DNA of 64,000 nt, from positions 24,394 to 88,393 of the forward strand of contig JAEUPC010000241.1 of the NCBI GenBank assembly GCA_016789865.1. The letters run 5' to 3'. Positions 1-64,000 of the stretch are shown here, piece after piece; position 1 is the first letter of the stretch; every line of letters starts with the position of its first letter. The notes below the pieces were generated by a model. That model had not been told where the DNA came from and made no database searches. It worked only from the letters and a program-made list of their open reading frames with translations. The DNA comes from Rubrivivax sp. (lineage in GTDB: Bacteria; Pseudomonadota; Gammaproteobacteria; Burkholderiales; Burkholderiaceae_C). The translations under genes and the position numbers were made by a program.

Positions 1-771
1 GTGGTCGCGCTGACCGAGCGCCGCGCCGGCAGCATGCCGCTGCGTCAGTTGCTCGACTGCAAGCTGGCCGGCGTGAAGGTCTACGACCTCAACACCCACT
101 TCGAGAAGACGCTGGGTCAGATCCGCGTCGACTACCTGAACGCCAGCTGGCTGATCTTCGGCGACGGCTTCAACCAGGGCGCGCTGCGCACCTTCATCAA
201 GCGTGTCTTCGACATCGTGTGCGCGACGCTATTGTTCATCGCCGCCGCGCCGGTGATGGCCATCACCGCCCTGCTGATCAAGCTGGAGAGCGTCGGGCCG
301 GTGTTCTATCGCCAGGAACGCGTCGGCCTCAACGGCCGCACGTTCCAGGTCATCAAGTTCCGCAGCATGCGCACCGACGCCGAGAAGGACGGCAAGCCGC
401 GCTGGGCCGCCGCCAACGACGACCGCATCACCCGCGTCGGCCACATCATCCGCCGCCTGCGCATCGACGAGCTGCCGCAGATCTTCAACGTGCTCAAGGG
501 TGACATGAGCCTGGTCGGCCCGCGCCCCGAGCGGCCCTACTTCGTCGAGCAGCTGACGCAGAAGATCCCCTTCTACGCCGTGCGCCACAGCGTCAAGCCC
601 GGCGTCACCGGTTGGGCCCAGGTGCGCTACGCCTACGGCGCCACGGTCGAGGACTCGCAGGAGAAGCTGCAGTTCGACCTGTACTACGTCAAGAACCACA
701 CCCTGTTCCTCGACTTCGTCGTCCTGCTCGAGACGGTGGGCGTGGTACTGACCGGCAAGGGCGCGCGCTGA
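1..771 (+). CDS. Priming sugar transferase, exosortase/PEP-CTERM type (5' truncated)
   Basis: Bacterial sugar transferase of the polyprenyl-phosphate phosphosugar transferase family. It puts the first sugar phosphate onto undecaprenyl phosphate at the inner membrane to start exopolysaccharide synthesis. The frame is open from base 1, so only the C-terminal 256 residues are present and the real start lies left of the window. Visible are one hydrophobic segment (about residues 70-92) after KRVFDIV, the FRSMRTDAE motif near 120, RIDELPQ near 155, LVGPRPERP near 170 and KPGVTGWAQV near 200, all in family order. The PrsK/PrsR/PrsT genes downstream suggest the XrtA/PEP-CTERM-associated subfamily. 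Family is certain; the sugar cannot be read from sequence. Confidence 0.9.
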   Translation: MVALTERRAGSMPLRQLLDCKLAGVKVYDLNTHFEKTLGQIRVDYLNASWLIFGDGFNQGALRTFIKRVFDIVCATLLFIAAAPVMAITALLIKLESVGPVFYRQERVGLNGRTFQVIKFRSMRTDAEKDGKPRWAAANDDRITRVGHIIRRLRIDELPQIFNVLKGDMSLVGPRPERPYFVEQLTQKIPFYAVRHSVKPGVTGWAQVRYAYGATVEDSQEKLQFDLYYVKNHTLFLDFVVLLETVGVVLTGKGAR

Positions 772-961
772 CGGCCCTGCCCGGCACTCGCGGCCAGCGC
801 CGCGGCAGCAGACCAGCCGACCGGCACCCCGCATCAATGGTGTGAACTCGGCCGCATCCGGGCCGGCGGCGGCATGCGCCCAGTCGATCGAACCGGGCCG
901 CGCCAAACACAATCGCGGCCCCGCCCGGTTCCCCCCGGGCCCCTGACCTGAGCCTGCCGCG

Positions 962-3058
962 TTGGACGACCTTGCGGTGGCCGGCCACGCATTCAGCGCG
1001 GTCGCCCACCTGACCTTCCTGGCCTTCCTGGCCTGGACGGGCCGCATGCCCCGCGGCTCGCCGCTTTGCGCCGCGCTGTTCGTCGGCGCGCTGGGTGCCA
1101 GCGGTCTGTGGGCGGCCTCCCAGGCCCTGGCCTTCGGCACGCCGGAGACCGGCTGGGCGGCCGCCGCCGCGCTGCTCGACCTGGGGCGCTACGGACTGTG
1201 GCTGGCCTTCCTGTACACCCTGATCGGCGCGATGCGCGACGGTGCAGCGCCGCGTGTCGCGCGCACGTTGCGCTGGATCATCGTCATCGCGTTGGTCGTG
1301 GCCACGGCGCTGCAGGGCCTTCGCGCCGCGCTGGGCATGCTCCACCAGCCCACCTCTCAGTTCGTGCTGATGGTGGTCCTGGCATTGCCGCTGCTCGGGC
1401 TGCTGCTGCTGGAGCAGCTGTTCCGCAACCTCGGCGAGGACCCACGCTGGCATGCCAAGCCGGTGTGCCTGGGCCTGGCGATCGTGTTCGTGTTCGACAT
1501 CTACATGACGTCGCAGGCCTTCCTCTTCGGCCGCGCCGATGGTGACACGCTGGGTGCCCGCGGGTTGGTGCACACGCTGGCCATCCCGTTCCTGCTGGTG
1601 GCAGCGCGCCGACGGGCCGACTGGATCACCCAGTTGCAGCTTTCGCGCACTGCCGTGTTCCACTCGGCGACGCTGGTGCTGGCGGGCCTGTACCTGTTGT
1701 TCGTCTCGAGCCTGGGCTACTACCTGCGCTTCTTCGGCGGCACATGGGGTCGGGCCCTGCAGATCAGCCTGCTGTTCGCCGGCCTGGCCGCGCTGGTGGC
1801 GTTCGCGCTGTCGGGCTCGTTGCGGGCGTGGCTGCGGGTCTTCGTGGCCAAGCACTTCTTCAGCTACCGCTTCGACTACCGCGAGCAATGGTTGCGCTTC
1901 ACCGCCATGCTGTCTACCCGCGGCGCACCGCACGAAGTCGGGCAGTTCGTCGTGCGTGGGCTGGCCGATCTGGTCGAATGCCCTGGCGGCAGCCTGTGGA
2001 CCCGCAGCGAGCCCGAAGGCCCGTTCCAGCAGGTGGCGCGCTGGAACGTTCCGCCCGTGCAGGCCCACGAGGGCCCCGACAGCGCCTTCGTCGCATTCCT
2101 GCGCCGCACGGGCTGGGTCATCGACCTCGACCAGCGGCTGGCCTCGCCTCACCTGTACGAGGGCCTGCCGCTGCCGCAGTGGCTCGGCGGGCCTGCCCGG
2201 CCCTGGCTGGTGGTTCCCTTGCTGGTGGGCGACGAGCTGCAGGGCTTCGTGCTGCTGGCCCACCCGCGCACGCGGGTGGACGTGAACTGGGAGGTGCTCG
2301 ACTTGCTGAAGACCGCCGGCCGCCAAGCCGCCGGGTACCTGGCCCAGATGCAGGCGACGGAGGCCTTGCTGGAGGCTCGCAAGTTCGAGGCCTTCAACCG
2401 CATGTCGGCCTTCGTCGTGCACGACCTCAAGAACATCGTCACCCAACTGTCGTTGATGCTGAAGAATGCCGAAAGGCTGCGCGACAACCGCGAGTTCCAG
2501 CAGGACATGCTGCTGACCGTGGAAAGCTCGCTCGCGAAGATGCGGCGTCTGATGCTGCAATTGCGCGAAGGTTCGCCGGCCCCCGGCGGCGGAGGCGGCG
2601 TCGTGTTGCTGCCCATCGTGGACAGCCTGCAGGCCCTGGCCAGGGCACGCGGGCGCGAACTCGAGGTGGTGCAGCGGGAGCGTCTGGCCACGCGGGGCCA
2701 CGAGGACCGCATCGAGCGCGTGCTCGGTCACCTCGTGCACAACGCGCTGGACGCCACCGCGGTGCCCGGCCGCGTCTGGATATCGGTGTACAGGGAGAGC
2801 GGGCAGGTATGCATCGAGGTGGGCGACACCGGGGTGGGAATGAGCGAAGAGTTCGTGCAGACGCAGCTGTTCAAGCCGTTTGCCAGCACCAAGGACACCG
2901 GCATGGGCGTGGGCAGCTACGAGAGCGCGCAGTACGTGCGTGAGCTGGGCGGCACCATCGAGGTCGCCAGCCGGGAGTCCGAAGGCACGGTGATCACCGT
3001 GCGCCTGCCGCTGTTCGAGTCGCAGCACGACTCCGACCTGATGGCCCCCGACCTGTGA
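962..3058 (+). CDS. prsK: XrtA/PEP-CTERM system histidine kinase PrsK
   Basis: Membrane sensor kinase of about 698 residues. The N-terminal half carries repeated hydrophobic segments (about residues 5-290). A GAF-like stretch follows (about 320-450), then the kinase core: H-box VVHDLKN with the phospho-acceptor His near residue 487, N-box HNALDAT, and G-boxes GDTGVGM and GMGVGSY. The start is TTG at 962; no closer ATG gives a full first membrane segment. The stop overlaps the next gene as TGATG, so it should be translationally coupled to its partner regulator. In the known family, PrsK with PrsR controls exosortase-linked polysaccharide and PEP-CTERM genes. Signal unknown. Confidence 0.9.
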   Translation: MDDLAVAGHAFSAVAHLTFLAFLAWTGRMPRGSPLCAALFVGALGASGLWAASQALAFGTPETGWAAAAALLDLGRYGLWLAFLYTLIGAMRDGAAPRVARTLRWIIVIALVVATALQGLRAALGMLHQPTSQFVLMVVLALPLLGLLLLEQLFRNLGEDPRWHAKPVCLGLAIVFVFDIYMTSQAFLFGRADGDTLGARGLVHTLAIPFLLVAARRRADWITQLQLSRTAVFHSATLVLAGLYLLFVSSLGYYLRFFGGTWGRALQISLLFAGLAALVAFALSGSLRAWLRVFVAKHFFSYRFDYREQWLRFTAMLSTRGAPHEVGQFVVRGLADLVECPGGSLWTRSEPEGPFQQVARWNVPPVQAHEGPDSAFVAFLRRTGWVIDLDQRLASPHLYEGLPLPQWLGGPARPWLVVPLLVGDELQGFVLLAHPRTRVDVNWEVLDLLKTAGRQAAGYLAQMQATEALLEARKFEAFNRMSAFVVHDLKNIVTQLSLMLKNAERLRDNREFQQDMLLTVESSLAKMRRLMLQLREGSPAPGGGGGVVLLPIVDSLQALARARGRELEVVQRERLATRGHEDRIERVLGHLVHNALDATAVPGRVWISVYRESGQVCIEVGDTGVGMSEEFVQTQLFKPFASTKDTGMGVGSYESAQYVRELGGTIEVASRESEGTVITVRLPLFESQHDSDLMAPDL

Positions 3059-4500
3059 TGACAACCTCCACTGGCGGCGTCGAGACGGGCGCGGCGCGCA
3101 CCCTCTCCGCCACCGAGGGCGACGCAGCACGCGCGACGCCCCTGCTGATCGTCGAGGACGACCTCGCGCTGCAGCGCCAGATCCGCTGGTCGCTCGACCG
3201 CTTCGAGGCCGTCACAGCGGCCGACCGCGAATCGGCCCTGCAGCAGTTCCGACGGCACAGCCCGGTGGTGGTCACGATGGACCTGGGGTTGCCGCCCGAC
3301 CCCGACTCGGTCTCCGAAGGCTTCCGGCTGCTGCAGCAGCTGCTGGACATCGACCCCAACGTGAAGGTCATCGTGCTGACCGGGCAGAACGCCCAGGCCC
3401 ATGCGCTGCGCGCAGTGGCGCAGGGTGCCTACGACTTCCTGGCCAAGCCGTTCGATCCCGACGTCCTCGAGCTGACCATCGAACGTGCCTTGCGGCTTGC
3501 CGAGCTGCAAGCCGAAAACCGGCGCCTGCTGTCGGCCCAGGCCGGGCCCGGGCCAGACGCCCTGGGAGGCCTGATCACCCGCGACGCCCCCTTGCTGCGC
3601 GTGGCGCGCACCATCGAGCGGGTGGCCTCCAGCAACGCGACCGTGATGCTGCTGGGCGAATCAGGTACCGGCAAGGAGGTGCTGGCCCAGGGCCTGCACG
3701 CCGCCAGCAAGCGCTCCGGCCGCTTCGTCGCCATCAACTGCGCTGCGATCCCCGAAAACCTGCTGGAGAGCGAACTCTTCGGCTACGAAAAGGGCGCCTT
3801 CACGGGTGCGTCGAAGACCACGCCCGGGAAGATCGAGACGGCACACAACGGCACGCTGATGCTCGACGAGATCGGCGACCTGCCCGCTTCGCTGCAGGCC
3901 AAGCTGCTGCGATTCCTGGAGTCGAGGACGATCGAACGCCTGGGCGGGCGCAGCGAGATCGCCGTCGACGTGCGTGTGGTCTGTGCCACACACCAGGACC
4001 TGAAGAACCAGATCCGCGACGGCCGCTTCCGCGAAGACCTGTACTACCGCCTGGCAGAGATCGTCGTGGAGATCCCGCCCCTGCGGCAGCGCGCGGGCGA
4101 CGCCGTGCTGCTGGCGCACGCCTTCCTGCGCCGCTTCGCGCAGGAGCAACGCCGGCCGGCCATGATGCTGTCGGAAGAGGCCATCCGCGCCATCGAACAG
4201 CATGCCTGGCCCGGCAACGTGCGCGAACTCCTCAACTGCATCAAGCGCGCAGCCATCATGGCCGACGGCGAGCGCCTGACGGCCGACGACCTCGGCCTGC
4301 CCGGCATGGCCGCGGGCGACGAGGGCGCCGGCCCGCCTTCCGACCTCAACCTGCGAGCCATCCGCGACGCCGCCGAACGCGGCGCCGTGGTCACCGCGCT
4401 GTCGCGCACCAACGGCAACATCGGCCGCGCCGCCGAGTTGCTGGGCGTGAGCCGCCCGACGATCTACGACCTGATGAAGCGGCTGGGTATCAAGCCGTGA
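3058..4500 (+). CDS. prsR: PEP-CTERM-box sigma-54 response regulator PrsR
   Basis: NtrC-type response regulator of about 480 residues. The N-terminal receiver domain has phospho-acceptor Asp near 75 (TMDLGL). The AAA+ sigma-54 interaction domain shows Walker A GESGTGKE near 200, the GAFTGA loop near 246 that contacts sigma-54, and LMLDEIGDL as Walker B. A Fis-type helix-turn-helix closes the protein (GNIGRAAELLGVSRPTIYDL). ATG at 3058 overlaps the prsK stop; a GTG at 3055 is one codon upstream in the same frame. It is the cognate regulator of PrsK and should activate sigma-54 promoters upstream of exosortase/PEP-CTERM genes. Confidence 0.92.
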   Translation: MTTSTGGVETGAARTLSATEGDAARATPLLIVEDDLALQRQIRWSLDRFEAVTAADRESALQQFRRHSPVVVTMDLGLPPDPDSVSEGFRLLQQLLDIDPNVKVIVLTGQNAQAHALRAVAQGAYDFLAKPFDPDVLELTIERALRLAELQAENRRLLSAQAGPGPDALGGLITRDAPLLRVARTIERVASSNATVMLLGESGTGKEVLAQGLHAASKRSGRFVAINCAAIPENLLESELFGYEKGAFTGASKTTPGKIETAHNGTLMLDEIGDLPASLQAKLLRFLESRTIERLGGRSEIAVDVRVVCATHQDLKNQIRDGRFREDLYYRLAEIVVEIPPLRQRAGDAVLLAHAFLRRFAQEQRRPAMMLSEEAIRAIEQHAWPGNVRELLNCIKRAAIMADGERLTADDLGLPGMAAGDEGAGPPSDLNLRAIRDAAERGAVVTALSRTNGNIGRAAELLGVSRPTIYDLMKRLGIKP

Positions 4501-4587
4501 CAGGTGGCCGCCGATCGGGGCGGCCCCCAGCGTGCTGCCTCGCACGCACCGGCCCGGTGGATGATGCCCGGTGACCAGCCCAGCCGG

Positions 4588-4593
4588 GACAAT
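4588..4593 (+). promoter_or_regulatory. Candidate -10 element (GACAAT) for prsT
   Basis: GACAAT lies about 115 bases before the prsT start in the 206-base gap after prsR. The same hexamer, followed by a short CG-rich stretch, precedes lpxC in this window. No convincing -35 box is seen, so this is only a candidate. Confidence 0.25.
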
Positions 4594-4706
4594 TCGCGGC
4601 CCGGATGGACCCCAAGCCGCACCGCCGTGAACGGGCGCCGCGCCATCCCGGGTTGCGTCGGCCTGCCACAAGCGGCCAGGCCGACGGCCACTCGGAGGAC
4701 ACCACC

Positions 4707-7487
4707 ATGAATGCACGTCACAGCCGTTTCGCCCTGGCCGCCCTGGTCGTTGCCGCCGCGATGCTCGGCGGTTGCCGCGGCGAATCGGAAGAGAAGCTGT
4801 TGCAGTCAGCGCAGTCGTTCATGGCCAAGAAGGAGTACAAGTCCGCGACGATCCAGCTCAAGACCCTGCTGCAGAAGAACGGCAACTCGCCTGCCGGTCG
4901 CTACCTGCTGGGCAAGGCCCTGCTGGAGTCGGGCGACCCCGCGGGTGCGCTGGTGGAACTGCAGCGTGCGCGCGAACTCGGCCATGCCGAGGACCAGGTG
5001 AGCCCCGACCTGGCTCGCACGATGCTGCTCACCGGCGAGCATGCCAAGGTGGTCTCGCAGTTCGGCGCGGCCGTGCTCGCCACGCCCGCGGCACAAGCCG
5101 ACCTGGCCACCAGCGTGGCCATCGCCCACGCGGTGGCAGGGCAGGCGGCCCCCGCCAAGGAGGCCCTGGCCCGCGCGCTGAAGGCCAGCCCGCAGTTCGC
5201 ACCCGCGCTGATCCTGCACGCGCGCATGAAGGCCGGCGAGAACGACGTCGACGGCGCGCTGCGCCTGCTCGACGACGTGCTTGCGCGCGAGGCGGGCAAC
5301 GAGCGCGCCGGCACGCTCAAGGGCGAGCTGCTCTGGCGCGGCAAGCGTGACGAGGCCGCCGCCCTCGAGGCGCTGCGCAAGGTGTTGGCCGCGGCGCCGT
5401 CGGCGGCGACGGCGCACGTGGCGATCATCGGCATCCACGCCGAGCACGGCCGACTGGCCGAGACCAAGGCCCAGTTCGAGGCATTGCGCAAGGCCGCGCC
5501 GCATCACCCCGACACGCTGTACCTGGAGGGCCACATGGCGCTGCAGGATGGCGATGCGCAGAAGGCGCGCGACATCGCCACGCGCATGCTCAAGGCCATG
5601 CCCGACCACCCGCGCATCCAGGCGCTGGCCGGTGCCGCCGATTTCCGCCTGCGCTCGTACAACCAGGCCGAGAGCAACCTCACCAAGGCGCTGCGGGCGA
5701 TGCCGCAGCACCTGGGCACGCGCCAGCTGCTCGCCCAGACCTACCTGCGCACTCAGCAGCCGACCAAGGCACTGGAGGTGCTGGCGCCGGCCCTGGAAAG
5801 CAAGCCGGTCGACGGTCCCACCTACGCGCTGGCCGGCGAGGCCCTCATGCTGTCCGGTGACCCCAAGCGTGCCGACCAGATGTTTCAGGCCGCCGCCAAG
5901 GCCTCGCCCAGTGACCCTCGCGTGCGCACCACGCTCGCCCTGGCCCGGTACGCCCGCGGCGAAACCCAGCCGGCGATGGATGCGCTGGAGTCCATCGCCG
6001 CCGAGGACACCGGCGGCACCCGCGCCGACCTGGCGCTGATCTCTGCACGCCTGCGTGCCGGCGACCTGCCCGGCGCGCTGCGCGCGGTGGAAGCGTTGCA
6101 GAAGAAGATGCCCGACAAGGCCCTGCCCGAGCTGCTGCGTGGCCGCGTGCTGCTGGCGAAGAAGGACGAGGCTGGCGCCACCGCGGCCCTCTTGGCAGCG
6201 CTCCAGAAAGAGCCGAAGTTCGTGCCTGCCGCAGCCGCACTGGCAGCCCTCGACGTGGCCGCCGGCCGCAATGACGCAGCGCGCAAGCGGCTGCAGGACC
6301 TGGTCGCCCAGGACCCCAACAACGTCGCGCCCCGCATGGCGTTGGCGGAGATCGTGGCCCGCACCGGCGGCACCAGCACCGAGGTGGCACAGATCTACGC
6401 CGCGGCGGTGAAGGCAGCGCCCGCGCAGCCGAACCCGCGCCTGGTCTACATCGAGCAACTGCTTCGTGTGGGCGACCCTCAGGCCGCGGTCATCGCCGCT
6501 CAGGATGGCGTCGCCGCCCTGCCGGGGAACGCCGACATGCAGTCGGCGCTGGGCCGCGCGCAGCTGGCCGCCGGCGACGCGCGCCAGGCGATGGCCACTT
6601 TCAGCCAGCTGGCCACGAAATACCCCGGCGAGGCGATCCACCAGCTGCGCCTGGCCGAGGCGCATGTCCAGCACAAGGACCTGCCCTCGGCACGTACCGC
6701 CCTGCGCAAGGCGCTCGAGCTGGAGCCCGAGTCGTTCGCGGCCAGGCGCGGGCTCGCCGCGCTGGCACTGCAGCAGGAGCGTCCCGACGAGGCCCGGGCG
6801 ATCGCGCGCGAGCTGCAGCGAGGCCGGCCCACCGACATCGGCGGTTTCCAGCTCGAAGGCGACGTCGAACGGCATCAGCGCAACTGGCCGGCCGCGGTGG
6901 CGGCCTACCGCAAGGCCTTCGCGCTGTCACGCAGCACCGATCTGGCGATCAGGCTGCACCAGGCGATGTTCGCCGGCGGCATGCGCGCCGACGCCGAGAA
7001 GCTGGCCCTCGACTGGCAGAAGGAGAACCCGAAGGACTTCGGCTTCAACTACTACCTGGGCGACCTGGCGATGGCACGCGCCGACTTCGCCGCCGGCGAG
7101 AAGCACTACCGCGCCGTGCTCGATGCCCAGCCCCGCAACGCGCTGGCGCTGAACAACGTGGCCTGGCTGATGGCCAAGCAGGGCAAGCCGGGCGCCGTGC
7201 CGCTGGCCGAACAGGCCAACCAGATCCTGCCCAATCGGCCGCAGATCATGGACACGCTGGCCACCACGCTGGCCGCCGAGGGGCAGCTCAAGCGCGCGCT
7301 GGAGGTGCAGAAGCAAGCGGTGCAGATCGATCGCCACGACCCGCACCTGAAGCTCAATCTGGCCCGCCTGCACCTGAAGGCCGGCGACAAGCCGCCGGCG
7401 CGGGCGGAGCTGGAGGACCTGGCCCGGCTGGGCGACCGTTTCAAGGCGCAGGCCGAAGTCACCGAGCTGCTGAAGCTGGCGCGCTGA
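4707..7487 (+). CDS. prsT: XrtA/PEP-CTERM system TPR lipoprotein PrsT
   Basis: Large TPR protein of 926 residues linked to exosortase A loci. It starts with a lipoprotein signal (RFALAALVVAAAMLGGC, lipobox LGGC, Cys near 22), so it is probably anchored in the outer membrane facing the periplasm. The rest is about twenty degenerate TPR units (recurring A-x-x-x-L-x-P motifs), as in proteins that scaffold polysaccharide export. ATG 4707 is chosen because GGAGGA lies 7 bases upstream and it begins the signal peptide; an ATG at 4605 would bury the signal behind 34 charged residues. Its stop overlaps the next start (TGATG). Confidence 0.9.
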   Translation: MNARHSRFALAALVVAAAMLGGCRGESEEKLLQSAQSFMAKKEYKSATIQLKTLLQKNGNSPAGRYLLGKALLESGDPAGALVELQRARELGHAEDQVSPDLARTMLLTGEHAKVVSQFGAAVLATPAAQADLATSVAIAHAVAGQAAPAKEALARALKASPQFAPALILHARMKAGENDVDGALRLLDDVLAREAGNERAGTLKGELLWRGKRDEAAALEALRKVLAAAPSAATAHVAIIGIHAEHGRLAETKAQFEALRKAAPHHPDTLYLEGHMALQDGDAQKARDIATRMLKAMPDHPRIQALAGAADFRLRSYNQAESNLTKALRAMPQHLGTRQLLAQTYLRTQQPTKALEVLAPALESKPVDGPTYALAGEALMLSGDPKRADQMFQAAAKASPSDPRVRTTLALARYARGETQPAMDALESIAAEDTGGTRADLALISARLRAGDLPGALRAVEALQKKMPDKALPELLRGRVLLAKKDEAGATAALLAALQKEPKFVPAAAALAALDVAAGRNDAARKRLQDLVAQDPNNVAPRMALAEIVARTGGTSTEVAQIYAAAVKAAPAQPNPRLVYIEQLLRVGDPQAAVIAAQDGVAALPGNADMQSALGRAQLAAGDARQAMATFSQLATKYPGEAIHQLRLAEAHVQHKDLPSARTALRKALELEPESFAARRGLAALALQQERPDEARAIARELQRGRPTDIGGFQLEGDVERHQRNWPAAVAAYRKAFALSRSTDLAIRLHQAMFAGGMRADAEKLALDWQKENPKDFGFNYYLGDLAMARADFAAGEKHYRAVLDAQPRNALALNNVAWLMAKQGKPGAVPLAEQANQILPNRPQIMDTLATTLAAEGQLKRALEVQKQAVQIDRHDPHLKLNLARLHLKAGDKPPARAELEDLARLGDRFKAQAEVTELLKLAR

Positions 7488-8395
7488 TGGTTCGCGCCGG
7501 GCGCCGGCGGCTGCTGCTGCGCGCGCTGGGCCTGGGGTTCGGCGCGCGGTTCATGCCGGCCCGCGCCCTGCGGCTCGGTCTTCCGACTGCCGCCGCCGGC
7601 TCGGTGCTCGCCACGGGCTACTCCGGCGCTGCATGCGGCCAGGCCCGACCTGCCGACGCTGCCGGCCTCGACCTGCGTGCACTGGTCGCGAACGCACGAC
7701 CGTCGGTCGTGCCCGTGGGCACCTACAGCGCGACGGCGAGCCCGCGCTTCGGGTTTCGAGGCAGTGGCTTCGTGGTCGCCGATGGATCGGTCATCGCCAC
7801 CAACGCCCATGTGCTGCCCGCGCCGACGGAGGCGGGCTCGGGGCAGGGCGTGCGCCTGGCCGTGCTGGGGCAGACCGCTGCGCCCGGCCGGGAGGCCGGC
7901 GACCTGCGCTTTGCGACCCTGCTCGCCCAGGACAAGGCACTCGACCTGGCGCTGCTGCGCATCGATGGACCGCCGCTGCCGGCGCTGGCGTTGTCAGCGT
8001 CGGAGCAGGCGGCTGAAGGGCAGTCGATCGCGCTGCTGGGCTTCCCGATCGGCGGCGCTCTGGGCTTCGCGCCGGTCACGCACCGCGGCATCGTTGCCTC
8101 GGTCACCACCGTGGCGCTGCCCGCGCCCACTGCCGCCCAGCTCGACCCGCGCGCGCTGGCCCGGCTGCGCGCGGGCAACCTGCAGGCGCTGCAGCTGGAC
8201 GCCACCGCCTACCCCGGCAACAGCGGCGGGCCGGTGCTCGATGCCTCCACCGGCGAGGTCATCGGCATCGTCAACATGGTGCTGGTGCGCGGCAGTCGCG
8301 AGACGGCGCTGTCGGCGCCCACCGGCATCACCTACGCCATCCCGGTGCGCTACCTTCGCTTGCTGCTCGAAGAAGCAGGCGCCGCCCGGCGCTGA
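7487..8395 (+). CDS. Trypsin-like serine protease, exported
   Basis: S1-family serine protease of 302 residues with all three catalytic residues: His near 108 (TNAHVL), Asp near 153 (LDLALLRID) and Ser near 246 (YPGNSGGPVL). There is no PDZ domain, unlike DegP/HtrA. The N terminus is basic (GRRRLLLRALGLG) followed by a hydrophobic, Ala-rich stretch, compatible with a Tat or Sec signal. ATG 7487 overlaps the prsT stop, so it is probably made together with PrsT and acts in the envelope of the same system. Substrate unknown. Confidence 0.8.
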   Translation: MVRAGRRRLLLRALGLGFGARFMPARALRLGLPTAAAGSVLATGYSGAACGQARPADAAGLDLRALVANARPSVVPVGTYSATASPRFGFRGSGFVVADGSVIATNAHVLPAPTEAGSGQGVRLAVLGQTAAPGREAGDLRFATLLAQDKALDLALLRIDGPPLPALALSASEQAAEGQSIALLGFPIGGALGFAPVTHRGIVASVTTVALPAPTAAQLDPRALARLRAGNLQALQLDATAYPGNSGGPVLDASTGEVIGIVNMVLVRGSRETALSAPTGITYAIPVRYLRLLLEEAGAARR

Positions 8396-8397
8396 GT

Positions 8398-9405
8398 TCA
8401 GACCTTGTAGTACTCGCGGTACCAGGCCACGAAGCGGCCGATGCCGGCGCGGATGTCGGTGGCCGGCACGAAGCCGACCCACTCCCGCAACGAATCGACA
8501 TCGGCGTAGGTCGCCGGCACGTCGCCGTCCTGCAGCGGCAGCAGGTTCTTCTCGGCCTTCATGCCCAGCGCTTCCTCGATGCAGCCGATGAAGTCCATCA
8601 GCGGCACCGGGTTGTGGTTGCCGATGTTGAACACGCGGAACGGCACGTTGCTGGTGCCCGGGTCGGGCGCCTCGGCGCGGTAGGCGGGGTTCGGCGCCGC
8701 CGTCTTGTCGAGCACGCGGATCACGCCTTCGACGATGTCGTCGACGTAGGTGAAGTCGCGCTGCATGCGACCGTGGTTGAAAACGTCGATCGGCCGCCCC
8801 TCGAGGATGGCCTTGGTGAACAGGAACAACGCCATGTCCGGCCGCCCCCAGGGCCCGTAGACCGTGAAGAAGCGCAGCCCCGTGGTCGGCAGGCCGAACA
8901 GGTGGCTGTAGGTGTGCGCCATCAGCTCGTTGGCCTTCTTGGTGGCCGCATACATGCTCACCGGGTGGTCGACGCTGTCGTGCTCCGAGAACGGCATGCG
9001 CGTGTTGCCGCCGTAGACGCTGGACGAGGAGGCATACACGAGGTGCCCGACCTTGGCATGGCGGCAACCCTCGAGGATGTTCATAAAACCCACGACGTTG
9101 CTGTCGATGTAGGCGTGGGGGTTCTTCAGCGAATAGCGCACGCCGGCCTGGGCGGCCAGGTGGATGACGCGGTCGAACTTCTCGGCCGCGAACAGCGCCT
9201 CCATGCCGTTGCGGTCGGCGACATCGAGCTTGGCGAAGCGGAAGCGCGCGTGCGGTTGCAGCCTCGCCAGGCGGTCGAGCTTGAGCTGGACGTCGTAGTA
9301 GTCGTTGAGGTTGTCCAGGCCGACGACCTCGTCGCCCCGGGCCAGAAGGCGCAGCGACGCAGTGCTGCCGATGAAGCCGGCAGCGCCGGTTACGAGTACT
9401 TTCAT
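8398..9405 (-). CDS. NAD-dependent UDP-glucuronate 4-epimerase-like enzyme
   Basis: Short-chain dehydrogenase/epimerase of the extended family, 335 residues. It shows the NAD-binding GAAGFIG near residue 10, DNLNDYYD, the Ser-Tyr-Lys catalytic set (ASSSSVYGG and YAATKKANE) and [15 protein letters not shown], typical of UDP-glucuronate/UDP-galacturonate epimerases (CapI/LspL group). It would supply UDP-galacturonic acid or a related nucleotide sugar for the exopolysaccharide. It is convergent with the protease gene, only 2 bases apart. ATG 9405 begins exactly at the conserved [11 protein letters not shown]; an in-frame ATG at 9423 would add six residues. Neither has a good ribosome site. The exact substrate is inferred. 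Confidence 0.85.
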
Positions 9406-9470
9406 GGTTGGAGATTCTGGCATCGACGTTCGGGTGAACCCTCATGGATGCGGGGGCGGGGCGCGTGAAA

Positions 9471-9486
9471 CGGCACGAGACGGGCG
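9471..9486 (+). promoter_or_regulatory. Candidate sigma-54 promoter (-24/-12)
   Basis: CGGCACGAGACGGGCG has GGCACG at -24 and GC at -12 in the required GG-N10-GC spacing. It sits about 70 bases before the PA14/PEP-CTERM-like gene, in a locus that encodes the sigma-54 activator PrsR. The -12 element is imperfect (GGGC, not TTGC), and such matches arise by chance in high-GC DNA. Confidence 0.25.
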
Positions 9487-9553
9487 CATTTCCGGGCTTT
9501 GGAAGTCGGCCTGTGGCCTAATGTCGAAAGTGGATGTCACCGTCAGGCTGATC

Positions 9554-10567
9554 ATGAACTTCATCACGACCTACACCACCCCCGTTCAACCCGACCATCC
9601 TCGCCACCCGCGGTCGGGCCCGGCCGGGCTGTCGGGCGGAATCTGCCGTGCGCTGGGCGCCGGCATCGCCGCGCTGGCGGTGGCCTGTGTGGTGCCCTTG
9701 GAGGCTGCCCAGGCGGCGTACGTCCTCGCCCCGCAGTACCCGGGCACCTTCGCCGCCGGCAACGGCGCGGCCGCCGAGTTCCACCGCATCGGCAACGACT
9801 GGCAAGGCAGCGCCGTGCTCTGGGACGAACCCAACCGTCGCTTCGGCGCCGGCGTGCCCATCTCCACGTTCGCCTGGGGCACCGGCCTGTGGGGCCAGGT
9901 CGACTGGGCCGCCGTGCACGCGGCGGCGGCCGGCACGGCCAGCGCCGCCAGCGGTGCGTTGCTGCAGAGCTACTCGGGCGTGCTGGACACCATCAACCAC
10001 GGCAACTCGCGCTACAACGAGTGCTACAGCGCCACCTGGGGCGCCGCCGACTTGGCGCCATTCTTCGCACCCTCTGCGCCGCTGGGCAACTGCGACAATG
10101 CCGAGGCGGCCGACCCGGCGCAGCAGAACTGGACCGCGCGTTACAGCGGCTTCATCCGCATCACCGAGCCCGGCGAGTACAACTTCAGCGTGTTGCACGA
10201 CGACGGTTTCTTCTTCCGCCTCGTCGGCGCAGGCGGCGCCGAGCTGGGCATCGGGCGCGACTTCCTCAACCCGCGCGATCGGCTCGGCTTCGACCAGAAC
10301 CTGCTGCTGACCTCCGGCCTGTACGGTTTCGAGCTGGGCGCGTGGAACCGGCTGGGTGCAGGCGTCGTGGACCTGCGCTGGACGACCGCCTGCGCGGCGG
10401 GCTGCGACTGGACGCTGGTACCCACCGAGCACCTGGTGGCGGGTCAGGTCGATGCGCCCCCACCGTGGACGCTGGTGCTGCTGGCCCTCCTGCTCTGGCT
10501 GGCCCGGGCCCGCCAGACCTCCCTGCCGCAACCGCGGCTTCCGGGGTGCATCCGCACCGGCCGTTGA
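9554..10567 (+). CDS. PA14-like exported protein with degenerate PEP-CTERM-like tail
   Basis: Exported protein of 337 residues, with a hydrophobic signal (CRALGAGIAALAVACVVP) ending at AAQAA near 55. The region around residues 190-280 looks like a PA14 carbohydrate-binding fold (ITEPGEYNFSVLHDDGFFF, LYGFELGAWNRLGAGVVDLRW). Near the C terminus is APPPWTLVLLALLLWLARAR: a proline cluster, a hydrophobic helix and basic residues. This resembles an exosortase sorting signal, but with PPP for PEP and about 15 residues after the helix. ATG 9554 is preferred (AGG 6 bases upstream); ATG 9521 is the alternative. Its stop overlaps the TTG start of the next gene. It may be an exosortase substrate or a surface protein of the polysaccharide system. 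Confidence 0.65.
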   Translation: MNFITTYTTPVQPDHPRHPRSGPAGLSGGICRALGAGIAALAVACVVPLEAAQAAYVLAPQYPGTFAAGNGAAAEFHRIGNDWQGSAVLWDEPNRRFGAGVPISTFAWGTGLWGQVDWAAVHAAAAGTASAASGALLQSYSGVLDTINHGNSRYNECYSATWGAADLAPFFAPSAPLGNCDNAEAADPAQQNWTARYSGFIRITEPGEYNFSVLHDDGFFFRLVGAGGAELGIGRDFLNPRDRLGFDQNLLLTSGLYGFELGAWNRLGAGVVDLRWTTACAAGCDWTLVPTEHLVAGQVDAPPPWTLVLLALLLWLARARQTSLPQPRLPGCIRTGR

Positions 10568-11133
10568 TCACGCCGGGGGGTGCTCGTGCCGGCGATGCGG
10601 CAGCCGAAGGACCGGCTGCGTCCAGGCACGGTCACTGGCTGCGCAGGTTCGCCCACCTTCTGGCCATCGCCGCCGGATGGGCTCTCTTCTTCTGGGGCTG
10701 GTATCGCGTCATCTCCCGCGGCACCGACTTCTCGGAGCTGCGCACGCTGATGATCGGGGCGGCGGTCGTCGTCCCGGTGATCACGGTGTCCTGGATCCTG
10801 CACAACCGCGGCATCTACCGCCGCAAGGGGCCGCGGCGGCGCGCCGCCGGCGCGGTGCTCGACTACCGGGTGGACTTCCATGGCCGCGAGGTGGTGGCCG
10901 ATTTCCGGGCGCTCGCCAGCGCGCAGCGCATCGAACTGGTGATCGAGGGCGCGTTCAAGCGCTACCTCGAGGCCCCGCCGCCGCGCGGCGACGCCGAGGG
11001 CGCACCGACCGACCTGCAGGCCCCCGCCTCGGACCTTGCGGCACGGGCGCGCAGCGCGATCGACCACGCCAGCAGTCAGGCCGGGCACCGCCCCGCCGCC
11101 GCGGACACCAGCGACCCGGCGGTGCGCCGATGA
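10564..11133 (+). CDS. PgaD-like membrane subunit of a polysaccharide synthase
   Basis: Small membrane protein of about 189 residues with two hydrophobic helices (LLAIAAGWALFFWGWY and LMIGAAVVVPVITVSWIL), followed by a basic stretch HNRGIYRRKGPRRR and a hydrophilic tail. Size, two-helix layout and position directly before a family 2 glycosyltransferase fit PgaD, which partners PgaC in poly-N-acetylglucosamine synthesis. No ATG or GTG fits before the first helix; TTG 10564 overlaps the upstream stop and is the likely start. Its stop overlaps the next gene (ATGA). Assignment rests mainly on architecture and context. Confidence 0.6.
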   Translation: MITPGGARAGDAAAEGPAASRHGHWLRRFAHLLAIAAGWALFFWGWYRVISRGTDFSELRTLMIGAAVVVPVITVSWILHNRGIYRRKGPRRRAAGAVLDYRVDFHGREVVADFRALASAQRIELVIEGAFKRYLEAPPPRGDAEGAPTDLQAPASDLAARARSAIDHASSQAGHRPAAADTSDPAVRR

Positions 11134-12431
11134 GCATCGAAGCCGTCCTGCTGGCCATCCAGCACTCGCCGCCGTACTGGCTGGTGCTGGTGTTCTTTGC
11201 GGCCTACCCGATCGTCACGAGCATCATGTGGATCATCACCGCGCTGCTCTTTCGCTGGCGCTGGGAGGACGCGATGCCGCCTCCGCCGCCGTCGGCGGCG
11301 CCGGGTGCCAGCCTCGAAGCCGCACCGTCGTCGCGCAAGCCCGCCTTCGTCAGCCTGCTGGTGCCGGCCCACGACGAGGAAGCGGTGATCGCGCCCTCGG
11401 TGCGGGCCATGCTCGATATCGACTACCCGGCCTTCGAGGTCATCGTCATCGACGACGGCTCGCGCGACGGCACGCTGGCCGCGCTCGAACCGCTGCTGGC
11501 CGACCGCCGGCTGCGCGTGCTGCACAAGCGCGTCAACGAGGGCAAGGCGATGGCCTTGAACGACGCCCTGCCGCTGGCACGTGGCGAGATCCTGCTCGGG
11601 CTGGACGCCGACGCGGCGCCCGATCCGCAGTTGCTGAACTGGATCGTCCCGCACTTCGACTCGCCGCGCGTCGCCGCGGTCACCGGCAACCCCCGGGTGC
11701 GCAACACCACCACCGTGCTGGCCCGGCTGCAGGCGGTGGAGTTCTCCTCCATCATCAGCCTGCTGCGGCGGGCCCAGCGCATCTGGGGCCGCATCGTCAC
11801 CGTCTCGGGCGTCGTGGCGGCGCTGCGCAAGAGCGCCGTGGCCGATGTCGGCGGCTTCAGCCCCAACATGCCCACCGAGGACATCGAGCTCACGTGGAAG
11901 CTGCAGAAGCGCCACTACGACGTGCGCTACGAGCCGCGCGCCATCTGCTGGATGACGGTGCCGCTGAGCTGGCGCGGCCTGTTCCGCCAGCGCCTGCGCT
12001 GGGCGCGCGGGCTGGCCCAGGTGCTGCACAAGCACCGCGACGTGCTGACAACGTGGAACTGCCGCCGGCTGTGGCCGGTATTCGTCGAGTCGTCGCTGTC
12101 GATCCTGTGGTCGGTGTGCTTTGTCTTCCTGACGGCGCTGTGGAGCGTGTCGATCGCGGTGGGCGTGCCTCCGGTGGGCGCCAGCCCGATCCCCAACCTG
12201 TGGGGCATGTCGATCGCCACGCTGTGCCTCGTGCAGCTGACCACCGGCGTGCTCATCGACCGCCGCTACGACCCGCGCGTGCTGCGCTACCTGCCCTATG
12301 CCGTGTGGTACCCGATCGCCTACTGGGCGATGCAGGCGGTGACCACGGTCATCGCCTTGCCGTACTTGTTCAGGCGCCCTGCAGCGCACAGCGTGCGCTG
12401 GCAGACCGCGCGCACGGGGAAGGCCGCGTGA
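11130..12431 (+). CDS. PgaC/IcaA-like family 2 glycosyltransferase
   Basis: Processive GT2 synthase of 433 residues in the inner membrane. After one N-terminal helix comes the GT-A domain, with LVPAHDEEAVI, VIDDGSRDGT, the metal-binding DAD (GLDADAAPD), the catalytic TED (PTEDIEL) and QRLRWARG (QxxRW), all hallmarks of processive beta-glycan synthases. Two or three C-terminal helices follow (LSILWSVCFVFLTALWSV and others). It overlaps the PgaD-like gene by ATGA and the next gene by GTGA, indicating one operon. By family, poly-beta-1,6-N-acetylglucosamine is the default product, but the sugar could differ. Confidence 0.82.
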   Translation: MSIEAVLLAIQHSPPYWLVLVFFAAYPIVTSIMWIITALLFRWRWEDAMPPPPPSAAPGASLEAAPSSRKPAFVSLLVPAHDEEAVIAPSVRAMLDIDYPAFEVIVIDDGSRDGTLAALEPLLADRRLRVLHKRVNEGKAMALNDALPLARGEILLGLDADAAPDPQLLNWIVPHFDSPRVAAVTGNPRVRNTTTVLARLQAVEFSSIISLLRRAQRIWGRIVTVSGVVAALRKSAVADVGGFSPNMPTEDIELTWKLQKRHYDVRYEPRAICWMTVPLSWRGLFRQRLRWARGLAQVLHKHRDVLTTWNCRRLWPVFVESSLSILWSVCFVFLTALWSVSIAVGVPPVGASPIPNLWGMSIATLCLVQLTTGVLIDRRYDPRVLRYLPYAVWYPIAYWAMQAVTTVIALPYLFRRPAAHSVRWQTARTGKAA

Positions 12432-13993
12432 GGCGCCGCTCACCGCTTGCCGCGGCCCTCGGTGCCACGCTCGCCGCCACGTTCGCTGCCGCCCTCGCGG
12501 GTGCAGCCACATCCGCGGCCGCCCAGGCGGCACCGGCGGCCGATGCCGACCGCGCCGGCACGCTGGCGCAGGCGCGCGCGGCCACCGACCGGCGCGACTT
12601 CGCCACCGCCTTGCCGCTGTTCGAGCAGCTCGTGCTGCGCGCGCCGGCCGACACCGACCTGCTCATCGAGGCCGCGCGCGTCTTCGGCTGGGCCGATCGC
12701 AATGCGCGCGCCGCGGCGCTGTACCGGCAGGCGCTTGCGGCCGCGCCGGCCCGCCGGCGCGACATCGTGCCGTCGCTGGCCTGGCAGACGCTGTGGGCCG
12801 GCGACACCGCCGCCGCATTGCCGCTGCTGGCCGAAGCCACCGCGTTGCAGCCTGGCGACCGCGCACTCGGCTGGGCCCATGCCAATGCGCTCAACAGCGC
12901 CGGGCGCCACCGAGAAGCGCTGGTGCAGTTCCGGCGCTGGGCCCCGCCGGCCAGCGAAGGAGAACGCTTCGACCTCGCACGGGCCTGGCGCTGGGCGGGC
13001 TTCGAAGACCGTGCCTGGCCATTGGTGCAGCAGGCCGGCTCGGCCGAGGCTGCCTGGCTGCGCGACCACCGCTTTGCGCGCGACGTGCGGCCCTACGGCT
13101 TCGGGGTGCTGGAGGCCACCGAAGACCGCGACGGTCTTCGCACTCGCGCCACGTCCGTGGGCGCGGGTGCCAGGCCAGTGGCCGCGATGAGCGCCGAAGT
13201 AAGCCTGCGCCATCTCGAACTCGAAGACGCCGCGCGGGTTTCGGCGACCACGCTCGAGGCCTCCGGCCGCTGGCGTCTGGGCGAAGCCGATGCGGCCGCG
13301 GGCACCTGGTGGCCGCAGGTCGTGCTGCGCAGCCATCACATCGGCGCCTGGCAACCGTTCGCGCCCACCGCGCGGCTGAAGTGGATTCCGGCCGACGGCT
13401 GGCGCGTCGACGCGGAACACACGCGCGAACTGGTCGAGACGCCGCGGGCGTTTGCAAACCGTGTGCACGTGGACATCGATTCGCTGGGCGCCGACTGGCG
13501 GGGCCACGGGCGGCTGCTGCTGGCCGGGGCCGCGGCGCGGCTGCGCTTCGACGACGGCACCACGCGCGAGCGGCTGGCCGCGCGCGGGGAGTGGGCCCTG
13601 GCCTCGCGGCCACGCTGGCTGGTCGGCGCCGAGTGGAGCCGCTTCGAGCGCAGCCGCGAAGGTGCCCCCGGCGCCGACGCGCGCGGCTACTGGAACCCGC
13701 GCCGCTACGAAGAGGCGCGCCTGACCACCACGCTGTCGCACGAATGGCAGCCCTTCGAGGCTCAGGCGCGCCTGGGGCTGGCCCGCTCGCGCGAGGTGGA
13801 CTCGGCAGGCAACGCCAGCCGCGGCCATCCGCACCTGTGGGAACTCACGCTGGCCGCCGACACCTCACCGCAGTGGCGGCTGCGGGCATCGGTGGGCGGC
13901 TCGGGGCAAGGTCTGGGCCTGGGCGGCGGCGCGGGGTCCGGCGCGGGCTACTGGCAGCGCTGGGTGCAGGTGGCCGCGTACGCCTGGTTCTGA
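12428..13993 (+). CDS. PgaA-like outer-membrane exporter with TPR domain
   Basis: Protein of 521 residues with a signal peptide (basic VRRRS then Ala-rich, ending SAAAQAA near 35). A TPR-like periplasmic domain follows (about 40-200, e.g. ARVFGWADRNARAAALYRQAL). The C-terminal part has alternating polar and hydrophobic strands and ends in YAWF, a terminal aromatic residue typical of outer-membrane beta-barrels. This is the layout of PgaA, but shorter than the roughly 800 residues of the E. coli protein. GTG 12428 overlaps the stop of the synthase gene. It should export the polymer. No PgaB deacetylase gene is next to it. Confidence 0.7.
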   Translation: MRRRSPLAAALGATLAATFAAALAGAATSAAAQAAPAADADRAGTLAQARAATDRRDFATALPLFEQLVLRAPADTDLLIEAARVFGWADRNARAAALYRQALAAAPARRRDIVPSLAWQTLWAGDTAAALPLLAEATALQPGDRALGWAHANALNSAGRHREALVQFRRWAPPASEGERFDLARAWRWAGFEDRAWPLVQQAGSAEAAWLRDHRFARDVRPYGFGVLEATEDRDGLRTRATSVGAGARPVAAMSAEVSLRHLELEDAARVSATTLEASGRWRLGEADAAAGTWWPQVVLRSHHIGAWQPFAPTARLKWIPADGWRVDAEHTRELVETPRAFANRVHVDIDSLGADWRGHGRLLLAGAAARLRFDDGTTRERLAARGEWALASRPRWLVGAEWSRFERSREGAPGADARGYWNPRRYEEARLTTTLSHEWQPFEAQARLGLARSREVDSAGNASRGHPHLWELTLAADTSPQWRLRASVGGSGQGLGLGGGAGSGAGYWQRWVQVAAYAWF

Positions 13994-14115
13994 CCGACTG
14001 ACCGCCACAGAGGGCGCCGCCCAAGCGGACGCCCCGGCCTGCGCCAGCGGGAATCGGGCCGTGAAGGATTTGGGCAAGCCCGGGTCCGCTCCACGAGCAC
14101 GCCAGGGTCGCTTCC

Positions 14116-14121
14116 TAGAAT
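14116..14121 (+). promoter_or_regulatory. Candidate -10 box for the acyl carrier protein operon
   Basis: TAGAAT (5 of 6 to TATAAT) lies 39 bases before the acyl carrier protein start, in the 167-base gap after the PgaA-like gene. No clear -35 hexamer is visible at the usual distance. The same hexamer precedes petA and tRNA-Thr in this window. Confidence 0.35.
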
Positions 14122-14160
14122 GCCTCGCCCCTGACAAGAAGCTCTTCGGAGCGCACGAAC

Positions 14161-14409
14161 ATGCAAGTCGAATCCCAGGTCCTGCGCCTGCTGGACGAGG
14201 TGCTCAGCCTCGACGGCCGCAGTGCCACCTTCAACCGGCAGACCCCGCTGCTGGGGGCCATCCCCGAGCTCGACTCGATGGCCGTGGTGTCGTTGATCTC
14301 GGCCATCGAAGAGAACCTGGGCCTGGTCGTCGACGACGACGACATCGACGGCGAGACCTTCGCCACTGTCGGCTCGCTGTGCGACTTCGTCGCCGCACGC
14401 ATGGCTTGA
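14161..14409 (+). CDS. Acyl carrier protein, exosortase A system-associated
   Basis: Acyl or peptidyl carrier protein of 82 residues. The phosphopantetheine attachment Ser is near 39 in PELDSMAVVSLI, followed by the acidic helix EENLGLVVDDDDIDGETF. It is far from any fatty-acid synthesis genes and directly precedes two exosortase-associated hydrolases and a condensation-domain enzyme. It is therefore probably the carrier of this pathway, not the housekeeping AcpP. It would hold an acyl or aminoacyl group as a thioester for transfer by a partner enzyme. No adenylating ligase is seen in the window. Confidence 0.88.
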   Translation: MQVESQVLRLLDEVLSLDGRSATFNRQTPLLGAIPELDSMAVVSLISAIEENLGLVVDDDDIDGETFATVGSLCDFVAARMA

Positions 14410-14461
14410 AGCGCACTCGGCCCGCGCCCGACCCGTTCTTCCTTCCACGGTCAACCGCAGC

Positions 14462-15304
14462 ATGGGCATGAAGGCGATGTTCCGTGACGGCATTGCGCCG
14501 TTGGGCGGCAGGCGCCTGCTGGTGGTGCACGAACCCGACGGCGTGCCGCGTGGTGTGGTGGTGGGGGTCGCGGCCTTCGCCGAAGAGATGAACAAGGGCC
14601 GCCGCACCGCGTCGCTGGCGGCGCGGGCCATGGCCCGCGCAGGCCTGCGGGTGGTGCAACTGGACCTGGCCGGTTGCGGCGACAGCAGCGGCGATCTCGT
14701 CAGCGCCACCTGGCAGGCCTGGGTCGACGACGTGGTCGACACCGCACGGTGGGCTGCGGGCCAGGCCCCCGCCGGAACACCGCTCGTCCTGTGGGGCATC
14801 CGGGCCGGCTGCCTGGTCGCCTCGCAGGCTCAGGCGCAACTCGGCAGCAGGGCCCATCTCATGCTCTGGCAGCCGCAATCCAACGGCAAGCTCGTGCTGC
14901 AGCAGTTCCTTCGTCTGAAGATGGCCGGCCAGTTGCAGCAAGGGGCCGCCAAGGGCGTCACCGATTCGCTGGTGGCCACGTTGGCCGCGGGCGGTGCAGT
15001 AGAGGTCGCCGGCTACGAGCTTGGCCCGGGCGTCGCCGACGGCCTGGCCGCCTCGCAGCTGCGGCCTCCGGCGCAGGGCACGCGTGTGGCCTGGCTCGAG
15101 GTGTCGGCCCAGACGCCCCCGGAGCTGCTGCCCGCGTCGCAGAACATCGTCCAGAAGTGGTTGGCCGCCGGCGTGGAGGTGCGCGCCGCAGCCGTCGGCG
15201 GGCCGCTGTTCTGGCAGACCCAGGACATCGAGGAGGCCCCGACACTCGTCGACCTCACGGCCATCGAAGCGGGCACGCTGTGCGAAACGACGGCCTTGGC
15301 ATGA
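14462..15304 (+). CDS. Hydrolase 2, exosortase A system-associated
   Basis: Alpha/beta-hydrolase-fold protein of 280 residues, matching the hydrolase 2 family (TIGR03101-type) of exosortase A loci by sequence style and position. Seen are MNKGRR, the strand VVQLDLAGCGDSSGD and the nucleophile elbow LWGIRAGCLVA near 110-120. The elbow reads G-I-R-A-G, so the usual Ser/Cys nucleophile position (114) is Arg; it may lack classical hydrolase chemistry. I recall this substitution as a family trait, but that is from memory. ATGA overlap with the next gene. Confidence 0.82.
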   Translation: MGMKAMFRDGIAPLGGRRLLVVHEPDGVPRGVVVGVAAFAEEMNKGRRTASLAARAMARAGLRVVQLDLAGCGDSSGDLVSATWQAWVDDVVDTARWAAGQAPAGTPLVLWGIRAGCLVASQAQAQLGSRAHLMLWQPQSNGKLVLQQFLRLKMAGQLQQGAAKGVTDSLVATLAAGGAVEVAGYELGPGVADGLAASQLRPPAQGTRVAWLEVSAQTPPELLPASQNIVQKWLAAGVEVRAAAVGGPLFWQTQDIEEAPTLVDLTAIEAGTLCETTALA

Positions 15305-16206
15305 TCACCGAGACCGCCGTCGTCTTTCCCTGCCAGGGGGAAGAGATGCTGGGCATCGTCAGCACCCCAGCGGCCCCGGCGCCACCGGCGCGCCACGCCG
15401 TGCTCATCGTGGTCGGCGGGCCGCAGTACCGCATCGGCAGCCACCGGATGTTCGTGCGCCTGGCGCAAGCGCTGGCCGGGCACGGCGTCGCCGCGATGCG
15501 CTTCGACGCCCGCGGCATGGGCGACAGCAGCGGCCCGCGCCAGTACTTCGAGGACTTCTACGCCGACATCCGCGCGGCGCTGGACGCGCTGTTCCTCGAG
15601 GTGCCCACGTTGCGCTCGGCGGCCATCTGGGGGTTGTGCGGCGGCGCCACGGCGGCACTGCTCTACGTCAGGCGCACCAGGGACACGCGGGTCAAGGCAC
15701 TGATGCTCGTCAACCCCTGGGTGCGCACCGACGAGACCGCGGCGGTCACGCAGGTCAAGCACTACTACCTGCAGCGGCTGGCGCAGAAGGACTTCTGGCT
15801 CAAGCTGCTGCGCGGCGGCGTCTCGCTGGGCAGTTCCCTGGGTGAACTGGCGCGCGCGCTGCGCATGAGTGCCCGCGCCACGAGAAGGCGCGAGGCCGAT
15901 GCACCGACGCACGCCGACGACGATGGGGCCGACGACGGCCATCTGGACCTCGGCGTGCGCATGGGCGCCGCGTGGGCCGGCTTTGCCGCGGGCGGCGGGC
16001 GCACGCTTCTCATCCTCAGCGGGAACGACTACACCGCCAAGGAGTTTCTCGAGACCGTGCAGATGAACTCGATGTGGCAGCAGAACCTGGCCCACCCGGC
16101 GACCACACGGCTGGACCTGCCGGGCGCCGACCACACCTTTCCGCAACCCGAAGCGCACGCTCGGGTCGAGCAGGCCACGGCGCAGTTTGCAGCCTCGATG
16201 CAGTGA
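15301..16206 (+). CDS. Hydrolase 1, exosortase A system-associated
   Basis: Alpha/beta hydrolase of 301 residues (TIGR03100-type family of exosortase A loci). Motifs seen: VVGGPQYRIGSHRMF near 40, RFDARGMGDSSG near 74, the nucleophile elbow WGLCGGA with Cys near 113, and LPGADHTF holding the candidate catalytic His. A Cys nucleophile fits acyl transfer or thioesterase chemistry, which would suit a carrier-protein partner. A charged insertion (RREADAPTHADDDGADDGH) lies around residue 200. ATG 15301 overlaps the hydrolase 2 stop; its own stop overlaps the GTG of the next gene. Confidence 0.85.
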   Translation: MITETAVVFPCQGEEMLGIVSTPAAPAPPARHAVLIVVGGPQYRIGSHRMFVRLAQALAGHGVAAMRFDARGMGDSSGPRQYFEDFYADIRAALDALFLEVPTLRSAAIWGLCGGATAALLYVRRTRDTRVKALMLVNPWVRTDETAAVTQVKHYYLQRLAQKDFWLKLLRGGVSLGSSLGELARALRMSARATRRREADAPTHADDDGADDGHLDLGVRMGAAWAGFAAGGGRTLLILSGNDYTAKEFLETVQMNSMWQQNLAHPATTRLDLPGADHTFPQPEAHARVEQATAQFAASMQ

Positions 16207-17558
16207 ACCGAGCTGCCGACATGACACCCGACCCCGACTCGCTCAACCCCGCGTCGTACGGGCAGCGTTCGATGTGGGCCTTCGCGCTGCGCTACCGCAC
16301 CGCCAACCTGAACGAGATGATCATCCCGTGGCACGTGCGCGGGCCATTGGACGTGGGCGCGATGCAAGGCGCGCTGGGCGACCTGGTCGCCCGCCACCCC
16401 ACGCTGCGATCGCGGCTGACCTATCAGCACAGCCAGCTTCACCAGCGCATCATGCCGCCCGCACCAGTGACGCTGGGTGTGGCTGAGATCGAAGGGGCCA
16501 CGCCTGCGGCCCGCCTCGACGCCGCCGTGCGGGCCCTGTCGGACCCCGACCGCCCCGCGCTGGACATCCTCAACGGTCCGACCTTTCTCGCCCAGCTCTA
16601 CCGCCTGGGCGCCGATGAGCATGTGCTGTGCCTGTATGTGCACCATGGCATGTGCGACGGCTGGTCGATCGGCATCATGCTGCGCGAGCTGGTGGCGCTG
16701 TACCAGGCTCGGCTGGAAGGCCGCAGGGCCGACCTGCCGGCCTTGACGGAGCAGTATGTCGATGTGGCACGCTGGGAGCAGCAAGCCTACGACTCGGGGC
16801 AGCTGGACGACGAGATCCGCTACTGGCGCGCCGAGCTGGACGGCCTGCCGCCGCCGGTGGCGCTGCCGGCCATCGCCCAGCGCAAGGGCAACCGCGACTG
16901 GCGGGCCGGCACGACGCACGTGATGGAGCCTGCCGCCTTCCTGCAGGGCTTGCGCGAGACAGCCGGCAAGCTGCGCGCATCCCCCTTCGCACTGCTGTTG
17001 GCGGCGTTGGCGGTGCTGCTGCGGCACCGCACCGGCAACGAAGACTTGCTGGTCGGTGTGCCCACGCTCAACCGCTGGAGCGCCTCGGCCATGCAGATCG
17101 TGGGCTACATGACCAGCATGCTGCCGGTGCGCGTGCGGCCCGCGGGCGCGCTGGGCTTCGACGCGCTGTGCGCGCAGGCCCATACGACGATCCGCAAGAT
17201 GCTGGCCTACGGCCGCGTGCCGCTGGAGGTGCTGCTGCGCGAGACGGCCCTGGCACCTTCGGGCAACACCGTGTTCCCCATCTGGGCCCAGTTCCTGGAG
17301 GACAGCGCCGGGACGAGCTACCAGGGCGCCGGGCTGCACCTCACGCCGCTGGCCACCGACCGGCGCAGTCTGCTGGCCGAACTGGATGTCGACATGGTCG
17401 GCGCCGCCTCCGGCTGGCGTTGCGAGTTCGCGTACCGCAGCGCGCTGTTCGCGCCCGACGCGATGCACTCGATGATGCTCGACTACGTGGCCACGCTCAG
17501 CCGGGTGATGGAACAGCCGCGGACCACGGTGCAGGAGCTCACCGCACGGCTGTCCTGA
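16203..17558 (+). CDS. Free-standing condensation-domain protein (NRPS-type)
   Basis: Single condensation domain of about 450 residues, the fold that joins two carrier-bound acyl or aminoacyl groups. The active-site motif is HHGMCDGWS (HHxxxDG) near 147-153; other family motifs are SYGQRSMWAF at the start, RHPTLRS, and GVPTLNR followed by VGYMTSMLPVRV. There is no adenylation or carrier domain in the chain, so the acyl carrier protein encoded upstream is the obvious partner. GTG 16203 overlaps the previous stop; ATG 16221 is an alternative start. It probably makes an amide or ester on an exopolysaccharide- or exosortase-related molecule; the product is unknown. Confidence 0.85.
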   Translation: MNRAADMTPDPDSLNPASYGQRSMWAFALRYRTANLNEMIIPWHVRGPLDVGAMQGALGDLVARHPTLRSRLTYQHSQLHQRIMPPAPVTLGVAEIEGATPAARLDAAVRALSDPDRPALDILNGPTFLAQLYRLGADEHVLCLYVHHGMCDGWSIGIMLRELVALYQARLEGRRADLPALTEQYVDVARWEQQAYDSGQLDDEIRYWRAELDGLPPPVALPAIAQRKGNRDWRAGTTHVMEPAAFLQGLRETAGKLRASPFALLLAALAVLLRHRTGNEDLLVGVPTLNRWSASAMQIVGYMTSMLPVRVRPAGALGFDALCAQAHTTIRKMLAYGRVPLEVLLRETALAPSGNTVFPIWAQFLEDSAGTSYQGAGLHLTPLATDRRSLLAELDVDMVGAASGWRCEFAYRSALFAPDAMHSMMLDYVATLSRVMEQPRTTVQELTARLS

Positions 17559-17619
17559 GCTGCCACGCAGCGGCTGCGCCGTGCGCGCCCGGCGCGCTTG
17601 GCGCGCGTTGCGAGGTCTG

Positions 17620-18510
17620 TCAGGTCGAAGCCTGCACCGCCGCCAGCCACAGCTGGGCGCCCTGCGCCGGTGTGGCCGACCAGCTGACCTGGTACGTGCC
17701 CGCTGCGCTGACCTGGCGGGTGGCCACGGCGCACTGCACCAGTTCCCCCGAGGCGAGCACCGAGTCGACGACCACAAAGCCGTTGCCGGGTACCGCCGTC
17801 TTGTCGCCGTCGACGCCCGCGTCGCCCCACCACCACGCGACGAGCAGCGCCGGCCCGGTGGTGACCACGCTCGCGCTGGTGGTCGGCGTGCCGGCGAGCG
17901 CCTCGTTCCAGCGCACGTCTTGCAGCACGCCGGCGCCGCGAACCTCCAGCACTGTGAGCGTGGTCTCGTCCAGCGCGGGCTTGCTGGCCCTCACTTCATG
18001 GCCCGCGCCACCCGCGGCAGAGCGACACACGTACAGGGCCGTGCCTGAACTCGGCCACAGCGTGTAGGTGTGAGGCGAGCCGACGGCCTCGAACAGGTTG
18101 CCCTTGTTGTCGGTGGGCAGCGCATGCGCCGAGACATTGCCGCGCCCCACGCACACCAGCAGCGTGCTGCCGGTGGCCGCGCTGGCCATGCCGGTGACCG
18201 CCAGGCCGGGCACCGCGATGTTGTGGCGGGCAAAGGCGAGCCCGTGGGCACCTAACGAAGGCGCCCCGGCCGGTGCCGGTGCCGGTGCCGGTGCCGGTGC
18301 CGGTGTCGGTGCCGGGCTCGGTGACCCGGGCGGGCTCGGTGCCGGCGGCGGTGGAGCAGCGGCACCGTCGCTGCCCCCGCATGCGGCCAGGGCGGCCGGG
18401 CCAGTCACCGCGGCGCCCGCACCGAGCCACCTCCACAGCGAGCGGACGAAGGCACGGCGGCGCTCGGAGAGCAGATCGCCGACGCGGCTGTTGCCACCGG
18501 AGCTTTCCAT
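17620..18510 (-). CDS. Hypothetical Tat-type lipoprotein with Pro-Ala linker
   Basis: Unrecognised protein of 296 residues. The N terminus has RRRAFVRSLWRWLG and a short hydrophobic stretch ending in ALAAC near 47, which looks like a Tat-dependent lipoprotein signal. A Pro/Ala/Ser linker (about 55-85), encoded by a hexanucleotide repeat, precedes a roughly 210-residue domain with many short beta-like strands (TLLVCVGRGNV, LVAWWWGDAGV, GTYQVSWSATPAQGAQLWLAAV). The domain looks like an extracellular beta-sandwich. ATG 18510 is chosen because it begins the short basic region; upstream in-frame starts only add residues. Function unknown; convergent with the condensation-domain gene. Confidence 0.7.
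   Translation of the reverse strand: MESSGGNSRVGDLLSERRRAFVRSLWRWLGAGAAVTGPAALAACGGSDGAAAPPPPAPSPPGSPSPAPTPAPAPAPAPAPAGAPSLGAHGLAFARHNIAVPGLAVTGMASAATGSTLLVCVGRGNVSAHALPTDNKGNLFEAVGSPHTYTLWPSSGTALYVCRSAAGGAGHEVRASKPALDETTLTVLEVRGAGVLQDVRWNEALAGTPTTSASVVTTGPALLVAWWWGDAGVDGDKTAVPGNGFVVVDSVLASGELVQCAVATRQVSAAGTYQVSWSATPAQGAQLWLAAVQAST
18271..18312. repeat. Hexanucleotide tandem repeat (CGGTGC)n
   Basis: Seven consecutive copies of CGGTGC (one reads CGGTGT), inside the linker of the hypothetical lipoprotein. On the minus strand it encodes alternating Pro-Ala. Copy changes would keep the frame and alter linker length only. Confidence 0.85.
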
Positions 18511-18622
18511 CTGGTGATCGTAGTTCAGCAGTCGAATGCCCGCCGCACACCTGCCGGGGCTGCGTGCCATCCCGCGCACACTTGGCCTCGCTCACGGTGC
18601 GGGCCTGCCGCCCTGCTGCCCT

Positions 18623-19765
18623 TCAACCCGCCTCCACCCGGTTGCGGCCGGCGTCCTTGGCCCGGTAGAGCGCCGCATCCGCCCGCGCGACGAGCTGCCC
18701 GACCTCCGCATCGCCGGGCGCCGCGAGCGCGACGCCGATGCTGCACGTGGTGCCCAGCGCCGCGGCCTCGACGCACGAGCGCAGCCGCTCGGCAAGCTGC
18801 AGCGCGTGATCCAGCGGCGTCGCCGGCAGCAGAAGCCAGAACTCCTCGCCGCCGGCGCGGCCCAGCACGTCCTCGGCGCGCAGCTGCACCTGCAGCACCG
18901 CGGCCACGCGCACCAGCACGGCATCGCCGGCCGCGTGGCCGGCACTGTCGTTGACGTGCTTGAAGCGATCCAGGTCGATGACCAGCGCGGCCAGCGGCTC
19001 GTGCGTGCGCCGGTGGCGCAACCATGCACGTTGCAGCGCCTCGTTCATCGCGCGGCGATTGAAAAGCCCCGTCAGCGAGTCGCGCATCGAAGCCTCGCGC
19101 AGCCGCACCACCAGGCGCTGCGTGACCAGCGTCAGGAAGCCAAAGCAGAACAGCGCGCTGCCCGCCAGGTAGGTGAGCATGACGGCAAAGTTGGCGGCGT
19201 TTGTCGCCTGCATCTCGGTGGGCTCGGGCCAGGCCAGCACCTGCCGCAGGCCCAGCAGCAACAGCACGCCGGCCAGCAGCGAGCCCGGGCCGACCAGGCC
19301 GAGCATCGTCGCGCGGCCGAACTCGGCGATCAGCGCCGGGCGAATGCGCCACAGCATGCGCACCATGATCCAGGCCTGCATCCAATAGGCGGCCACGATG
19401 CGCAGCGGCGCGTCGTCGCGCCCCGGCCCGAGCCAGGCCAGCAGCGCAATCGCCGGCGCCAGCGTCAACACCTGCTCGCGGTCGCTGGCCGGCAGCCCCA
19501 TGAAGCGCTCGGTGCCACGCCGCATCAGTGCGAAGCCGGTCATGATGATCACGTTGGTGCCGTTGTATGCCCACCAGTGGCGCGGCTCGCCGCGCAGGCC
19601 GGCAAGCACGAAGCCCGCGCACAGCAGCACCATGAACCCCACCCAATGCGCCACCGCCCTGCGCGACTCCTGCAGCAGCGCCAGCGCCAGCAGCCACATC
19701 ACCGCATACAGCCCCATCTGGAAGCACACCACCCACAGCAGCGCCGGGACATCGAGGAGGTTCAT
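18623..19765 (-). CDS. Membrane diguanylate cyclase (GGDEF)
   Basis: Protein of 380 residues that should make cyclic di-GMP. The N-terminal half has about six hydrophobic segments (e.g. VVCFQMGLYAVMWLLALALL, LLAGVLLLLGLRQVLAW). The C-terminal GGDEF domain begins at RDSLTGLFNRRAMNE and has the active-site GGEEF at 305-309. RAED lies five residues before GGEEF, the inhibitory I-site (RxxD), so product inhibition is expected. ATG 19765 starts just before the first membrane segment; longer in-frame versions lack signal character. Cyclic di-GMP commonly controls Pga-type polysaccharide synthases, so a link to the locus to the left is plausible but not shown. Confidence 0.9.
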   Translation of the reverse strand: MNLLDVPALLWVVCFQMGLYAVMWLLALALLQESRRAVAHWVGFMVLLCAGFVLAGLRGEPRHWWAYNGTNVIIMTGFALMRRGTERFMGLPASDREQVLTLAPAIALLAWLGPGRDDAPLRIVAAYWMQAWIMVRMLWRIRPALIAEFGRATMLGLVGPGSLLAGVLLLLGLRQVLAWPEPTEMQATNAANFAVMLTYLAGSALFCFGFLTLVTQRLVVRLREASMRDSLTGLFNRRAMNEALQRAWLRHRRTHEPLAALVIDLDRFKHVNDSAGHAAGDAVLVRVAAVLQVQLRAEDVLGRAGGEEFWLLLPATPLDHALQLAERLRSCVEAAALGTTCSIGVALAAPGDAEVGQLVARADAALYRAKDAGRNRVEAG

Positions 19766-20025
19766 TCTTTTCGTCGGTTCCCGTGGGCTCGCGCGCACTG
19801 CTCGTGCGTTGGTGCGGCGTGGTGGCTGCTGCCGTGCCCCAGGGTGAAGTGGCAGCGCGGTGGAGGCCGGTCCGCAAGGGGCGGCGAATGATGGCATCCA
19901 CCTCGGCGATGCCGCCCCTGCGCACCCTCCCTCCGGGGAGGGATACCTTGGTGTCATTCGCCGCGGCGGGGTCCTCGATGTGCAATGCGCCTCACCCACC
20001 GAACGCCACTCGCAGGAGGCCCGCC

Positions 20026-20817
20026 GTGCAGACCCTGACCCAGACTTCGATCCCGGTTCCGTCCCTTGCCTTCCGGGCCGCCGTGCCGCCGTTGGCAGGC
20101 GCCTCGTCGGCCTTCGCCGGCAGTCAGGCCGCGCCCTCGCGGCCTGCGAACACTGCGATGACGACGATGCCGCCGCTGATGCCCGCCGCCCAGCCGCGCA
20201 CTACCGGTCAGGCCGTGGCGCCCACGGCCGCACCGACGCCCGTGACGCCGCTGCGCTCCACGCGCCTGGCGGCGCTCGGCCATGCGCTGATGCAGCACCT
20301 GGAGACGCCTCTCATCGTCACCGACGCGATGGGCGCGGTGCTCGAGTGCAACCCGGCGGCCACGCGCCGCGTCGAGCGCTGCGAGGGCCTGTGGCTGGAC
20401 GCCGCCGGCCGCCTGGCGGTGCGTCAAGGCGGGCGCTGGGTGCCGATCACCAAGTGGCACGCCGAGCTGGTGGCCGGCCGCGGCGTGACGCTGCTGCTCG
20501 AAGCCGAGGGTGCCGCGATGCAGCTCGCGCTCAAGCCGATGACCGTGCACGATGGCGGCCTGGGCACCACGACCTGGGTGCTGGCCACCGTGGAGCGCGT
20601 GGTGCTGACGCGGGCCGACGCGATGCGCCGCCGCTTTCGGTTCACGCGCACGCAAGCCCGCCTGGCCGAGATGCTGTGCCAAGGCATGCGCCCGGCCAGC
20701 GCGGCCGAGGCGCTGGGCGTGAAGATCTCCACTGTGCGCACGCACGTGGGCGAGATGTACGAAAAGACCGGCACGCACAGCCAGGCGCAGCTGGTGGCGC
20801 TGCTGCACGCCTGCTGA
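20026..20817 (+). CDS. PAS-LuxR type transcriptional regulator
   Basis: Regulator of about 263 residues. A Pro/Ala-rich N terminus is followed by a PAS-like segment (ALMQHLETPLIVTDAMGAVL, near 85-105). The C terminus is a LuxR helix-turn-helix (FTRTQARLAEMLCQGM, then AAEALGVKISTVRTHVGEMY). GTG 20026 is chosen because AGGAGG lies 6 bases upstream; the longer in-frame ATG 19978 has no such site. There is no receiver or autoinducer domain. It is divergent from the diguanylate cyclase across about 260 bases that include a CCCTCC/GGAGGG hairpin, and might regulate it. Target unknown. Confidence 0.8.
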   Translation: MQTLTQTSIPVPSLAFRAAVPPLAGASSAFAGSQAAPSRPANTAMTTMPPLMPAAQPRTTGQAVAPTAAPTPVTPLRSTRLAALGHALMQHLETPLIVTDAMGAVLECNPAATRRVERCEGLWLDAAGRLAVRQGGRWVPITKWHAELVAGRGVTLLLEAEGAAMQLALKPMTVHDGGLGTTTWVLATVERVVLTRADAMRRRFRFTRTQARLAEMLCQGMRPASAAEALGVKISTVRTHVGEMYEKTGTHSQAQLVALLHAC

Positions 20818-20908
20818 ACGCCGCGGCCGGCGCCGCGTCGACGACGCCGCCGTTGCGGGCGGCGCTCGGGAGGATGGCTCTCGCGCTGTCGCGCCGTTGC
20901 GCTGTCGC

Positions 20909-20924
20909 CCTCAAGCGCTTGAGG
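20909..20924. other. 16-bp perfect palindrome between convergent genes
   Basis: CCTCAAGCGCTTGAGG is its own reverse complement and lies in the 126-base gap between the convergent luxR-type and M16 genes. It could be a symmetric terminator stem or a protein-binding site. No T-run follows on either side. Confidence 0.4.
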
Positions 20925-20943
20925 CCTTGGGCGCTCAATCGGC

Positions 20944-22227
20944 TCAGTCGCCCAGGGCCTGCCTCAGACGATCCCGCGTGCCCCGGCCCACCGCGCCGGT
21001 CAGCGCCACCGCCGGCGGCTGCACCAACAGACGCTCGAAGAACGCGCGCACCTGCTCGGCGCTGACGGCCTGCGTGCGCAGCGCCAGTTCATCGTCGCGC
21101 CGCGGCCGGCCGGTGGAGAACCAGTGCAACGCCGCGTCCTCCAGCCAACGCAGCCCGCGCTCCTGCGCGCGCAACCCGCGCACGGCGAGCTGGCGCTGCG
21201 CGCGCAGCAGCTCACCGGGCGCAGCCTGCGCGGCCTGCTCGTGCAGCAGCGCCTTCACCTCTACCAGCAACGAGGCCACGTCGGCCGGCGCCAGGCTGGC
21301 CTCGATGACGAACTGCCCGCACATGTCCAGCACGTCGGCCGAGCAGGCGGTGTAGTACGCAAGGCCGCGCTGCTCGCGCACGCGGTCCAGCAGCGGCGAG
21401 CTCATGCCCTCGCCGAACACGGCCGCCGCCACCGCGGCCAGCGGATCATCGGCGCGGCGGCTGGGCACCGGGTAGCCGAGCACCAGATGTGACTGGCTCG
21501 AACCGGCCAGCGCGCGCGTCAGCACGCCGCCGCGCCACGATGCAGGCGCCACCGCGGCCGGCACACCGGCGGGCATGGCGCCAAAAGCCCTCTCGGCCTC
21601 GCGCAACACCGCATCGGGGTCGACCGCGCCGACCACGCCGACCACCGTCTGCCCGGCGCGGTAGCCCTCGGCCCGGTAGGCCAGCAAGTCGGCGCGCGTG
21701 AAGCGCTCCAGGTTGCGCCGGCTGCCCATCACCGGTTGCGCCGCCGGGTGCATGCCGAACGAGGCCTTGTCGAAGAGCTTGAAGGCCGTGGACACCGGAT
21801 CGTCCTCGTCCTCGGCGTACTCCTGCAGCAGCACCTGGCGTTCGCGTTCGAGCTCGGCCTCGGGCAGGCTCGGGTACAGCACGATCTCCGCCAGCATGCG
21901 CAGCATGTCGCCGGCGTGCCCGGGCAGGCCGCGCATGTAGAACGCCGTGTGGTCCTTGTCGGTGTGCGCGTTGACCTCGGCGCCCAGGGTCTCGGCCTCG
22001 AGGTTCACCTGGCGCGCATCGCGCTTGCGCACGCCGCCGGGGGTCGGCAACTCCGTGCCCTTGAAAGCCATGTGCTCGAGCACGTGGCCGATGCCGTTCA
22101 GCCGCGTGCTCTCGTTGGCACTGCCCCAGCGCACGAACACCGCCACGCTGCACGTGCCGGCATGCGGCGCCTGCCCCACCAGCAGGCGCAGCCCGTTGGC
22201 CAGCGTGTGCGTGTGTTGTTCGATCAA
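20944..22227 (-). CDS. M16 family zinc peptidase
   Basis: Pitrilysin-type zinc protease of 427 residues, the usual size of a one-chain bacterial M16 protein (two of the half-units). The inverted zinc motif HxxEH is present as HVLEH (48-52), with the third ligand Glu near 129 (LERERQVLLQEY). The C-terminal half has GLAYYTAC and the Arg/Tyr region typical of M16B. No signal peptide, so probably cytoplasmic. These enzymes degrade small peptides, and some process peptide products. It is followed on the same strand by the selenium genes but separated from selD/senC by about 70 bases; a functional link is not evident. Confidence 0.88.
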   Translation of the reverse strand: MIEQHTHTLANGLRLLVGQAPHAGTCSVAVFVRWGSANESTRLNGIGHVLEHMAFKGTELPTPGGVRKRDARQVNLEAETLGAEVNAHTDKDHTAFYMRGLPGHAGDMLRMLAEIVLYPSLPEAELERERQVLLQEYAEDEDDPVSTAFKLFDKASFGMHPAAQPVMGSRRNLERFTRADLLAYRAEGYRAGQTVVGVVGAVDPDAVLREAERAFGAMPAGVPAAVAPASWRGGVLTRALAGSSQSHLVLGYPVPSRRADDPLAAVAAAVFGEGMSSPLLDRVREQRGLAYYTACSADVLDMCGQFVIEASLAPADVASLLVEVKALLHEQAAQAAPGELLRAQRQLAVRGLRAQERGLRWLEDAALHWFSTGRPRRDDELALRTQAVSAEQVRAFFERLLVQPPAVALTGAVGRGTRDRLRQALGD

Positions 22228-22301
22228 TCGCGGCGGGACGAGATGGATGCGCCGTGGATGTATCGCAGCTCGGCGCGTTCAGGCCGCCCCGGCGTGCCGG
22301 C

Positions 22302-23378
22302 TCAAGCCACCACGCGCAGCCCTGCCTTCGCCGACGCCTGCATGCGCCCGACCACCGCTGCCTGCTCGAAACCGTGACGGCCGAAGATGCCCAGCACCGC
22401 GTCCACCGACGCGGCGTCGCAGGCCACCAGCAGCCCGCCACTGGTCTGCGGGTCCGTCAGCAGCGCCTTGTCTTCGGCCGCAAAGTCCGCCGGCAGCGAC
22501 ACGTCCTTGCCGTAGCCGGCCCAGTTGCGGCCCGACGCGCCGGTCACGTAGCCCTGCGCGGCCAGCGCCCGCACGCCCGGCAGCTGCGGCACCGCTCGCC
22601 AGTCGATCTGCACTTCGGCGCCGGCGCCGCGTGCCATCTCCAGGCCGTGGCCGGCGAGGCCGAAGCCGGTGACGTCGGTGAGCGCGTGCACGCCCGGCAG
22701 CTCGGCCAGCTCGGGGCCTGGCGTGTTCAGCTTGGTGGTGTTGGCGATCATCTGCGCGTAGCCCGCATCGCCCAGCTGCCCCTTCTTCAGCGCTGCGCTC
22801 ATCACGCCCACCCCCAGCGGCTTGCCGAGCACGAGCACGTCGCCGGCCTTCGCGTCGGCGTTGCGCTTCACGCGCTTGGGGTGCACGAGGCCCAGCGCCA
22901 CGAGGCCGTAGATCGCCTCCACCGAGTCGATGGTGTGGCCGCCGGCCACCGGGATGCCCGCGGCGCGGCACACGCTGGTGCCGCCGTCGAGGATGCGGCC
23001 GATGGTCGCCGTGCTCAGCACGTTGATCGGCATGCCGACCAGCGCCAGCGCGAGGATCGGCCGCCCGCCCATTGCGTAGACGTCGCTGATGGCGTTGGTG
23101 GCGGCGATGCGGCCGAAGTCGAACGGGTCGTCGACGATCGGCATGAAGAAGTCGGTGGTGGCGATCAGCGCCTGCTCGTCGTTGAGCTGGTACACCGCCG
23201 CGTCGTCGGCGGTCTCGATGCCCACCAGCAGCTCCTTGGGCACCGCCATCGACGCAGTGCCCTTGAGGATTTCACTGAGCACGCCCGGCGCGATCTTGCA
23301 GCCGCAGCCGCCGCCGTGCGAAAGCGAGGTCAGGCGGGGCTCGGCGGCGATGGTGGCGTTCTTGTCGGGGGCGTTCAT
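22302..23378 (-). CDS. senC: Selenophosphate synthetase (SelD/SenC type)
   Basis: SelD-family enzyme of 358 residues. It makes selenophosphate from selenide and ATP in the cytoplasm. Seen are the N-terminal Gly-rich loop HGGGCGCK with catalytic Cys25 and Lys28 (Cys, not Sec), TTDFFMPIVDD, AISDVYAMGG, GGHTIDS and DVTGFGLAGH. It lies 77 bases downstream of the SenB-type glycosyltransferase on the same strand and near SenA- and EgtD-type genes, the selenoneine cluster arrangement in which this protein is named SenC. It could also serve selenocysteine or selenouridine synthesis, so selD is an equally valid name. Confidence 0.92.
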   Translation of the reverse strand: MNAPDKNATIAAEPRLTSLSHGGGCGCKIAPGVLSEILKGTASMAVPKELLVGIETADDAAVYQLNDEQALIATTDFFMPIVDDPFDFGRIAATNAISDVYAMGGRPILALALVGMPINVLSTATIGRILDGGTSVCRAAGIPVAGGHTIDSVEAIYGLVALGLVHPKRVKRNADAKAGDVLVLGKPLGVGVMSAALKKGQLGDAGYAQMIANTTKLNTPGPELAELPGVHALTDVTGFGLAGHGLEMARGAGAEVQIDWRAVPQLPGVRALAAQGYVTGASGRNWAGYGKDVSLPADFAAEDKALLTDPQTSGGLLVACDAASVDAVLGIFGRHGFEQAAVVGRMQASAKAGLRVVA

Positions 23379-23455
23379 GGTTCGGCGTTCTCCGGGAAGA
23401 CAGGATGTGGCACGTATCGGGCCGGGATGGGCGCGGCGTGATGATGCCGCTCTGT

Positions 23456-24451
23456 TCAACCCGAGGGGCGTTGCCGCAGCAGCCGCTGCACGATGCGCTG
23501 CAGCGCCGCCGACTCGGCCTGGGGCGAGAACAGCGCCGCGCGCGCCTCGATCTGGCGTGCCAGCGCCGGCAGCATAGCTGCATCGTCGCGGGCGCGCTCG
23601 ATGAGGGTTGCCAGCGCCTTGGCGTCGCCCACCGGGAAGTAGCCCCCGTAGTCGGCGCCGAGCAGGCCGACATTGCCGTCCATGCGCGAGCCGAGCACCG
23701 GCGTGCCCGAGCGGATGGCCTCGATCACCACCTGTGCCCCGCCCTCCATCACGCTGGGGTGCACCAGCACATGGGCCTGCTGGATGCGCCGGCGCGCCTG
23801 CCCATGCCCGAGCGCGCCGAGCCAGCGGTAGTGCGGGTGCTCGGCCATCAGCGCGCGCGCCTGCTGCGCCAGGTTCTCGTCGAGCCCCTGGCCGATGTGG
23901 TCGAAACGCAGGTCGCCGCGACCGGCGAGCCGGCGGATCGCGGCGAACCAGGTGGCCGGGTCCTTCTCGTCGCGCAGGTGGCCCACCATCACCGCGCGCA
24001 GGGTGTTGCGCGGCTTGTCCGGTCGCGGCCGGCGCGCCGAGCACGACTGCAGCACGACGTGGCAACGCGTCCGCCAGCGCGCCGGCAAGCGCGCGGGGCC
24101 GAGTTCGTTGAGCACGACGAAGGCATCGGCCAGCTCGAGCGAGCGCTGCGCATCGGCGTCCTCGTCGATGTCACGGTACAGATCGGTGCCGGTCAGCGCC
24201 AGCAGCAACGGCGCACGCGGTCGCGCCGCGCGCCATGCGGCGATCGAGGCCGCCGAGCGCCGCGCGTGCAGCGCGATCATCAGCGCGTCGTCGGCCGACC
24301 GAGCGTCGCCATCGGGCTTCCACAGCTTGGTCAGCCGCACGCTGTAAGCTGGGCCGAGCAGCCGCGCCCAACGTTGGGCGGTGCGCCAGTTGCCGTTGTT
24401 GGCATCGGCCAGCGCGGGCGTGACGATGACGATCTGGGGCTTGCGATGCAC
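23456..24451 (-). CDS. senB: Selenosugar synthase SenB (TIGR04348-type glycosyltransferase)
   Basis: GT4-like glycosyltransferase of 331 residues. It opens with IVIVTPALADANNGNWRTA and has the donor-binding region EGGAQVVIEAIRSGTPVLGS, as in the family once called TIGR04348 that is now known as SenB. In the selenoneine pathway SenB uses selenophosphate and a UDP-sugar to make a selenosugar. Context is strong: a selenophosphate synthetase downstream and an EgtB-like SenA gene upstream in the opposite direction. The start is GTG 24451, whose first codons overlap the senA start at 24446. Confidence 0.88.
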   Translation of the reverse strand: MHRKPQIVIVTPALADANNGNWRTAQRWARLLGPAYSVRLTKLWKPDGDARSADDALMIALHARRSAASIAAWRAARPRAPLLLALTGTDLYRDIDEDADAQRSLELADAFVVLNELGPARLPARWRTRCHVVLQSCSARRPRPDKPRNTLRAVMVGHLRDEKDPATWFAAIRRLAGRGDLRFDHIGQGLDENLAQQARALMAEHPHYRWLGALGHGQARRRIQQAHVLVHPSVMEGGAQVVIEAIRSGTPVLGSRMDGNVGLLGADYGGYFPVGDAKALATLIERARDDAAMLPALARQIEARAALFSPQAESAALQRIVQRLLRQRPSG

Positions 24452-25819
24452 GATGATGAAGGCTTAGCGGCCAACGTGGTGGCCAACGTGGTGGCCAACG
24501 TGGTGGCCATCGTGGTGGCCGACGGCCGGGCGGGTGCCGCAGGCGCCGCCCGCGCGGCCGGGGCGCAAGGCACCGCCGCTCCATCGGCCGGGGCGCCGTG
24601 TGGGGTTCCCGAGGCCGCGCGCCAGGCGCGCCAGGGAGATGCGTGTGCGCTGGCTGAAGCCCTGGTGGCGAGCCGGCACGACACCCTGGCGACGTTTGCC
24701 GCCTACGAGCGTGCGCTGCCCGGCTTGCAGGTGCCGCGGCGCGCCGAGTTGAACCCGCCGCTGTGGGAGCTGGGCCACATCGGCTGGTTCCAGGAGTACT
24801 GGCTCGGCCGCAACCCCCTGCGCGCTCAGGGCCACCGGGCCGACCCGCAGGCCCCGCGCGCAGTGCCGCTGCGGCCCGATGCCGACCGGCTGTACAACTC
24901 CAGCGAGGTTGCGCACGACACGCGCTGGTCGCTCCCGCTGCCCGATGCGGGTGCCACCCGCGGCGAGCTGGCCGTGCAGCTCGAACAGTCCCTGGCGTGC
25001 CTGGCTGCGCTGGGCGGCACCGGCGACGACGATGCGCTGTACTTCTACCGCCTCGCGCTGCTGCACGAAGACATGCACCACGAGGCGGCGCTGTACATGG
25101 CGCAGGGGCTGGGCTTCCCCATCGACGACGGCGGGCGCTGGCAGCCGCAACCGCTGCCCCCTGCACCGGGCGAACTGCGCTTCGATGCCGCGGCCTGGTC
25201 GCTGGGCAACGAGCAGCCCGCGGGCTTCGTGTTCGACAACGAGTTCGGCCGCTGCGTGGTGAACACCGGGCCCTTTGCCATCGACGCGCAGGCCTGCCGC
25301 TGGGCCGACTTCGTGCCGTTCATCGAAGCCGGCGGTTATGCCAAGCCGAGCCTGTGGAGCGCCACCGGCTGGGCCTGGCGCCAGGTACAGCAGGCCGAGG
25401 CGCCGCGCCATGTGCGCCGCGCCAACGGCGGCTGGGAACAACAGCGCCACGGCCGCTGGCAGGCGCTGAACCTGCATGAAGCGGCGTGCCACCTCACGCA
25501 GCACGAGGCCCACGCATGGTGCCGCTGGGCCGGCCGGCGCCTGCCCACCGAGGCCGAGTGGGAACGCGCCGCGCTCACGCGCCCCGGCGCCTTCCGCTGG
25601 GGCGACGTGTGGGAGTGGACCGCCTCGCCCTTCATGCCCCACGAGGGTTTCCACCCCCACCCCTACCGCGACTACTCGGCGCCATGGTTCGACGGCCGAC
25701 CGGTGTTGCGCGGCGCCTCGTTCATGACACAGCCGCGCATGAGCCACCCGCGCTATCGCAACTACTTTCCGCCCCATCGCAACGACGTGCCGGCCGGGCT
25801 GCGCAGCTGCGCGTTGTAG
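24446..25819 (+). CDS. senA: Selenoneine synthase SenA (EgtB-like)
   Basis: Non-haem iron enzyme of about 457 residues: DinB-like four-helix domain (about 65-225) and C-terminal formylglycine-generating/sulfatase-modifying-like domain (about 235-455). Candidate iron ligands are His111 (ELGHIGWFQ) and the His pair in LLHEDMHH (207-212). Other motifs are LPTEAEWERAA, WEWTASPF and RGASFMTQPRM. EgtB enzymes join sulfur to hercynine; the SenA branch joins a selenosugar to hercynine with O2, leading to selenoneine. Neighbouring senB, senC and egtD favour SenA over EgtB. The first 55 residues are low-complexity (ANVV repeats), so the true start may be later. Confidence 0.87.
   Translation: MHDDEGLAANVVANVVANVVAIVVADGRAGAAGAARAAGAQGTAAPSAGAPCGVPEAARQARQGDACALAEALVASRHDTLATFAAYERALPGLQVPRRAELNPPLWELGHIGWFQEYWLGRNPLRAQGHRADPQAPRAVPLRPDADRLYNSSEVAHDTRWSLPLPDAGATRGELAVQLEQSLACLAALGGTGDDDALYFYRLALLHEDMHHEAALYMAQGLGFPIDDGGRWQPQPLPPAPGELRFDAAAWSLGNEQPAGFVFDNEFGRCVVNTGPFAIDAQACRWADFVPFIEAGGYAKPSLWSATGWAWRQVQQAEAPRHVRRANGGWEQQRHGRWQALNLHEAACHLTQHEAHAWCRWAGRRLPTEAEWERAALTRPGAFRWGDVWEWTASPFMPHEGFHPHPYRDYSAPWFDGRPVLRGASFMTQPRMSHPRYRNYFPPHRNDVPAGLRSCAL
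24469..24516. repeat. 12-bp tandem repeat at the senB/senA divergent start
   Basis: Four adjacent copies of GGCCAACGTGGT (the fourth reads GGCCATCGTGGT), each with a CCA-N3-TGG dyad. In the senA frame it encodes ANVV repeats. It starts 23 bases after the senA ATG and 17 bases upstream of the senB GTG. It could be operator-like DNA controlling both genes if senA really starts downstream. Confidence 0.8.
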
Positions 25820-25982
25820 CCGCGGCCCGCCATGGCGCAGGGGCGCCGCTCGGTGCGGGCCCGGCGTAACCGCGCCGCCCGTCTGTAAGAACACCGCCCT
25901 CGGACGCGACCCAGTCCGGGTCACCGGATCCTTGCCCATGTCCGACCCGATCCCTGGCCGAGCCTGCCACGCGCGGCGGAGT

Positions 25983-26972
25983 TCAAGCGCGCGCGACGAA
26001 CACCCCGAACCAGCCTTGCGGGTCGGTGAAGCAGCGCACGGCGCCGTAGCCGGCCGCGTGCAGCAGCGCCTCGAAGCCGGCCGCCCGCCACTTGTACGAG
26101 TTCTCGGTGTGGATGCGCTCGCCCGCGCCGAAGCGGCGCTCGCCGCCTTCACCGCTGCCGGCGGCTCCCTGCGGCCAGCGCACGGTGAGCGTTTCGCGCG
26201 CCTCCAGATGCATCTCGATGCGCGAGTGGCGCGTATCGAACAACGCCACATGCCGCCACTGCCGCAGATCGAAGTCGGTGCCAAGGAGTGCGTTCAGCCG
26301 CCGCAGCAGGTTGAGGTTGAAGGCCGCGGTCACGCCCAGCGGGTCGTCGTAGGCCAGTTCCAGCGCGGCGCGGTCCTTCACCAGGTCGGCACCGATCAGC
26401 AGGCTGCCGCCCTGCCGGCATTGGGCACGGGCCTGGGACAGCAGCCGCACGGCCTCGGCCGGGGCGAAGTTGCCGATGCTCGAGCCTGGGTAGAAGACGA
26501 GCGCCGGGCCGTCCACGAGTTCAGCCGGCAGCGCCAGCCGCGTGGCGAAGTCCTGCCCCACGCCCACGAGGTCCACGGCCGGGTGCTCGCGCTGCAGCCC
26601 GGCCAACGCCTCGCGCAGGTAGTCCACCGAGATGTCGACGGCGACGTAACGCCTTGGCTGCACGGCCGCAAAGAGCTTCGCCGCCTTGGCGCAGCTGCCC
26701 GCACCCAGGTCCACCATCACCGGCTGCGGGCCGGTGCCGCCGAGTACGGCGTCGGCGATCGCCGCGCCCTGCGCGGCGAAGATGCCGGCTTCGGTGCGCG
26801 TGGGGTAGTACTCGTCCAGCTCGGTGATCGCGTCGAACAGGCGCGAGCCCAGCAGGTCGTAGAAGAACTTGGGCGACACCGCCGCCGCGCTTGCACGCAG
26901 CCCCGCCTCGGCCTCGGCAGCCAGCAAGCCCGCGTCGAGTGAATCGAGCTGGAAGAAACGGGGTGCCTTCAT
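25983..26972 (-). CDS. egtD: L-histidine N-alpha-methyltransferase EgtD
   Basis: SAM-dependent methyltransferase of 329 residues that trimethylates histidine to hercynine, the precursor of ergothioneine and selenoneine. Motifs: FFYDLLGSRLFDAITELDEYYPTR (N-terminal EgtD signature, residues about 37-60), SAM motif VDLGAGSCAK, FYPGSSIGNF, and the substrate region ADLVKDRAALELAYDDP. It is convergent with senA across about 160 bases and divergent from the selenium-type transporter. With no other ergothioneine genes nearby, it most likely feeds SenA. ATG 26972 gives the family start. Confidence 0.93.
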   Translation of the reverse strand: MKAPRFFQLDSLDAGLLAAEAEAGLRASAAAVSPKFFYDLLGSRLFDAITELDEYYPTRTEAGIFAAQGAAIADAVLGGTGPQPVMVDLGAGSCAKAAKLFAAVQPRRYVAVDISVDYLREALAGLQREHPAVDLVGVGQDFATRLALPAELVDGPALVFYPGSSIGNFAPAEAVRLLSQARAQCRQGGSLLIGADLVKDRAALELAYDDPLGVTAAFNLNLLRRLNALLGTDFDLRQWRHVALFDTRHSRIEMHLEARETLTVRWPQGAAGSGEGGERRFGAGERIHTENSYKWRAAGFEALLHAAGYGAVRCFTDPQGWFGVFVARA

Positions 26973-27118
26973 CGTATCGTCCTGGTGGGCGGTTCGCTGC
27001 ACCCGGCGATCAGGTCGATCGGCGGGTCGCACGGCGCCACCCTTGCGGCCCGGGGCCTTCGGGGTCGGCCCCCTGTTGCCGCAAGTCCCAGCGTCGCACT
27101 CTAGCAGCGCAGCGCCGA

Positions 27119-27124
27119 TAGAGT
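27119..27124 (+). promoter_or_regulatory. Candidate -10 box for the selenium transporter operon
   Basis: TAGAGT lies about 42 bases before the substrate-binding protein start, within the 193-base divergent gap shared with egtD. A TAGAGT read on the other strand (ACTCTA, 27099-27104) could serve egtD. No -35 box is obvious for either. Confidence 0.25.
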
Positions 27125-27165
27125 CGCGGCCTGTCCCTTGACCCTTACAGCCAGGAGAGAGCGTC

Positions 27166-28041
27166 ATGATCAGCTTGTCCCCCTCGCGCACCCTGCGTGC
27201 GCTGGCCACCGTCGCGCTTGTCGGCTTCGGTGCCTTCGCCCACGCGCAGCAGGTGTTCCGCGTCACCACCATCCCCGAGGAAGCGGCCACCGAACAGGTG
27301 CGCAAGTTCACCCCGATCGCTTCTTACCTCGAGAAGCGGCTGGGCATGAAGGTCGAGTTCACCCCCGTCAACGACTACCCCGCCGCCGTCGAAGCCCTGG
27401 TCAACAAGAAGGTCGACCTGGTCTGGTTCGGCGGCTTCACGCACGTGCAGGCGCAGTTGCGCTCCGGCGGCAAGATCATCCCCATCGCGCAGCGCGAGGA
27501 AGACACCAAGTTCCAGTCGGTGTTCATCGCCAAGACCGACTCGGGCATCAAGACCCTGTCCGACCTGAAGGGCAAGCAGATCAGCTTCGGCTCGCAGAGC
27601 AGCACCTCGGGCCACCTGATGCCGCGCAACTTCCTGCTGGAGGCCGGCCTCAACCCCGAGAAGGACTTCAAGCGCATCGCCTACAGCGGGGCGCACGACG
27701 CCACCATCGCCTCGGTGGTCAGCGGCAAGGTCGAGGCCGCCGCGCTCGACATCACCGTGTGGCGCAAGTTCGTCAGCGAGAACAAGGTCGACACCAAGGC
27801 GGTCAACGTCTTCTACACGACGCCGCCGTTCTTCAACTACAACTGGTCGGTGCATGCCGACCTGCCCGCGGCGCTGCGCGAGAAGATCACCAAGGCCTTG
27901 CTCGACCTGGACGCCGGCACGCCCGAGGGCAAGGAGATCCTGCAGCTGAACCGGGCCACGCGCTACATCCCCACCAAGGCCGAGAATTACAAGGGCCTGG
28001 AGGCCGCCGGGCGCAGCGCCGGGCTGATTGGCGCGCCTTGA
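27166..28041 (+). CDS. Putative selenate/selenium-oxyanion ABC transporter binding protein
   Basis: Periplasmic binding protein of 291 residues, PhnD-like fold. Signal peptide to about 27 (LATVALVGFGAFAHAQ). Mature protein shows RVTTIPEEAATEQVRKF, VDLVWFGGFTHVQA and ISFGSQSSTSGHLMPR. It fits the PhnD-related subfamily annotated as putative selenate ABC transporter binding protein (TIGR04553-type), and the adjacent selenoneine genes strengthen that. AGGAGA lies 8 bases before ATG 27166. First gene of a four-gene importer. The ligand (selenate, selenite or another oxyanion) is inferred. Confidence 0.85.
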   Translation: MISLSPSRTLRALATVALVGFGAFAHAQQVFRVTTIPEEAATEQVRKFTPIASYLEKRLGMKVEFTPVNDYPAAVEALVNKKVDLVWFGGFTHVQAQLRSGGKIIPIAQREEDTKFQSVFIAKTDSGIKTLSDLKGKQISFGSQSSTSGHLMPRNFLLEAGLNPEKDFKRIAYSGAHDATIASVVSGKVEAAALDITVWRKFVSENKVDTKAVNVFYTTPPFFNYNWSVHADLPAALREKITKALLDLDAGTPEGKEILQLNRATRYIPTKAENYKGLEAAGRSAGLIGAP

Positions 28042-28087
28042 GCGGCCCCGCGCCCCGCCCGGCTGCCGTTCGCGAAAGCGCGCCGAA

Positions 28088-28951
28088 GTGAAGCTCGAAC
28101 TTGACGGCCTCGCGGCCCGCCATCCGGCCGCCAAGGCCGGGGCCGCGCCGGCCCTGCAGTCCACCAGCCTGGCGGTGGCCGCCGGCGAAGCGGTGGCCAT
28201 CATCGGCGCCTCCGGCGCCGGCAAGACCACCTTGCTGCAGGTGCTGGCATGTGCGCATCGGCCCAGCGCCGGCACGTTGCGGGTCGATGGCGTGGACCCG
28301 TGGGCGCTGCCCCGGCGTGCGCTGCACCGGTTGCGCGGGCGCCTGTTCCTCGCGCCGCAGGTGCCGCCGCTGCCGCCGCGCCAGCGCGTGGTCACCGCGG
28401 TGCTGGCCGGCCGGCTGCCGGCCATGAGCCTGGCCACCAGCCTCCGCTCGCTGTTCTATCCGGTGGACATCCCCGCGGCCCACGCCGCGCTGGAACAGTT
28501 CGACATCGCCGACAAGCTCTTCGAACGCGTCGATCGCCTCTCCGGCGGCGAGCGCCAGCGCGTGGGCCTGGCGCGCTCGCTGCTGTCGCCGGCGCGGCTG
28601 TGGCTGGTCGACGAGCCGTTGTCGGCGCTGGACCCCACGCGTGCCCGACGGGCCACCGAGACGCTGGTGCGCGAGGCACGCACACGCGGCGTCACGCTGG
28701 TGGCCACGCTGCACCAGGTGGACATGGCGCTGGCGCATTTCCCGCGCATCGTCGGCCTGCGCGAGGGCCGCGTGGCGTTCGACCTGCCCACCGCGCTGGT
28801 CACGCGCGAGCGCCTGGAGCGCCTGTACGCGCAGCATGAGTACGAGCTCCTGGGCGGCCACACCGCGCCCGCCGATGCGCCTGCAGCACACGCGGACGCG
28901 AACGACGACGAGCCGCACCGCGCCGCGCCGGTGGTGATGCACTGCCGCTGA
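28088..28951 (+). CDS. ABC transporter ATPase, PhnC-like (selenium importer)
   Basis: ATPase subunit of 287 residues. Walker A GASGAGKTT near 42, signature LSGGERQR near 155, Walker B LWLVDEP near 173 and switch His in TLHQVDMA. A variable acidic/Ala-rich tail ends the chain. GTG 28088 is chosen because it begins the conserved VKLELDGL; an in-frame TTG at 28028 would overlap the binding-protein gene. It powers the two permeases that follow. Confidence 0.85.
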   Translation: MKLELDGLAARHPAAKAGAAPALQSTSLAVAAGEAVAIIGASGAGKTTLLQVLACAHRPSAGTLRVDGVDPWALPRRALHRLRGRLFLAPQVPPLPPRQRVVTAVLAGRLPAMSLATSLRSLFYPVDIPAAHAALEQFDIADKLFERVDRLSGGERQRVGLARSLLSPARLWLVDEPLSALDPTRARRATETLVREARTRGVTLVATLHQVDMALAHFPRIVGLREGRVAFDLPTALVTRERLERLYAQHEYELLGGHTAPADAPAAHADANDDEPHRAAPVVMHCR

Positions 28952-28979
28952 TCCCCGGCCGAACCCGCCGCTCGCTCTC

Positions 28980-29822
28980 ATGACCACCGCCACCTCCGCC
29001 GGGCCCGCCCCACCCAGCCGCGACCCGGCCTGGCTGGCGCGCTTGTTCTGGATCGGCGCCTTCTTCGTCGTGCTGTGGCCGCTCTTCGTGGCCACCGAGT
29101 TCAAGCCCTGGATCCTCGTCGAGCAGAAGAACCTCGAAGTCACGGGCCAGTTCCTGGCCAGCTTCGTGCCGCCCGCGCACGGCCGGGAGTTCCTGTGGAT
29201 GGTGGCCAAGGAGTCGTGGGCCACGGTGGCCATGGCCACGGTGGGCATGACGCTGGCGCTGGTCATCGCGATCCCGCTGACGCTGCTGTCGGCGCGGGCG
29301 CTGTCGATCTCGGCGCTGTCGGGCCGCATGGCGCGTGGGCCGTTCTGGTTGCGCCAGCTCGTGCGCTGGGCGCTGATCGTGCTGCGCAGCGTGCCCGAAC
29401 TCGTGTGGGCGCTGGTCTTCGTGCGTGTGGTGGGCCTGGGCCCCACGGCCGGCGTGCTGGCCATCGCGCTCACCTACGGCGGCATGCTCGGCAAGGTCTA
29501 CGGCGAGATTCTCGAAAGCGGCGATGCGCACGTCACCGACACACTGCTGCGCAACGGCAGCTCGCGGCTGCAGGCGTTCTTTTACGGCCTGCTGCCGCAG
29601 AACGCGGCCGAGCTCACGAGCTACACCGTCTACCGTTGGGAATGCGCCATCCGCAGCTCGGTGATCCTCGGCTTCGTCGGTGCCGGGGGCCTCGGCCAGC
29701 AGCTGGACAACTCGATGAAGATGTTCAACGGCGGCGAGGTGCTGACGATGCTCGCCGTGTTCGTGGCCCTGGTGGCGCTGGCCGACCGCGTCAGCGCCGG
29801 CCTGCGGCGCGCACTCGGCTGA
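28980..29822 (+). CDS. ABC transporter permease 1, PhnE-like (selenium importer)
   Basis: Inner-membrane permease of 280 residues with about six hydrophobic segments and the PhnE-type coupling motif LRSVPELVWALVFV. The C-terminal part has YRWECAIRSSVILGFVGAGGLG. It lies 28 bases after the ATPase gene and 22 before the second permease. It probably pairs with that permease as a heterodimer, since both share the RSxPELVWA and VGAGGLGQ motifs. Confidence 0.87.
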   Translation: MTTATSAGPAPPSRDPAWLARLFWIGAFFVVLWPLFVATEFKPWILVEQKNLEVTGQFLASFVPPAHGREFLWMVAKESWATVAMATVGMTLALVIAIPLTLLSARALSISALSGRMARGPFWLRQLVRWALIVLRSVPELVWALVFVRVVGLGPTAGVLAIALTYGGMLGKVYGEILESGDAHVTDTLLRNGSSRLQAFFYGLLPQNAAELTSYTVYRWECAIRSSVILGFVGAGGLGQQLDNSMKMFNGGEVLTMLAVFVALVALADRVSAGLRRALG

Positions 29823-29844
29823 GCCCGCCTCCTGGATCCGCAAG

Positions 29845-30672
29845 ATGAGCCCGCACTCCGCCGCCAACGCGCCCTACCGGCTGCCGCCGCGCCTGTTCGA
29901 CGCGCGCTGCCGCGCCTGCTGGTTCACCGCCGCCGTGCTGGTGCTCGTCGTCGCCAGCTTCGCCACGTTGAACCTGCAGTGGCGGCAGTTCCTTTCGCTG
30001 GAAGCCGTGCACAGCATGGGCCGCTTCATCGGCGAGTTCTTCCCGCCGGACACGAGCCCGGCCTTCCTGCGCAAGGTGCTGGTGGGGACCTGGGAAACGC
30101 TGGCGATGTCTGCGCTGGGCACGCTGCTGGCCGCGGCACTGGGCCTGGCCCTGGCGCTGCCGGCCAGCCGCCTGTACGAAGGCCACGCGGCGCGGCTGCG
30201 CATGGCCACGCGGCTGGTGCTCAACGCGCTGCGCTCGATCCCCGAACTGGTGTGGGCCGCACTGCTGCTCATCTCGGCCGGTCTCGGGCCCTTCGCCGGC
30301 ACGCTGGCGCTGGCGATGCACACCACGGGCGTGCTCGGGCGGCTGTTCGCCGAAGCGATCGAGAACGCCCCGCCCGGCCCGGGCGCGGCGCTGCGCGCGC
30401 AAGGCGTGGGCAACGGCCGCGTGTTCCTCTACGCCACGCTGCCGCAGGTGCTGCCGCAGCTGATGAGCTACACGCTGTACCGCTGGGAGAACAACATCCG
30501 CGCCGCGGCGGTACTGGGCGTCGTCGGCGCCGGGGGCCTGGGCCAGCTGCTGGCCTTCCACATGGGCCTGTTCCACATGAACAAGACGGCCACGATCCTC
30601 GGCGCGATGCTGCTGCTGGTGGCGCTGGTGGATGCGCTGAGCTATTCCACCCGGCGCTGGATGACCCGCTGA
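29845..30672 (+). CDS. ABC transporter permease 2, PhnE-like (selenium importer)
   Basis: Second permease, 275 residues, paralogous to the first: LRSIPELVWAALLL, then YRWENNIRAAAVLGVVGAGGLGQ. About six hydrophobic segments begin at WFTAAVLVLVVASF. Two different PhnE-type permeases per importer is the arrangement of the putative selenate transporter group. The next gene, an ATP-grasp enzyme, begins 26 bases later on the same strand. Confidence 0.87.
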   Translation: MSPHSAANAPYRLPPRLFDARCRACWFTAAVLVLVVASFATLNLQWRQFLSLEAVHSMGRFIGEFFPPDTSPAFLRKVLVGTWETLAMSALGTLLAAALGLALALPASRLYEGHAARLRMATRLVLNALRSIPELVWAALLLISAGLGPFAGTLALAMHTTGVLGRLFAEAIENAPPGPGAALRAQGVGNGRVFLYATLPQVLPQLMSYTLYRWENNIRAAAVLGVVGAGGLGQLLAFHMGLFHMNKTATILGAMLLLVALVDALSYSTRRWMTR

Positions 30673-30698
30673 AGACATCCCTGGACAGAGACAACCCG

Positions 30699-32129
30699 AT
30701 GCTGATGCCCTCGGCCTGGAACCCGCTCGACCCGCCGCGCGTCGGCTGGATGTTCGCCTACGACTGGGACCGCGTCGCGCGCGACGCGCTGCAGGCGCAC
30801 GGCCGCGCGCGCTTCGATCACGCCGGGTTCGACCTCTTCAGCTTCCCGAGCAACATCGGCCTGCCGCTGTTCGACCACGAGCGCTTCGCCGCGCGCCAGG
30901 CCGCGCGCGGGCGCCGCCTGCGCTGGCAGGCGGTGATCTCGCAGCAGGAGCACTTCGGTGCGCTGGCCGCCTCGCTGGTGGCCGAGAAGCTCGGCCTGCC
31001 CGGCACGCCGCCGCAGAGCATCCTGGCCGCCCAGCACAAGCTGCACGCGCGCCGCGTGCTCCAGCGCGTGGCCCCCGAGGCCAACCTCGGCTTCGCCGAC
31101 CTCGATGCCGTCTACGGCGGCGACATCCCGCACGGCCTGGCCTACCCGGCCTTCGTCAAGCCGGTGAAGGCGGCGTTTTCGGTGCTGGCGCGGCCGGTGG
31201 CCGACCGCGATGTGCTGCAGGCCCACACACGCTTCGGCCGCCGCGAGCTGTGGGTCATCCGCCGCCTGGTGGACCCCTTCGACCGCCTGTGCCGCGCGCG
31301 GCTGCCCGAAGCCGGGCCGGCGCACCGCATGCTTCTGGAAGAGCCGATGCCCGCGCAGGTGCCGCAGTTCAACCTCGACGGCTACGTCGACAACGGCCAC
31401 GTGCATGCGCTGGGGGTCGTCGACGCGATCATGTACCCCGGCACCGCCGCGTTCATGCGCTGGGAGCACCCGAGCCGGCTGCCGGCCGCCGTGCAGCAGC
31501 GCGCGCTGGACGTGGCACGGCGCTTCCTGGCCGCCATCGGCTACCGCCATGGCATGTTCAACCTCGAGTTCTTCTACGACCATGCGCGTGACCGCCTGAG
31601 CGTGATCGAGTGCAACCCGCGGCTGGCTTCGCAGTTCGGCGACCTTTATCGCCGCGTGCACGGGCGCGACCCGCATGCGATGGGCCTGGCGCTGGCGCTG
31701 GGGCGCGACCCGCTCACCGCACCGCGCTGCGAGCCCAGCGCCAACGTGGCAGCCAGCCTCGTCTACCGCGCTTTCGATCCGGGCGCCGTGCCCGCGCCAC
31801 CCTCGGCCGGCCGGCGGCTGGCCTTCGACAAGGCGTTCCCCGGCGCGCTGATGTTCAGCTTCCCCAAGACCGGCTACGCGCTGGCGCGCGACTTCAAGTG
31901 GACGGGCAACCACCACTACGGCATCGTGCACCTGGGCGCGCGTGACCGCGGCGAGCTTCGCGAGCGGGCCGAGCGCGCCAGCGCCACGCTCGGCTGGCCC
32001 GCGCCCTACGCCGACCACCCCGCCAGCCGCATGCTGCACCCGGGTGCAGACCCGCTGCCCGCCCTCCTCAACGCCGCGCCGCGCTGGAACGCGGCCGCGC
32101 ATGTCAACCCGATCGGAGCCTCCGACTGA
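30699..32129 (+). CDS. ATP-grasp enzyme of unknown substrate
   Basis: Protein of 476 residues. The middle and C-terminal parts look like an ATP-grasp domain: KPVKAAFSVLARPV, ELWVIRRLV, LLEEPMPAQVPQFNLDGYVD, and the metal-binding acid region FNLEFFYD followed by VIECNPRLASQFGDLY near 300-320. ATP-grasp enzymes activate a carboxylate as acyl phosphate and join it to an amine or thiol. No signal peptide. It is the last gene after the selenium-type importer with 26 bases spacing, so probably co-transcribed, and ends 2 bases before a YHS lipoprotein start. ATG 30705 is an alternative start. Substrates cannot be told from sequence. Confidence 0.72.
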   Translation: MLMPSAWNPLDPPRVGWMFAYDWDRVARDALQAHGRARFDHAGFDLFSFPSNIGLPLFDHERFAARQAARGRRLRWQAVISQQEHFGALAASLVAEKLGLPGTPPQSILAAQHKLHARRVLQRVAPEANLGFADLDAVYGGDIPHGLAYPAFVKPVKAAFSVLARPVADRDVLQAHTRFGRRELWVIRRLVDPFDRLCRARLPEAGPAHRMLLEEPMPAQVPQFNLDGYVDNGHVHALGVVDAIMYPGTAAFMRWEHPSRLPAAVQQRALDVARRFLAAIGYRHGMFNLEFFYDHARDRLSVIECNPRLASQFGDLYRRVHGRDPHAMGLALALGRDPLTAPRCEPSANVAASLVYRAFDPGAVPAPPSAGRRLAFDKAFPGALMFSFPKTGYALARDFKWTGNHHYGIVHLGARDRGELRERAERASATLGWPAPYADHPASRMLHPGADPLPALLNAAPRWNAAAHVNPIGASD

Positions 32130-32131
32130 CC

Positions 32132-32776
32132 ATGGAACGCATCGCCCTGCCCCTGCCCCACTTGAACCACCGCGCTCGCCGGAGGCGAATCGCCGCCGGT
32201 GCCGCGCTTGTCGTGGTGGCCGCGGCGCTGACCGCCGGCTGCTCGTCGATGACGGCGCAGAACCCCAGCAGCGCGCTCAAGCCCGTCAATGCCGTGCCCG
32301 ACGGCGGCGACGACCGCGTGATGCTCAAGGGCGCCGACGTCACCGCCTACTTCACGCAGGGCCGCTACGTGCAGGGCTCGCCGCAGTTCAAGAGCGTGTA
32401 CGAAGGGGTCACCTTCCGCTTTGCCAGCACCGACGCGAAGAAGCTCTTCGACGCCGAGCCGAAGAAGTACCTGCCGCAGTTCGGCGGCTACTGCGCCAAC
32501 GGCGTGTCGTTCGCCATCCCGTGGGGCGGCGACGCCGACACCTTCCGCATGGAAGGCGCTCGCCTGCTCATCTTCGGCGGCAAGGAGAGCAAGGACGCGT
32601 TCGAGCTCGACGTACCGGGCAACCTGAAGCTGGCCGAGAAGTACTGGAACGAAGAGATCGCCGGCAACAACAGCTGGTGGCAGCGCTACAAGCGCATGGT
32701 CTTCCGCGTGCCGCACTACAAGAGCGGTCCAGAGCTGGCCAAGATGGTGGCCGACGCGAAGGCCAGGAAGCCCTGA
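32132..32776 (+). CDS. YHS-domain lipoprotein, copy 1
   Basis: Lipoprotein of 214 residues. Basic N terminus, hydrophobic stretch and lipobox LTAGC near 37. The YHS-like core has GADVTAYFTQGRYVQGSPQFKS, VTFRFASTDAKKLFDAEPKKYLPQFGGYCANG and WGGDADTF. YHS domains often occur in metal-related or oxyanion-related proteins, but no specific role is known here. Starts 2 bases after the ATP-grasp stop, so likely in the same transcript. Close paralogue of the next gene. Confidence 0.8.
   Translation: MERIALPLPHLNHRARRRRIAAGAALVVVAAALTAGCSSMTAQNPSSALKPVNAVPDGGDDRVMLKGADVTAYFTQGRYVQGSPQFKSVYEGVTFRFASTDAKKLFDAEPKKYLPQFGGYCANGVSFAIPWGGDADTFRMEGARLLIFGGKESKDAFELDVPGNLKLAEKYWNEEIAGNNSWWQRYKRMVFRVPHYKSGPELAKMVADAKARKP
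32300..32403. repeat. 104-bp identical tract, copy 1
   Basis: These 104 bases are identical to 32938-33041 in the next gene. They encode GGDDRVMLKGADVTAYFTQG and the residues following. Perfect identity, including third codon positions, points to a recent tandem duplication or gene conversion. Confidence 0.95.
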
Positions 32777-32802
32777 ACGCACAACGAGGAGATCACTCAG
32801 CC

Positions 32803-33414
32803 ATGAACGCCATGCCCCGTGCCGCCTTGCGCCGACTGGCCCCGGCGATCGTCGTCACCGCCATGCTGCTGGGCGGCTGCACGGCGATGGTGGCCCAGAA
32901 CCCCTCAGGCACGCTGAAGCCCGTGAATGCCGTGGCCGACGGCGGCGACGACCGCGTGATGCTCAAGGGCGCCGACGTCACCGCCTACTTCACGCAGGGC
33001 CGCTACGTGCAGGGCTCGCCGCAGTTCAAGAGCGTGTACGAGGGCGTCACCTTCCGCTTCGCCAGTGCCGAGAGCAAGGCGTTGTTCGACGCCAGCCCGA
33101 AGAAGTACCTGCCCGAATACGGAGGCTACTGCGCCAACGGCATCGTCTACGCCATTCCGTGGGGCGGCGACGCCGACAGCTTCAAGATGATCGGCGGCAA
33201 GCTGTACATCTTCGGCGGTGCCGGCAGCCGCGACGGCTGGGACCTTGACGTGCCAGGCAACCTCAAGCGGGCCGACGGCTACTGGAAGGACGAGGTCGCC
33301 GGCAACAACAGCTGGTGGCAGCGCTACAAACGCCTGGTGTTCCGCGTGCCGCACTACAAGAGCGGTGGTGAACTGGCCAAGTTGGTGGCCGAGGCGAAGG
33401 CCAGGAAGAACTGA
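32803..33414 (+). CDS. YHS-domain lipoprotein, copy 2
   Basis: Lipoprotein of 203 residues, tandem paralogue of the previous one, with lipobox LGGC near 25 (AIVVTAMLLGGC). The core YHS region and the C-terminal NNSWWQRYKR and PHYKSGGELAKLV are shared almost word for word. It differs in the signal region and around the middle (SAESKALFDASPKKYLPEYGGYCANG). GAGGA lies about 12 bases before ATG 32803. Likely second gene of the same transcript. Confidence 0.8.
   Translation: MNAMPRAALRRLAPAIVVTAMLLGGCTAMVAQNPSGTLKPVNAVADGGDDRVMLKGADVTAYFTQGRYVQGSPQFKSVYEGVTFRFASAESKALFDASPKKYLPEYGGYCANGIVYAIPWGGDADSFKMIGGKLYIFGGAGSRDGWDLDVPGNLKRADGYWKDEVAGNNSWWQRYKRLVFRVPHYKSGGELAKLVAEAKARKN
32938..33041. repeat. 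104-bp identical tract, copy 2
   Basis: Second copy of the tract at 32300-32403. Flanking sequence in the two genes diverges at many third positions, so the identity is limited to this segment. Confidence 0.95.
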
Positions 33415-33450
33415 GCTGAGCTGCCTCGGGGGCTCGGTGGAGCCCTCGGG

Positions 33451-33482
33451 TGCACGGGTGCACGGGTGCACGGGTGCGCGGG
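33451..33482. repeat. 8-bp tandem repeat (TGCACGGG)4
   Basis: Three exact TGCACGGG units and one TGCGCGGG, 36 bases after the YHS copy 2 stop and in the gap before the convergent third YHS gene. No gene is seen in this 183-base gap. Confidence 0.85.
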
Positions 33483-33597
33483 TTGCGTTGGCGTGGCGCG
33501 CGCCAAGGCCGCCGGGCAGTCGGCGTCGCTCATGTCCTTTCTCGAGGGGCCAGCTTTGCCGGTCCCTCGAATGCACCCCCGCGTGAGCTTCCTCGCC

Positions 33598-34323
33598 TCA
33601 GGGCGGATAGCCCAGCGCCGGTTGCCCGAACCCTTCGGCCGAGCGCCAGCCGGGCTTCTTCAGGAACAGGTTGTTCACCATGCCGCCGGGGTCATAGGTG
33701 GGATGGACGCGGCCGGGGTTCTTGGCCTCCCACTGCGCCTTGATCTGCGCGCCGGTGAGGTAGTGCGGCACCTTGTCGATGTAGCTCATCAGCGACACGC
33801 CGCGCCAGCCCTTGTCACGGATCTCGGGCCACAGGCGGTCGGCATGCGCGATGTTCCATGCCGGGTCCACCCCCCACGCGGTCTGGCCGAGGATGTCGCC
33901 GAAGATGAACAGGCGCCCGTCGCGGATGACCCACGACGCGGGGTCGCTGCCCAGCTTGATGCGGAAGGCCGCGCCGCTGGCGCAGAAGCCGCCGTACTGC
34001 GGCTCGTACTTGGCCGGGTTGGCCTCGAACAGCGCCTTGTGTTCGGCACTGGCGAAGTAGTAGGTGCGCTCGGGCAGGTGGACGCTGATCTTCGGGTCGC
34101 CGCGCGCAGGCTGGCCGCGGGTGAAGTAGGCCACCGGGTCGTGGCCCAGCAGCATCACCGGGCGGCCGTCGCCCGTGGCCGGCACCGTGGCGTAGGGCGT
34201 GCCGCAGCCGGCGAGGGCCAGCAGCGCCAGGCCGGCCAGCAGCCAGGCCAGCCGCCTGACCAGCGACACAGCGGCGACGCCTGACGCTTCTCGTGGGGAG
34301 AGCAGGCGCGTCAAGGTGTTCAT
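33598..34323 (-). CDS. YHS-domain lipoprotein, divergent third copy
   Basis: Lipoprotein of 241 residues with lipobox LAGC near 40 (LLAGLALLALAGC). The YHS-like core is HDPVAYFTRGQPARGDPKI, RTYYFASAEHKALFEANPAKYEPQYGGFCASG and FRIKLGSDP. It is clearly related to the two genes to the left but distant, with a longer C terminus (VNNLFLKKPGWRS). On the opposite strand and convergent with copy 2. GAGGAG lies 6 bases before the ATG at 34323, which supports that start. Function unknown. Confidence 0.8.
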   Translation of the reverse strand: MNTLTRLLSPREASGVAAVSLVRRLAWLLAGLALLALAGCGTPYATVPATGDGRPVMLLGHDPVAYFTRGQPARGDPKISVHLPERTYYFASAEHKALFEANPAKYEPQYGGFCASGAAFRIKLGSDPASWVIRDGRLFIFGDILGQTAWGVDPAWNIAHADRLWPEIRDKGWRGVSLMSYIDKVPHYLTGAQIKAQWEAKNPGRVHPTYDPGGMVNNLFLKKPGWRSAEGFGQPALGYPP

Positions 34324-34435
34324 GTCGTGCTCCTCGGGCAATGGGTTGCGGGCGGCTGCAGGGGTGCCTTCGCGGCGGGCTGCGGCGAAGGCGCAGGCCC
34401 TGGGCATCGCGCCGCGCCGGATGTCGGCGGCGCCT

Positions 34436-35188
34436 TCACGGCGCCGTCATCGTCGCCGCGATGCGCTGGGCCAGGGCTGCGACGGCCTGCCGATGGGCCA
34501 GCGCCCAGGCCTCGGCGTCGGCACCGGTGGGGGCGGTCTCGAAGCGCACGGCGTGCACCGCAGGCGGCTGCGCGCCGCTCGCATCGGCCAGCGACCAGCG
34601 GGCCGCCGTCAACAGTGCCTTGCCGTCGCCACTTACCTCGAATGCCGTGATCTCCACGCGCAGTTGCCGTGTCGGCACCAGGCCCGGCGGGAACGGCGCC
34701 GTCCACAGCACGGCCCCCGGTGCGTGGCGCATGACGTCTTCGCGCAGCAGCCGCGGAACGGCATCACGCAGCGGCTCGATCCAGCGCGCCGCAGCCAGCG
34801 GCCGCACCCACGCGCCAGCCGCCCCTTGCGGCACGAAGACACTGTCGCGGTCCAGGTGGGCGGGCAGAGCGATCGGCTGCGCCAGCTGCCAGGTGTCGCG
34901 GCTCGCCGAGGCGCCCGCGGCCGGCCGGCCGGCGGCGGGCTCAGCCGCGGTGGCACCACGGGTCACGTCGGGCAGGCGCAGCCATGTCGTCGGCGCAACC
35001 GGCACGCCACCGCAGGCCGCCAGCGCGAACCCCAGCGCCGCCGCCAGCATCAACGCGGCGCTGCGGCGGCCCGAGGGACCCCCGCCCGCCGCGCGGCGAC
35101 CCGCCGACCGAGGCACGGCCATCCGCTTGCCCGGCCGAACCCCGGCCCTCGTCAGGTGCTTGAGCAACGTCGGCCCTCCTTGGCTCAT
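34436..35188 (-). CDS. ABC-type transport auxiliary lipoprotein (PqiC/Mla-associated)
   Basis: Protein of 250 residues, last gene of a four-gene lipid-transport operon. A basic N terminus and hydrophobic stretch lead to LAACGG near 60, a lipobox. The rest resembles PqiC-like outer-membrane lipoproteins that accompany MCE proteins (LVPTRQLRVEITAFEV, AAVLAQRIAATM-type end). ATG 35188 overlaps the stop of the MCE gene (ATGA). It would anchor the MCE ring to the outer membrane. Confidence 0.72.
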   Translation of the reverse strand: MSQGGPTLLKHLTRAGVRPGKRMAVPRSAGRRAAGGGPSGRRSAALMLAAALGFALAACGGVPVAPTTWLRLPDVTRGATAAEPAAGRPAAGASASRDTWQLAQPIALPAHLDRDSVFVPQGAAGAWVRPLAAARWIEPLRDAVPRLLREDVMRHAPGAVLWTAPFPPGLVPTRQLRVEITAFEVSGDGKALLTAARWSLADASGAQPPAVHAVRFETAPTGADAEAWALAHRQAVAALAQRIAATMTAP

Positions 35189-36351
35189 GGCGCGCCCGCC
35201 CGCCCGCGCACGAGTGCGTCCGGGTGGCGCTCGAGCAGTTCGGCCAGCTCGCGCAGCGAGCGTGCCGCGCGCGATACGTCGGCCAGTGCCCGCTCGGCGT
35301 TGAGGCGCAGTCTGGAGTCGTCGCCTGCCGCGCCCTGCAGCGCCTGTGCCGCCTGCGTCACCGCCTCGGCGCTGCGCTGCACCTGGGCCAGCGCGGCCAC
35401 ACCGGCCGCCGTCAGTGCGCCCACCTGCACTTGCGCCTGCGACGCCGCTTGCGCCACCTGCTGGGCTGCCTGGCGCGCGCTGCCGGCGATGTCGCTGGCG
35501 CCCTGGCCCACGGCCAACGCGGCACGTTGCCCCTCGCCGAACGCCCCTTGTGCCGAGCGCGACAGTGGCGCCACCTCGCGCTCGATGCGCTCGACCAGGC
35601 GTTGCAGCGAGAGCGCGGCCTGCGACGCGCTGGCGATCATGCGTGCAGGCTCCGGCCCGCCCAGCAGTTGCCGCAAAGACGCGGTGGTGGCCGCCAGGTC
35701 GCGGCCGATCTGCCCGAGGTCCAGCCCTTCCAGCTGAGCCTGCAGCGACTGCAGCTGCGACGGCGCGGTGGGGATCACCGGCAGCCCGTCAGTCCGGGCG
35801 GCGCCGGTAGTGGCCGTGCCGCTGCCTGTGCTGGCACCGCCCGATGCCCCGGCTGCGCCCGTTGGGGCACCCGCGCCCGCGCCCGCACCCGCACCCGCAG
35901 GCCGCGCACGCGCCGCGTCGATGTCCAGGTCCACATACAGCTGCCCGGTCAAGAGGCTTTGCGTGGCCAGGCGCGCGACCAACCCGCGCGCCACCAGCTC
36001 GGGCACCAGGGGCCCGCCCTGCACGGCCGGCGCTTCGGAGCCCACCAGGGTGCGCAGCAGCGCACGTTCGAACTCGGCCTGCACCGGAATCGTCACGCCC
36101 TGCGCTCCGCTCGCCGCCGACAGGCTGACCTCGGTGATCTGCCCCAGGCGCACGCCGCGGAACACCACCGGGGCACCGACCTGCAGGCCGTACACCGAGG
36201 TCGTGAAGCGCATCAGCGCGGCCTCGCGCGGCACGAACCAATGCCCAGCGGCCAGCACGATGGCCAGCGCCAGCAGCGCCAGCCCCGCCAGCCCGAACAG
36301 GCCCACGCGCCAGGCGGCGCCCTTGGTGCCCTCCTTGCCGGCGCGGATCAC
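35185..36351 (-). CDS. MlaD-family MCE protein
   Basis: Protein of 388 residues. One N-terminal membrane helix (VGLFGLAGLALLALAIVLAAG), then an MCE domain (MRFTTSVYGLQVGAPVVFRGVRLGQI, near 47-75) and LLTGQLYVDLDID. A Gly/Ala-rich linker and a long Ala-rich helical region follow (LQSLQAQLEGLDLGQIGRDL onward). The arrangement matches substrate-binding subunits of Mla-type phospholipid transporters. Longer than MlaD (about 180), closer to the MCE/PqiB-like chains with a coiled tail. Overlaps both neighbours by ATGA. Confidence 0.85.
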   Translation of the reverse strand: MIRAGKEGTKGAAWRVGLFGLAGLALLALAIVLAAGHWFVPREAALMRFTTSVYGLQVGAPVVFRGVRLGQITEVSLSAASGAQGVTIPVQAEFERALLRTLVGSEAPAVQGGPLVPELVARGLVARLATQSLLTGQLYVDLDIDAARARPAGAGAGAGAGAPTGAAGASGGASTGSGTATTGAARTDGLPVIPTAPSQLQSLQAQLEGLDLGQIGRDLAATTASLRQLLGGPEPARMIASASQAALSLQRLVERIEREVAPLSRSAQGAFGEGQRAALAVGQGASDIAGSARQAAQQVAQAASQAQVQVGALTAAGVAALAQVQRSAEAVTQAAQALQGAAGDDSRLRLNAERALADVSRAARSLRELAELLERHPDALVRGRAGAP

Positions 36352-37193
36352 ACCACCACCCCGCGTTGCAGGAAGGCGCGCACCTCGGCCGGGCCGTGGG
36401 CCAGCAGCTCGCGCGGGGGGCCAAGCGCAGTCATCGTGTGGGCATGCGGGTCGAGGTACAGGGCGCGGTCGGCAACGGCGAAGATGCTGGCGTTCTCATG
36501 CGTCACCAGCACCACCGCCGTGCCCAGATGGTGCCTCAGATTGAGCACCAGCTCGTCCAGCCGGGCCGCGTTCAGCGGGTCGAGGCCCGAACCCGGTTCG
36601 TCCAGGAACAGCAGCTCGGGGTCCAGCGCCAGGGCGCGCGCCAGCGCCGCGCGCTTGCGCATGCCGCCCGAAAGTTGCGCGGGCATCAGGTCGAAGCCGC
36701 CGTCCAGCCCCACCAGCGCGAGCTTGAAGCGCGCGCGCCGCCGCCGCTCGGCTGCCCCCAGGCGCGTGAACAGGCGCATCGGGAACATCACGTTCTCGCC
36801 CAGCGACATCGAACTCCACAGCGCCCCGGCCTGGAACATCACGCCGAAGCGGCGCCGCAGCGCGGCCAGTTCGTCGGCGTTGCCTTGGTGCAGGTCGTGC
36901 CCGGCCAGCAGCACCTGCCCGGCCACCGGGCGCTCCAGCCCCACCAGGTGGCGCAGCAGCGTGCTCTTGCCGCAGCCGCTGGGGCCCATCATCACCAGCA
37001 CCTCGCCGGCGCGGATGTCGAACTCCAGCCCCGACTGCACCACCGCGTTGCCGGCCGCCACCGCCAGGCCACGCACCTGCATCAGCACGGGCGGCGCCGC
37101 AGCCGCCGGCAGTGCGGCGGCCCCGCCCGCCGGCAGGGCACCGCCTTGCGCGGGCACGGCCGCACGGTCGGCGGCTTGGGGCAACGGCGTCAT
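36348..37193 (-). CDS. ABC transporter ATPase, MlaF-like
   Basis: ATPase of 281 residues with a 35-residue Ala/Pro-rich N-terminal extension. Walker A GPSGCGKST near 71, Q-loop FQAGALWSSMSLGENV, signature LSGGMRKR (the Mla/MCE-type GGM(R/K)KR), Walker B LLFLDEPGSGLDP and the switch His in TALVVLVTHE-type sequence. Same operon: starts 13 bases after the permease stop. Confidence 0.88.
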   Translation of the reverse strand: MTPLPQAADRAAVPAQGGALPAGGAAALPAAAAPPVLMQVRGLAVAAGNAVVQSGLEFDIRAGEVLVMMGPSGCGKSTLLRHLVGLERPVAGQVLLAGHDLHQGNADELAALRRRFGVMFQAGALWSSMSLGENVMFPMRLFTRLGAAERRRRARFKLALVGLDGGFDLMPAQLSGGMRKRAALARALALDPELLFLDEPGSGLDPLNAARLDELVLNLRHHLGTAVVLVTHENASIFAVADRALYLDPHAHTMTALGPPRELLAHGPAEVRAFLQRGVVV

Positions 37194-37206
37194 GAGGGCC
37201 GCAGGT

Positions 37207-38406
37207 TCAGTAGCCCAGCGAAGTGAAGACCACCGTCGTCACGCACGCTGCGATGACGATCCACACCAGCCCCTTCACCACTGCGGCCGTGGTGGCCGCG
37301 CCCACCGCCTGCGCGCTGCGCCCGGCGTGCAGGCCTTCGCGGCAGCCGGCCAGCGCCACCAGCGCGGCGTAGAGCATGGCCTTGAACAGGCCGATGGCCA
37401 GGTGCGTGAAGTCGACCGCACGCACGGCCTGGTGCAGGTACTCGAAGCTCGTGACGCCGTAGACCCCCACCGCCGCCGGCCAGCCGGCCACGATGCCGGC
37501 CAGCACGCCGCTGGCGTACAGCGCCGGCGCCATCAGCAGCAGCGCCAGCAGGCGCGGCAGCACCAGGTGCCCGATCGGGTCCACGCCCAGCACACGCAGG
37601 GCGTCGATCTCCTCGCCGGCCTTCATCGTGGCCAGCTGGGCGGCAAAGGCCGAGCCGATGCGCCCGGCCAGGATGACCCCGGCCATCAACCCGGCCAGCT
37701 CGCGCAGCATGCCCACGGCCACGATGTCGGCCAGGTAGCTCTGCGCGCCCATGCGTTCCAGCTGCGCGCCGCCCATGTAGGCCAGCATCAGCCCGACCAG
37801 TGCGCAGGTCATCGCGACGATCGGCAGCGAGCGCGGCCCCGTCTGGTCGAGCTGGTGCAGCACTTCGGCACCCCGCACCGCGGCGCGCCCACCCAGCCAG
37901 CGGCCCAGCGCCAGCAGCACCTCGCCGAAGAACGCCACCGTGACCACCGGCTCGCTGGCACGCGGCAGCGCGATCAGGCGCCGCGGCAGCGCCGGCCTGG
38001 GCAGCGGCGGTGCCGTGGCCAGCGCGGCGCCTTCTTCTTCCAGCACGGCGCGTTGCGGTGAAGCCAGCGCCAGCACGTCACGCAGGCCGGCCGGCACGTC
38101 GGCCAGCACCAGTTCCACGCCGCGCGCGGCCAGGTCGTGCTGCAGGTCCCACAGGCGCGCGGCCAGTGCGATGTCCCAACTGGTCAGCGCCTGGGCGTGC
38201 ACATGCACCGCGATGCCCCGGGGCAGGTCGGTGGGCGGCACCGGCCACGCGTGGGCATGGCCACGCCAGTCGCCCTCGATGAGCAGCGCGGCGCCCTGCT
38301 CGCTGCGTTGCCAGCGGCACTGCGGCGGCAGTGCGCGCGCCGGCCCCGAAACCACGCCGGCGGCACGGGCTTCTTGCCACGAGCCGGCTGCAGCGGGGCT
38401 GTCCAT
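37207..38406 (-). CDS. MlaE-family permease with N-terminal STAS-like domain
   Basis: Permease of 399 residues. The first about 130 residues resemble a STAS domain (LLIEGDWRGHAHAW, LTSWDIALAARLWDLQHDLAARGVEL). The C-terminal MlaE domain has about five helices and the motifs LVGLMLAYMGGAQLERMGA, REL(A/G)GLMAGVILAGRIGSAFAAQLATMK and EIDALRVLGVDPI. This fused form is common in proteobacteria with MCE transporters. ATG 38406 is chosen as the start of the STAS-like part. First gene of the operon; divergent from the flavoprotein gene. Confidence 0.86.
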   Translation of the reverse strand: MDSPAAAGSWQEARAAGVVSGPARALPPQCRWQRSEQGAALLIEGDWRGHAHAWPVPPTDLPRGIAVHVHAQALTSWDIALAARLWDLQHDLAARGVELVLADVPAGLRDVLALASPQRAVLEEEGAALATAPPLPRPALPRRLIALPRASEPVVTVAFFGEVLLALGRWLGGRAAVRGAEVLHQLDQTGPRSLPIVAMTCALVGLMLAYMGGAQLERMGAQSYLADIVAVGMLRELAGLMAGVILAGRIGSAFAAQLATMKAGEEIDALRVLGVDPIGHLVLPRLLALLLMAPALYASGVLAGIVAGWPAAVGVYGVTSFEYLHQAVRAVDFTHLAIGLFKAMLYAALVALAGCREGLHAGRSAQAVGAATTAAVVKGLVWIVIAACVTTVVFTSLGY

Positions 38407-38563
38407 GCGGCAATGATGGCCCCACTCGGACCGGATCGCTCCCTGATCGTGGCTCGGCATGGCCGGGCCGCCGAAAACCCGCCGCAGCCGACCCCGGCCC
38501 GAAGCGCCGGCGTGTAATGGCCTTCGGCGCGGCCCGACAGTCAGGGCTACAGCAGGAGCCCCA

Positions 38564-40015
38564 ATGGGAACCCTCGAAGTTGATGTCGCCATCATCGGCG
38601 CCGGCACGGCCGGCATGACCGCCTACCGCAGTGCCCGCGCACACACCGAACGGCTGGTCGTCATCGAGGACGGCCCCTACGGCACCACCTGCGCGCGCGT
38701 GGGTTGCATGCCCAGCAAGCTGCTCGTCGCCGCGGCCGAGGCGGCGCATGCGGTGGCCGGCGCCGGCCGCTTCGGCCTGCGCGTGCCGCCGGCGGTGGTG
38801 GACGGCCGCGCGGTGATGCAGCGCGTGCGCAGCGAACGCGACCGCTTCGTCGGCTTCGTCACCGAGGCAGTGGACCGCTGGCCCGAGGCCCACCGCCTGC
38901 GCGGCCGCGCGCGGTTTGTCGATGCGCACACCTTGCTCGTCAGCACGCCGGGTGGCGAGACGCGCGTGCGCGCCGGCCGCGTCGTCATCGCCACCGGCTC
39001 GCGCCCGGTGGTGCCGGCGGCCTGGCGCGCCGCGGCCGGCCCGCGAGTCATCGTCAACGACGACGTGTTCGAGTGGGAAGTGCTGCCGGCGTCGGTGGCC
39101 GTCGTCGGCACCGGCGTCATCGGGCTGGAACTCGCGCAGGCGCTGCACCGCCTGGGCGTGCGCGTGCGACTGTACGGGCGCGGCGGGCGCATCGGGCCGC
39201 TCACCGACCCGGCGCTGCAGCACCTGGCGCGGCAGGTCTTCGCGCACGAGCTGCCGTTGACGCTGGCCTCGCGCCACCTGGAGGTGCGCGGCCACGCCGA
39301 CGGCGTTGCCGTGCACAGCGTGGACGATGATGGTGTCGCACACGAAGAGAGCTTCGAGTGGCTGCTGGCCGCCACCGGCCGGCGCCACAACACCGACGAC
39401 CTCGGCCTGGAGCACGCTGGGGTGGCCTGCGACAAGAGCGGCGTGCCGCTGTACGACCGCCGCACCGCGCAGGTGGGCGCGAGCCCGATCTTCATCGCCG
39501 GTGATGCCGCCGACGACCGCCCGCTGCTGCACGAGGCCGCCGACGAAGGCCGCATCGCCGGCGACAACGCCGGGCGCTGGCCCGATGTGCGCGTGCGGCC
39601 GCGCCGCGCGCCGCTGGCCGTGGTGTTCAGCGACCCGCAGATCATGATCGCCGGCGCCAGCCATGCCGAGCTCGCCGCCGCCGGGACACCGTTCGCCACC
39701 GGCACCGTGTCGTTCGAGGATCAGGGACGCAGCCGCGTGATGGGCAAGAACATCGGTGCGCTGCGCGTCTACGGTGCGCACGGCAGCGGCCGCTTCCTCG
39801 GCGCCGAGATGGTGGGCCCGGCCGCCGAGCACCTGGGCCATCTGCTGGCCTGGAGCGTGCAGCGTGGCGACACGGTGCAGCAGATGCTGGACAGCCCCTT
39901 CTACCACCCGGTCGTCGAAGAAGGGCTGCGCACCGCGCTCAGGCACCTGGCGCGCGAACTGCGCATGGGGCCGGTGCCGGTGGAACGCTGCCTGGATTGC
40001 GGGCCAGGGGCCTAG
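38564..40015 (+). CDS. Dihydrolipoyl dehydrogenase-like flavoprotein disulfide reductase
   Basis: FAD/NAD disulfide reductase of 483 residues. FAD motif AIIGAGTAGMTA, redox-active disulfide CARVGC (Cys43, Cys48) followed by MPSK, NAD motif VVGTGVIGLELA, second FAD motif IFIAGDAADD, and the C-terminal His-Glu pair in HPVVEE. No lipoyl domain and no 2-oxo acid dehydrogenase genes nearby, so the partner may be another disulfide or a different acceptor. AGGAG lies 5 bases before ATG 38564. It stands alone between the Mla operon and lpxC. Confidence 0.85.
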   Translation: MGTLEVDVAIIGAGTAGMTAYRSARAHTERLVVIEDGPYGTTCARVGCMPSKLLVAAAEAAHAVAGAGRFGLRVPPAVVDGRAVMQRVRSERDRFVGFVTEAVDRWPEAHRLRGRARFVDAHTLLVSTPGGETRVRAGRVVIATGSRPVVPAAWRAAAGPRVIVNDDVFEWEVLPASVAVVGTGVIGLELAQALHRLGVRVRLYGRGGRIGPLTDPALQHLARQVFAHELPLTLASRHLEVRGHADGVAVHSVDDDGVAHEESFEWLLAATGRRHNTDDLGLEHAGVACDKSGVPLYDRRTAQVGASPIFIAGDAADDRPLLHEAADEGRIAGDNAGRWPDVRVRPRRAPLAVVFSDPQIMIAGASHAELAAAGTPFATGTVSFEDQGRSRVMGKNIGALRVYGAHGSGRFLGAEMVGPAAEHLGHLLAWSVQRGDTVQQMLDSPFYHPVVEEGLRTALRHLARELRMGPVPVERCLDCGPGA

Positions 40016-40202
40016 CCGGGGGCCTGAGAGGCAGGAGTCGGGGTTCGGGCCGCGGCGGGAGCCGGCGGCCGCGGGCCGCGGCCGATCGGCTGGCGTCACG
40101 CCGGGGGCCGGTGCACCCGGGGGGTCGGCCGGCGCCAAGCCCGCGGCCGGCCGCCGCAAGGCACCGCAGCACCGCGCCGGCCGCCCTGGGTAGCCCTGCC
40201 AA

Positions 40203-40230
40203 TTGGCAGCCGTCGGCGATCCGGGACAAT
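40203..40230 (+). promoter_or_regulatory. Candidate sigma-70 promoter of lpxC
   Basis: TTGGCA, a 16-base spacer and GACAAT. The -10 ends only 7 bases before the lpxC ATG, so transcription would begin at or next to the start codon and the mRNA would be leaderless or nearly so. No ribosome-binding site is seen before the ATG, which fits. Confidence 0.45.
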
Positions 40231-40237
40231 CGCGCCC

Positions 40238-41173
40238 ATGCTGCCCCAGCGCACCATCAAGAGCCTCACGCGCGCAGTCGGCGTGGGCGTGCACAGCGGC
40301 CAGAAGGTGGAGCTGACGCTGCGGCCCGCCGCGGCCGACACGGGCATCGTCTTTCGTCGCACCGACCTGCCGGTGCCGGTGGACATCCCGGTCAACGCCT
40401 ACACGGTGTGCGACACGCGCATGGCCACCACCATCAGCCCGGGCGGCGACCCCGGCGCGCCGAAGGTGCAGACCATCGAGCACCTGCTGTCGGCGTGTGC
40501 CGGCCTCGGGCTGGACAATCTGGCCATCGACATCACCGGCGAGGAGGTGCCCATCCTCGACGGCAGCGCGGCGAGCTTCGTGTTCCTGCTGCAAAGCGCG
40601 GGCGTCGCGCTGCAGGCCGCGCCCAAGCGGTTCCTCAGGGTGCTCAAGCCGGTCGAGGTGCGCGAAGGCGTTGGGCCTTCGCTGAAGTGGGCGCGGCTGG
40701 AACCGTTCCACGGCTACCGGCTCACCTTCGAGATCGAGTTCCATCACCCCGCGCTGGACGCCACCGGCCAGCGCGTGAGCTTCGACTTCGGCTCCGGCCG
40801 CTACAAGCGCGACATCGCGCGTGCGCGCACCTTCGGCTTCACGAAAGACGTGGAGATGATGCGCGCGCGCGGCCTGGCGCTGGGCGGCAGCATGGACAAC
40901 GCCATCGTCGTGGACGACTACCGCGTGCTCAATGCCGGCGGGCTGCGCTACGACGACGAGTTCGTCAAGCACAAGATCCTCGACGCCATCGGCGACATGC
41001 AGGTCGCGGGCAAGCCGCTGTTGGCCAGCTACACCGCGTTCAAGGGCGGCCACGCGCTGAACAACAAGCTGCTGCGCCAGCTGCTGGCCGACGTTGAGGC
41101 TTACGAAGTGACGAGCTTCGAACGCGAGACCGAAGCGCCCAGCGGCTTCGCCGATCTGGCGCCGGCGTGGTAG
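40238..41173 (+). CDS. lpxC: UDP-3-O-acyl-N-acetylglucosamine deacetylase LpxC
   Basis: Committed step of lipid A synthesis: zinc deacetylase of 311 residues, cytoplasmic. Zinc ligands are His82 (TIEHLLSA), and His and Asp in HKILDAIGD near 240; the catalytic His lies in FKGGHALNN near 266. Also SGVGVHSG-like VGVGVHSGQ and LDNLAIDI. Full length for the family. The usual upstream ftsZ is absent; a lone flavoprotein gene precedes it instead. Confidence 0.96.
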
Positions 41174-41201
41174 CCCGGGCGGCCTTGATCACCGCGCCGC
41201 G

Positions 41202-41387
41202 ATGACCGCCTTCCGCCTCGTCTTCGGGCTGCTGCTGGCGGCCTCGCTGCTGTGCTTCGCGATGTACATCGGCACCAGCCAGGCGATGTGGCGCAGGCGC
41301 GGCATCGTGGTGCTGAAGTGGACGCTGATCGCCGCGCTTGCGTTCTTCGCCGTGCTCATCCTCGAGAGGGTGGCCCGGGTGTTGTGA
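41202..41387 (+). CDS. Small two-helix membrane protein
   Basis: Unrecognised protein of 61 residues with two hydrophobic helices (LVFGLLLAASLLCFAMYIG and LKWTLIAALAFFAVLIL) joined by a short loop WRRRG. It begins 28 bases after lpxC. Codon use is like its neighbours. Function unknown. Confidence 0.55.
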   Translation: MTAFRLVFGLLLAASLLCFAMYIGTSQAMWRRRGIVVLKWTLIAALAFFAVLILERVARVL

Positions 41388-41505
41388 TCGCCGCGGGGCC
41401 GGCGGCTGTCTTCGGCATCGAGCCTGCGCAAAGGCGACGCGCCACGGCGACCGCAAGCGCGCCCCTCACGGCACCGGCCGCGGCCGGCCCGGCGCGCCCA
41501 CCTGC

Positions 41506-42690
<1,185 letters not shown>

Positions 42691-42857
42691 GGGGTTCGAT
42701 CGGTACGCGAAGGTGGAAGTGATGCGGGGCGGTTCGAGCCGCTGCCGGCATGGCGCGCGGGGGCCGGCTGTCGCACGGCCGGCGTGCCCGTCGCGATGGC
42801 CGCGACGACGTAGGCAGCGGCCCTCGGCGCCCCGAAGCCCCACAGGCACAATGGGCC

Positions 42858-43619
42858 GTGCCGATCGCCAAGCGCAACGACATCGAAGCGGCCCTCGCAG
42901 GCCTCATGAAGCCGGAGGCGTTCCGGGATTATGGGCCGAACGGCCTGCAGGTCGAGGGCCGCACCGAGGTGCGCCGGCTGGTCTCCGGCGTGACAGCCAG
43001 CCTCGCGTTCATCGACGCGGCCATCGCCGCCGACGCCGACGCACTGCTGGTGCACCACGGCCTGTTCTGGCGCGGGCACGACGGGCGCCTCACCGGCTGG
43101 CTGCGCGAGCGCGTGGCGCGGCTGCTGGCGCACGACATCAACCTCTTCGCGTACCACCTGCCGCTGGACGCCGAGCCGACCTTTGGCAACAACGCCCAGT
43201 TCGGCCTGCGCCTGAAAGTGCAGGCCGATGAACGCTTCGGCGAGCAGGACCTCGGCTTCATCGGCGCGGCCGGGCCCTGGCGCGGGCAGGGCGCCGACGC
43301 CCTGGCCGAAGCCGCCGCTGCCGCGCTGGGCCGCGCGCCGCTGCTCGTGGCCGGCGACGGCCGGCGGCTGGAGCGCGTGGCCTGGTGCACCGGCGGTGCG
43401 CAGGGCTACTTCGAAGCGGCCATCGCCGCCGGCGCCGATGTCTTCCTGACAGGCGAGATCAGCGAGCCGCAGGCCCATCTGGCGCGCGAGACGGGCGTGG
43501 CCTTCATCGCCTGCGGGCACCACGCCACCGAGCGCTTCGGGGCGCCGGCGGTGGCCGCGCACATCGCTGCGAGCCTGGGCATCGAACATCGGTTCATCGA
43601 GATCGACAACCCGGCATGA
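42858..43619 (+). CDS. Nif3-like dinuclear metal centre hexameric protein
   Basis: YbgI/Nif3 family, 253 residues, forming ring-shaped hexamers with two metals per subunit. Metal-binding HHGLFW near 67, HLPLDA near 102 and the C-terminal FIACGHHATERFG near 220. GTP cyclohydrolase-like role is proposed for some members, but the function is not settled. GTG 42858 starts the conserved first helix (IAKRNDIEAAL). Its stop codon falls inside the first unit of the repeat that follows. Confidence 0.92.
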   Translation: MPIAKRNDIEAALAGLMKPEAFRDYGPNGLQVEGRTEVRRLVSGVTASLAFIDAAIAADADALLVHHGLFWRGHDGRLTGWLRERVARLLAHDINLFAYHLPLDAEPTFGNNAQFGLRLKVQADERFGEQDLGFIGAAGPWRGQGADALAEAAAAALGRAPLLVAGDGRRLERVAWCTGGAQGYFEAAIAAGADVFLTGEISEPQAHLARETGVAFIACGHHATERFGAPAVAAHIAASLGIEHRFIEIDNPA

Positions 43620-43740
43620 GCACGGCGGGCCGATCCCAAGTGCTCACTCCGCAGCGCGCAGCGCGCAGGGCAGTCCAAATGAGCACGCCGGGCCGCTCCC
43701 AAGTGCTCATCCCGCAGCGCGCAGCGCGCAGGGTAGCCAG
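43616..43740. repeat. Two tandem 62-63 bp hairpin repeats
   Basis: Unit 1 (43616-43678) and unit 2 (43679-43740) are about 88% identical. Each has a perfect TGAGCAC/GTGCTCA inverted repeat around a 16-base loop (43617-43623 with 43640-43646; 43680-43686 with 43703-43709), then a GCAGCGCGCAGCGCGCAGGG tail. Unit 1 contains the nif3-like stop; unit 2 ends directly at the pdxA ATG. It looks like a mobile or dispersed intergenic repeat. Confidence 0.8.
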
Positions 43741-44841
43741 ATGAACGCCCCCGCCCGCCGGGAAGGCCCATCGGCGGCCGGCGCGCCGCGGCCGTTGATC
43801 GTGACGATGGGCGATGCCGTCGGCATCGGCCCCGAGATCATCGTGCGCGCCTTCGAGCGCGGCGAGCTTGGCGACGCGGTGGTGGCTGGCGATCCGGCGG
43901 TGCTGCGCCGTGCCGGCGCGGCGATGACGGCGCTGATCGACCGGCCGGCGGACCTGCCGGCCGTGCCGCCGGGCTGCCTGCCCGTGTTGGCCGTGCCGGG
44001 GCTCGACCCGGCACTGGCCGCGCTGCCGTGGGGCCGGGTCGATGCGCGCGCGGGTGCCGCGGCGGCGCGCTGCATCGAGTGCGCCGTGCAATGGGTCGTG
44101 CAGGGGGAAGGTGCCGCCATCGTGACCGCGCCGATCCACAAGGAGGCGCTCGCCGCAGCCGGCGTGCCCTACCCTGGCCACACCGAGATGCTGCAGGCGC
44201 TGGCCGGCGCTGGCGCGGCGGCGAGTTCTAGGCCTGCCCAGGGCCGGCCCGGCCCGACCACCGGCGCGGCGCCGGCCGGGCCACCGGTGCGCATGATGCT
44301 GGCCAACGACGAGTTGCGCGTCGTGCTGGTGACGATCCATGTCTCGCTGCGGCGCGCGCTTCAACTGCTGGACTTCGACGCGGTGCTCGGCACGCTGGTC
44401 ATCACGCACGACGCCGCTCGCGCCTTCGGCCTGGCCGCGCCGCGCATCGCGGTGGCCGGGCTGAACCCGCATGCCGGCGAGGGCGGGCTGTTCGGCGACG
44501 AGGAGCAGCGCTTCATCGGCCCCGCAGTGCAGGCCGCGCGCCAGCGCGGCATCGACGCGAGCGGCCCGTACGCACCCGACACGGTGTTCATGCGCGCGCG
44601 CCGCGGCGAGTTCGACTATGTGGTGGCGATGACGCACGACCACGGTCTGATCCCCGTGAAGTACCTCGGCGTCGAGCAGGGCGTGAACGTCACGCTCGGG
44701 CTGCCGTTCGTGCGCACGAGCCCCGACCACGGCACCGCGTTCGACATCGCCGGCCGCGGCATGGCCGACGCCTCCAGCCTGCTGGCGGCGCTGCGCTGGG
44801 CGCGCCGGCGGGTGAACAGCGGGGTCCGGCCGGCCGGTTGA
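43741..44841 (+). CDS. pdxA: 4-hydroxythreonine-4-phosphate dehydrogenase PdxA
   Basis: Vitamin B6 synthesis enzyme of 366 residues. It oxidises 4-phospho-hydroxythreonine with NAD in the cytoplasm. Motifs: TMGDAVGIGPEII, TAPIHKEAL, metal-binding PGHTEM near 145, NPHAGEGGLFGDEE and THDHGLIPVKYLG. A Pro/Ser/Gly-rich loop of about 20 residues sits after PGHTEMLQAL, longer than in E. coli PdxA. ATG 43741 follows the hairpin repeat directly, and no clear ribosome site is seen there. Confidence 0.92.
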   Translation: MNAPARREGPSAAGAPRPLIVTMGDAVGIGPEIIVRAFERGELGDAVVAGDPAVLRRAGAAMTALIDRPADLPAVPPGCLPVLAVPGLDPALAALPWGRVDARAGAAAARCIECAVQWVVQGEGAAIVTAPIHKEALAAAGVPYPGHTEMLQALAGAGAAASSRPAQGRPGPTTGAAPAGPPVRMMLANDELRVVLVTIHVSLRRALQLLDFDAVLGTLVITHDAARAFGLAAPRIAVAGLNPHAGEGGLFGDEEQRFIGPAVQAARQRGIDASGPYAPDTVFMRARRGEFDYVVAMTHDHGLIPVKYLGVEQGVNVTLGLPFVRTSPDHGTAFDIAGRGMADASSLLAALRWARRRVNSGVRPAG

Positions 44842-44879
44842 AGCGCACGGCGCCGGGCAAGGCGCACGGCCGCGCCCCC

Positions 44880-44899
44880 GGCGGCCGCTTCAGGCCGCC
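44880..44899. terminator. Possible hairpin at the pdxA/DUF1631 convergent ends
   Basis: GGCGGCC-GCTTCA-GGCCGCC forms a 7-bp stem overlapping the DUF1631 stop codon. No T-run follows on either strand, so its role as a terminator is doubtful. Confidence 0.3.
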
Positions 44900-47550
44900 A
44901 GCGGCGCCAGTTGCGACAGGTTGCGCCGCGCGCGCGCGGTGGCCCGGTCGATCAGCTCGATCCCTTCCTCTGCGCGCAGCCGGCCCGATTCGCACAGCCG
45001 CACCAGCATGCGGTGCGTGAGCGTGTGGGCGCGCTTGTGGCGCTCGCCGCGCGTGAAGACGTAGAAGGTGCGCGAGGGGCTCACGTGCACCAGGCGCACG
45101 CGGTGCCACTGTTCGTCCAGGTGCATGCGGTAGGCGTTGCCCACCTGCACGTGGTCGGCCAGCTCGCGCCCGGCCGTGGGCTCCACGGGCCCGGCCGGGG
45201 CCGGCAGCGGGCCGATCGGGCAGGCTGCGATCTCGGCCTCGCGCTGCACTTGCTGCTGTTCGGCCAGCGACGCGACGTCGATGTCGACCCGGCCGTCCCA
45301 GTTGATCGAGGCCTCGTCCACCAGGCCGATCTGCCGTGCCTCCTCGGCGCTGAGCTTGGGCAACACGATCTCCTCGCTCAGCACCGGCAGCTTCATGCCC
45401 GGGGCACCGAGGTCGGCGCGCGAAGGCACGGGCTTGGCCAGCGCACCATCGACCTGCTTGGCCATCAGGTTGATGTCGAGCATGCGCGCCGAGGGCGCCT
45501 TCAGCGCCTCGGCGTGCGCGGGCATCAACTGGCCGAAGAAGGCGCGGCGCTCGCCGTCGGGCCAGCCGATCAGATTGAGGCCCAGGTTCAGCGCCTGCAT
45601 CATGTTGGGCAGGCCGGCGAGGAACGTCTTGCGGTGCGCGGGCGAAGGCTTGGGCTGCACGCTCATCACCAGGTCGAGCGCGGTCTGGCGCGCGCGCCTC
45701 ATCGCCTCGGAGTCGCCGCCGTGCTGCAAGGCGTTGCGCAGCAGCACCCGACTCCACACCTGTGTGACGAAGTGGACGACGAACTCGGGCGCCGTCAGCC
45801 CACGCAGGTCGACTGCCAGCTGGCGCGAGTACAGCTCGGTGAGGTGGGCTTCGTCCTCCTTGGCAGCCAGCAGCGCCGGTGCAGCGCCATGGGCGGCCGC
45901 GGCGCGCCCGGCCATCTCGCCGGCGAATTCCTCGAGGCTGGCGAGCTTGGTCTCGTAGGTCTCGATGAGCTCGAAGTCGCCCTCGATGATGTCCTGCACG
46001 AGGTCGCGCACCTTGGCCAGAAAGTCGCGTGCCTCGTCCGCCGAGAGGTCGTCGAAGGCCGCGCCCAGCGAGGCGATGCGGTTGATGAAGCGGCGCACCG
46101 GGTGGCGGCGCGAGGCGAAGAAGCTCGGGTCGCCCAGCGCCGCGCGCAGCACCGGCAGCTGCAGCCGCGCGATCTGCCGCGCCAGCTGCGGCGGCACCTT
46201 CGAGTCGGCAAGGATGGCGTCGAACAGGCTGCCGATGACGTCGATGACCAGGTGGTCGAGCGCGCCCTTGCTGGCCTCGCGCAGCTCGTGGCGGTGCGCG
46301 CGGATGACGTTGGGCGCCAGCGCCTGCGGCGAAGTGTCGTAGCTGTTGGCGTTGCCGCCGATGGCCGGCGCCGTGCTGACCGCCAGCCGGCGCATCAGCG
46401 CCATCATCGTGGCGTCCACCGTGCCCAGCGTGGCCCCGCCGCGCGTGCTGCGCTGAAAGCCGCTGCCGCCCGTGGTGTAGCCGCCCGTGGTGTAGCCGCC
46501 GGTCGAGCCCGCGCCGCCGTGCAGACCCGCGGCGCCGGCACCATGGCCGCCACCGGCGGGGGCGACAAGGCCCCCCGGCCCGTAGTGGCCTGCGGTGGAA
46601 TGACCCCCGGTTCCGCCACCGGTCATGGTGTGGGCCGGGCCGCGCTGCGAGGCAGCAAAGCCGCTGCCAGGGCCCCCGTACCCACTGTAGCCACTATGGC
46701 CACCGTGGCTGCTGTGGCCACCGCGGCTGCTGTAGCCGCCATGGGAAACGTGCCCACCTCCGTAGCCGCCGTGGCCGGCGTAGCCGGCAGGGCCGCCCGG
46801 GGCACCACCGGGCGCGCCGTAGGCTCCTGCGAACGCGCTGACATCGGACGAACCGAACGTCTGCCCGGAAGATTCGAACTCGCTGCCACCGCCAGGCACG
46901 CGCTGCGAGCGCTGCCGCACCGCCAGCGACAACGGCTGCACGCCGGCCGCACGCAGCCGGCTCACGATGTCGGCGTAGGTGGCCCGCAGTTCACTGCCGA
47001 TCGAACGGCCGAGCTCGGTCTGCAGCACCTTGCGTACCTCGGCACGCTCGGTCACTGCGGCGACCCCGCGAATCACGGCGTGGCCGATGACCTCCGGCCG
47101 CAGCGGGTTGCGCACGGCCGTCTCGCCCACCTGGCCCAGCAGCGAGCCGACGTAGCCGTCGAGTTCGCGCAGTTCCCATTCGCAGCCGTTGGCCACGTCG
47201 AGCGCGAAGCGCTCGGCGGTGATCTTCTTCTCGACCTCGTGGTCGTCCACCAGCGCCAGCGCGTCCCAGTTCGTTGCCTTGGGCAGCCCCTGCTCGTGTG
47301 GCGACGGCGCCTCGCGCGCGATCCACTCGTCGAAGGCCTCGTTGAACGACAGCGTGAACGCCGCCGACTTGCGATTCAGCTCGAACTGCGCCGCCAGCAG
47401 ATCGTCGCGCCGCACCAGGTTGGGTGCGGACAACGCGGCCAGCCCCAGGCTCTCGACCGTGCGGTCGACGGCCGCACGCGCCGCCTGCTTGAGGCGGTGG
47501 GCGGCCGCCTCCAGCTGGGCGGGCAGCCGGCGTGAGGGCAAGGGGGTCAT
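44890..47550 (-). CDS. DUF1631 family protein
   Basis: Large protein of 886 residues of a family with no known function. The N-terminal part has FNEAFDEWIAREA and VDDHEVEKKI; the C-terminal part has HVQVGNAYRMHLDEQWHRVRLVHVSPSRTFYVFTRGERHKRAHTLTHRMLVRLCESGRL, split here only as the typical ending. Between about residues 230 and 350 it has a Gly/Ser/His/Tyr-rich low-complexity stretch (GYGGGHVSHGGYSSRGG and similar). No signal peptide or membrane helix. ATG 47550; a GTG at 47574 is an in-frame alternative. Alone on this strand after mscL. Confidence 0.85.
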   Translation of the reverse strand: MTPLPSRRLPAQLEAAAHRLKQAARAAVDRTVESLGLAALSAPNLVRRDDLLAAQFELNRKSAAFTLSFNEAFDEWIAREAPSPHEQGLPKATNWDALALVDDHEVEKKITAERFALDVANGCEWELRELDGYVGSLLGQVGETAVRNPLRPEVIGHAVIRGVAAVTERAEVRKVLQTELGRSIGSELRATYADIVSRLRAAGVQPLSLAVRQRSQRVPGGGSEFESSGQTFGSSDVSAFAGAYGAPGGAPGGPAGYAGHGGYGGGHVSHGGYSSRGGHSSHGGHSGYSGYGGPGSGFAASQRGPAHTMTGGGTGGHSTAGHYGPGGLVAPAGGGHGAGAAGLHGGAGSTGGYTTGGYTTGGSGFQRSTRGGATLGTVDATMMALMRRLAVSTAPAIGGNANSYDTSPQALAPNVIRAHRHELREASKGALDHLVIDVIGSLFDAILADSKVPPQLARQIARLQLPVLRAALGDPSFFASRRHPVRRFINRIASLGAAFDDLSADEARDFLAKVRDLVQDIIEGDFELIETYETKLASLEEFAGEMAGRAAAAHGAAPALLAAKEDEAHLTELYSRQLAVDLRGLTAPEFVVHFVTQVWSRVLLRNALQHGGDSEAMRRARQTALDLVMSVQPKPSPAHRKTFLAGLPNMMQALNLGLNLIGWPDGERRAFFGQLMPAHAEALKAPSARMLDINLMAKQVDGALAKPVPSRADLGAPGMKLPVLSEEIVLPKLSAEEARQIGLVDEASINWDGRVDIDVASLAEQQQVQREAEIAACPIGPLPAPAGPVEPTAGRELADHVQVGNAYRMHLDEQWHRVRLVHVSPSRTFYVFTRGERHKRAHTLTHRMLVRLCESGRLRAEEGIELIDRATARARRNLSQLAPLAA

Positions 47551-47726
47551 GGGCGGAAAGGAAGGTGCGGGCACTCGGCTGCTCGTGCGCCGAGACTAGG
47601 CCCGCTTCGAGTATCCGGCACCCCCCCGCCCGGGTTGTGAGCAGGTGTGGGGCGGAAAACCGGCCCATTTCCGCGGCGACACCTCCCCCGCCCGGCGCCG
47701 GTCGCGGTCCCCCTAGATTGACGCAG

Positions 47727-48137
47727 TTACTTCTTCAACGAGTCGCGAATCTCGCGCAGCAGCAGCACGTCCTCCGGCGTGGGCGCCGCAGGTGCGGCGG
47801 GCGCTTCGCGCTTGATCTTGTTCATCTGCTTGACCATCAGGAAGATGATGAAGGCGAGGATGGCGAAGTTCAGCACGATGGTGATGAAGCTGCCGTAGGC
47901 GAACACGGCGCCGGCCTTCTTCGCGTCGGCCAGCGTGGCAGCGGTCTGGCCGGCCAACGGGACGAAGTAGTTGCTGAAATCCAGCCCGCCGAACAGCTTG
48001 CTGATCACCGGCATGATGAGATCGCCGACGACGGAGTCGACGATCTTGCCGAAGGCGCCGCCGATGATCACGCCGACGGCGAGGTCCATCACGTTGCCCT
48101 TGACGGCGAATTCCTTGAATTCCGACATGAAGCTCAT
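47727..48137 (-). CDS. mscL: Large-conductance mechanosensitive channel MscL
   Basis: Pentameric channel that opens under membrane tension, 136 residues. N-terminal [26 protein letters not shown] with the first helix, periplasmic loop, then second helix [20 protein letters not shown] and a charged C-terminal helix [12 protein letters not shown]. Full family length. ATG 48137 begins the conserved MSFMxEF; AGGAG lies about 11 bases upstream. Divergent from petA. Confidence 0.96.
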
Positions 48138-48253
48138 GGGTCGTTCTCTCCTGGCTGTGCCATTGGGTCGGTGTGCTGAGGCCCGCCCCGGCCCGCAGGG
48201 GACATGGGTGGACCGGTTCATGCTAGCCCCCGGGGGGCCCAGGGCTGCTCGGC

Positions 48254-48259
48254 TAGAAT
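48254..48259 (+). promoter_or_regulatory. Candidate -10 box for petABC
   Basis: TAGAAT 41 bases before the petA ATG. No consensus -35 at the usual distance. The identical hexamer lies before the acyl carrier protein and tRNA-Thr genes. Confidence 0.35.
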
Positions 48260-48300
48260 TCCGGATTGACCAGAGCTTTGCACCCGACTTGAGGACAGTC

Positions 48301-48924
48301 ATGAGCGATGCTGCGATCCACCCTTCGCGCGGCCCGGCCGAGATCGACAAAGACCGCCGCAACTGGATCGCCATCACCTGCGGTGCCGGTGCGGTGGGTG
48401 GCGCGTTCACCGCGGTACCCTTCGTCTCCAGCTTCGCTCCCTCGGAGCGCGCACGCGCCGCCGGCGCCCCGGTGCAGGTCGACATCAGCGCCGTGAAGCC
48501 GGGCGAGAAGCTCACCGTGGAGTGGCGCGGCAAGCCGGTGTGGATCGTGCGGCGCACCGCCGAGCAGGTGGCCTCGCTCGGCAAGACCGAGGCGCAACTG
48601 GCCGACCCCAACAGCCAGCGCACGCAGTACCCGACGCCCGACTACGCGAAGAACCAGCACCGCTCGATCAAGCCCGAGGTCTTCGTCGGCGTGGGCATCT
48701 GCTCGCACCTGGGGTGCTCGCCGGTGGACAAGTTCACCACCGGCGCGCAGCCCTCGCTGCCCGACGACTGGGCCGGCGGATTCTTCTGCCCTTGCCACGG
48801 CTCGACCTTCGACCTGGCCGGTCGGGTGTTCAAGAACAAGCCCGCGCCGGACAACCTGGAAGTGCCGCCGCACATGTACCTGTCGGACAACGTGCTCGTG
48901 ATCGGCGAGGACAAGAAGGCCTGA
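48301..48924 (+). CDS. petA: Ubiquinol-cytochrome c reductase iron-sulfur subunit (Rieske)
   Basis: Rieske protein of 207 residues of the cytochrome bc1 complex. N-terminal Tat-type signal anchor ([19 protein letters not shown]). The 2Fe-2S centre uses Cys134 and His136 (CSHLGC) and Cys163 and His166 (CPCHG); Cys139 and Cys165 form the disulfide. First gene of petABC. Confidence 0.97.
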
Positions 48925-49033
48925 AGGCGCGGCCGGGCACGCGCCCCGCGCGGGCGCGCGGCGATGGCGGCCGCCACCGGGCGCCAGCCGCCCGAGAACG
49001 AACAACCCCGAGAGTCACCGAGGGACGACCCAG

Positions 49034-50440
49034 ATGGCTGAATTCAAGGAAGCACCGGCAGGCGCCTCGGCGCTGACCCAGGCCACGGTGTGGCTGCAGA
49101 ACCGGTTCCCCACCGCGTTCGACGCCTACCGCGTGCACATGTCGGAGTACTACGCGCCGAAGAATTTCAACTGGCTGTACTTCTTCGGCTCGCTGGCGAT
49201 GCTGGTGCTGGTGATCCAGATCGTCACCGGCATCTTCCTGGTGATGCACTACAAGCCCGACGCGGCGATGGCCTTCGCGTCTGTCGAGTACATCATGCGC
49301 GATGTGCCGTGGGGCTGGCTGGTGCGCTACATGCACAGCACAGGCGCCTCAGCCTTTTTCATCGTCGTGTACCTGCACATGTGGCGCGGCATGATCTACG
49401 GCAGCTACCGCAAGCCGCGCGAGCTGGTGTGGATCTTCGGCTGTGCGATCTTCCTGTGCCTGATGGCCGAGGCCTTCATGGGCTACCTGCTGCCCTGGGG
49501 CCAGATGAGCTACTGGGGCGCGCAGGTCATCATCAACCTGTTTGCCGCCATCCCCTTCGTCGGGCCCGACCTGGCGATCCTGATCCGCGGCGACTACGTG
49601 GTCGGCGACGCCACGCTGAACCGCTTCTTCGCCTTCCACGTCATCGCCGTGCCGCTGGTGCTGATCGGCCTGGTGGTGGCGCACCTGCTGGCGCTGCACG
49701 ACGTGGGCTCCAACAACCCCGACGGCGTCGAGATCAAGGCCAAGAAGGACCCCAAGACCGGCATCCCGCTGGACGGCATCCCCTTCCACCCCTACTACTC
49801 CGTGCACGACATCATGGGCGTGGCGGTGTTCCTGATGCTCTTCTCGGCGGTGGTGTTCTTCGCCCCGGAGATGGGTGGCTACTTCCTCGAGTTCAACAAC
49901 TTCATTCCCGCCGACCCGCTGAAGACGCCGGCGCACATCGCCCCGGTGTGGTACTTCACGCCCTACTACTCGATGCTGCGTGCCACCACCGATCCGATGG
50001 TCAACGTGCTGGTGGCCCTCACGCTGGCCGGCGGCGTGCTGGGGCTGCTGTTCGGCGGCTTCAAGACCAACGGCAAGATCGTCATCGCCGCCGGTGCGGT
50101 GGTCTTCGCGGCCCTGCTGAAGACCTTCGACGCCAAGTTCTGGGGCGTGGTCGTGATGGGCGCCGCGGTGCTGATCCTGTTCGCGCTGCCGTGGCTGGAC
50201 CGCAGCCCGGTCAAGAGCATCCGCTACCGGCCGCGGTGGAACCTGTACCTGTACGGCCTGTTCGTGGTGTTCTTCCTGTGGCTGGGCTACCTCGGCATCA
50301 AGCCGCCCTCGGACGCCGGCACGCTCATCTCGCAGATCGGCACGCTGTACTACTTCGGCTTCTTCCTGCTGATGCCGTGGTGGAGCCGCATGGGCGAATT
50401 CAAGCCCGTCCCCGACCGCGTGACCTTCGAGGCGCACTGA
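49034..50440 (+). CDS. petB: Cytochrome b of the bc1 complex
   Basis: Membrane cytochrome b of 468 residues, with full N- and C-terminal parts in one chain. Haem ligands are in HSTGASAFFIVVYLHMWRG and HVIAVPLVLIGLVVAHLLALH. The Qo motif reads PVWY (APVWYFTPYYSML) in place of PEWY; the Val variant is known from beta- and gammaproteobacteria. About nine membrane helices. 109 bases after petA. Confidence 0.96.
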   Translation: MAEFKEAPAGASALTQATVWLQNRFPTAFDAYRVHMSEYYAPKNFNWLYFFGSLAMLVLVIQIVTGIFLVMHYKPDAAMAFASVEYIMRDVPWGWLVRYMHSTGASAFFIVVYLHMWRGMIYGSYRKPRELVWIFGCAIFLCLMAEAFMGYLLPWGQMSYWGAQVIINLFAAIPFVGPDLAILIRGDYVVGDATLNRFFAFHVIAVPLVLIGLVVAHLLALHDVGSNNPDGVEIKAKKDPKTGIPLDGIPFHPYYSVHDIMGVAVFLMLFSAVVFFAPEMGGYFLEFNNFIPADPLKTPAHIAPVWYFTPYYSMLRATTDPMVNVLVALTLAGGVLGLLFGGFKTNGKIVIAAGAVVFAALLKTFDAKFWGVVVMGAAVLILFALPWLDRSPVKSIRYRPRWNLYLYGLFVVFFLWLGYLGIKPPSDAGTLISQIGTLYYFGFFLLMPWWSRMGEFKPVPDRVTFEAH

Positions 50441-50487
50441 AGCGCAACCGCCCGGGAAGCGAACCACAACGTTTGCGAGTGCCCTCC

Positions 50488-51255
50488 ATGAAGAAGCTCC
50501 TCCTCACCGTGCTGGCCGCATTCGCGTTCGGCACCGCCCACGCCGCCAGTGAAGGCGTCGCCTGGGACCGGTTCGACACCCGGCGCATCACCGACCTGGC
50601 CGCGGTGCAGCATGGCGCCAAGCTGTTCGCCAACTACTGCCTGAACTGCCATGCCGCCAGCTACGTGCGCTACAACCGGCTGCGCGACATCGGGCTCACC
50701 GAAGAGCAGATCAAGTCCAATCTCATCTTCACCGGCGCCAAGGTGGGCGAGACGATGAGCACGTCGCTCGATCCGAAGGACGCCAAGGAGTGGTTCGGCG
50801 GCGTGCCGCCCGACCTGAGCCTGATCGCCCGCTCGCGCGCCGACGCCAGCAAGGGCAGCGGCGCCGACTACCTGTACACCTACCTGCGCTCCTACGTGCG
50901 CGACGAGTCCAAGGCCACCGGCTGGAACAACCTGGCGTTCCCCGGCGTGGGCATGCCGCACGTGCTGTGGGAGCTGCAGGGCGTGCAGCGCGCCGTCTAC
51001 GCCACCGAGAAGGACCCGCACGATGCCAAGAGGACCGTGCAGGTCTTCAAGGGCTACGAGCTCGCCAGCCCGGGCCAGCTGACGCCGGCGCAGTACAACG
51101 AGGCGGTGGCCGATCTCGTCGCCTACCTGCAGTGGATGGGCGAGCCCAGCCAGGCTGGCCGCGTTCGCCTGGGGGTCTGGGTGCTGCTGTTCCTGGGCCT
51201 GTTCACGGTGATCGCCTGGCGCCTCAACGCGGCGTACTGGAAGGACGTGCGGTAG
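50488..51255 (+). CDS. petC: Cytochrome c1 of the bc1 complex
   Basis: Cytochrome c1 of 255 residues. Signal peptide to about residue 20 (LLLTVLAAFAFGTAHAA), haem motif CLNCH (51-55), the sixth ligand Met probably in FPGVGMPHVLW near 155, and a C-terminal anchor LGVWVLLFLGLFTVIAW. Ends the petABC operon before a strong terminator. Confidence 0.96.
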   Translation: MKKLLLTVLAAFAFGTAHAASEGVAWDRFDTRRITDLAAVQHGAKLFANYCLNCHAASYVRYNRLRDIGLTEEQIKSNLIFTGAKVGETMSTSLDPKDAKEWFGGVPPDLSLIARSRADASKGSGADYLYTYLRSYVRDESKATGWNNLAFPGVGMPHVLWELQGVQRAVYATEKDPHDAKRTVQVFKGYELASPGQLTPAQYNEAVADLVAYLQWMGEPSQAGRVRLGVWVLLFLGLFTVIAWRLNAAYWKDVR

Positions 51256-51307
51256 CGCGCCCTGTCATCGGGCCGGCCATCGCGGCGAGCCGCGGCCGGC
51301 GCCGGCG

Positions 51308-51348
51308 GCGCAGTGGGGGTCGACGGCACCCACTGCGCGTCTTGTTTT
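51308..51348 (+). terminator. Intrinsic terminator after petABC
   Basis: Perfect 10-bp stem GCGCAGTGGG (51308-51317) with CCCACTGCGC (51329-51338), loop of 11, followed by GTCTTGTTTT. This is the clearest intrinsic terminator in the window and separates petABC from sspAB. Confidence 0.85.
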
Positions 51349-51385
51349 CAGTCTTCGACCAGTCTCTCGACAAGGGCCCCACGAC

Positions 51386-51997
51386 ATGATGGTGCTGTAC
51401 TCCGGAACCACCGACCCCTACTCGCACCGCTGCCGCTTCGTGCTGTTCGAGAAGGGCATGGACTTCGAGATCCGCGACGTCGACGTCTTCGCCAAGCCCG
51501 AAGACATCGCGCTGATGAACCCGTACAACGAGGTGCCGATCCTGGTCGAGCGCGACCTCATCCTGTACGAGAGCCACATCATCAACGAGTACATCGACGA
51601 GCGCTTCCCGCACCCGCAACTGATGCCCGGCGACCCGGTGGCGCGCGCGCGTGTGCGGCTGTTCCTGTTCAACTTCGAGAAGGAACTGTTCGCCAACGTC
51701 AACCTGCTCGAAGCCCGCGGCGTCAAGGCCACCGAGAAGCAGCTGGAGAAGGCCCGCGAGCAGATCCGCGACCGCCTCACGCAGCTGGCGCCCATCTTCC
51801 TGAAGAACAAGTACATGCTGGGCGACGACTTCAGCATGCTCGACGTGGCCATCGCGCCGCTCCTGTGGCGGCTGGACTACTACGGCATCGACCTGAGCAA
51901 GAACGCCGTGCCGCTGTTGAAGTACGCCGAGCGCATCTTCTCGCGCCCGGCGTACATCGAGGCGCTCACGCCTTCCGAGAAGGTGATGCGCAAGTAG
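51386..51997 (+). CDS. sspA: Stringent starvation protein A, SspA
   Basis: Glutathione-S-transferase-fold protein of 203 residues that binds RNA polymerase under stress. It starts MMVLYSGTTDPYSHRCRFVLFEKGM, then NPYNEVPILVERDLILYESHIINEYIDERFPHPQLMP (only key motif named) and helical C-terminal domain. It is directly followed by sspB, the usual order. Confidence 0.93.
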   Translation: MMVLYSGTTDPYSHRCRFVLFEKGMDFEIRDVDVFAKPEDIALMNPYNEVPILVERDLILYESHIINEYIDERFPHPQLMPGDPVARARVRLFLFNFEKELFANVNLLEARGVKATEKQLEKAREQIRDRLTQLAPIFLKNKYMLGDDFSMLDVAIAPLLWRLDYYGIDLSKNAVPLLKYAERIFSRPAYIEALTPSEKVMRK

Positions 51998-52120
51998 GCC
52001 AACGGCGAGGCGCCAGGCCATCATGTCGCGCGCTGCCACCCGGGCTTCGCTGGGCACCATGAACGAGCAGCGCCTGGCCCGCGGGGCCGGCCGGGGCACG
52101 CACCGCGCGCGGTGAGTCGG

Positions 52121-52705
52121 ATGGGCATTCCCGAAAGCCCCCAGGGCAGCTCCACCCGCCCGTACCTGTTGCGTGCCCTGCACGAGTGGTGCACCGACAA
52201 CGGTTTCACGCCCTACATCGCCGTACATGTCGACGCCAGCGTGCGCGTCCCGCCCGAGTACGTGAAGAACAACGAGATCGTGCTGAACATCGGCTTCGAG
52301 GCCACATCGGCGCTGCAGCTGGGCAACGAGTTCATCGAATTCAAGGCCCGTTTCGGCGGCGCCCCGCGCGAGATCGTCGTACCGGTCGACCACGTGGTGG
52401 CGATCTACGCGCGCGAGAACGGCCAGGGCATGGCGTTCCCCATGCCCACCGCCGGCAGCGCCGGCGCGGGAGAGGGCAGCCCGGCGGCCCCGACGGCAGG
52501 CAGTACGCCGGCGCAGCAGCGGGCGGCGCCGGCGGCTTCCACTTCGCCCTCTTCGCCCAAGAAGACCTTGCGCCTCGCACGCCGGGACGCCGCGCCAACC
52601 GAACCGCAGGCGGCAGGTGCCGCGCCGGCAGGGCCCGGCAGTGATGGCGAGCCGCAGCCTCCCGGCCCGGCAGCCCCGAGACCATCGCTCAAGCGCATCA
52701 AGTGA
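52121..52705 (+). CDS. sspB: ClpXP specificity-enhancing factor SspB
   Basis: Adaptor of 194 residues that brings ssrA-tagged proteins to ClpXP. Core: TRPYLLRALHEWCTDNGFTPYI, then VNxxxIVLNIGFEATSALQLGNE and FIEFKARFGG. A long Pro/Ala-rich linker follows, ending in PRPSLKRIK, the ClpX-binding tail. ATG 52121 begins MGIPES; GTG 52112 is an alternative. Fits its usual place after sspA. Confidence 0.9.
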   Translation: MGIPESPQGSSTRPYLLRALHEWCTDNGFTPYIAVHVDASVRVPPEYVKNNEIVLNIGFEATSALQLGNEFIEFKARFGGAPREIVVPVDHVVAIYARENGQGMAFPMPTAGSAGAGEGSPAAPTAGSTPAQQRAAPAASTSPSSPKKTLRLARRDAAPTEPQAAGAAPAGPGSDGEPQPPGPAAPRPSLKRIK

Positions 52706-52887
52706 CGGCTGGGTGCCCCCGGCCGGTGAGCGCCGGCCGCAATCCGCAATGGCGCCTGCACCGAGATGGGCCGCCGCACATCCCGCGCCGGGCATCCTGC
52801 GGTCGTTGGGTGCCTCCTCGGCCACTAGCCTCGCCGCCTGAAACAGCTGCTGACGGCTCGCCTGCCCGGCCCCCAGGGGGCAACCCC

Positions 52888-52893
52888 TAGAAT
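52888..52893 (+). promoter_or_regulatory. Candidate -10 box for tRNA-Thr
   Basis: TAGAAT 12 bases before the tRNA 5' end, a fitting distance for a short leader. A small GGGG-GCAA-CCCC hairpin (52876-52887) lies just upstream. No -35 hexamer found. Confidence 0.35.
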
Positions 52894-52904
52894 CGCGCCC
52901 CCCG

Positions 52905-52980
52905 GCCGGCTTAGCTCAGCTGGTAGAGCACCCGCCTTGTAAGCGGAAGGTCGTCCGTTCGATTCGGACAGCCGGCACCA
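52905..52980 (+). tRNA. tRNA-Thr (anticodon UGU)
   Basis: 76 bases including CCA. Acceptor stem GCCGGCT/AGCCGGC (7 bp), D-arm GCTC/GAGC, anticodon loop CTTGTAA with anticodon TGT, T-arm GTCCG-TTCGATT-CGGAC, discriminator A and encoded CCA. One mismatch at the top of the anticodon stem (C-A). The anticodon reads ACA codons. Confidence 0.95.
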
Positions 52981-53044
52981 ACACCGCCTGGGCCCCGGCA
53001 CGCCGGCTCGCCTGGATGCAACCGGCTTTCGCCCGGGTGCCGAC

Positions 53045-53389
53045 TCACGAAAGTGCCCGAGGGCTGACCTTGATCTTCACCGGTGGACCCTGCCATCCCC
53101 GCGCCGCCAGCGCCGCCTCCAGCTCCGGCAGGCACTGCCGCAGCTTGGCCGCCGCAGCCGCGTGCTCGGCGAGGATCACCCACGCCGTTTCATCCAGCGG
53201 CCCCGGCCGTGCCGCCGCGGCCAACGCGGCAGGAAGCCCCCCCACCACCGCCTCCCAGCGTTCGCGCGACTGCGCCAGCCTGGCCAGCAGGCTGGCCAGC
53301 GTCGCGTTGTCTTCCAGCGCCCGCGCCACCGGCGCCGCCAGGCGGCGGGCGCGGTCGGGGGTGGGGGCGGGCACCGGTGCGGCCACCAA
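53045..53389 (-). CDS. DciA/DUF721-like protein
   Basis: Small protein of 114 residues. The pattern RWEAVVGGLPAALAAAARPGPL, then AWVILAEHAAAAAKLRQ and VKIKVSPRALS fits the DUF721/DciA family, which loads the replicative helicase in bacteria lacking DnaC. The place next to an M23 peptidase near lpxC and secA is typical in betaproteobacteria. Start is unsure: TTG 53389 or GTG 53386. Divergent from the M23 gene with about 12 bases between. Confidence 0.65.
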   Translation of the reverse strand: MVAAPVPAPTPDRARRLAAPVARALEDNATLASLLARLAQSRERWEAVVGGLPAALAAAARPGPLDETAWVILAEHAAAAAKLRQCLPELEAALAARGWQGPPVKIKVSPRALS

Positions 53390-53401
53390 AGGAGTCTAGC
53401 G

Positions 53402-54436
53402 ATGCAGCTGCTCATCACCCACAGCAGCCTGGCACCCAGCCGGGCCATCAGCCTGTCACGCTGGCAGCTGCTGGGCATGCTGGCCGGCGTCACGCTGCTG
53501 TTCCTGGCCGCCTCGGGCACCATCTACCACTTCATCTTCCTCAAGGCCGCCCGCGAGGGCTGGCCTGTGGTCAGCCAGATCGTGCGCCTCGTGGTACGCG
53601 ACGAGATCGCGCAGCGCGACCGCTTCATGCGCGAAAACCTGGACGCCATCGCACAGAGAGTCGGTGACCTGCAGGCCAAGCTCGTCAAGCTGGAGGCGAT
53701 GGGCGAACGCGTGGTGGGCCTGGCGGGCGTGAAGGCCGAAGAGCTCAAGCCGCTGAAGCGCCCGAGCGGCCCGGCCAGCGGCCCGGGCGGCAGCGGCGGC
53801 CCGTACGTGCCGCTGCACAGCCCGTCGCTGACCCAGTTGCAGGCCGCCGTCGACAGCCTGAACCTGGCGATGGACCAGAACACCGACATCTTCACGCTGA
53901 TGGAGTCGAGGCTGCAGGAGTCGCGGCTGCAGGCGCTGCTGGTGCCCAGCTCGGCGCCAGTGGCGGTGCCGGTCGGCTCGGGCTTCGGCATCCGGCCCGA
54001 TCCCTTCACCGGCCACGCCTCGCTGCACACCGGCCTGGACTTCCCGGCCGAGGTGGGCACACCCATCCATGCAGCCGCCGGAGGCATCGTCACGATGGCC
54101 GAGTGGCATGCCGCCTACGGCAACACGCTCGAGATCGACCACGGCAACGGCCTGGTCACCCGATACGCGCACTGCGCATCGTTCGAAGTGGAGCGCGGCA
54201 TGCTCGTCAAGCGGGGCCAGCTCGTGGCCCGCGTGGGCAACACGGGCCGGTCGACCGGACCGCACCTGCACTTCGAGGTGCTGGTGGAAGGCGCGCCGCA
54301 GAATCCCGCACGCTTCCTGGCGGCTGGCAGCCCGGCCGCCACGCCGATGAAGGAATTCGCGCGACGCCCGCAACCTGCGTCTGGCACCGCCGCGGCAGCA
54401 AGCCCGTCCGCCCGGGCTTCCGGAAGCACCGAGTAG
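53402..54436 (+). CDS. M23 family metallopeptidase, membrane-anchored
   Basis: LytM/M23 peptidase of 344 residues. One N-terminal helix (WQLLGMLAGVTLLFLAASGTIYHF), a coiled-coil-like stretch (about 75-110), then the peptidase domain from about 195 with zinc motif HTGLDF and HLHFE. It likely cleaves or regulates cleavage of peptidoglycan in the periplasm. AGGAG lies 7 bases before ATG 53402. Family common next to DciA/secA. Confidence 0.9.
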   Translation: MQLLITHSSLAPSRAISLSRWQLLGMLAGVTLLFLAASGTIYHFIFLKAAREGWPVVSQIVRLVVRDEIAQRDRFMRENLDAIAQRVGDLQAKLVKLEAMGERVVGLAGVKAEELKPLKRPSGPASGPGGSGGPYVPLHSPSLTQLQAAVDSLNLAMDQNTDIFTLMESRLQESRLQALLVPSSAPVAVPVGSGFGIRPDPFTGHASLHTGLDFPAEVGTPIHAAAGGIVTMAEWHAAYGNTLEIDHGNGLVTRYAHCASFEVERGMLVKRGQLVARVGNTGRSTGPHLHFEVLVEGAPQNPARFLAAGSPAATPMKEFARRPQPASGTAAAASPSARASGSTE

Positions 54437-54670
54437 CCCACCGCCCGGCCTGGTGCGCCCCGGCGGGGTACCGGCACGGGTCACGCCCGGGCATCGCCAC
54501 GGGGCGGCGAGGGCACATTCGCCCACCAGGGAGGAGCCCGCGCGCCAGCGGCAGCCAGGGGCGCGACCCGCGGCTGGCTAAACTTGCGGGTTTGCCTTCC
54601 TGCTCACCCTGGCCCGACCGCGGCCCCAACCCGCGCGGATGCGCTGCGCGCACGCGACCCCGACTTTCGC

Positions 54671-55663
54671 ATGCACTCCAACCATTGGCTTGCGGGTTCG
54701 CGCCCCAGCCGTCGCCATGCCATCGCGCAGTCGCTTGGCATCGGCATGGCCGGCGCCCTGCCGATCCTGGCGCTGCCGTCTGGCGCCACGGCGGGCGGGG
54801 GCGCCCCGCGCGTGCCGGGGGCGGCCAGCCGGTGGTTCACCACCTCGGATGGCCAGCGCTTGCACTACCTCGAGGCCGGGCCCCGGCTCGGCGCGACGTC
54901 GAAGGCTCCCACCCTGGTCTTCGTGCCGGGCTGGACGATGCCGGCGTGGATCTGGCAGGCGCAGATCGAGCACTTTGCCGAGCGGCATCGCGTGCTGGCC
55001 TTCGACCCGCGCGGCCAGGGCCGATCGGCGATCGCCACCGCCGGTTATGACTACGCCCGCCGCGCCGCCGACATCGCCGAACTGCTGGCGGCCGCCGGGA
55101 CCGGCGACAACGTGGTGCTCGTCGCCTGGTCGCTGGGCGTGCTGGAGAGCCTGCAGTTCATGCACGATGCGCGCGCCGCCGGCCGTGCCGCCCCGGTGCG
55201 CGCCCTGGTGCTGGTGGACAACTCGGTAGGCGTGGGCGATCCCCCCGCCGCCGACCCGACGTTCTTCCCGCGGCTGCGCGCCCGGCGCCGCGCCACGGTG
55301 GCCGGCTTCTGCGCCTCGATGTTCAAGCGCCGCCCCGAACCGCGCTGGCTGGACGAGCTGGTCGCCGACGCGCTGCGCATGTCGCTCGATGCCTCGATCA
55401 CCCTGCTGGCCCAGCCCCGCCCGCGCGAGTTCTGGCGCGACGCGCTGTACGCCACGGCGCAGCCCGTGCTGTACGCGCACACGCCGAAGTTCGCGCAGCA
55501 AGGCGAGATCGTGAGGGCGCGCATGCCTCACCTGGAAAGCGCGCTGTTCGCCGATGCCGGGCACGCCCTCTTCGTCGACGACGCGGCCCGGTTCAACGAG
55601 ACGATGGAGCGCTTCCTCGAGGCGGCGCTGGCCGCCCCGGCACCTGGAAGGCCGGCCCGGTGA
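54671..55663 (+). CDS. Alpha/beta hydrolase with Tat-type signal
   Basis: Hydrolase of 330 residues. N terminus with SRRHAIAQSLGIGMAG, a twin-arginine-like signal. Hydrolase motifs: VFVPGWTMPAWIW, FDPRGQGRS, nucleophile elbow VAWSLGV (Ser), DNS strand, and the C-terminal AGHALFVDD holding the His. Substrate unknown. Its stop overlaps the GTG of the next gene (GTGA), so the two are coupled. Confidence 0.82.
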   Translation: MHSNHWLAGSRPSRRHAIAQSLGIGMAGALPILALPSGATAGGGAPRVPGAASRWFTTSDGQRLHYLEAGPRLGATSKAPTLVFVPGWTMPAWIWQAQIEHFAERHRVLAFDPRGQGRSAIATAGYDYARRAADIAELLAAAGTGDNVVLVAWSLGVLESLQFMHDARAAGRAAPVRALVLVDNSVGVGDPPAADPTFFPRLRARRRATVAGFCASMFKRRPEPRWLDELVADALRMSLDASITLLAQPRPREFWRDALYATAQPVLYAHTPKFAQQGEIVRARMPHLESALFADAGHALFVDDAARFNETMERFLEAALAAPAPGRPAR

Positions 55664-58188
55664 GCGCGGCCACCCCCACGGTCACCACGGCAGCCGCCGG
55701 CCCGGCAGACCTCGGCCGGCCGCAGCTGCTGCCGCTGTTCCTCGTCGCGCTCGCCTCGGTGGGCTACGAGATCGCGCTGACGCGCTGGTTTGCCATCGTC
55801 AGCTGGAGCGAGTACGGCTACTGGGTCATCTCGATCACGATGGTGGGCATCGCGGCCAGCGGCGTGGTGCTCAACCTGGCCAAGGACTGGGTGCTGGCCC
55901 GCCCAGCGCGCGTGCATGGCGCGTTCGCCTGGCTGCCGCCGCTGATGATGCTGTCGCTGGCCGGCGGCTACCTCGCCATCGCCGCCATCGACTTCAATCC
56001 GCTGGCGCTGCAGAACCACGCCACGATGGGGGCGCAGCTGGTGAAGATTGCCGCCTACTACGCGGCGCTGTTCCCGTTCTTCTTCCTGAGCGGCGCGTTC
56101 ATCGGCCTGTACTTCATCGCCTTCGGGGACGACATCTCGCGCATCTATGCGGCCGACCTGGTCGGCGCCGGTGCCGCCGGCGTGGTGGTGGTGGCGCTGA
56201 TGTTCGTGCTGCACCCGTTCGCGCTGCCGCTGGCGCTGCTGCCGGTGCTGCTGTGGGCCGGCTGGCTGCTCGTGCCGCCGGCTTCGGCGCGCGCCTGGCG
56301 CGCCGGCCTGGTGGCGCTGGCCCTGGCCTGCGCGGCGTGCGTGGGGCTGTTCGCGCGCGCCGACTACAACGAGTACAAGGCCATCGCCGCACCGCTGCGC
56401 GTGGAGGGCAGCCAGCGCGTCGCGGTGCTGCAGTCGCCGCGCGGCATCTACGAGGTGCTGGACAACTTCACCGAGCGGCTCGATGTCGACCTTTCGAACA
56501 ACGAGGCGATGCTGGGCGGCGCCGAGCCGATCGCAACCTACGGCCTGTATGTCGACGGCAACCGCCTCACCTCGTTGCCCAAGCGGGCTCCGGCCGATCT
56601 GCCGTACCTGAACGCCGCACTTGACGCGCTGCCCTACCGCCTGGCGGCGCAGCCGCCGTCGGTGCTTCTGGTGGGCAGCCGCGGCGGCTTCCGCCTGGAC
56701 GAGGCGAAGCAGCTGGGGGCACGCCGCATCGTTGCCCTGGAGCCCGAGCCGACCCTGCACGCGCTGATCGGCCGGTACCGCCCCGATCTGCGCGACGACC
56801 CGCGCCGGCTGCCCACCGCGCCCTCGGCCTACCTGAGCCAGCGCGCGGCCGGCGACCCGCCCTTCGACCTCGTGGACATCGCGCTGGACTACCAGGGCAG
56901 CAGCGATGTCGCCAAGTACTCGTTCACCGTCGAGGGGCTGGCCGCGTATCACGCGGCGCTGTCGCCCTCGGGCATGGTCTCGGTGCCGATGTCGATCCGC
57001 GAGTTCACGGTCTACGCCGTCAAGCTCGTGCTCACCGCCCGCGAGGCGCTGCGCGCCGCCGGCGTGGCCGAGCCGGCGCGTCACATCGTGGTGGTCCGCT
57101 CGGCGTGGAACGCGCGCGTGCTGATCTCCAAGCAGCCATTCAGCGCCGAGGCGATCGCCACCATCCGCCGCTTCTGCGACGAGCGCTCGTTCGACATCTC
57201 CCACCTGCCGGGCACCGACCTCTCGCAGGCCAAGATCTGGAACGACCTGCCCGCGATCTCCTTCGAGGAGGTGCAACTCGGCGCCGCCGGCGAACGCCGG
57301 GATGCGCTGGCCGACGAGATCCGCGCCTTCGTGCTGCCGCCCGACGGCGTGGGCCGCCCGTGGCCCGCGGCCTACGACCTGAGCCCGGCCACCACCGACC
57401 GGCCGCACTTCTTCTCGGTGCTCAGGCTCACCGCGCTGAACGCCATCCTCGAACGCATCGACCTCGTGCCGCGCGAGGAGATCGGCGCGCTGGTCAGCCT
57501 GGCGGTGCTGGCGCAGTCGGTGGTCATTGCGCTGCTGGTGCTGTCGCTGCCGCTGTTCAGGCCCAAGACGATGGGCATCCACCCGGTGTTGGTGGGCAAG
57601 TCGATCGCCTACTTCGCGGGGCTGGGGTTGGGGTTCCTGTTCATCGAGATCTACCTGATCGAGAAGGCCACCTTCTTCCTCAACGACCGCACGCTCGGCT
57701 TCTCGCTCACGCTGGGCGCCATGCTGTTGTTCAGCGGCCTGGGCAGCTGGCTGAGCGGGCGCTGGGCCGTCGGCGGCGATGCGCTGCGCATCCGCCACGG
57801 GCTGCGCATGGCGTGCGTGGTAATCCTCGCCTGGTGTGCACTGGCCTTCGCGTTGGCCGCGTGGCTGCTGCCGCTGGCGCTGGGGTGGCCGCTGTCGGCG
57901 CGCATCGCGGTGCTGCTGGTGCTGATCGCGCCGGTGGGGCTGGCCCTGGGCTTCCCGTTCGCCTGCGGGCTGGCGGCGCTGCAGCCCTATCCGCACTTCG
58001 TGCCATGGGCCTGGAGCCTGAACGGCGCGTTTTCGGTGGTCGCTTCACCGCTGGCGCACCTGCTGGCCATGGGCCAGGGCAACCGCGCGCTGGTGGCGGC
58101 GGCGCTGGCGCTGTACCTGCTGGTGTGGCTGTGGCTGCCGCTGGAGAAGGCGGTCGCGGGGCACGCCGCGCCGGCCCCGGTGCGCTGA
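55660..58188 (+). CDS. Spermidine synthase-like integral membrane protein
   Basis: Protein of 842 residues with about six N-terminal membrane helices (to about 230), a central soluble Rossmann-like domain (about 250-600) and about eight C-terminal helices. The central domain has VLLVGSRGGFRLDEAKQLGARRIVALEPEP, a SAM-binding-like pattern, and FDLVDIALDYQGS. Polyamine-synthase-like enzymes fused to membrane helices are known but poorly studied. GTG 55660 overlaps the upstream hydrolase stop. The substrate is unknown; it might use decarboxylated SAM or SAM. Confidence 0.7.
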   Translation: MSAATPTVTTAAAGPADLGRPQLLPLFLVALASVGYEIALTRWFAIVSWSEYGYWVISITMVGIAASGVVLNLAKDWVLARPARVHGAFAWLPPLMMLSLAGGYLAIAAIDFNPLALQNHATMGAQLVKIAAYYAALFPFFFLSGAFIGLYFIAFGDDISRIYAADLVGAGAAGVVVVALMFVLHPFALPLALLPVLLWAGWLLVPPASARAWRAGLVALALACAACVGLFARADYNEYKAIAAPLRVEGSQRVAVLQSPRGIYEVLDNFTERLDVDLSNNEAMLGGAEPIATYGLYVDGNRLTSLPKRAPADLPYLNAALDALPYRLAAQPPSVLLVGSRGGFRLDEAKQLGARRIVALEPEPTLHALIGRYRPDLRDDPRRLPTAPSAYLSQRAAGDPPFDLVDIALDYQGSSDVAKYSFTVEGLAAYHAALSPSGMVSVPMSIREFTVYAVKLVLTAREALRAAGVAEPARHIVVVRSAWNARVLISKQPFSAEAIATIRRFCDERSFDISHLPGTDLSQAKIWNDLPAISFEEVQLGAAGERRDALADEIRAFVLPPDGVGRPWPAAYDLSPATTDRPHFFSVLRLTALNAILERIDLVPREEIGALVSLAVLAQSVVIALLVLSLPLFRPKTMGIHPVLVGKSIAYFAGLGLGFLFIEIYLIEKATFFLNDRTLGFSLTLGAMLLFSGLGSWLSGRWAVGGDALRIRHGLRMACVVILAWCALAFALAAWLLPLALGWPLSARIAVLLVLIAPVGLALGFPFACGLAALQPYPHFVPWAWSLNGAFSVVASPLAHLLAMGQGNRALVAAALALYLLVWLWLPLEKAVAGHAAPAPVR

Positions 58189-58320
58189 GCGCCATCGCCG
58201 CCCCATCCCCCCACCCCACGAACGCACGCCGCGCGCACCGCCCTCGCCGAAGGCCGTCTTCCGGCACGCCACCCGATCCGTTTGCTCACCTCACACCAGA
58301 CCCACCGTCCAGGAGAACCG

Positions 58321-59229
58321 ATGTTCCGACGTACCTTCAACGCGACCCTGCTCAGTGCGCTGGTCGCGCCCGCCAGCCGGGCCGTGGCGCAGCCCAGCGC
58401 CGCGGCCGCCTCCGCCCCGGCACCCACGGCGCCTGCCGCCAAATGGTCGCGCGAGGCCTACATCGCCGCCATGCAGGCCAGCGGCCGGCCGCACGACATC
58501 AGCGCCGGCGCGTTCGACGCCATCCAGAAGCGCCGGGACGCAGCGCTCAAGAACATCGAGCGCTATCTCGCCCAGCGCTTCACGAAGGCCGACCCGGCGG
58601 TGCTGAAGGCGTTCGCCGACCTGCCGCGCGAGTACTTCCACTACCAGTACGCCGACAAGCGCGCGCTGGCCGCCGACGCCTACGAGGCCGAGGCCAAGCC
58701 CTGGGCCATCGGCTACGGCTCGGCGCTTTCCGACTACCTCGGGCAGGCGTACATGACGCAGGCACTGCAGTGCGCGCCGGGCGACACGGTGCTGGAAATC
58801 GGCACCGGCTCGGGCTTCCAGAGCTCGCTGCTGTCGCGCATCGTCAAGAGCGTGTACTCGATCGAGATCATCGAGCCGCTGGGCAAGGCCGTGGCCAGCA
58901 TCTACAAGCCGCTGGGCATCACCAACGTCAGCACCAAGGTCGGCGACGGCTTCTACGGCTGGCCCGAGGTGCAGGGCGGCTTCGACAGCATCATCGTCAC
59001 CTGCGCGGCGCAGTACGTGCCGCCGGCGTTGTTCAAGCAGCTCAAGCCGGGCGGGCGCATGCTCATCCCGATCGGCCAGCCGTTCAAGCGCGGCCAGTTC
59101 CTGTTCATCTACAGCAAGGACGCCGACGGCAAGGTCACCTCGCGCAAGGACGTGGGCGTGTTCTTCATCCCGATGACCGGCGCGATGATGAAGGCGCCGC
59201 AAGGGGCAGCCTCGTCGGGCACCAACTGA
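58321..59229 (+). CDS. Protein-L-isoaspartate O-methyltransferase-like, exported
   Basis: SAM-dependent methyltransferase of 302 residues. N-terminal MFRRTFNATLLSALVAP and a Pro/Ala linker look like a signal (RRxF is Tat-like). The body has LPREYFHYQYAD, GYGSALSDYLGQAYMTQAL (in place of the usual GQTIS element), SAM motif VLEIGTGSGFQSSLLS and FDSIIVTCAAQYVPPALFKQLKPGGRML. AGGAGA lies 6 bases before ATG 58321. A secreted SAM enzyme is unusual. Confidence 0.8.
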   Translation: MFRRTFNATLLSALVAPASRAVAQPSAAAASAPAPTAPAAKWSREAYIAAMQASGRPHDISAGAFDAIQKRRDAALKNIERYLAQRFTKADPAVLKAFADLPREYFHYQYADKRALAADAYEAEAKPWAIGYGSALSDYLGQAYMTQALQCAPGDTVLEIGTGSGFQSSLLSRIVKSVYSIEIIEPLGKAVASIYKPLGITNVSTKVGDGFYGWPEVQGGFDSIIVTCAAQYVPPALFKQLKPGGRMLIPIGQPFKRGQFLFIYSKDADGKVTSRKDVGVFFIPMTGAMMKAPQGAASSGTN

Positions 59230-59293
59230 CCCGCGGCACGCAAAGGCTGCGGGCCCGGCCCGCGGCCCAGGAGAGCCGCGGTGGCGGCGCTTG

Positions 59294-60904
59294 CTACTCG
59301 GCGGCAGCGGCCGAGGCGCCCTGCGCCGCGGCCAGGACCGAAGTGCGCGTGGCCTTGGCGAACTCTTCGGGCCGCGACAGCGACAGCGCGAGCAGGCGCG
59401 TCAGCACGGCTTCGTGGTCCTGCGATGCCAGGCTCCAGTTGGGCAGCGCCTGCTTCGGGTCGGCCGGGTCGAGGTACTTGCCTTCCTTGCGGATCTCGAA
59501 GTGCAGGTGCGGACCGGTGGACATGCCGGTCGAGCCGACGAGGCCGATCTCCTGGCCGCGCTCGACGCGCGCACCCTCCTGCACGCCGACCCCGTAGCCC
59601 GACAGGTGGGCGTAGTAGGTCGTGATGCCGCCGCCGTGGTCCACCACCACAAGGTTGCCGTAGCCGCCGTTGGTGCCCGCGTGCACCACGGTGCCTTCGG
59701 ACACCGCCACCACCGGCGTGCCGGTGGGCGCCACGAAGTCGATGCCCAGGTGCTGCCCGCGCGAACGGAAGCTGCGCACCACCAGCCGCGGCTTGCCCCC
59801 GGGTGTCTTGGGCGGCGCGAACACGCGCTTGCGCACGATGACCGTGGCCGAGCCCACACCGCGCGAGATACGCCGGTAGTCCACCGGTGACTGCCACAGC
59901 ATGCGCTCGTAGTCGCCGCCCAGCGCGCTGACAAAGCCGCCGGGCAGCTCGTTCCGATCGACCCAGATCGCGCTGTCGATGGCCGCGCCGCGCTCGTCGA
60001 CCATCTCCACCGCCGCCGGCCGCGCCGACTCGCCCTCGCCGCTCATCACCAGGCGCACCCAGGCGGCGCGGTCGGTGTCCGGCTGGCGCTTCATCTGCCG
60101 CGCGAGCAACGACACCTCGCGCTGCCAGCGCGCGGGCACTTCGCCGGCTTCGCCGGCCAGGAGTCCCGCCAGCGAGACCCAGACCTCCTGCCTGGCCTGC
60201 GGGCCATGCGCCGGCAGTTCGGCGAGGTCATGCCAACTCGTCACGGCGCTCGCCCCCGGCTCCTTGCGGCTGACGACCATCGCCCGAGGCTGGTCACCGC
60301 CTTGCGGATCGGCGGCCGCGGGCACCAGCGCCAGCGACTCGATGCGCCAGTTCGGCGTGCGCACCGAAGCGAACGGCACGCACGGCGACCCTGGCGCGAG
60401 GGTCACGTCCGAGGTGCGCAACGACAAAGTCGCCTCGGGTGGCCCGCCGTCGATGCCCGCCGGCAGCTCCGGTGCGGCCGCGGGAACCTCGGGCAGCACG
60501 CCGGGCACGGGGAACTCGGCAGCCGCCGACCCCAACTCGTCGGAAAGCCAGCGGCCATGGGTGGTGTCCAGGCAGCCGTGCGCGAGCAGCGCCGTGGGGG
60601 CCGCGGCCACGGCGGCCGCGCCGACAGCAACATTCTTCGCAGCCACCGGGGCCTTCGGTGCGGCGGCCTTCGGTGCCGGGCGGCGGCCCGGTGCCTGGCT
60701 GCGCGAGCCCGGGGTGGCGACGGCCCGAGCCTTCGGGGGCGCCTTCGACACGGCCTGCCCCTGGGCAGCCGCCGGTGGCAGCAGCCCGAATCCGAAGCCG
60801 GCGAAGGCGATCAGCGCCAAGGCGAGCGACCCCACCCCCGGCAACGGCAGCCGCGCCCGGGCACCCGTTTCCTGTGGCGGCCTTCGGCCGGCCAGTTCTT
60901 TCAT
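59294..60904 (-). CDS. M23 family metallopeptidase with long N-terminal region
   Basis: Exported peptidase of 536 residues. Signal anchor ([24 protein letters not shown]), a Lys/Pro/Ala-rich linker, a long middle region, and a C-terminal M23 domain with zinc motif HLGIDF near 395 and HLHFE near 468. [12 protein letters not shown] and [14 protein letters not shown] match LytM proteins. ATG 60904 has GGAA upstream (about 8 bases); ATG 60949 is an alternative. Convergent with the methyltransferase gene. Confidence 0.88.
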
Positions 60905-61507
60905 CGGGGGCTTCCTTTCCGCGGCCTGGCCAGGGGAGTGCACGGACATGCCTGTCCCGCGCTCGGTCGTGGTCTCCTCCGGCTCCCTTCGGGGGGCACC
61001 GGCCGCTCGGGCGGCGGCCTCGGCCGGCTGCCGACGTCGGCCGGGGCGGCGCAATCCACCGCGCGCAAGCCCCGCCACTGCCGGCAGAGGCGGCGAGTAT
61101 CGCCTGCCCGACCCAGACTCAATGCTAGTGGATGCCCTGGGCGGCGCCCGGTGGCCGGCCGCGCGCATGCGCACGGGGCCCCGAGGCTTGACAAGCCCCG
61201 GCCGCGAGCGGCCTGCCCGCCACGGCAGCGGGCATCGCTGCCCCGCCACCGCAGCGGCCAGGCTCGCTGGCAGGCGCTGGTAAACTGCTCGGCCTCATCG
61301 GCGGGGGGCGGCGGCAGCGCGCACGGTCGCCATGCGCTTGCGCCGCGCGGCCAGATCCACCTTCGACCCCAGTTCTCGCCGATCGGATCGCCCGCTGGAC
61401 ACCACCGGGCCGCCCCGCCGGCCGGCTGTTCGGGCGGCGGCGCAGCCCCACGGGGCCCAGCGCCTGCCGCTGCGACATTTACCTCGGGCCCACGGACTCA
61501 CCTCCCC
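60905..61507. other. 603-bp gene-poor gap between M23 and secA
   Basis: No convincing gene: the few open frames here have no homology-like motifs or start sites. It holds a candidate -10 TAAACT (61282-61287) that could belong to secA, and a GGCTTG-A-CAAGCC inverted repeat near 61186-61198. It serves as the divergent promoter region of the M23 gene and secA. Confidence 0.5.

Positions 61508-64000
<2,493 letters not shown>

Follow-up and report, generated by a model that had tools for sequence, protein, structure and literature searches.

A predicted selenoneine locus of Rubrivivax sp. with a putative selenium importer and a candidate ATP-grasp tailoring ligase

Introduction

The sen cluster of Variovorax paradoxus consists, in the portions of the source papers used here, of three genes, SenA, SenB and SenC (PMC10702425, PMC10891094). 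SenC is reported to reject sulfide. The EgtB/EgtD ergothioneine pathway shares EgtD with the selenoneine pathway, and SenA is a relative of EgtB. According to the part of a 2026 review that we draw on, selenoneine and ovoselenol are two novel selenometabolites of bacteria, and a specific, high-affinity system for selenium transport has yet to be identified in any prokaryote (PMC13188914). A guess at a selenate importer is not new, since NCBIfam already labels TIGR04553 "putative selenate".

Here we describe a locus in a window of 64,000 nucleotides from Rubrivivax sp. (contig JAEUPC010000241.1). Like the V. paradoxus cluster, as far as the portions of its description used here go, it has adjacent SelD/SenC, SenB and SenA orthologues with the same predicted chemistry; unlike that cluster, its 12 kb also encode EgtD, an importer of four genes, an ATP-grasp protein and YHS lipoproteins. 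The core selenoneine pathway is already known, as an earlier note on this DNA had taken it to be, and SenA, SenB and SelD/SenC all score above curated cut-offs here; the novelty is the ATP-grasp protein.

Results

The features of the locus are as follows (scores in bits).

22302..23378, minus strand: SelD/SenC selenophosphate synthetase (PRK00943 532.7, cut-off 299; TIGR00476 421.3, cut-off 125)
23456..24451, minus strand: SenB selenosugar synthase, GT-B glycosyltransferase (TIGR04348 427.2, cut-off 300)
24446..25819, plus strand: SenA selenoneine synthase (NF041186 499.1, cut-off 420; EgtB 217.1, cut-off 360)
25983..26972, minus strand: EgtD histidine N-alpha-methyltransferase, which makes hercynine (TIGR03438 341.5, cut-off 290.9)
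27166..28041, plus strand: substrate-binding protein (SBP) of putative selenate ABC importer (TIGR04553 363.0, cut-off 250; PhnD 177.2, cut-off 261.1)
28088..28951, plus strand: ABC importer ATPase, PhnC-like (best specific model TIGR02315, PhnC, 177.3, under its cut-off of 266.1; Pfam ABC_tran)
28980..29822, plus strand: ABC importer permease A, PhnE-like (TIGR01097 199.2, under its cut-off of 216.7; Pfam BPD_transp_1)
29845..30672, plus strand: ABC importer permease B, PhnE-like (TIGR01097 262.6, above the cut-off of 216.7)
30699..32129, plus strand: ATP-grasp carboxylate-amine ligase-like protein, unnamed family, sen-associated (predicted fold, co-occurrence, conservation)
32132..32776, plus strand: YHS-domain lipoprotein 1, YHS1 (NF041384 94.7, cut-off 70)
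32803..33414, plus strand: YHS-domain lipoprotein 2, YHS2, tandem paralogue (assigned from its similarity to YHS1)
33598..34326, minus strand: YHS-domain lipoprotein 3, YHS3, convergent and more distant (NF041384 107.1, cut-off 70)

All genes from SelD to the ATP-grasp protein are open frames within 22302-32129, which together with the curated models confirms the earlier note's claim of a transporter, SelD/SenC, SenB, SenA, EgtD and an ATP-grasp enzyme in about 10 kb. Its span needs extension, as the unit continues beyond 32129 with the YHS lipoprotein genes. The real start of YHS3 possibly lies inside its open frame. senB and senA are divergent, and their start codons overlap if the SenA ATG at 24446 is used. 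An Rfam search of positions 20000-35000 gave no match at gathering scores. The layout recurs in named relatives, where the SBP gene is present in 31 of 80 ATP-grasp loci, 27 of which also have SenA or SenB, indicating that it is not due to chance.

With the SenB and SenA models passed and SelD adjacent to senB, the gene cluster is a sen cluster by sequence, and selenoneine production is predicted. SelD carries a GGGCGCK loop with Cys rather than Sec, and the SenB motif reads EGGAQV, where EGGAHV is reported in the portion of PMC10891094 used here. Unlike EgtB of the ergothioneine pathway, SenA lies outside the EgtB clade and under the EgtB cut-off: in the tree it falls in a SenA clade of 22 rows (support 100/100), separate from 36 EgtB rows. 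The SenA model score and the tree thus place the EgtB-like protein in the selenium branch and not in the sulfur (EgtB) branch, the alternative set beforehand as the point that would count against the earlier note. The tree included 14 genomes lacking SenB with an EgtB-range hit, of which 13 grouped with EgtB; in the other (G158) an EgtB/SenA-type protein fell, with a long branch, inside the SenA clade. The window's own genome, which is 77% complete, also has a separate EgtB (L182). It has a single SelD above cut-off, and neither SelA nor MnmH was found in it, so that selenoneine is the only use of selenophosphate detected there.

The importer resembles the putative selenate ABC transporter of NCBIfam in that its SBP exceeds the TIGR04553 cut-off by 113 bits and is clustered with SelD, whereas it fails the PhnD equivalog model. 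It differs in lying inside a selenoneine cluster, the selenate role being putative in the NCBIfam name as well. Among 300 genomes of the order, SBP and SenB occurred together in 36, SBP alone in 30, SenB alone in 51 and neither in 183 (p=6e-7); that is, SenB was present in 36 of 66 genomes with SBP vs 51 of 234 without. This association and the 27 of 31 SBP-holding named loci bear out the co-occurrence of importer and sen genes that the earlier note called for. Its proposal that the importer feeds the selenoneine pathway is supported by the co-occurrence but not as an exclusive role, since 30 of the 66 SBP genomes had no SenB above cut-off. SelD was present in 26 of these 30, vs 26 of 40 chosen genomes lacking both SenB and SBP (p=0.036), an association that is weak because SelD is common among those SenB-negative genomes. 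In three SenB-lacking genomes (G058, G166, G171) the SBP gene and selD are divergent and 250-350 bases apart. From these sequence comparisons we infer that the importer would bring in a selenium oxyanion as its candidate substrate.

Searches of the ATP-grasp protein against Pfam and NCBIfam gave nothing above any cut-off; under the cut-offs were PRK02186 (48.5 bits of 625) and Pfam ATP-grasp_4 (E 0.018, 15.1 bits vs a gathering score of 27). A sequence search of solved structures gave nothing below E 0.026. The predicted structure (pLDDT 89.3) was compared with solved ones by Foldseek, and the five best PDB chains belonged to two L-amino-acid ligases (12-15% identity, query TM 0.57-0.62), with PurK, PurT and biotin carboxylase close behind in the ranking. 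Invariant Lys, Glu and Asn are expected of ATP-grasp enzymes. Here K114, K154, E214, E290, E304, N306 and R308 are each identical in at least 110 of the rows reaching them, of 115, and the family has an N-terminal GFDLFxFPxN motif. The predicted fold and the conserved Lys, Glu and Asn place the protein in the ATP-grasp superfamily, despite the lack of a Pfam gathering score. Like the L-amino-acid ligases (3vot of Bacillus licheniformis, BacD/YwfE, RizA), which are its closest solved folds, it has the invariant Lys, Glu and Asn; unlike them, it has no sequence-family match and shares with them only the low identity given above. This fold resemblance suggests a carboxylate-amine ligase-like protein.

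We monitored the link between the ATP-grasp gene and the sen trait in the same 300 genomes. Matches at E <= 0.001 were found in 60, of which 34 were counted as carriers; in the 26 uncounted genomes every match was weak and partial (E no better than 3e-8), one of them (G030, SenB-positive) a 47-residue fragment at 47% identity. Copies split between frames (G046, G179) and a few others with a stop were counted as present. SenB was above cut-off in 31 of 34 carriers vs 56 of 266 non-carriers (p=7e-16). The association spans 12 families and holds under within-family permutation (P=1.75e-4), in which the negatives were only those among the matches listed. Of the three remaining carriers, two (G059, G147) have SenA over cut-off and one (G170) has a SenB fragment. 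Only 8 of the 34 fetched loci place the ATP-grasp gene with sen, selD or egtD genes; the gene is bound to the sen trait more strongly than adjacency alone indicates. Conversely, 56 of 87 SenB genomes are without it, indicating that it is not needed to make selenoneine.

The 80 named loci and the 300 genomes overlap (at least L144, L151 and L161 are apparently G137, G175 and G198). SenA or SenB lies in the flank in 41, three of which (L136, L169, L173) count only by matches shorter than 150 residues; of the other 39 carriers, 27 have SenB elsewhere in the genome. In the remaining 12, no SenB was found at E <= 1e-40, and an exclusive tie between ATP-grasp and SenB was rejected on this ground. 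Three of the 12 lie on short contigs that end within the importer, and one retains selD and egtD; the other eight, whose completeness may vary, have no such excuse. The 12 include Rhodoferax antarcticus ANT.BR (L166), a record not labelled as a metagenome assembly. The placement of the ATP-grasp gene beside sen genes, as claimed earlier, therefore stands as adjacency and trait association, not as an exclusive one. Combinations of ATP-grasp and sen genes recur in several different layouts. Among the 228 genomes of the class sample from outside the order, 8 have relatives at E <= 1e-30 (25-38% identity where aligned), two of them SenB-positive (G419, G422); we treat these eight as wider relatives of the family.

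The YHS1 gene begins 2 bases past the ATP-grasp stop. The model passed by YHS1 and YHS3, NF041384, describes a YHS domain-containing (seleno)protein. A YHS-domain lipoprotein gene lies directly downstream of the ATP-grasp gene in 49 of 80 named loci, with a 4-base overlap in 22 of 45 measured loci, a measure that takes the ATG nearest the ATP-grasp stop and is biased to short gaps. A lipobox-like motif is present in 51 of 52 YHS proteins; a YHS3 homologue was seen in 7 of 80 loci.

A small methyltransferase was found in 21 of 34 ATP-grasp carriers vs 2 of 46 chosen controls, the sample being all 34 carriers and, picked by hand, 23 of 56 SenB-positive non-carriers and 23 SenB-negative genomes whose score to the SenA model was in the EgtB range; at E <= 1e-20 none of the latter 23 had it. 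Its best fold match is phosphatidylethanolamine N-methyltransferase (8ys9, TMq 0.77), among generic matches (1462 with E <= 0.001). The methyltransferase with a second EgtB-like gene beside the ATP-grasp gene (L118 and others) resembles what we take to be the OvsM/OvsA arrangement of ovoselenol. This idea was rejected, the EgtB-like genes grouping among EgtBs of SenB-lacking genomes in a tree without an OvsA reference; OvsA identity of the L118 copy was likewise rejected at 547.8 bits to EgtB, with OvsA sequences outside the comparison. Other neighbours in the 80 loci are DUF547 genes (22) and a TVP38-oxidoreductase fusion, whole or in part (17, full length in 10). DedA/TVP38 (VTT) membrane proteins, of which none was seen in the window's cluster, occupy in L031 and L104 the slot between egtD and the ATP-grasp gene that the importer takes here; L125 holds both genes, so the two are not strict alternatives. 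A 2005 paper by Ledgham reportedly hints in its title at a link of DedA/TVP38 to selenium.

Discussion

We propose, with a probability of about 0.55 for the explanation as a whole, an uptake-to-product selenoneine locus with an added ATP-grasp tailoring module. The ABC importer would take up a selenium oxyanion, to be reduced to selenide elsewhere. As reported for homologues, SelD/SenC would then make selenophosphate, SenB the selenosugar and EgtD hercynine, and SenA would couple the selenium of the selenosugar to hercynine, elimination and reduction giving selenoneine. Judged by its fold and company, the ATP-grasp protein is a candidate ligase that would tailor selenoneine or a closely related compound, in line with the earlier note's suggestion that it may extend or modify the product: as a carboxylate-amine ligase it may activate a carboxylate by phosphorylation, the betaine carboxylate being the simplest choice, and couple it to an amine, for instance an amino acid. 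The YHS lipoprotein, with its conserved GGxC cysteine and apparently often translationally coupled to the ATP-grasp gene, might perhaps serve the same compound or a redox partner outside the cytoplasm, and the small SAM methyltransferase would be part of the same module in relatives. More tentatively, it is possible that the ATP-grasp family represents a selenometabolite ligase that has gone unrecognised and, with the methyltransferase, yields an amide-linked, possibly methylated selenoneine conjugate handled by the YHS protein, an undescribed selenium compound in some sen-bearing Burkholderiales. Literature searches for selenoneine together with ATP-grasp found no paper, and those for ATP-grasp with ergothioneine nothing judged related.

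The ATP-grasp protein and methyltransferase could instead tailor ergothioneine, or both chalcogen betaines, since the methyltransferase also adjoins ordinary EgtB genes, in the window's own genome (L182) and others, and EgtB lies beside the ATP-grasp gene in L118, L121, L132 and L137. We consider this unlikely, though it carries real weight: at E <= 1e-20 the methyltransferase was absent from all 23 SenB-negative genomes chosen for an EgtB-range hit, and the carriers G046, G233 and G211 each gave just one SenA-family hit, which exceeds the SenA cut-off, with no EgtB besides it. It is rather unlikely that this is an ordinary sen cluster with bystanders, where selenium uptake falls to the importer and selenoneine synthesis to the sen genes, and the ATP-grasp/YHS pair has a different role, in the envelope or in redox chemistry, that happens to be frequent in those lineages. 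The pair's usual distance from senA, the carriers without SenB and the DUF547 and TVP38-oxidoreductase neighbours speak for such a function, whereas the co-occurrence with SenB across 12 families, which survives stratification by family, and the repeated different layouts with sen genes speak against it.

A chance presence of the importer, with phosphonate, phosphite or some other oxyanion as its cargo, appears improbable. The system is of PhnCDE type and permease B passes the PhnE cut-off, but the SBP matches TIGR04553 while falling under the PhnD cut-off, is paired with selD in three SenB-lacking genomes and, weakly, goes with SelD among SenB-negative genomes. It is highly improbable that lipids, or the YHS lipoprotein itself, are what the module acts on, for instance through amino-acylation of a lipid or protein; the lipoprotein partner and the methyltransferase's best fold match agree with it, but the fold matches are generic and no other feature seen points to lipids.

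Under the proposed uptake-to-product reading, the locus offers a candidate importer for the gap in selenium transport, located in a selenoneine cluster of an organism with no other detected use of selenophosphate. It also offers a candidate for new selenometabolites, as an uncharacterised ligase-like family and its partners that follow the pathway across 12 families.

Gene content of the selenium locus

All the genes that the earlier note had listed across 22302-32129 are present. The order is selD and senB (minus strand), senA (plus), egtD (minus) and then, on the plus strand, the genes of the importer binding protein (SBP), its ATPase and two permeases, and an ATP-grasp protein. Gene identities in the window were based on curated NCBI model cut-offs, and the proteins tabulated below exceed theirs.

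Proteins of the window locus and their model scores
SelD, minus strand: 532.7 bits, passes cut-off
SenB, minus strand: 427.2 bits, passes cut-off of 300
SenA, plus strand: 499.1 bits, passes cut-off of 420
EgtD, minus strand: 341.5 bits, passes cut-off of 290.9
SBP, plus strand: TIGR04553, 363.0 bits, passes cut-off of 250

The importer ATPase falls under the PhnC and permease A under the PhnE equivalog cut-off; permease B is over the PhnE cut-off. Downstream of the ATP-grasp gene are two YHS-domain lipoprotein genes on the same strand, the first starting 2 bases past the ATP-grasp stop, and a third, convergent one lies nearby. The core of the locus is a known pathway; a sen pathway of three genes is set out in PMC10702425 and PMC10891094, and PMC13188914 names selenoneine and ovoselenol.

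We noticed a 12-base unit repeated 4.7 times (24469-24524) just within the divergent senB-senA start region. It would give VANV repeats at the SenA N-terminus, and the true SenA start may lie further in than called. An M16 peptidase of 427 residues (20944-22227) adjoins selD and is also a neighbour in four relatives' loci (L102, L105, L107, L116). Upstream are a GGDEF protein and a LuxR-type regulator (18623-20817), and 34436-38616 (minus strand) holds a Mla-type lipid transport set of auxiliary lipoprotein, MlaD, ATPase and MlaE.

SenA and selenium use in the genome

Window SenA scores 217.1 bits against the EgtB model, short of the cut-off of 360, and a 58-protein tree places it inside a 22-row SenA clade (support 100/100), separate from 36 EgtB rows. 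Model scores and tree thus place this EgtB-like protein in the selenium and not the sulfur (EgtB) branch, upholding its assignment as SenA. The genome also has a true EgtB elsewhere, at locus L182, so both chalcogen versions are encoded. This gene belongs to a separate methyltransferase-EgtB-YHS cluster (L182:8527-11478, contig C79), so ergothioneine may be a further product of the organism. The genome has another copy of the methyltransferase at G000:C156:52658-53254. No SelA or MnmH was found in the assembly, which is 77% complete, and its single SelD above cut-off is the copy in the selenium locus; as far as this assembly shows, selenoneine is the sole use of selenophosphate. Five other genomes of the order (G264, G294, G003, G132, G100) each have two SenA-family proteins above cut-off; the additional copies in G264 and G294 group in a clade of their own in the tree and may have another product.

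Distribution of the importer

The co-occurrence of importer and sen genes that the earlier note expected in relatives was found, though the link is not exclusive. Of 300 genomes of the order Burkholderiales, 66 have a TIGR04553 protein above cut-off, and SenB is above cut-off in 36 of these 66 versus 51 of the 234 others (p=6e-7). Among the 80 named ATP-grasp loci (the best 80 of 278 relatives in 84,980 species genomes scanned), 31 have an SBP gene, 27 of them together with SenA or SenB. However, 30 of the 66 genomes lack SenB above cut-off. SelD is present in 26 of these 30, versus 26 of 40 chosen genomes lacking both SBP and SenB (p=0.036), and in three SenB-lacking genomes (G058, G166, G171) the SBP and selD genes are divergent with 250-350 bases between them. 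The data fit a putative selenium importer serving any selenophosphate user. This idea is a known guess, as the NCBIfam name of TIGR04553 already proposes selenium transport. PMC13188914 states that a specific, high-affinity transport system for selenium has yet to be identified in prokaryotes; the orphan selD neighbours described in PMC5029168 include an ABC transporter-related ATPase.

In two relatives' loci (L031, L104) a VTT-domain (DedA/TVP38) membrane protein is encoded after egtD and before the ATP-grasp gene, where the window has the importer, which suggests another uptake protein; against such alternation, L125 has both. A paper title in the reference list of PMC10127716 ties DedA to selenite resistance.

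The ATP-grasp family and SenB

The ATP-grasp protein (30699-32129, plus strand) matched 60 of the 300 genomes at E <= 0.001. Of these, 34 were counted as true carriers, with 37% identity or more along most of the protein and with split copies counted as well; the remaining 26, with weak partial matches only, were left out. The carriers are spread over 12 families. With SenB above cut-off in 87 of the 300 genomes, both proteins occur in 31, ATP-grasp only in 3, SenB only in 56 and neither in 210 (p=7e-16), and the link holds when stratified by family (permutation P=1.75e-4; CMH p=8.6e-5). Of the three carriers without SenB above cut-off, G059 and G147 have a SenA that passes its cut-off, and G170 has a fragment of SenB. 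Only 8 of the 34 loci from the order, the window not counted, show linkage of the ATP-grasp gene with sen, selD or egtD; therefore the genome-wide link goes beyond adjacency.

The best 80 of 278 relatives include Rubrivivax, Aquabacterium, Hydrogenophaga, Rhodoferax, Limnobacter and Ideonella. SenA or SenB is in the flanking sequence covered for 41 of these 80 loci (three by short matches only), and any of SelD, SenB, SenA or EgtD in 47. Where neither SenA nor SenB is near the ATP-grasp gene (39 genomes), SenB is elsewhere in 27 and was not detected in 12. Three of the 12 (L103, L108, L132) lie on short contigs that break off within the importer, and L159 retains selD and egtD; the other eight, including Rhodoferax antarcticus ANT.BR, may be real exceptions, their completeness not being reported. 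A distant relative (38% identity) in a SenB-lacking genome, L194:8409-9776, directly follows a large gene that by eye is molybdopterin-oxidoreductase-like. A literature search for selenoneine with ATP-grasp gave no result; the primary sen and ovoselenol papers were outside its reach.

Partner genes

A YHS lipoprotein gene immediately follows the ATP-grasp gene in 49 of the best 80 of 278 loci, with a 4-base overlap in 22 of 45 measured pairs and a spacing of -4 to +7 in 37. A lipobox-like motif is found in 51 of 52 YHS proteins (three from the window), and Cys37, Cys121 and His195 (window YHS1 numbering) in all 52. A small class I methyltransferase is present in 21 of the 34 carriers, in 2 of 23 chosen non-carriers with SenB and in 0 of 23 chosen SenB-lacking genomes with an EgtB-range hit (21/34 vs 2/46, p=1.4e-8). 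By gene position, 8 of the 21 are directly upstream of ATP-grasp and 7 others, the window's own genome among them, beside an EgtB-type gene. The top fold match is phosphatidylethanolamine N-methyltransferase, followed by many generic methyltransferases. In L043 (10619-13687), and likewise in L145, L155 and L166, a VTT-domain/pyridine nucleotide-disulfide oxidoreductase fusion adjoins the ATP-grasp gene, accompanied in L043, L145 and L155 by a DUF547 protein.

Predicted fold and proposed chemistry

The predicted ATP-grasp structure is confident (pLDDT 89.3, pTM 0.88) and resembles L-amino-acid ligases in fold. Its five top PDB chains (E 2.6e-19 to 7.5e-18) represent two such ligases, 3vot (twice) and BacD/YwfE (3vmm, 3wnz, 3wo1); PurK, PurT and biotin carboxylases rank behind them, and a third ligase, RizA, is at rank 7. 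K114, K154, E214, E290, E304, N306 and R308, whose roles we take from general knowledge of the fold, are identical in practically all of 115 rows reaching them. From the ligase-like predicted fold and these conserved residues we infer that the protein would activate a carboxylate with ATP, an amine then attacking. Since the amine of selenoneine is fully methylated and its carboxylate free, selenoneine could act only as the carboxylate partner. What the analysis shows is who the genes are, the predicted fold and the co-occurrence, whereas substrate, product and what the YHS protein does are inferred. The part worth testing is the ATP-grasp/YHS/methyltransferase module.
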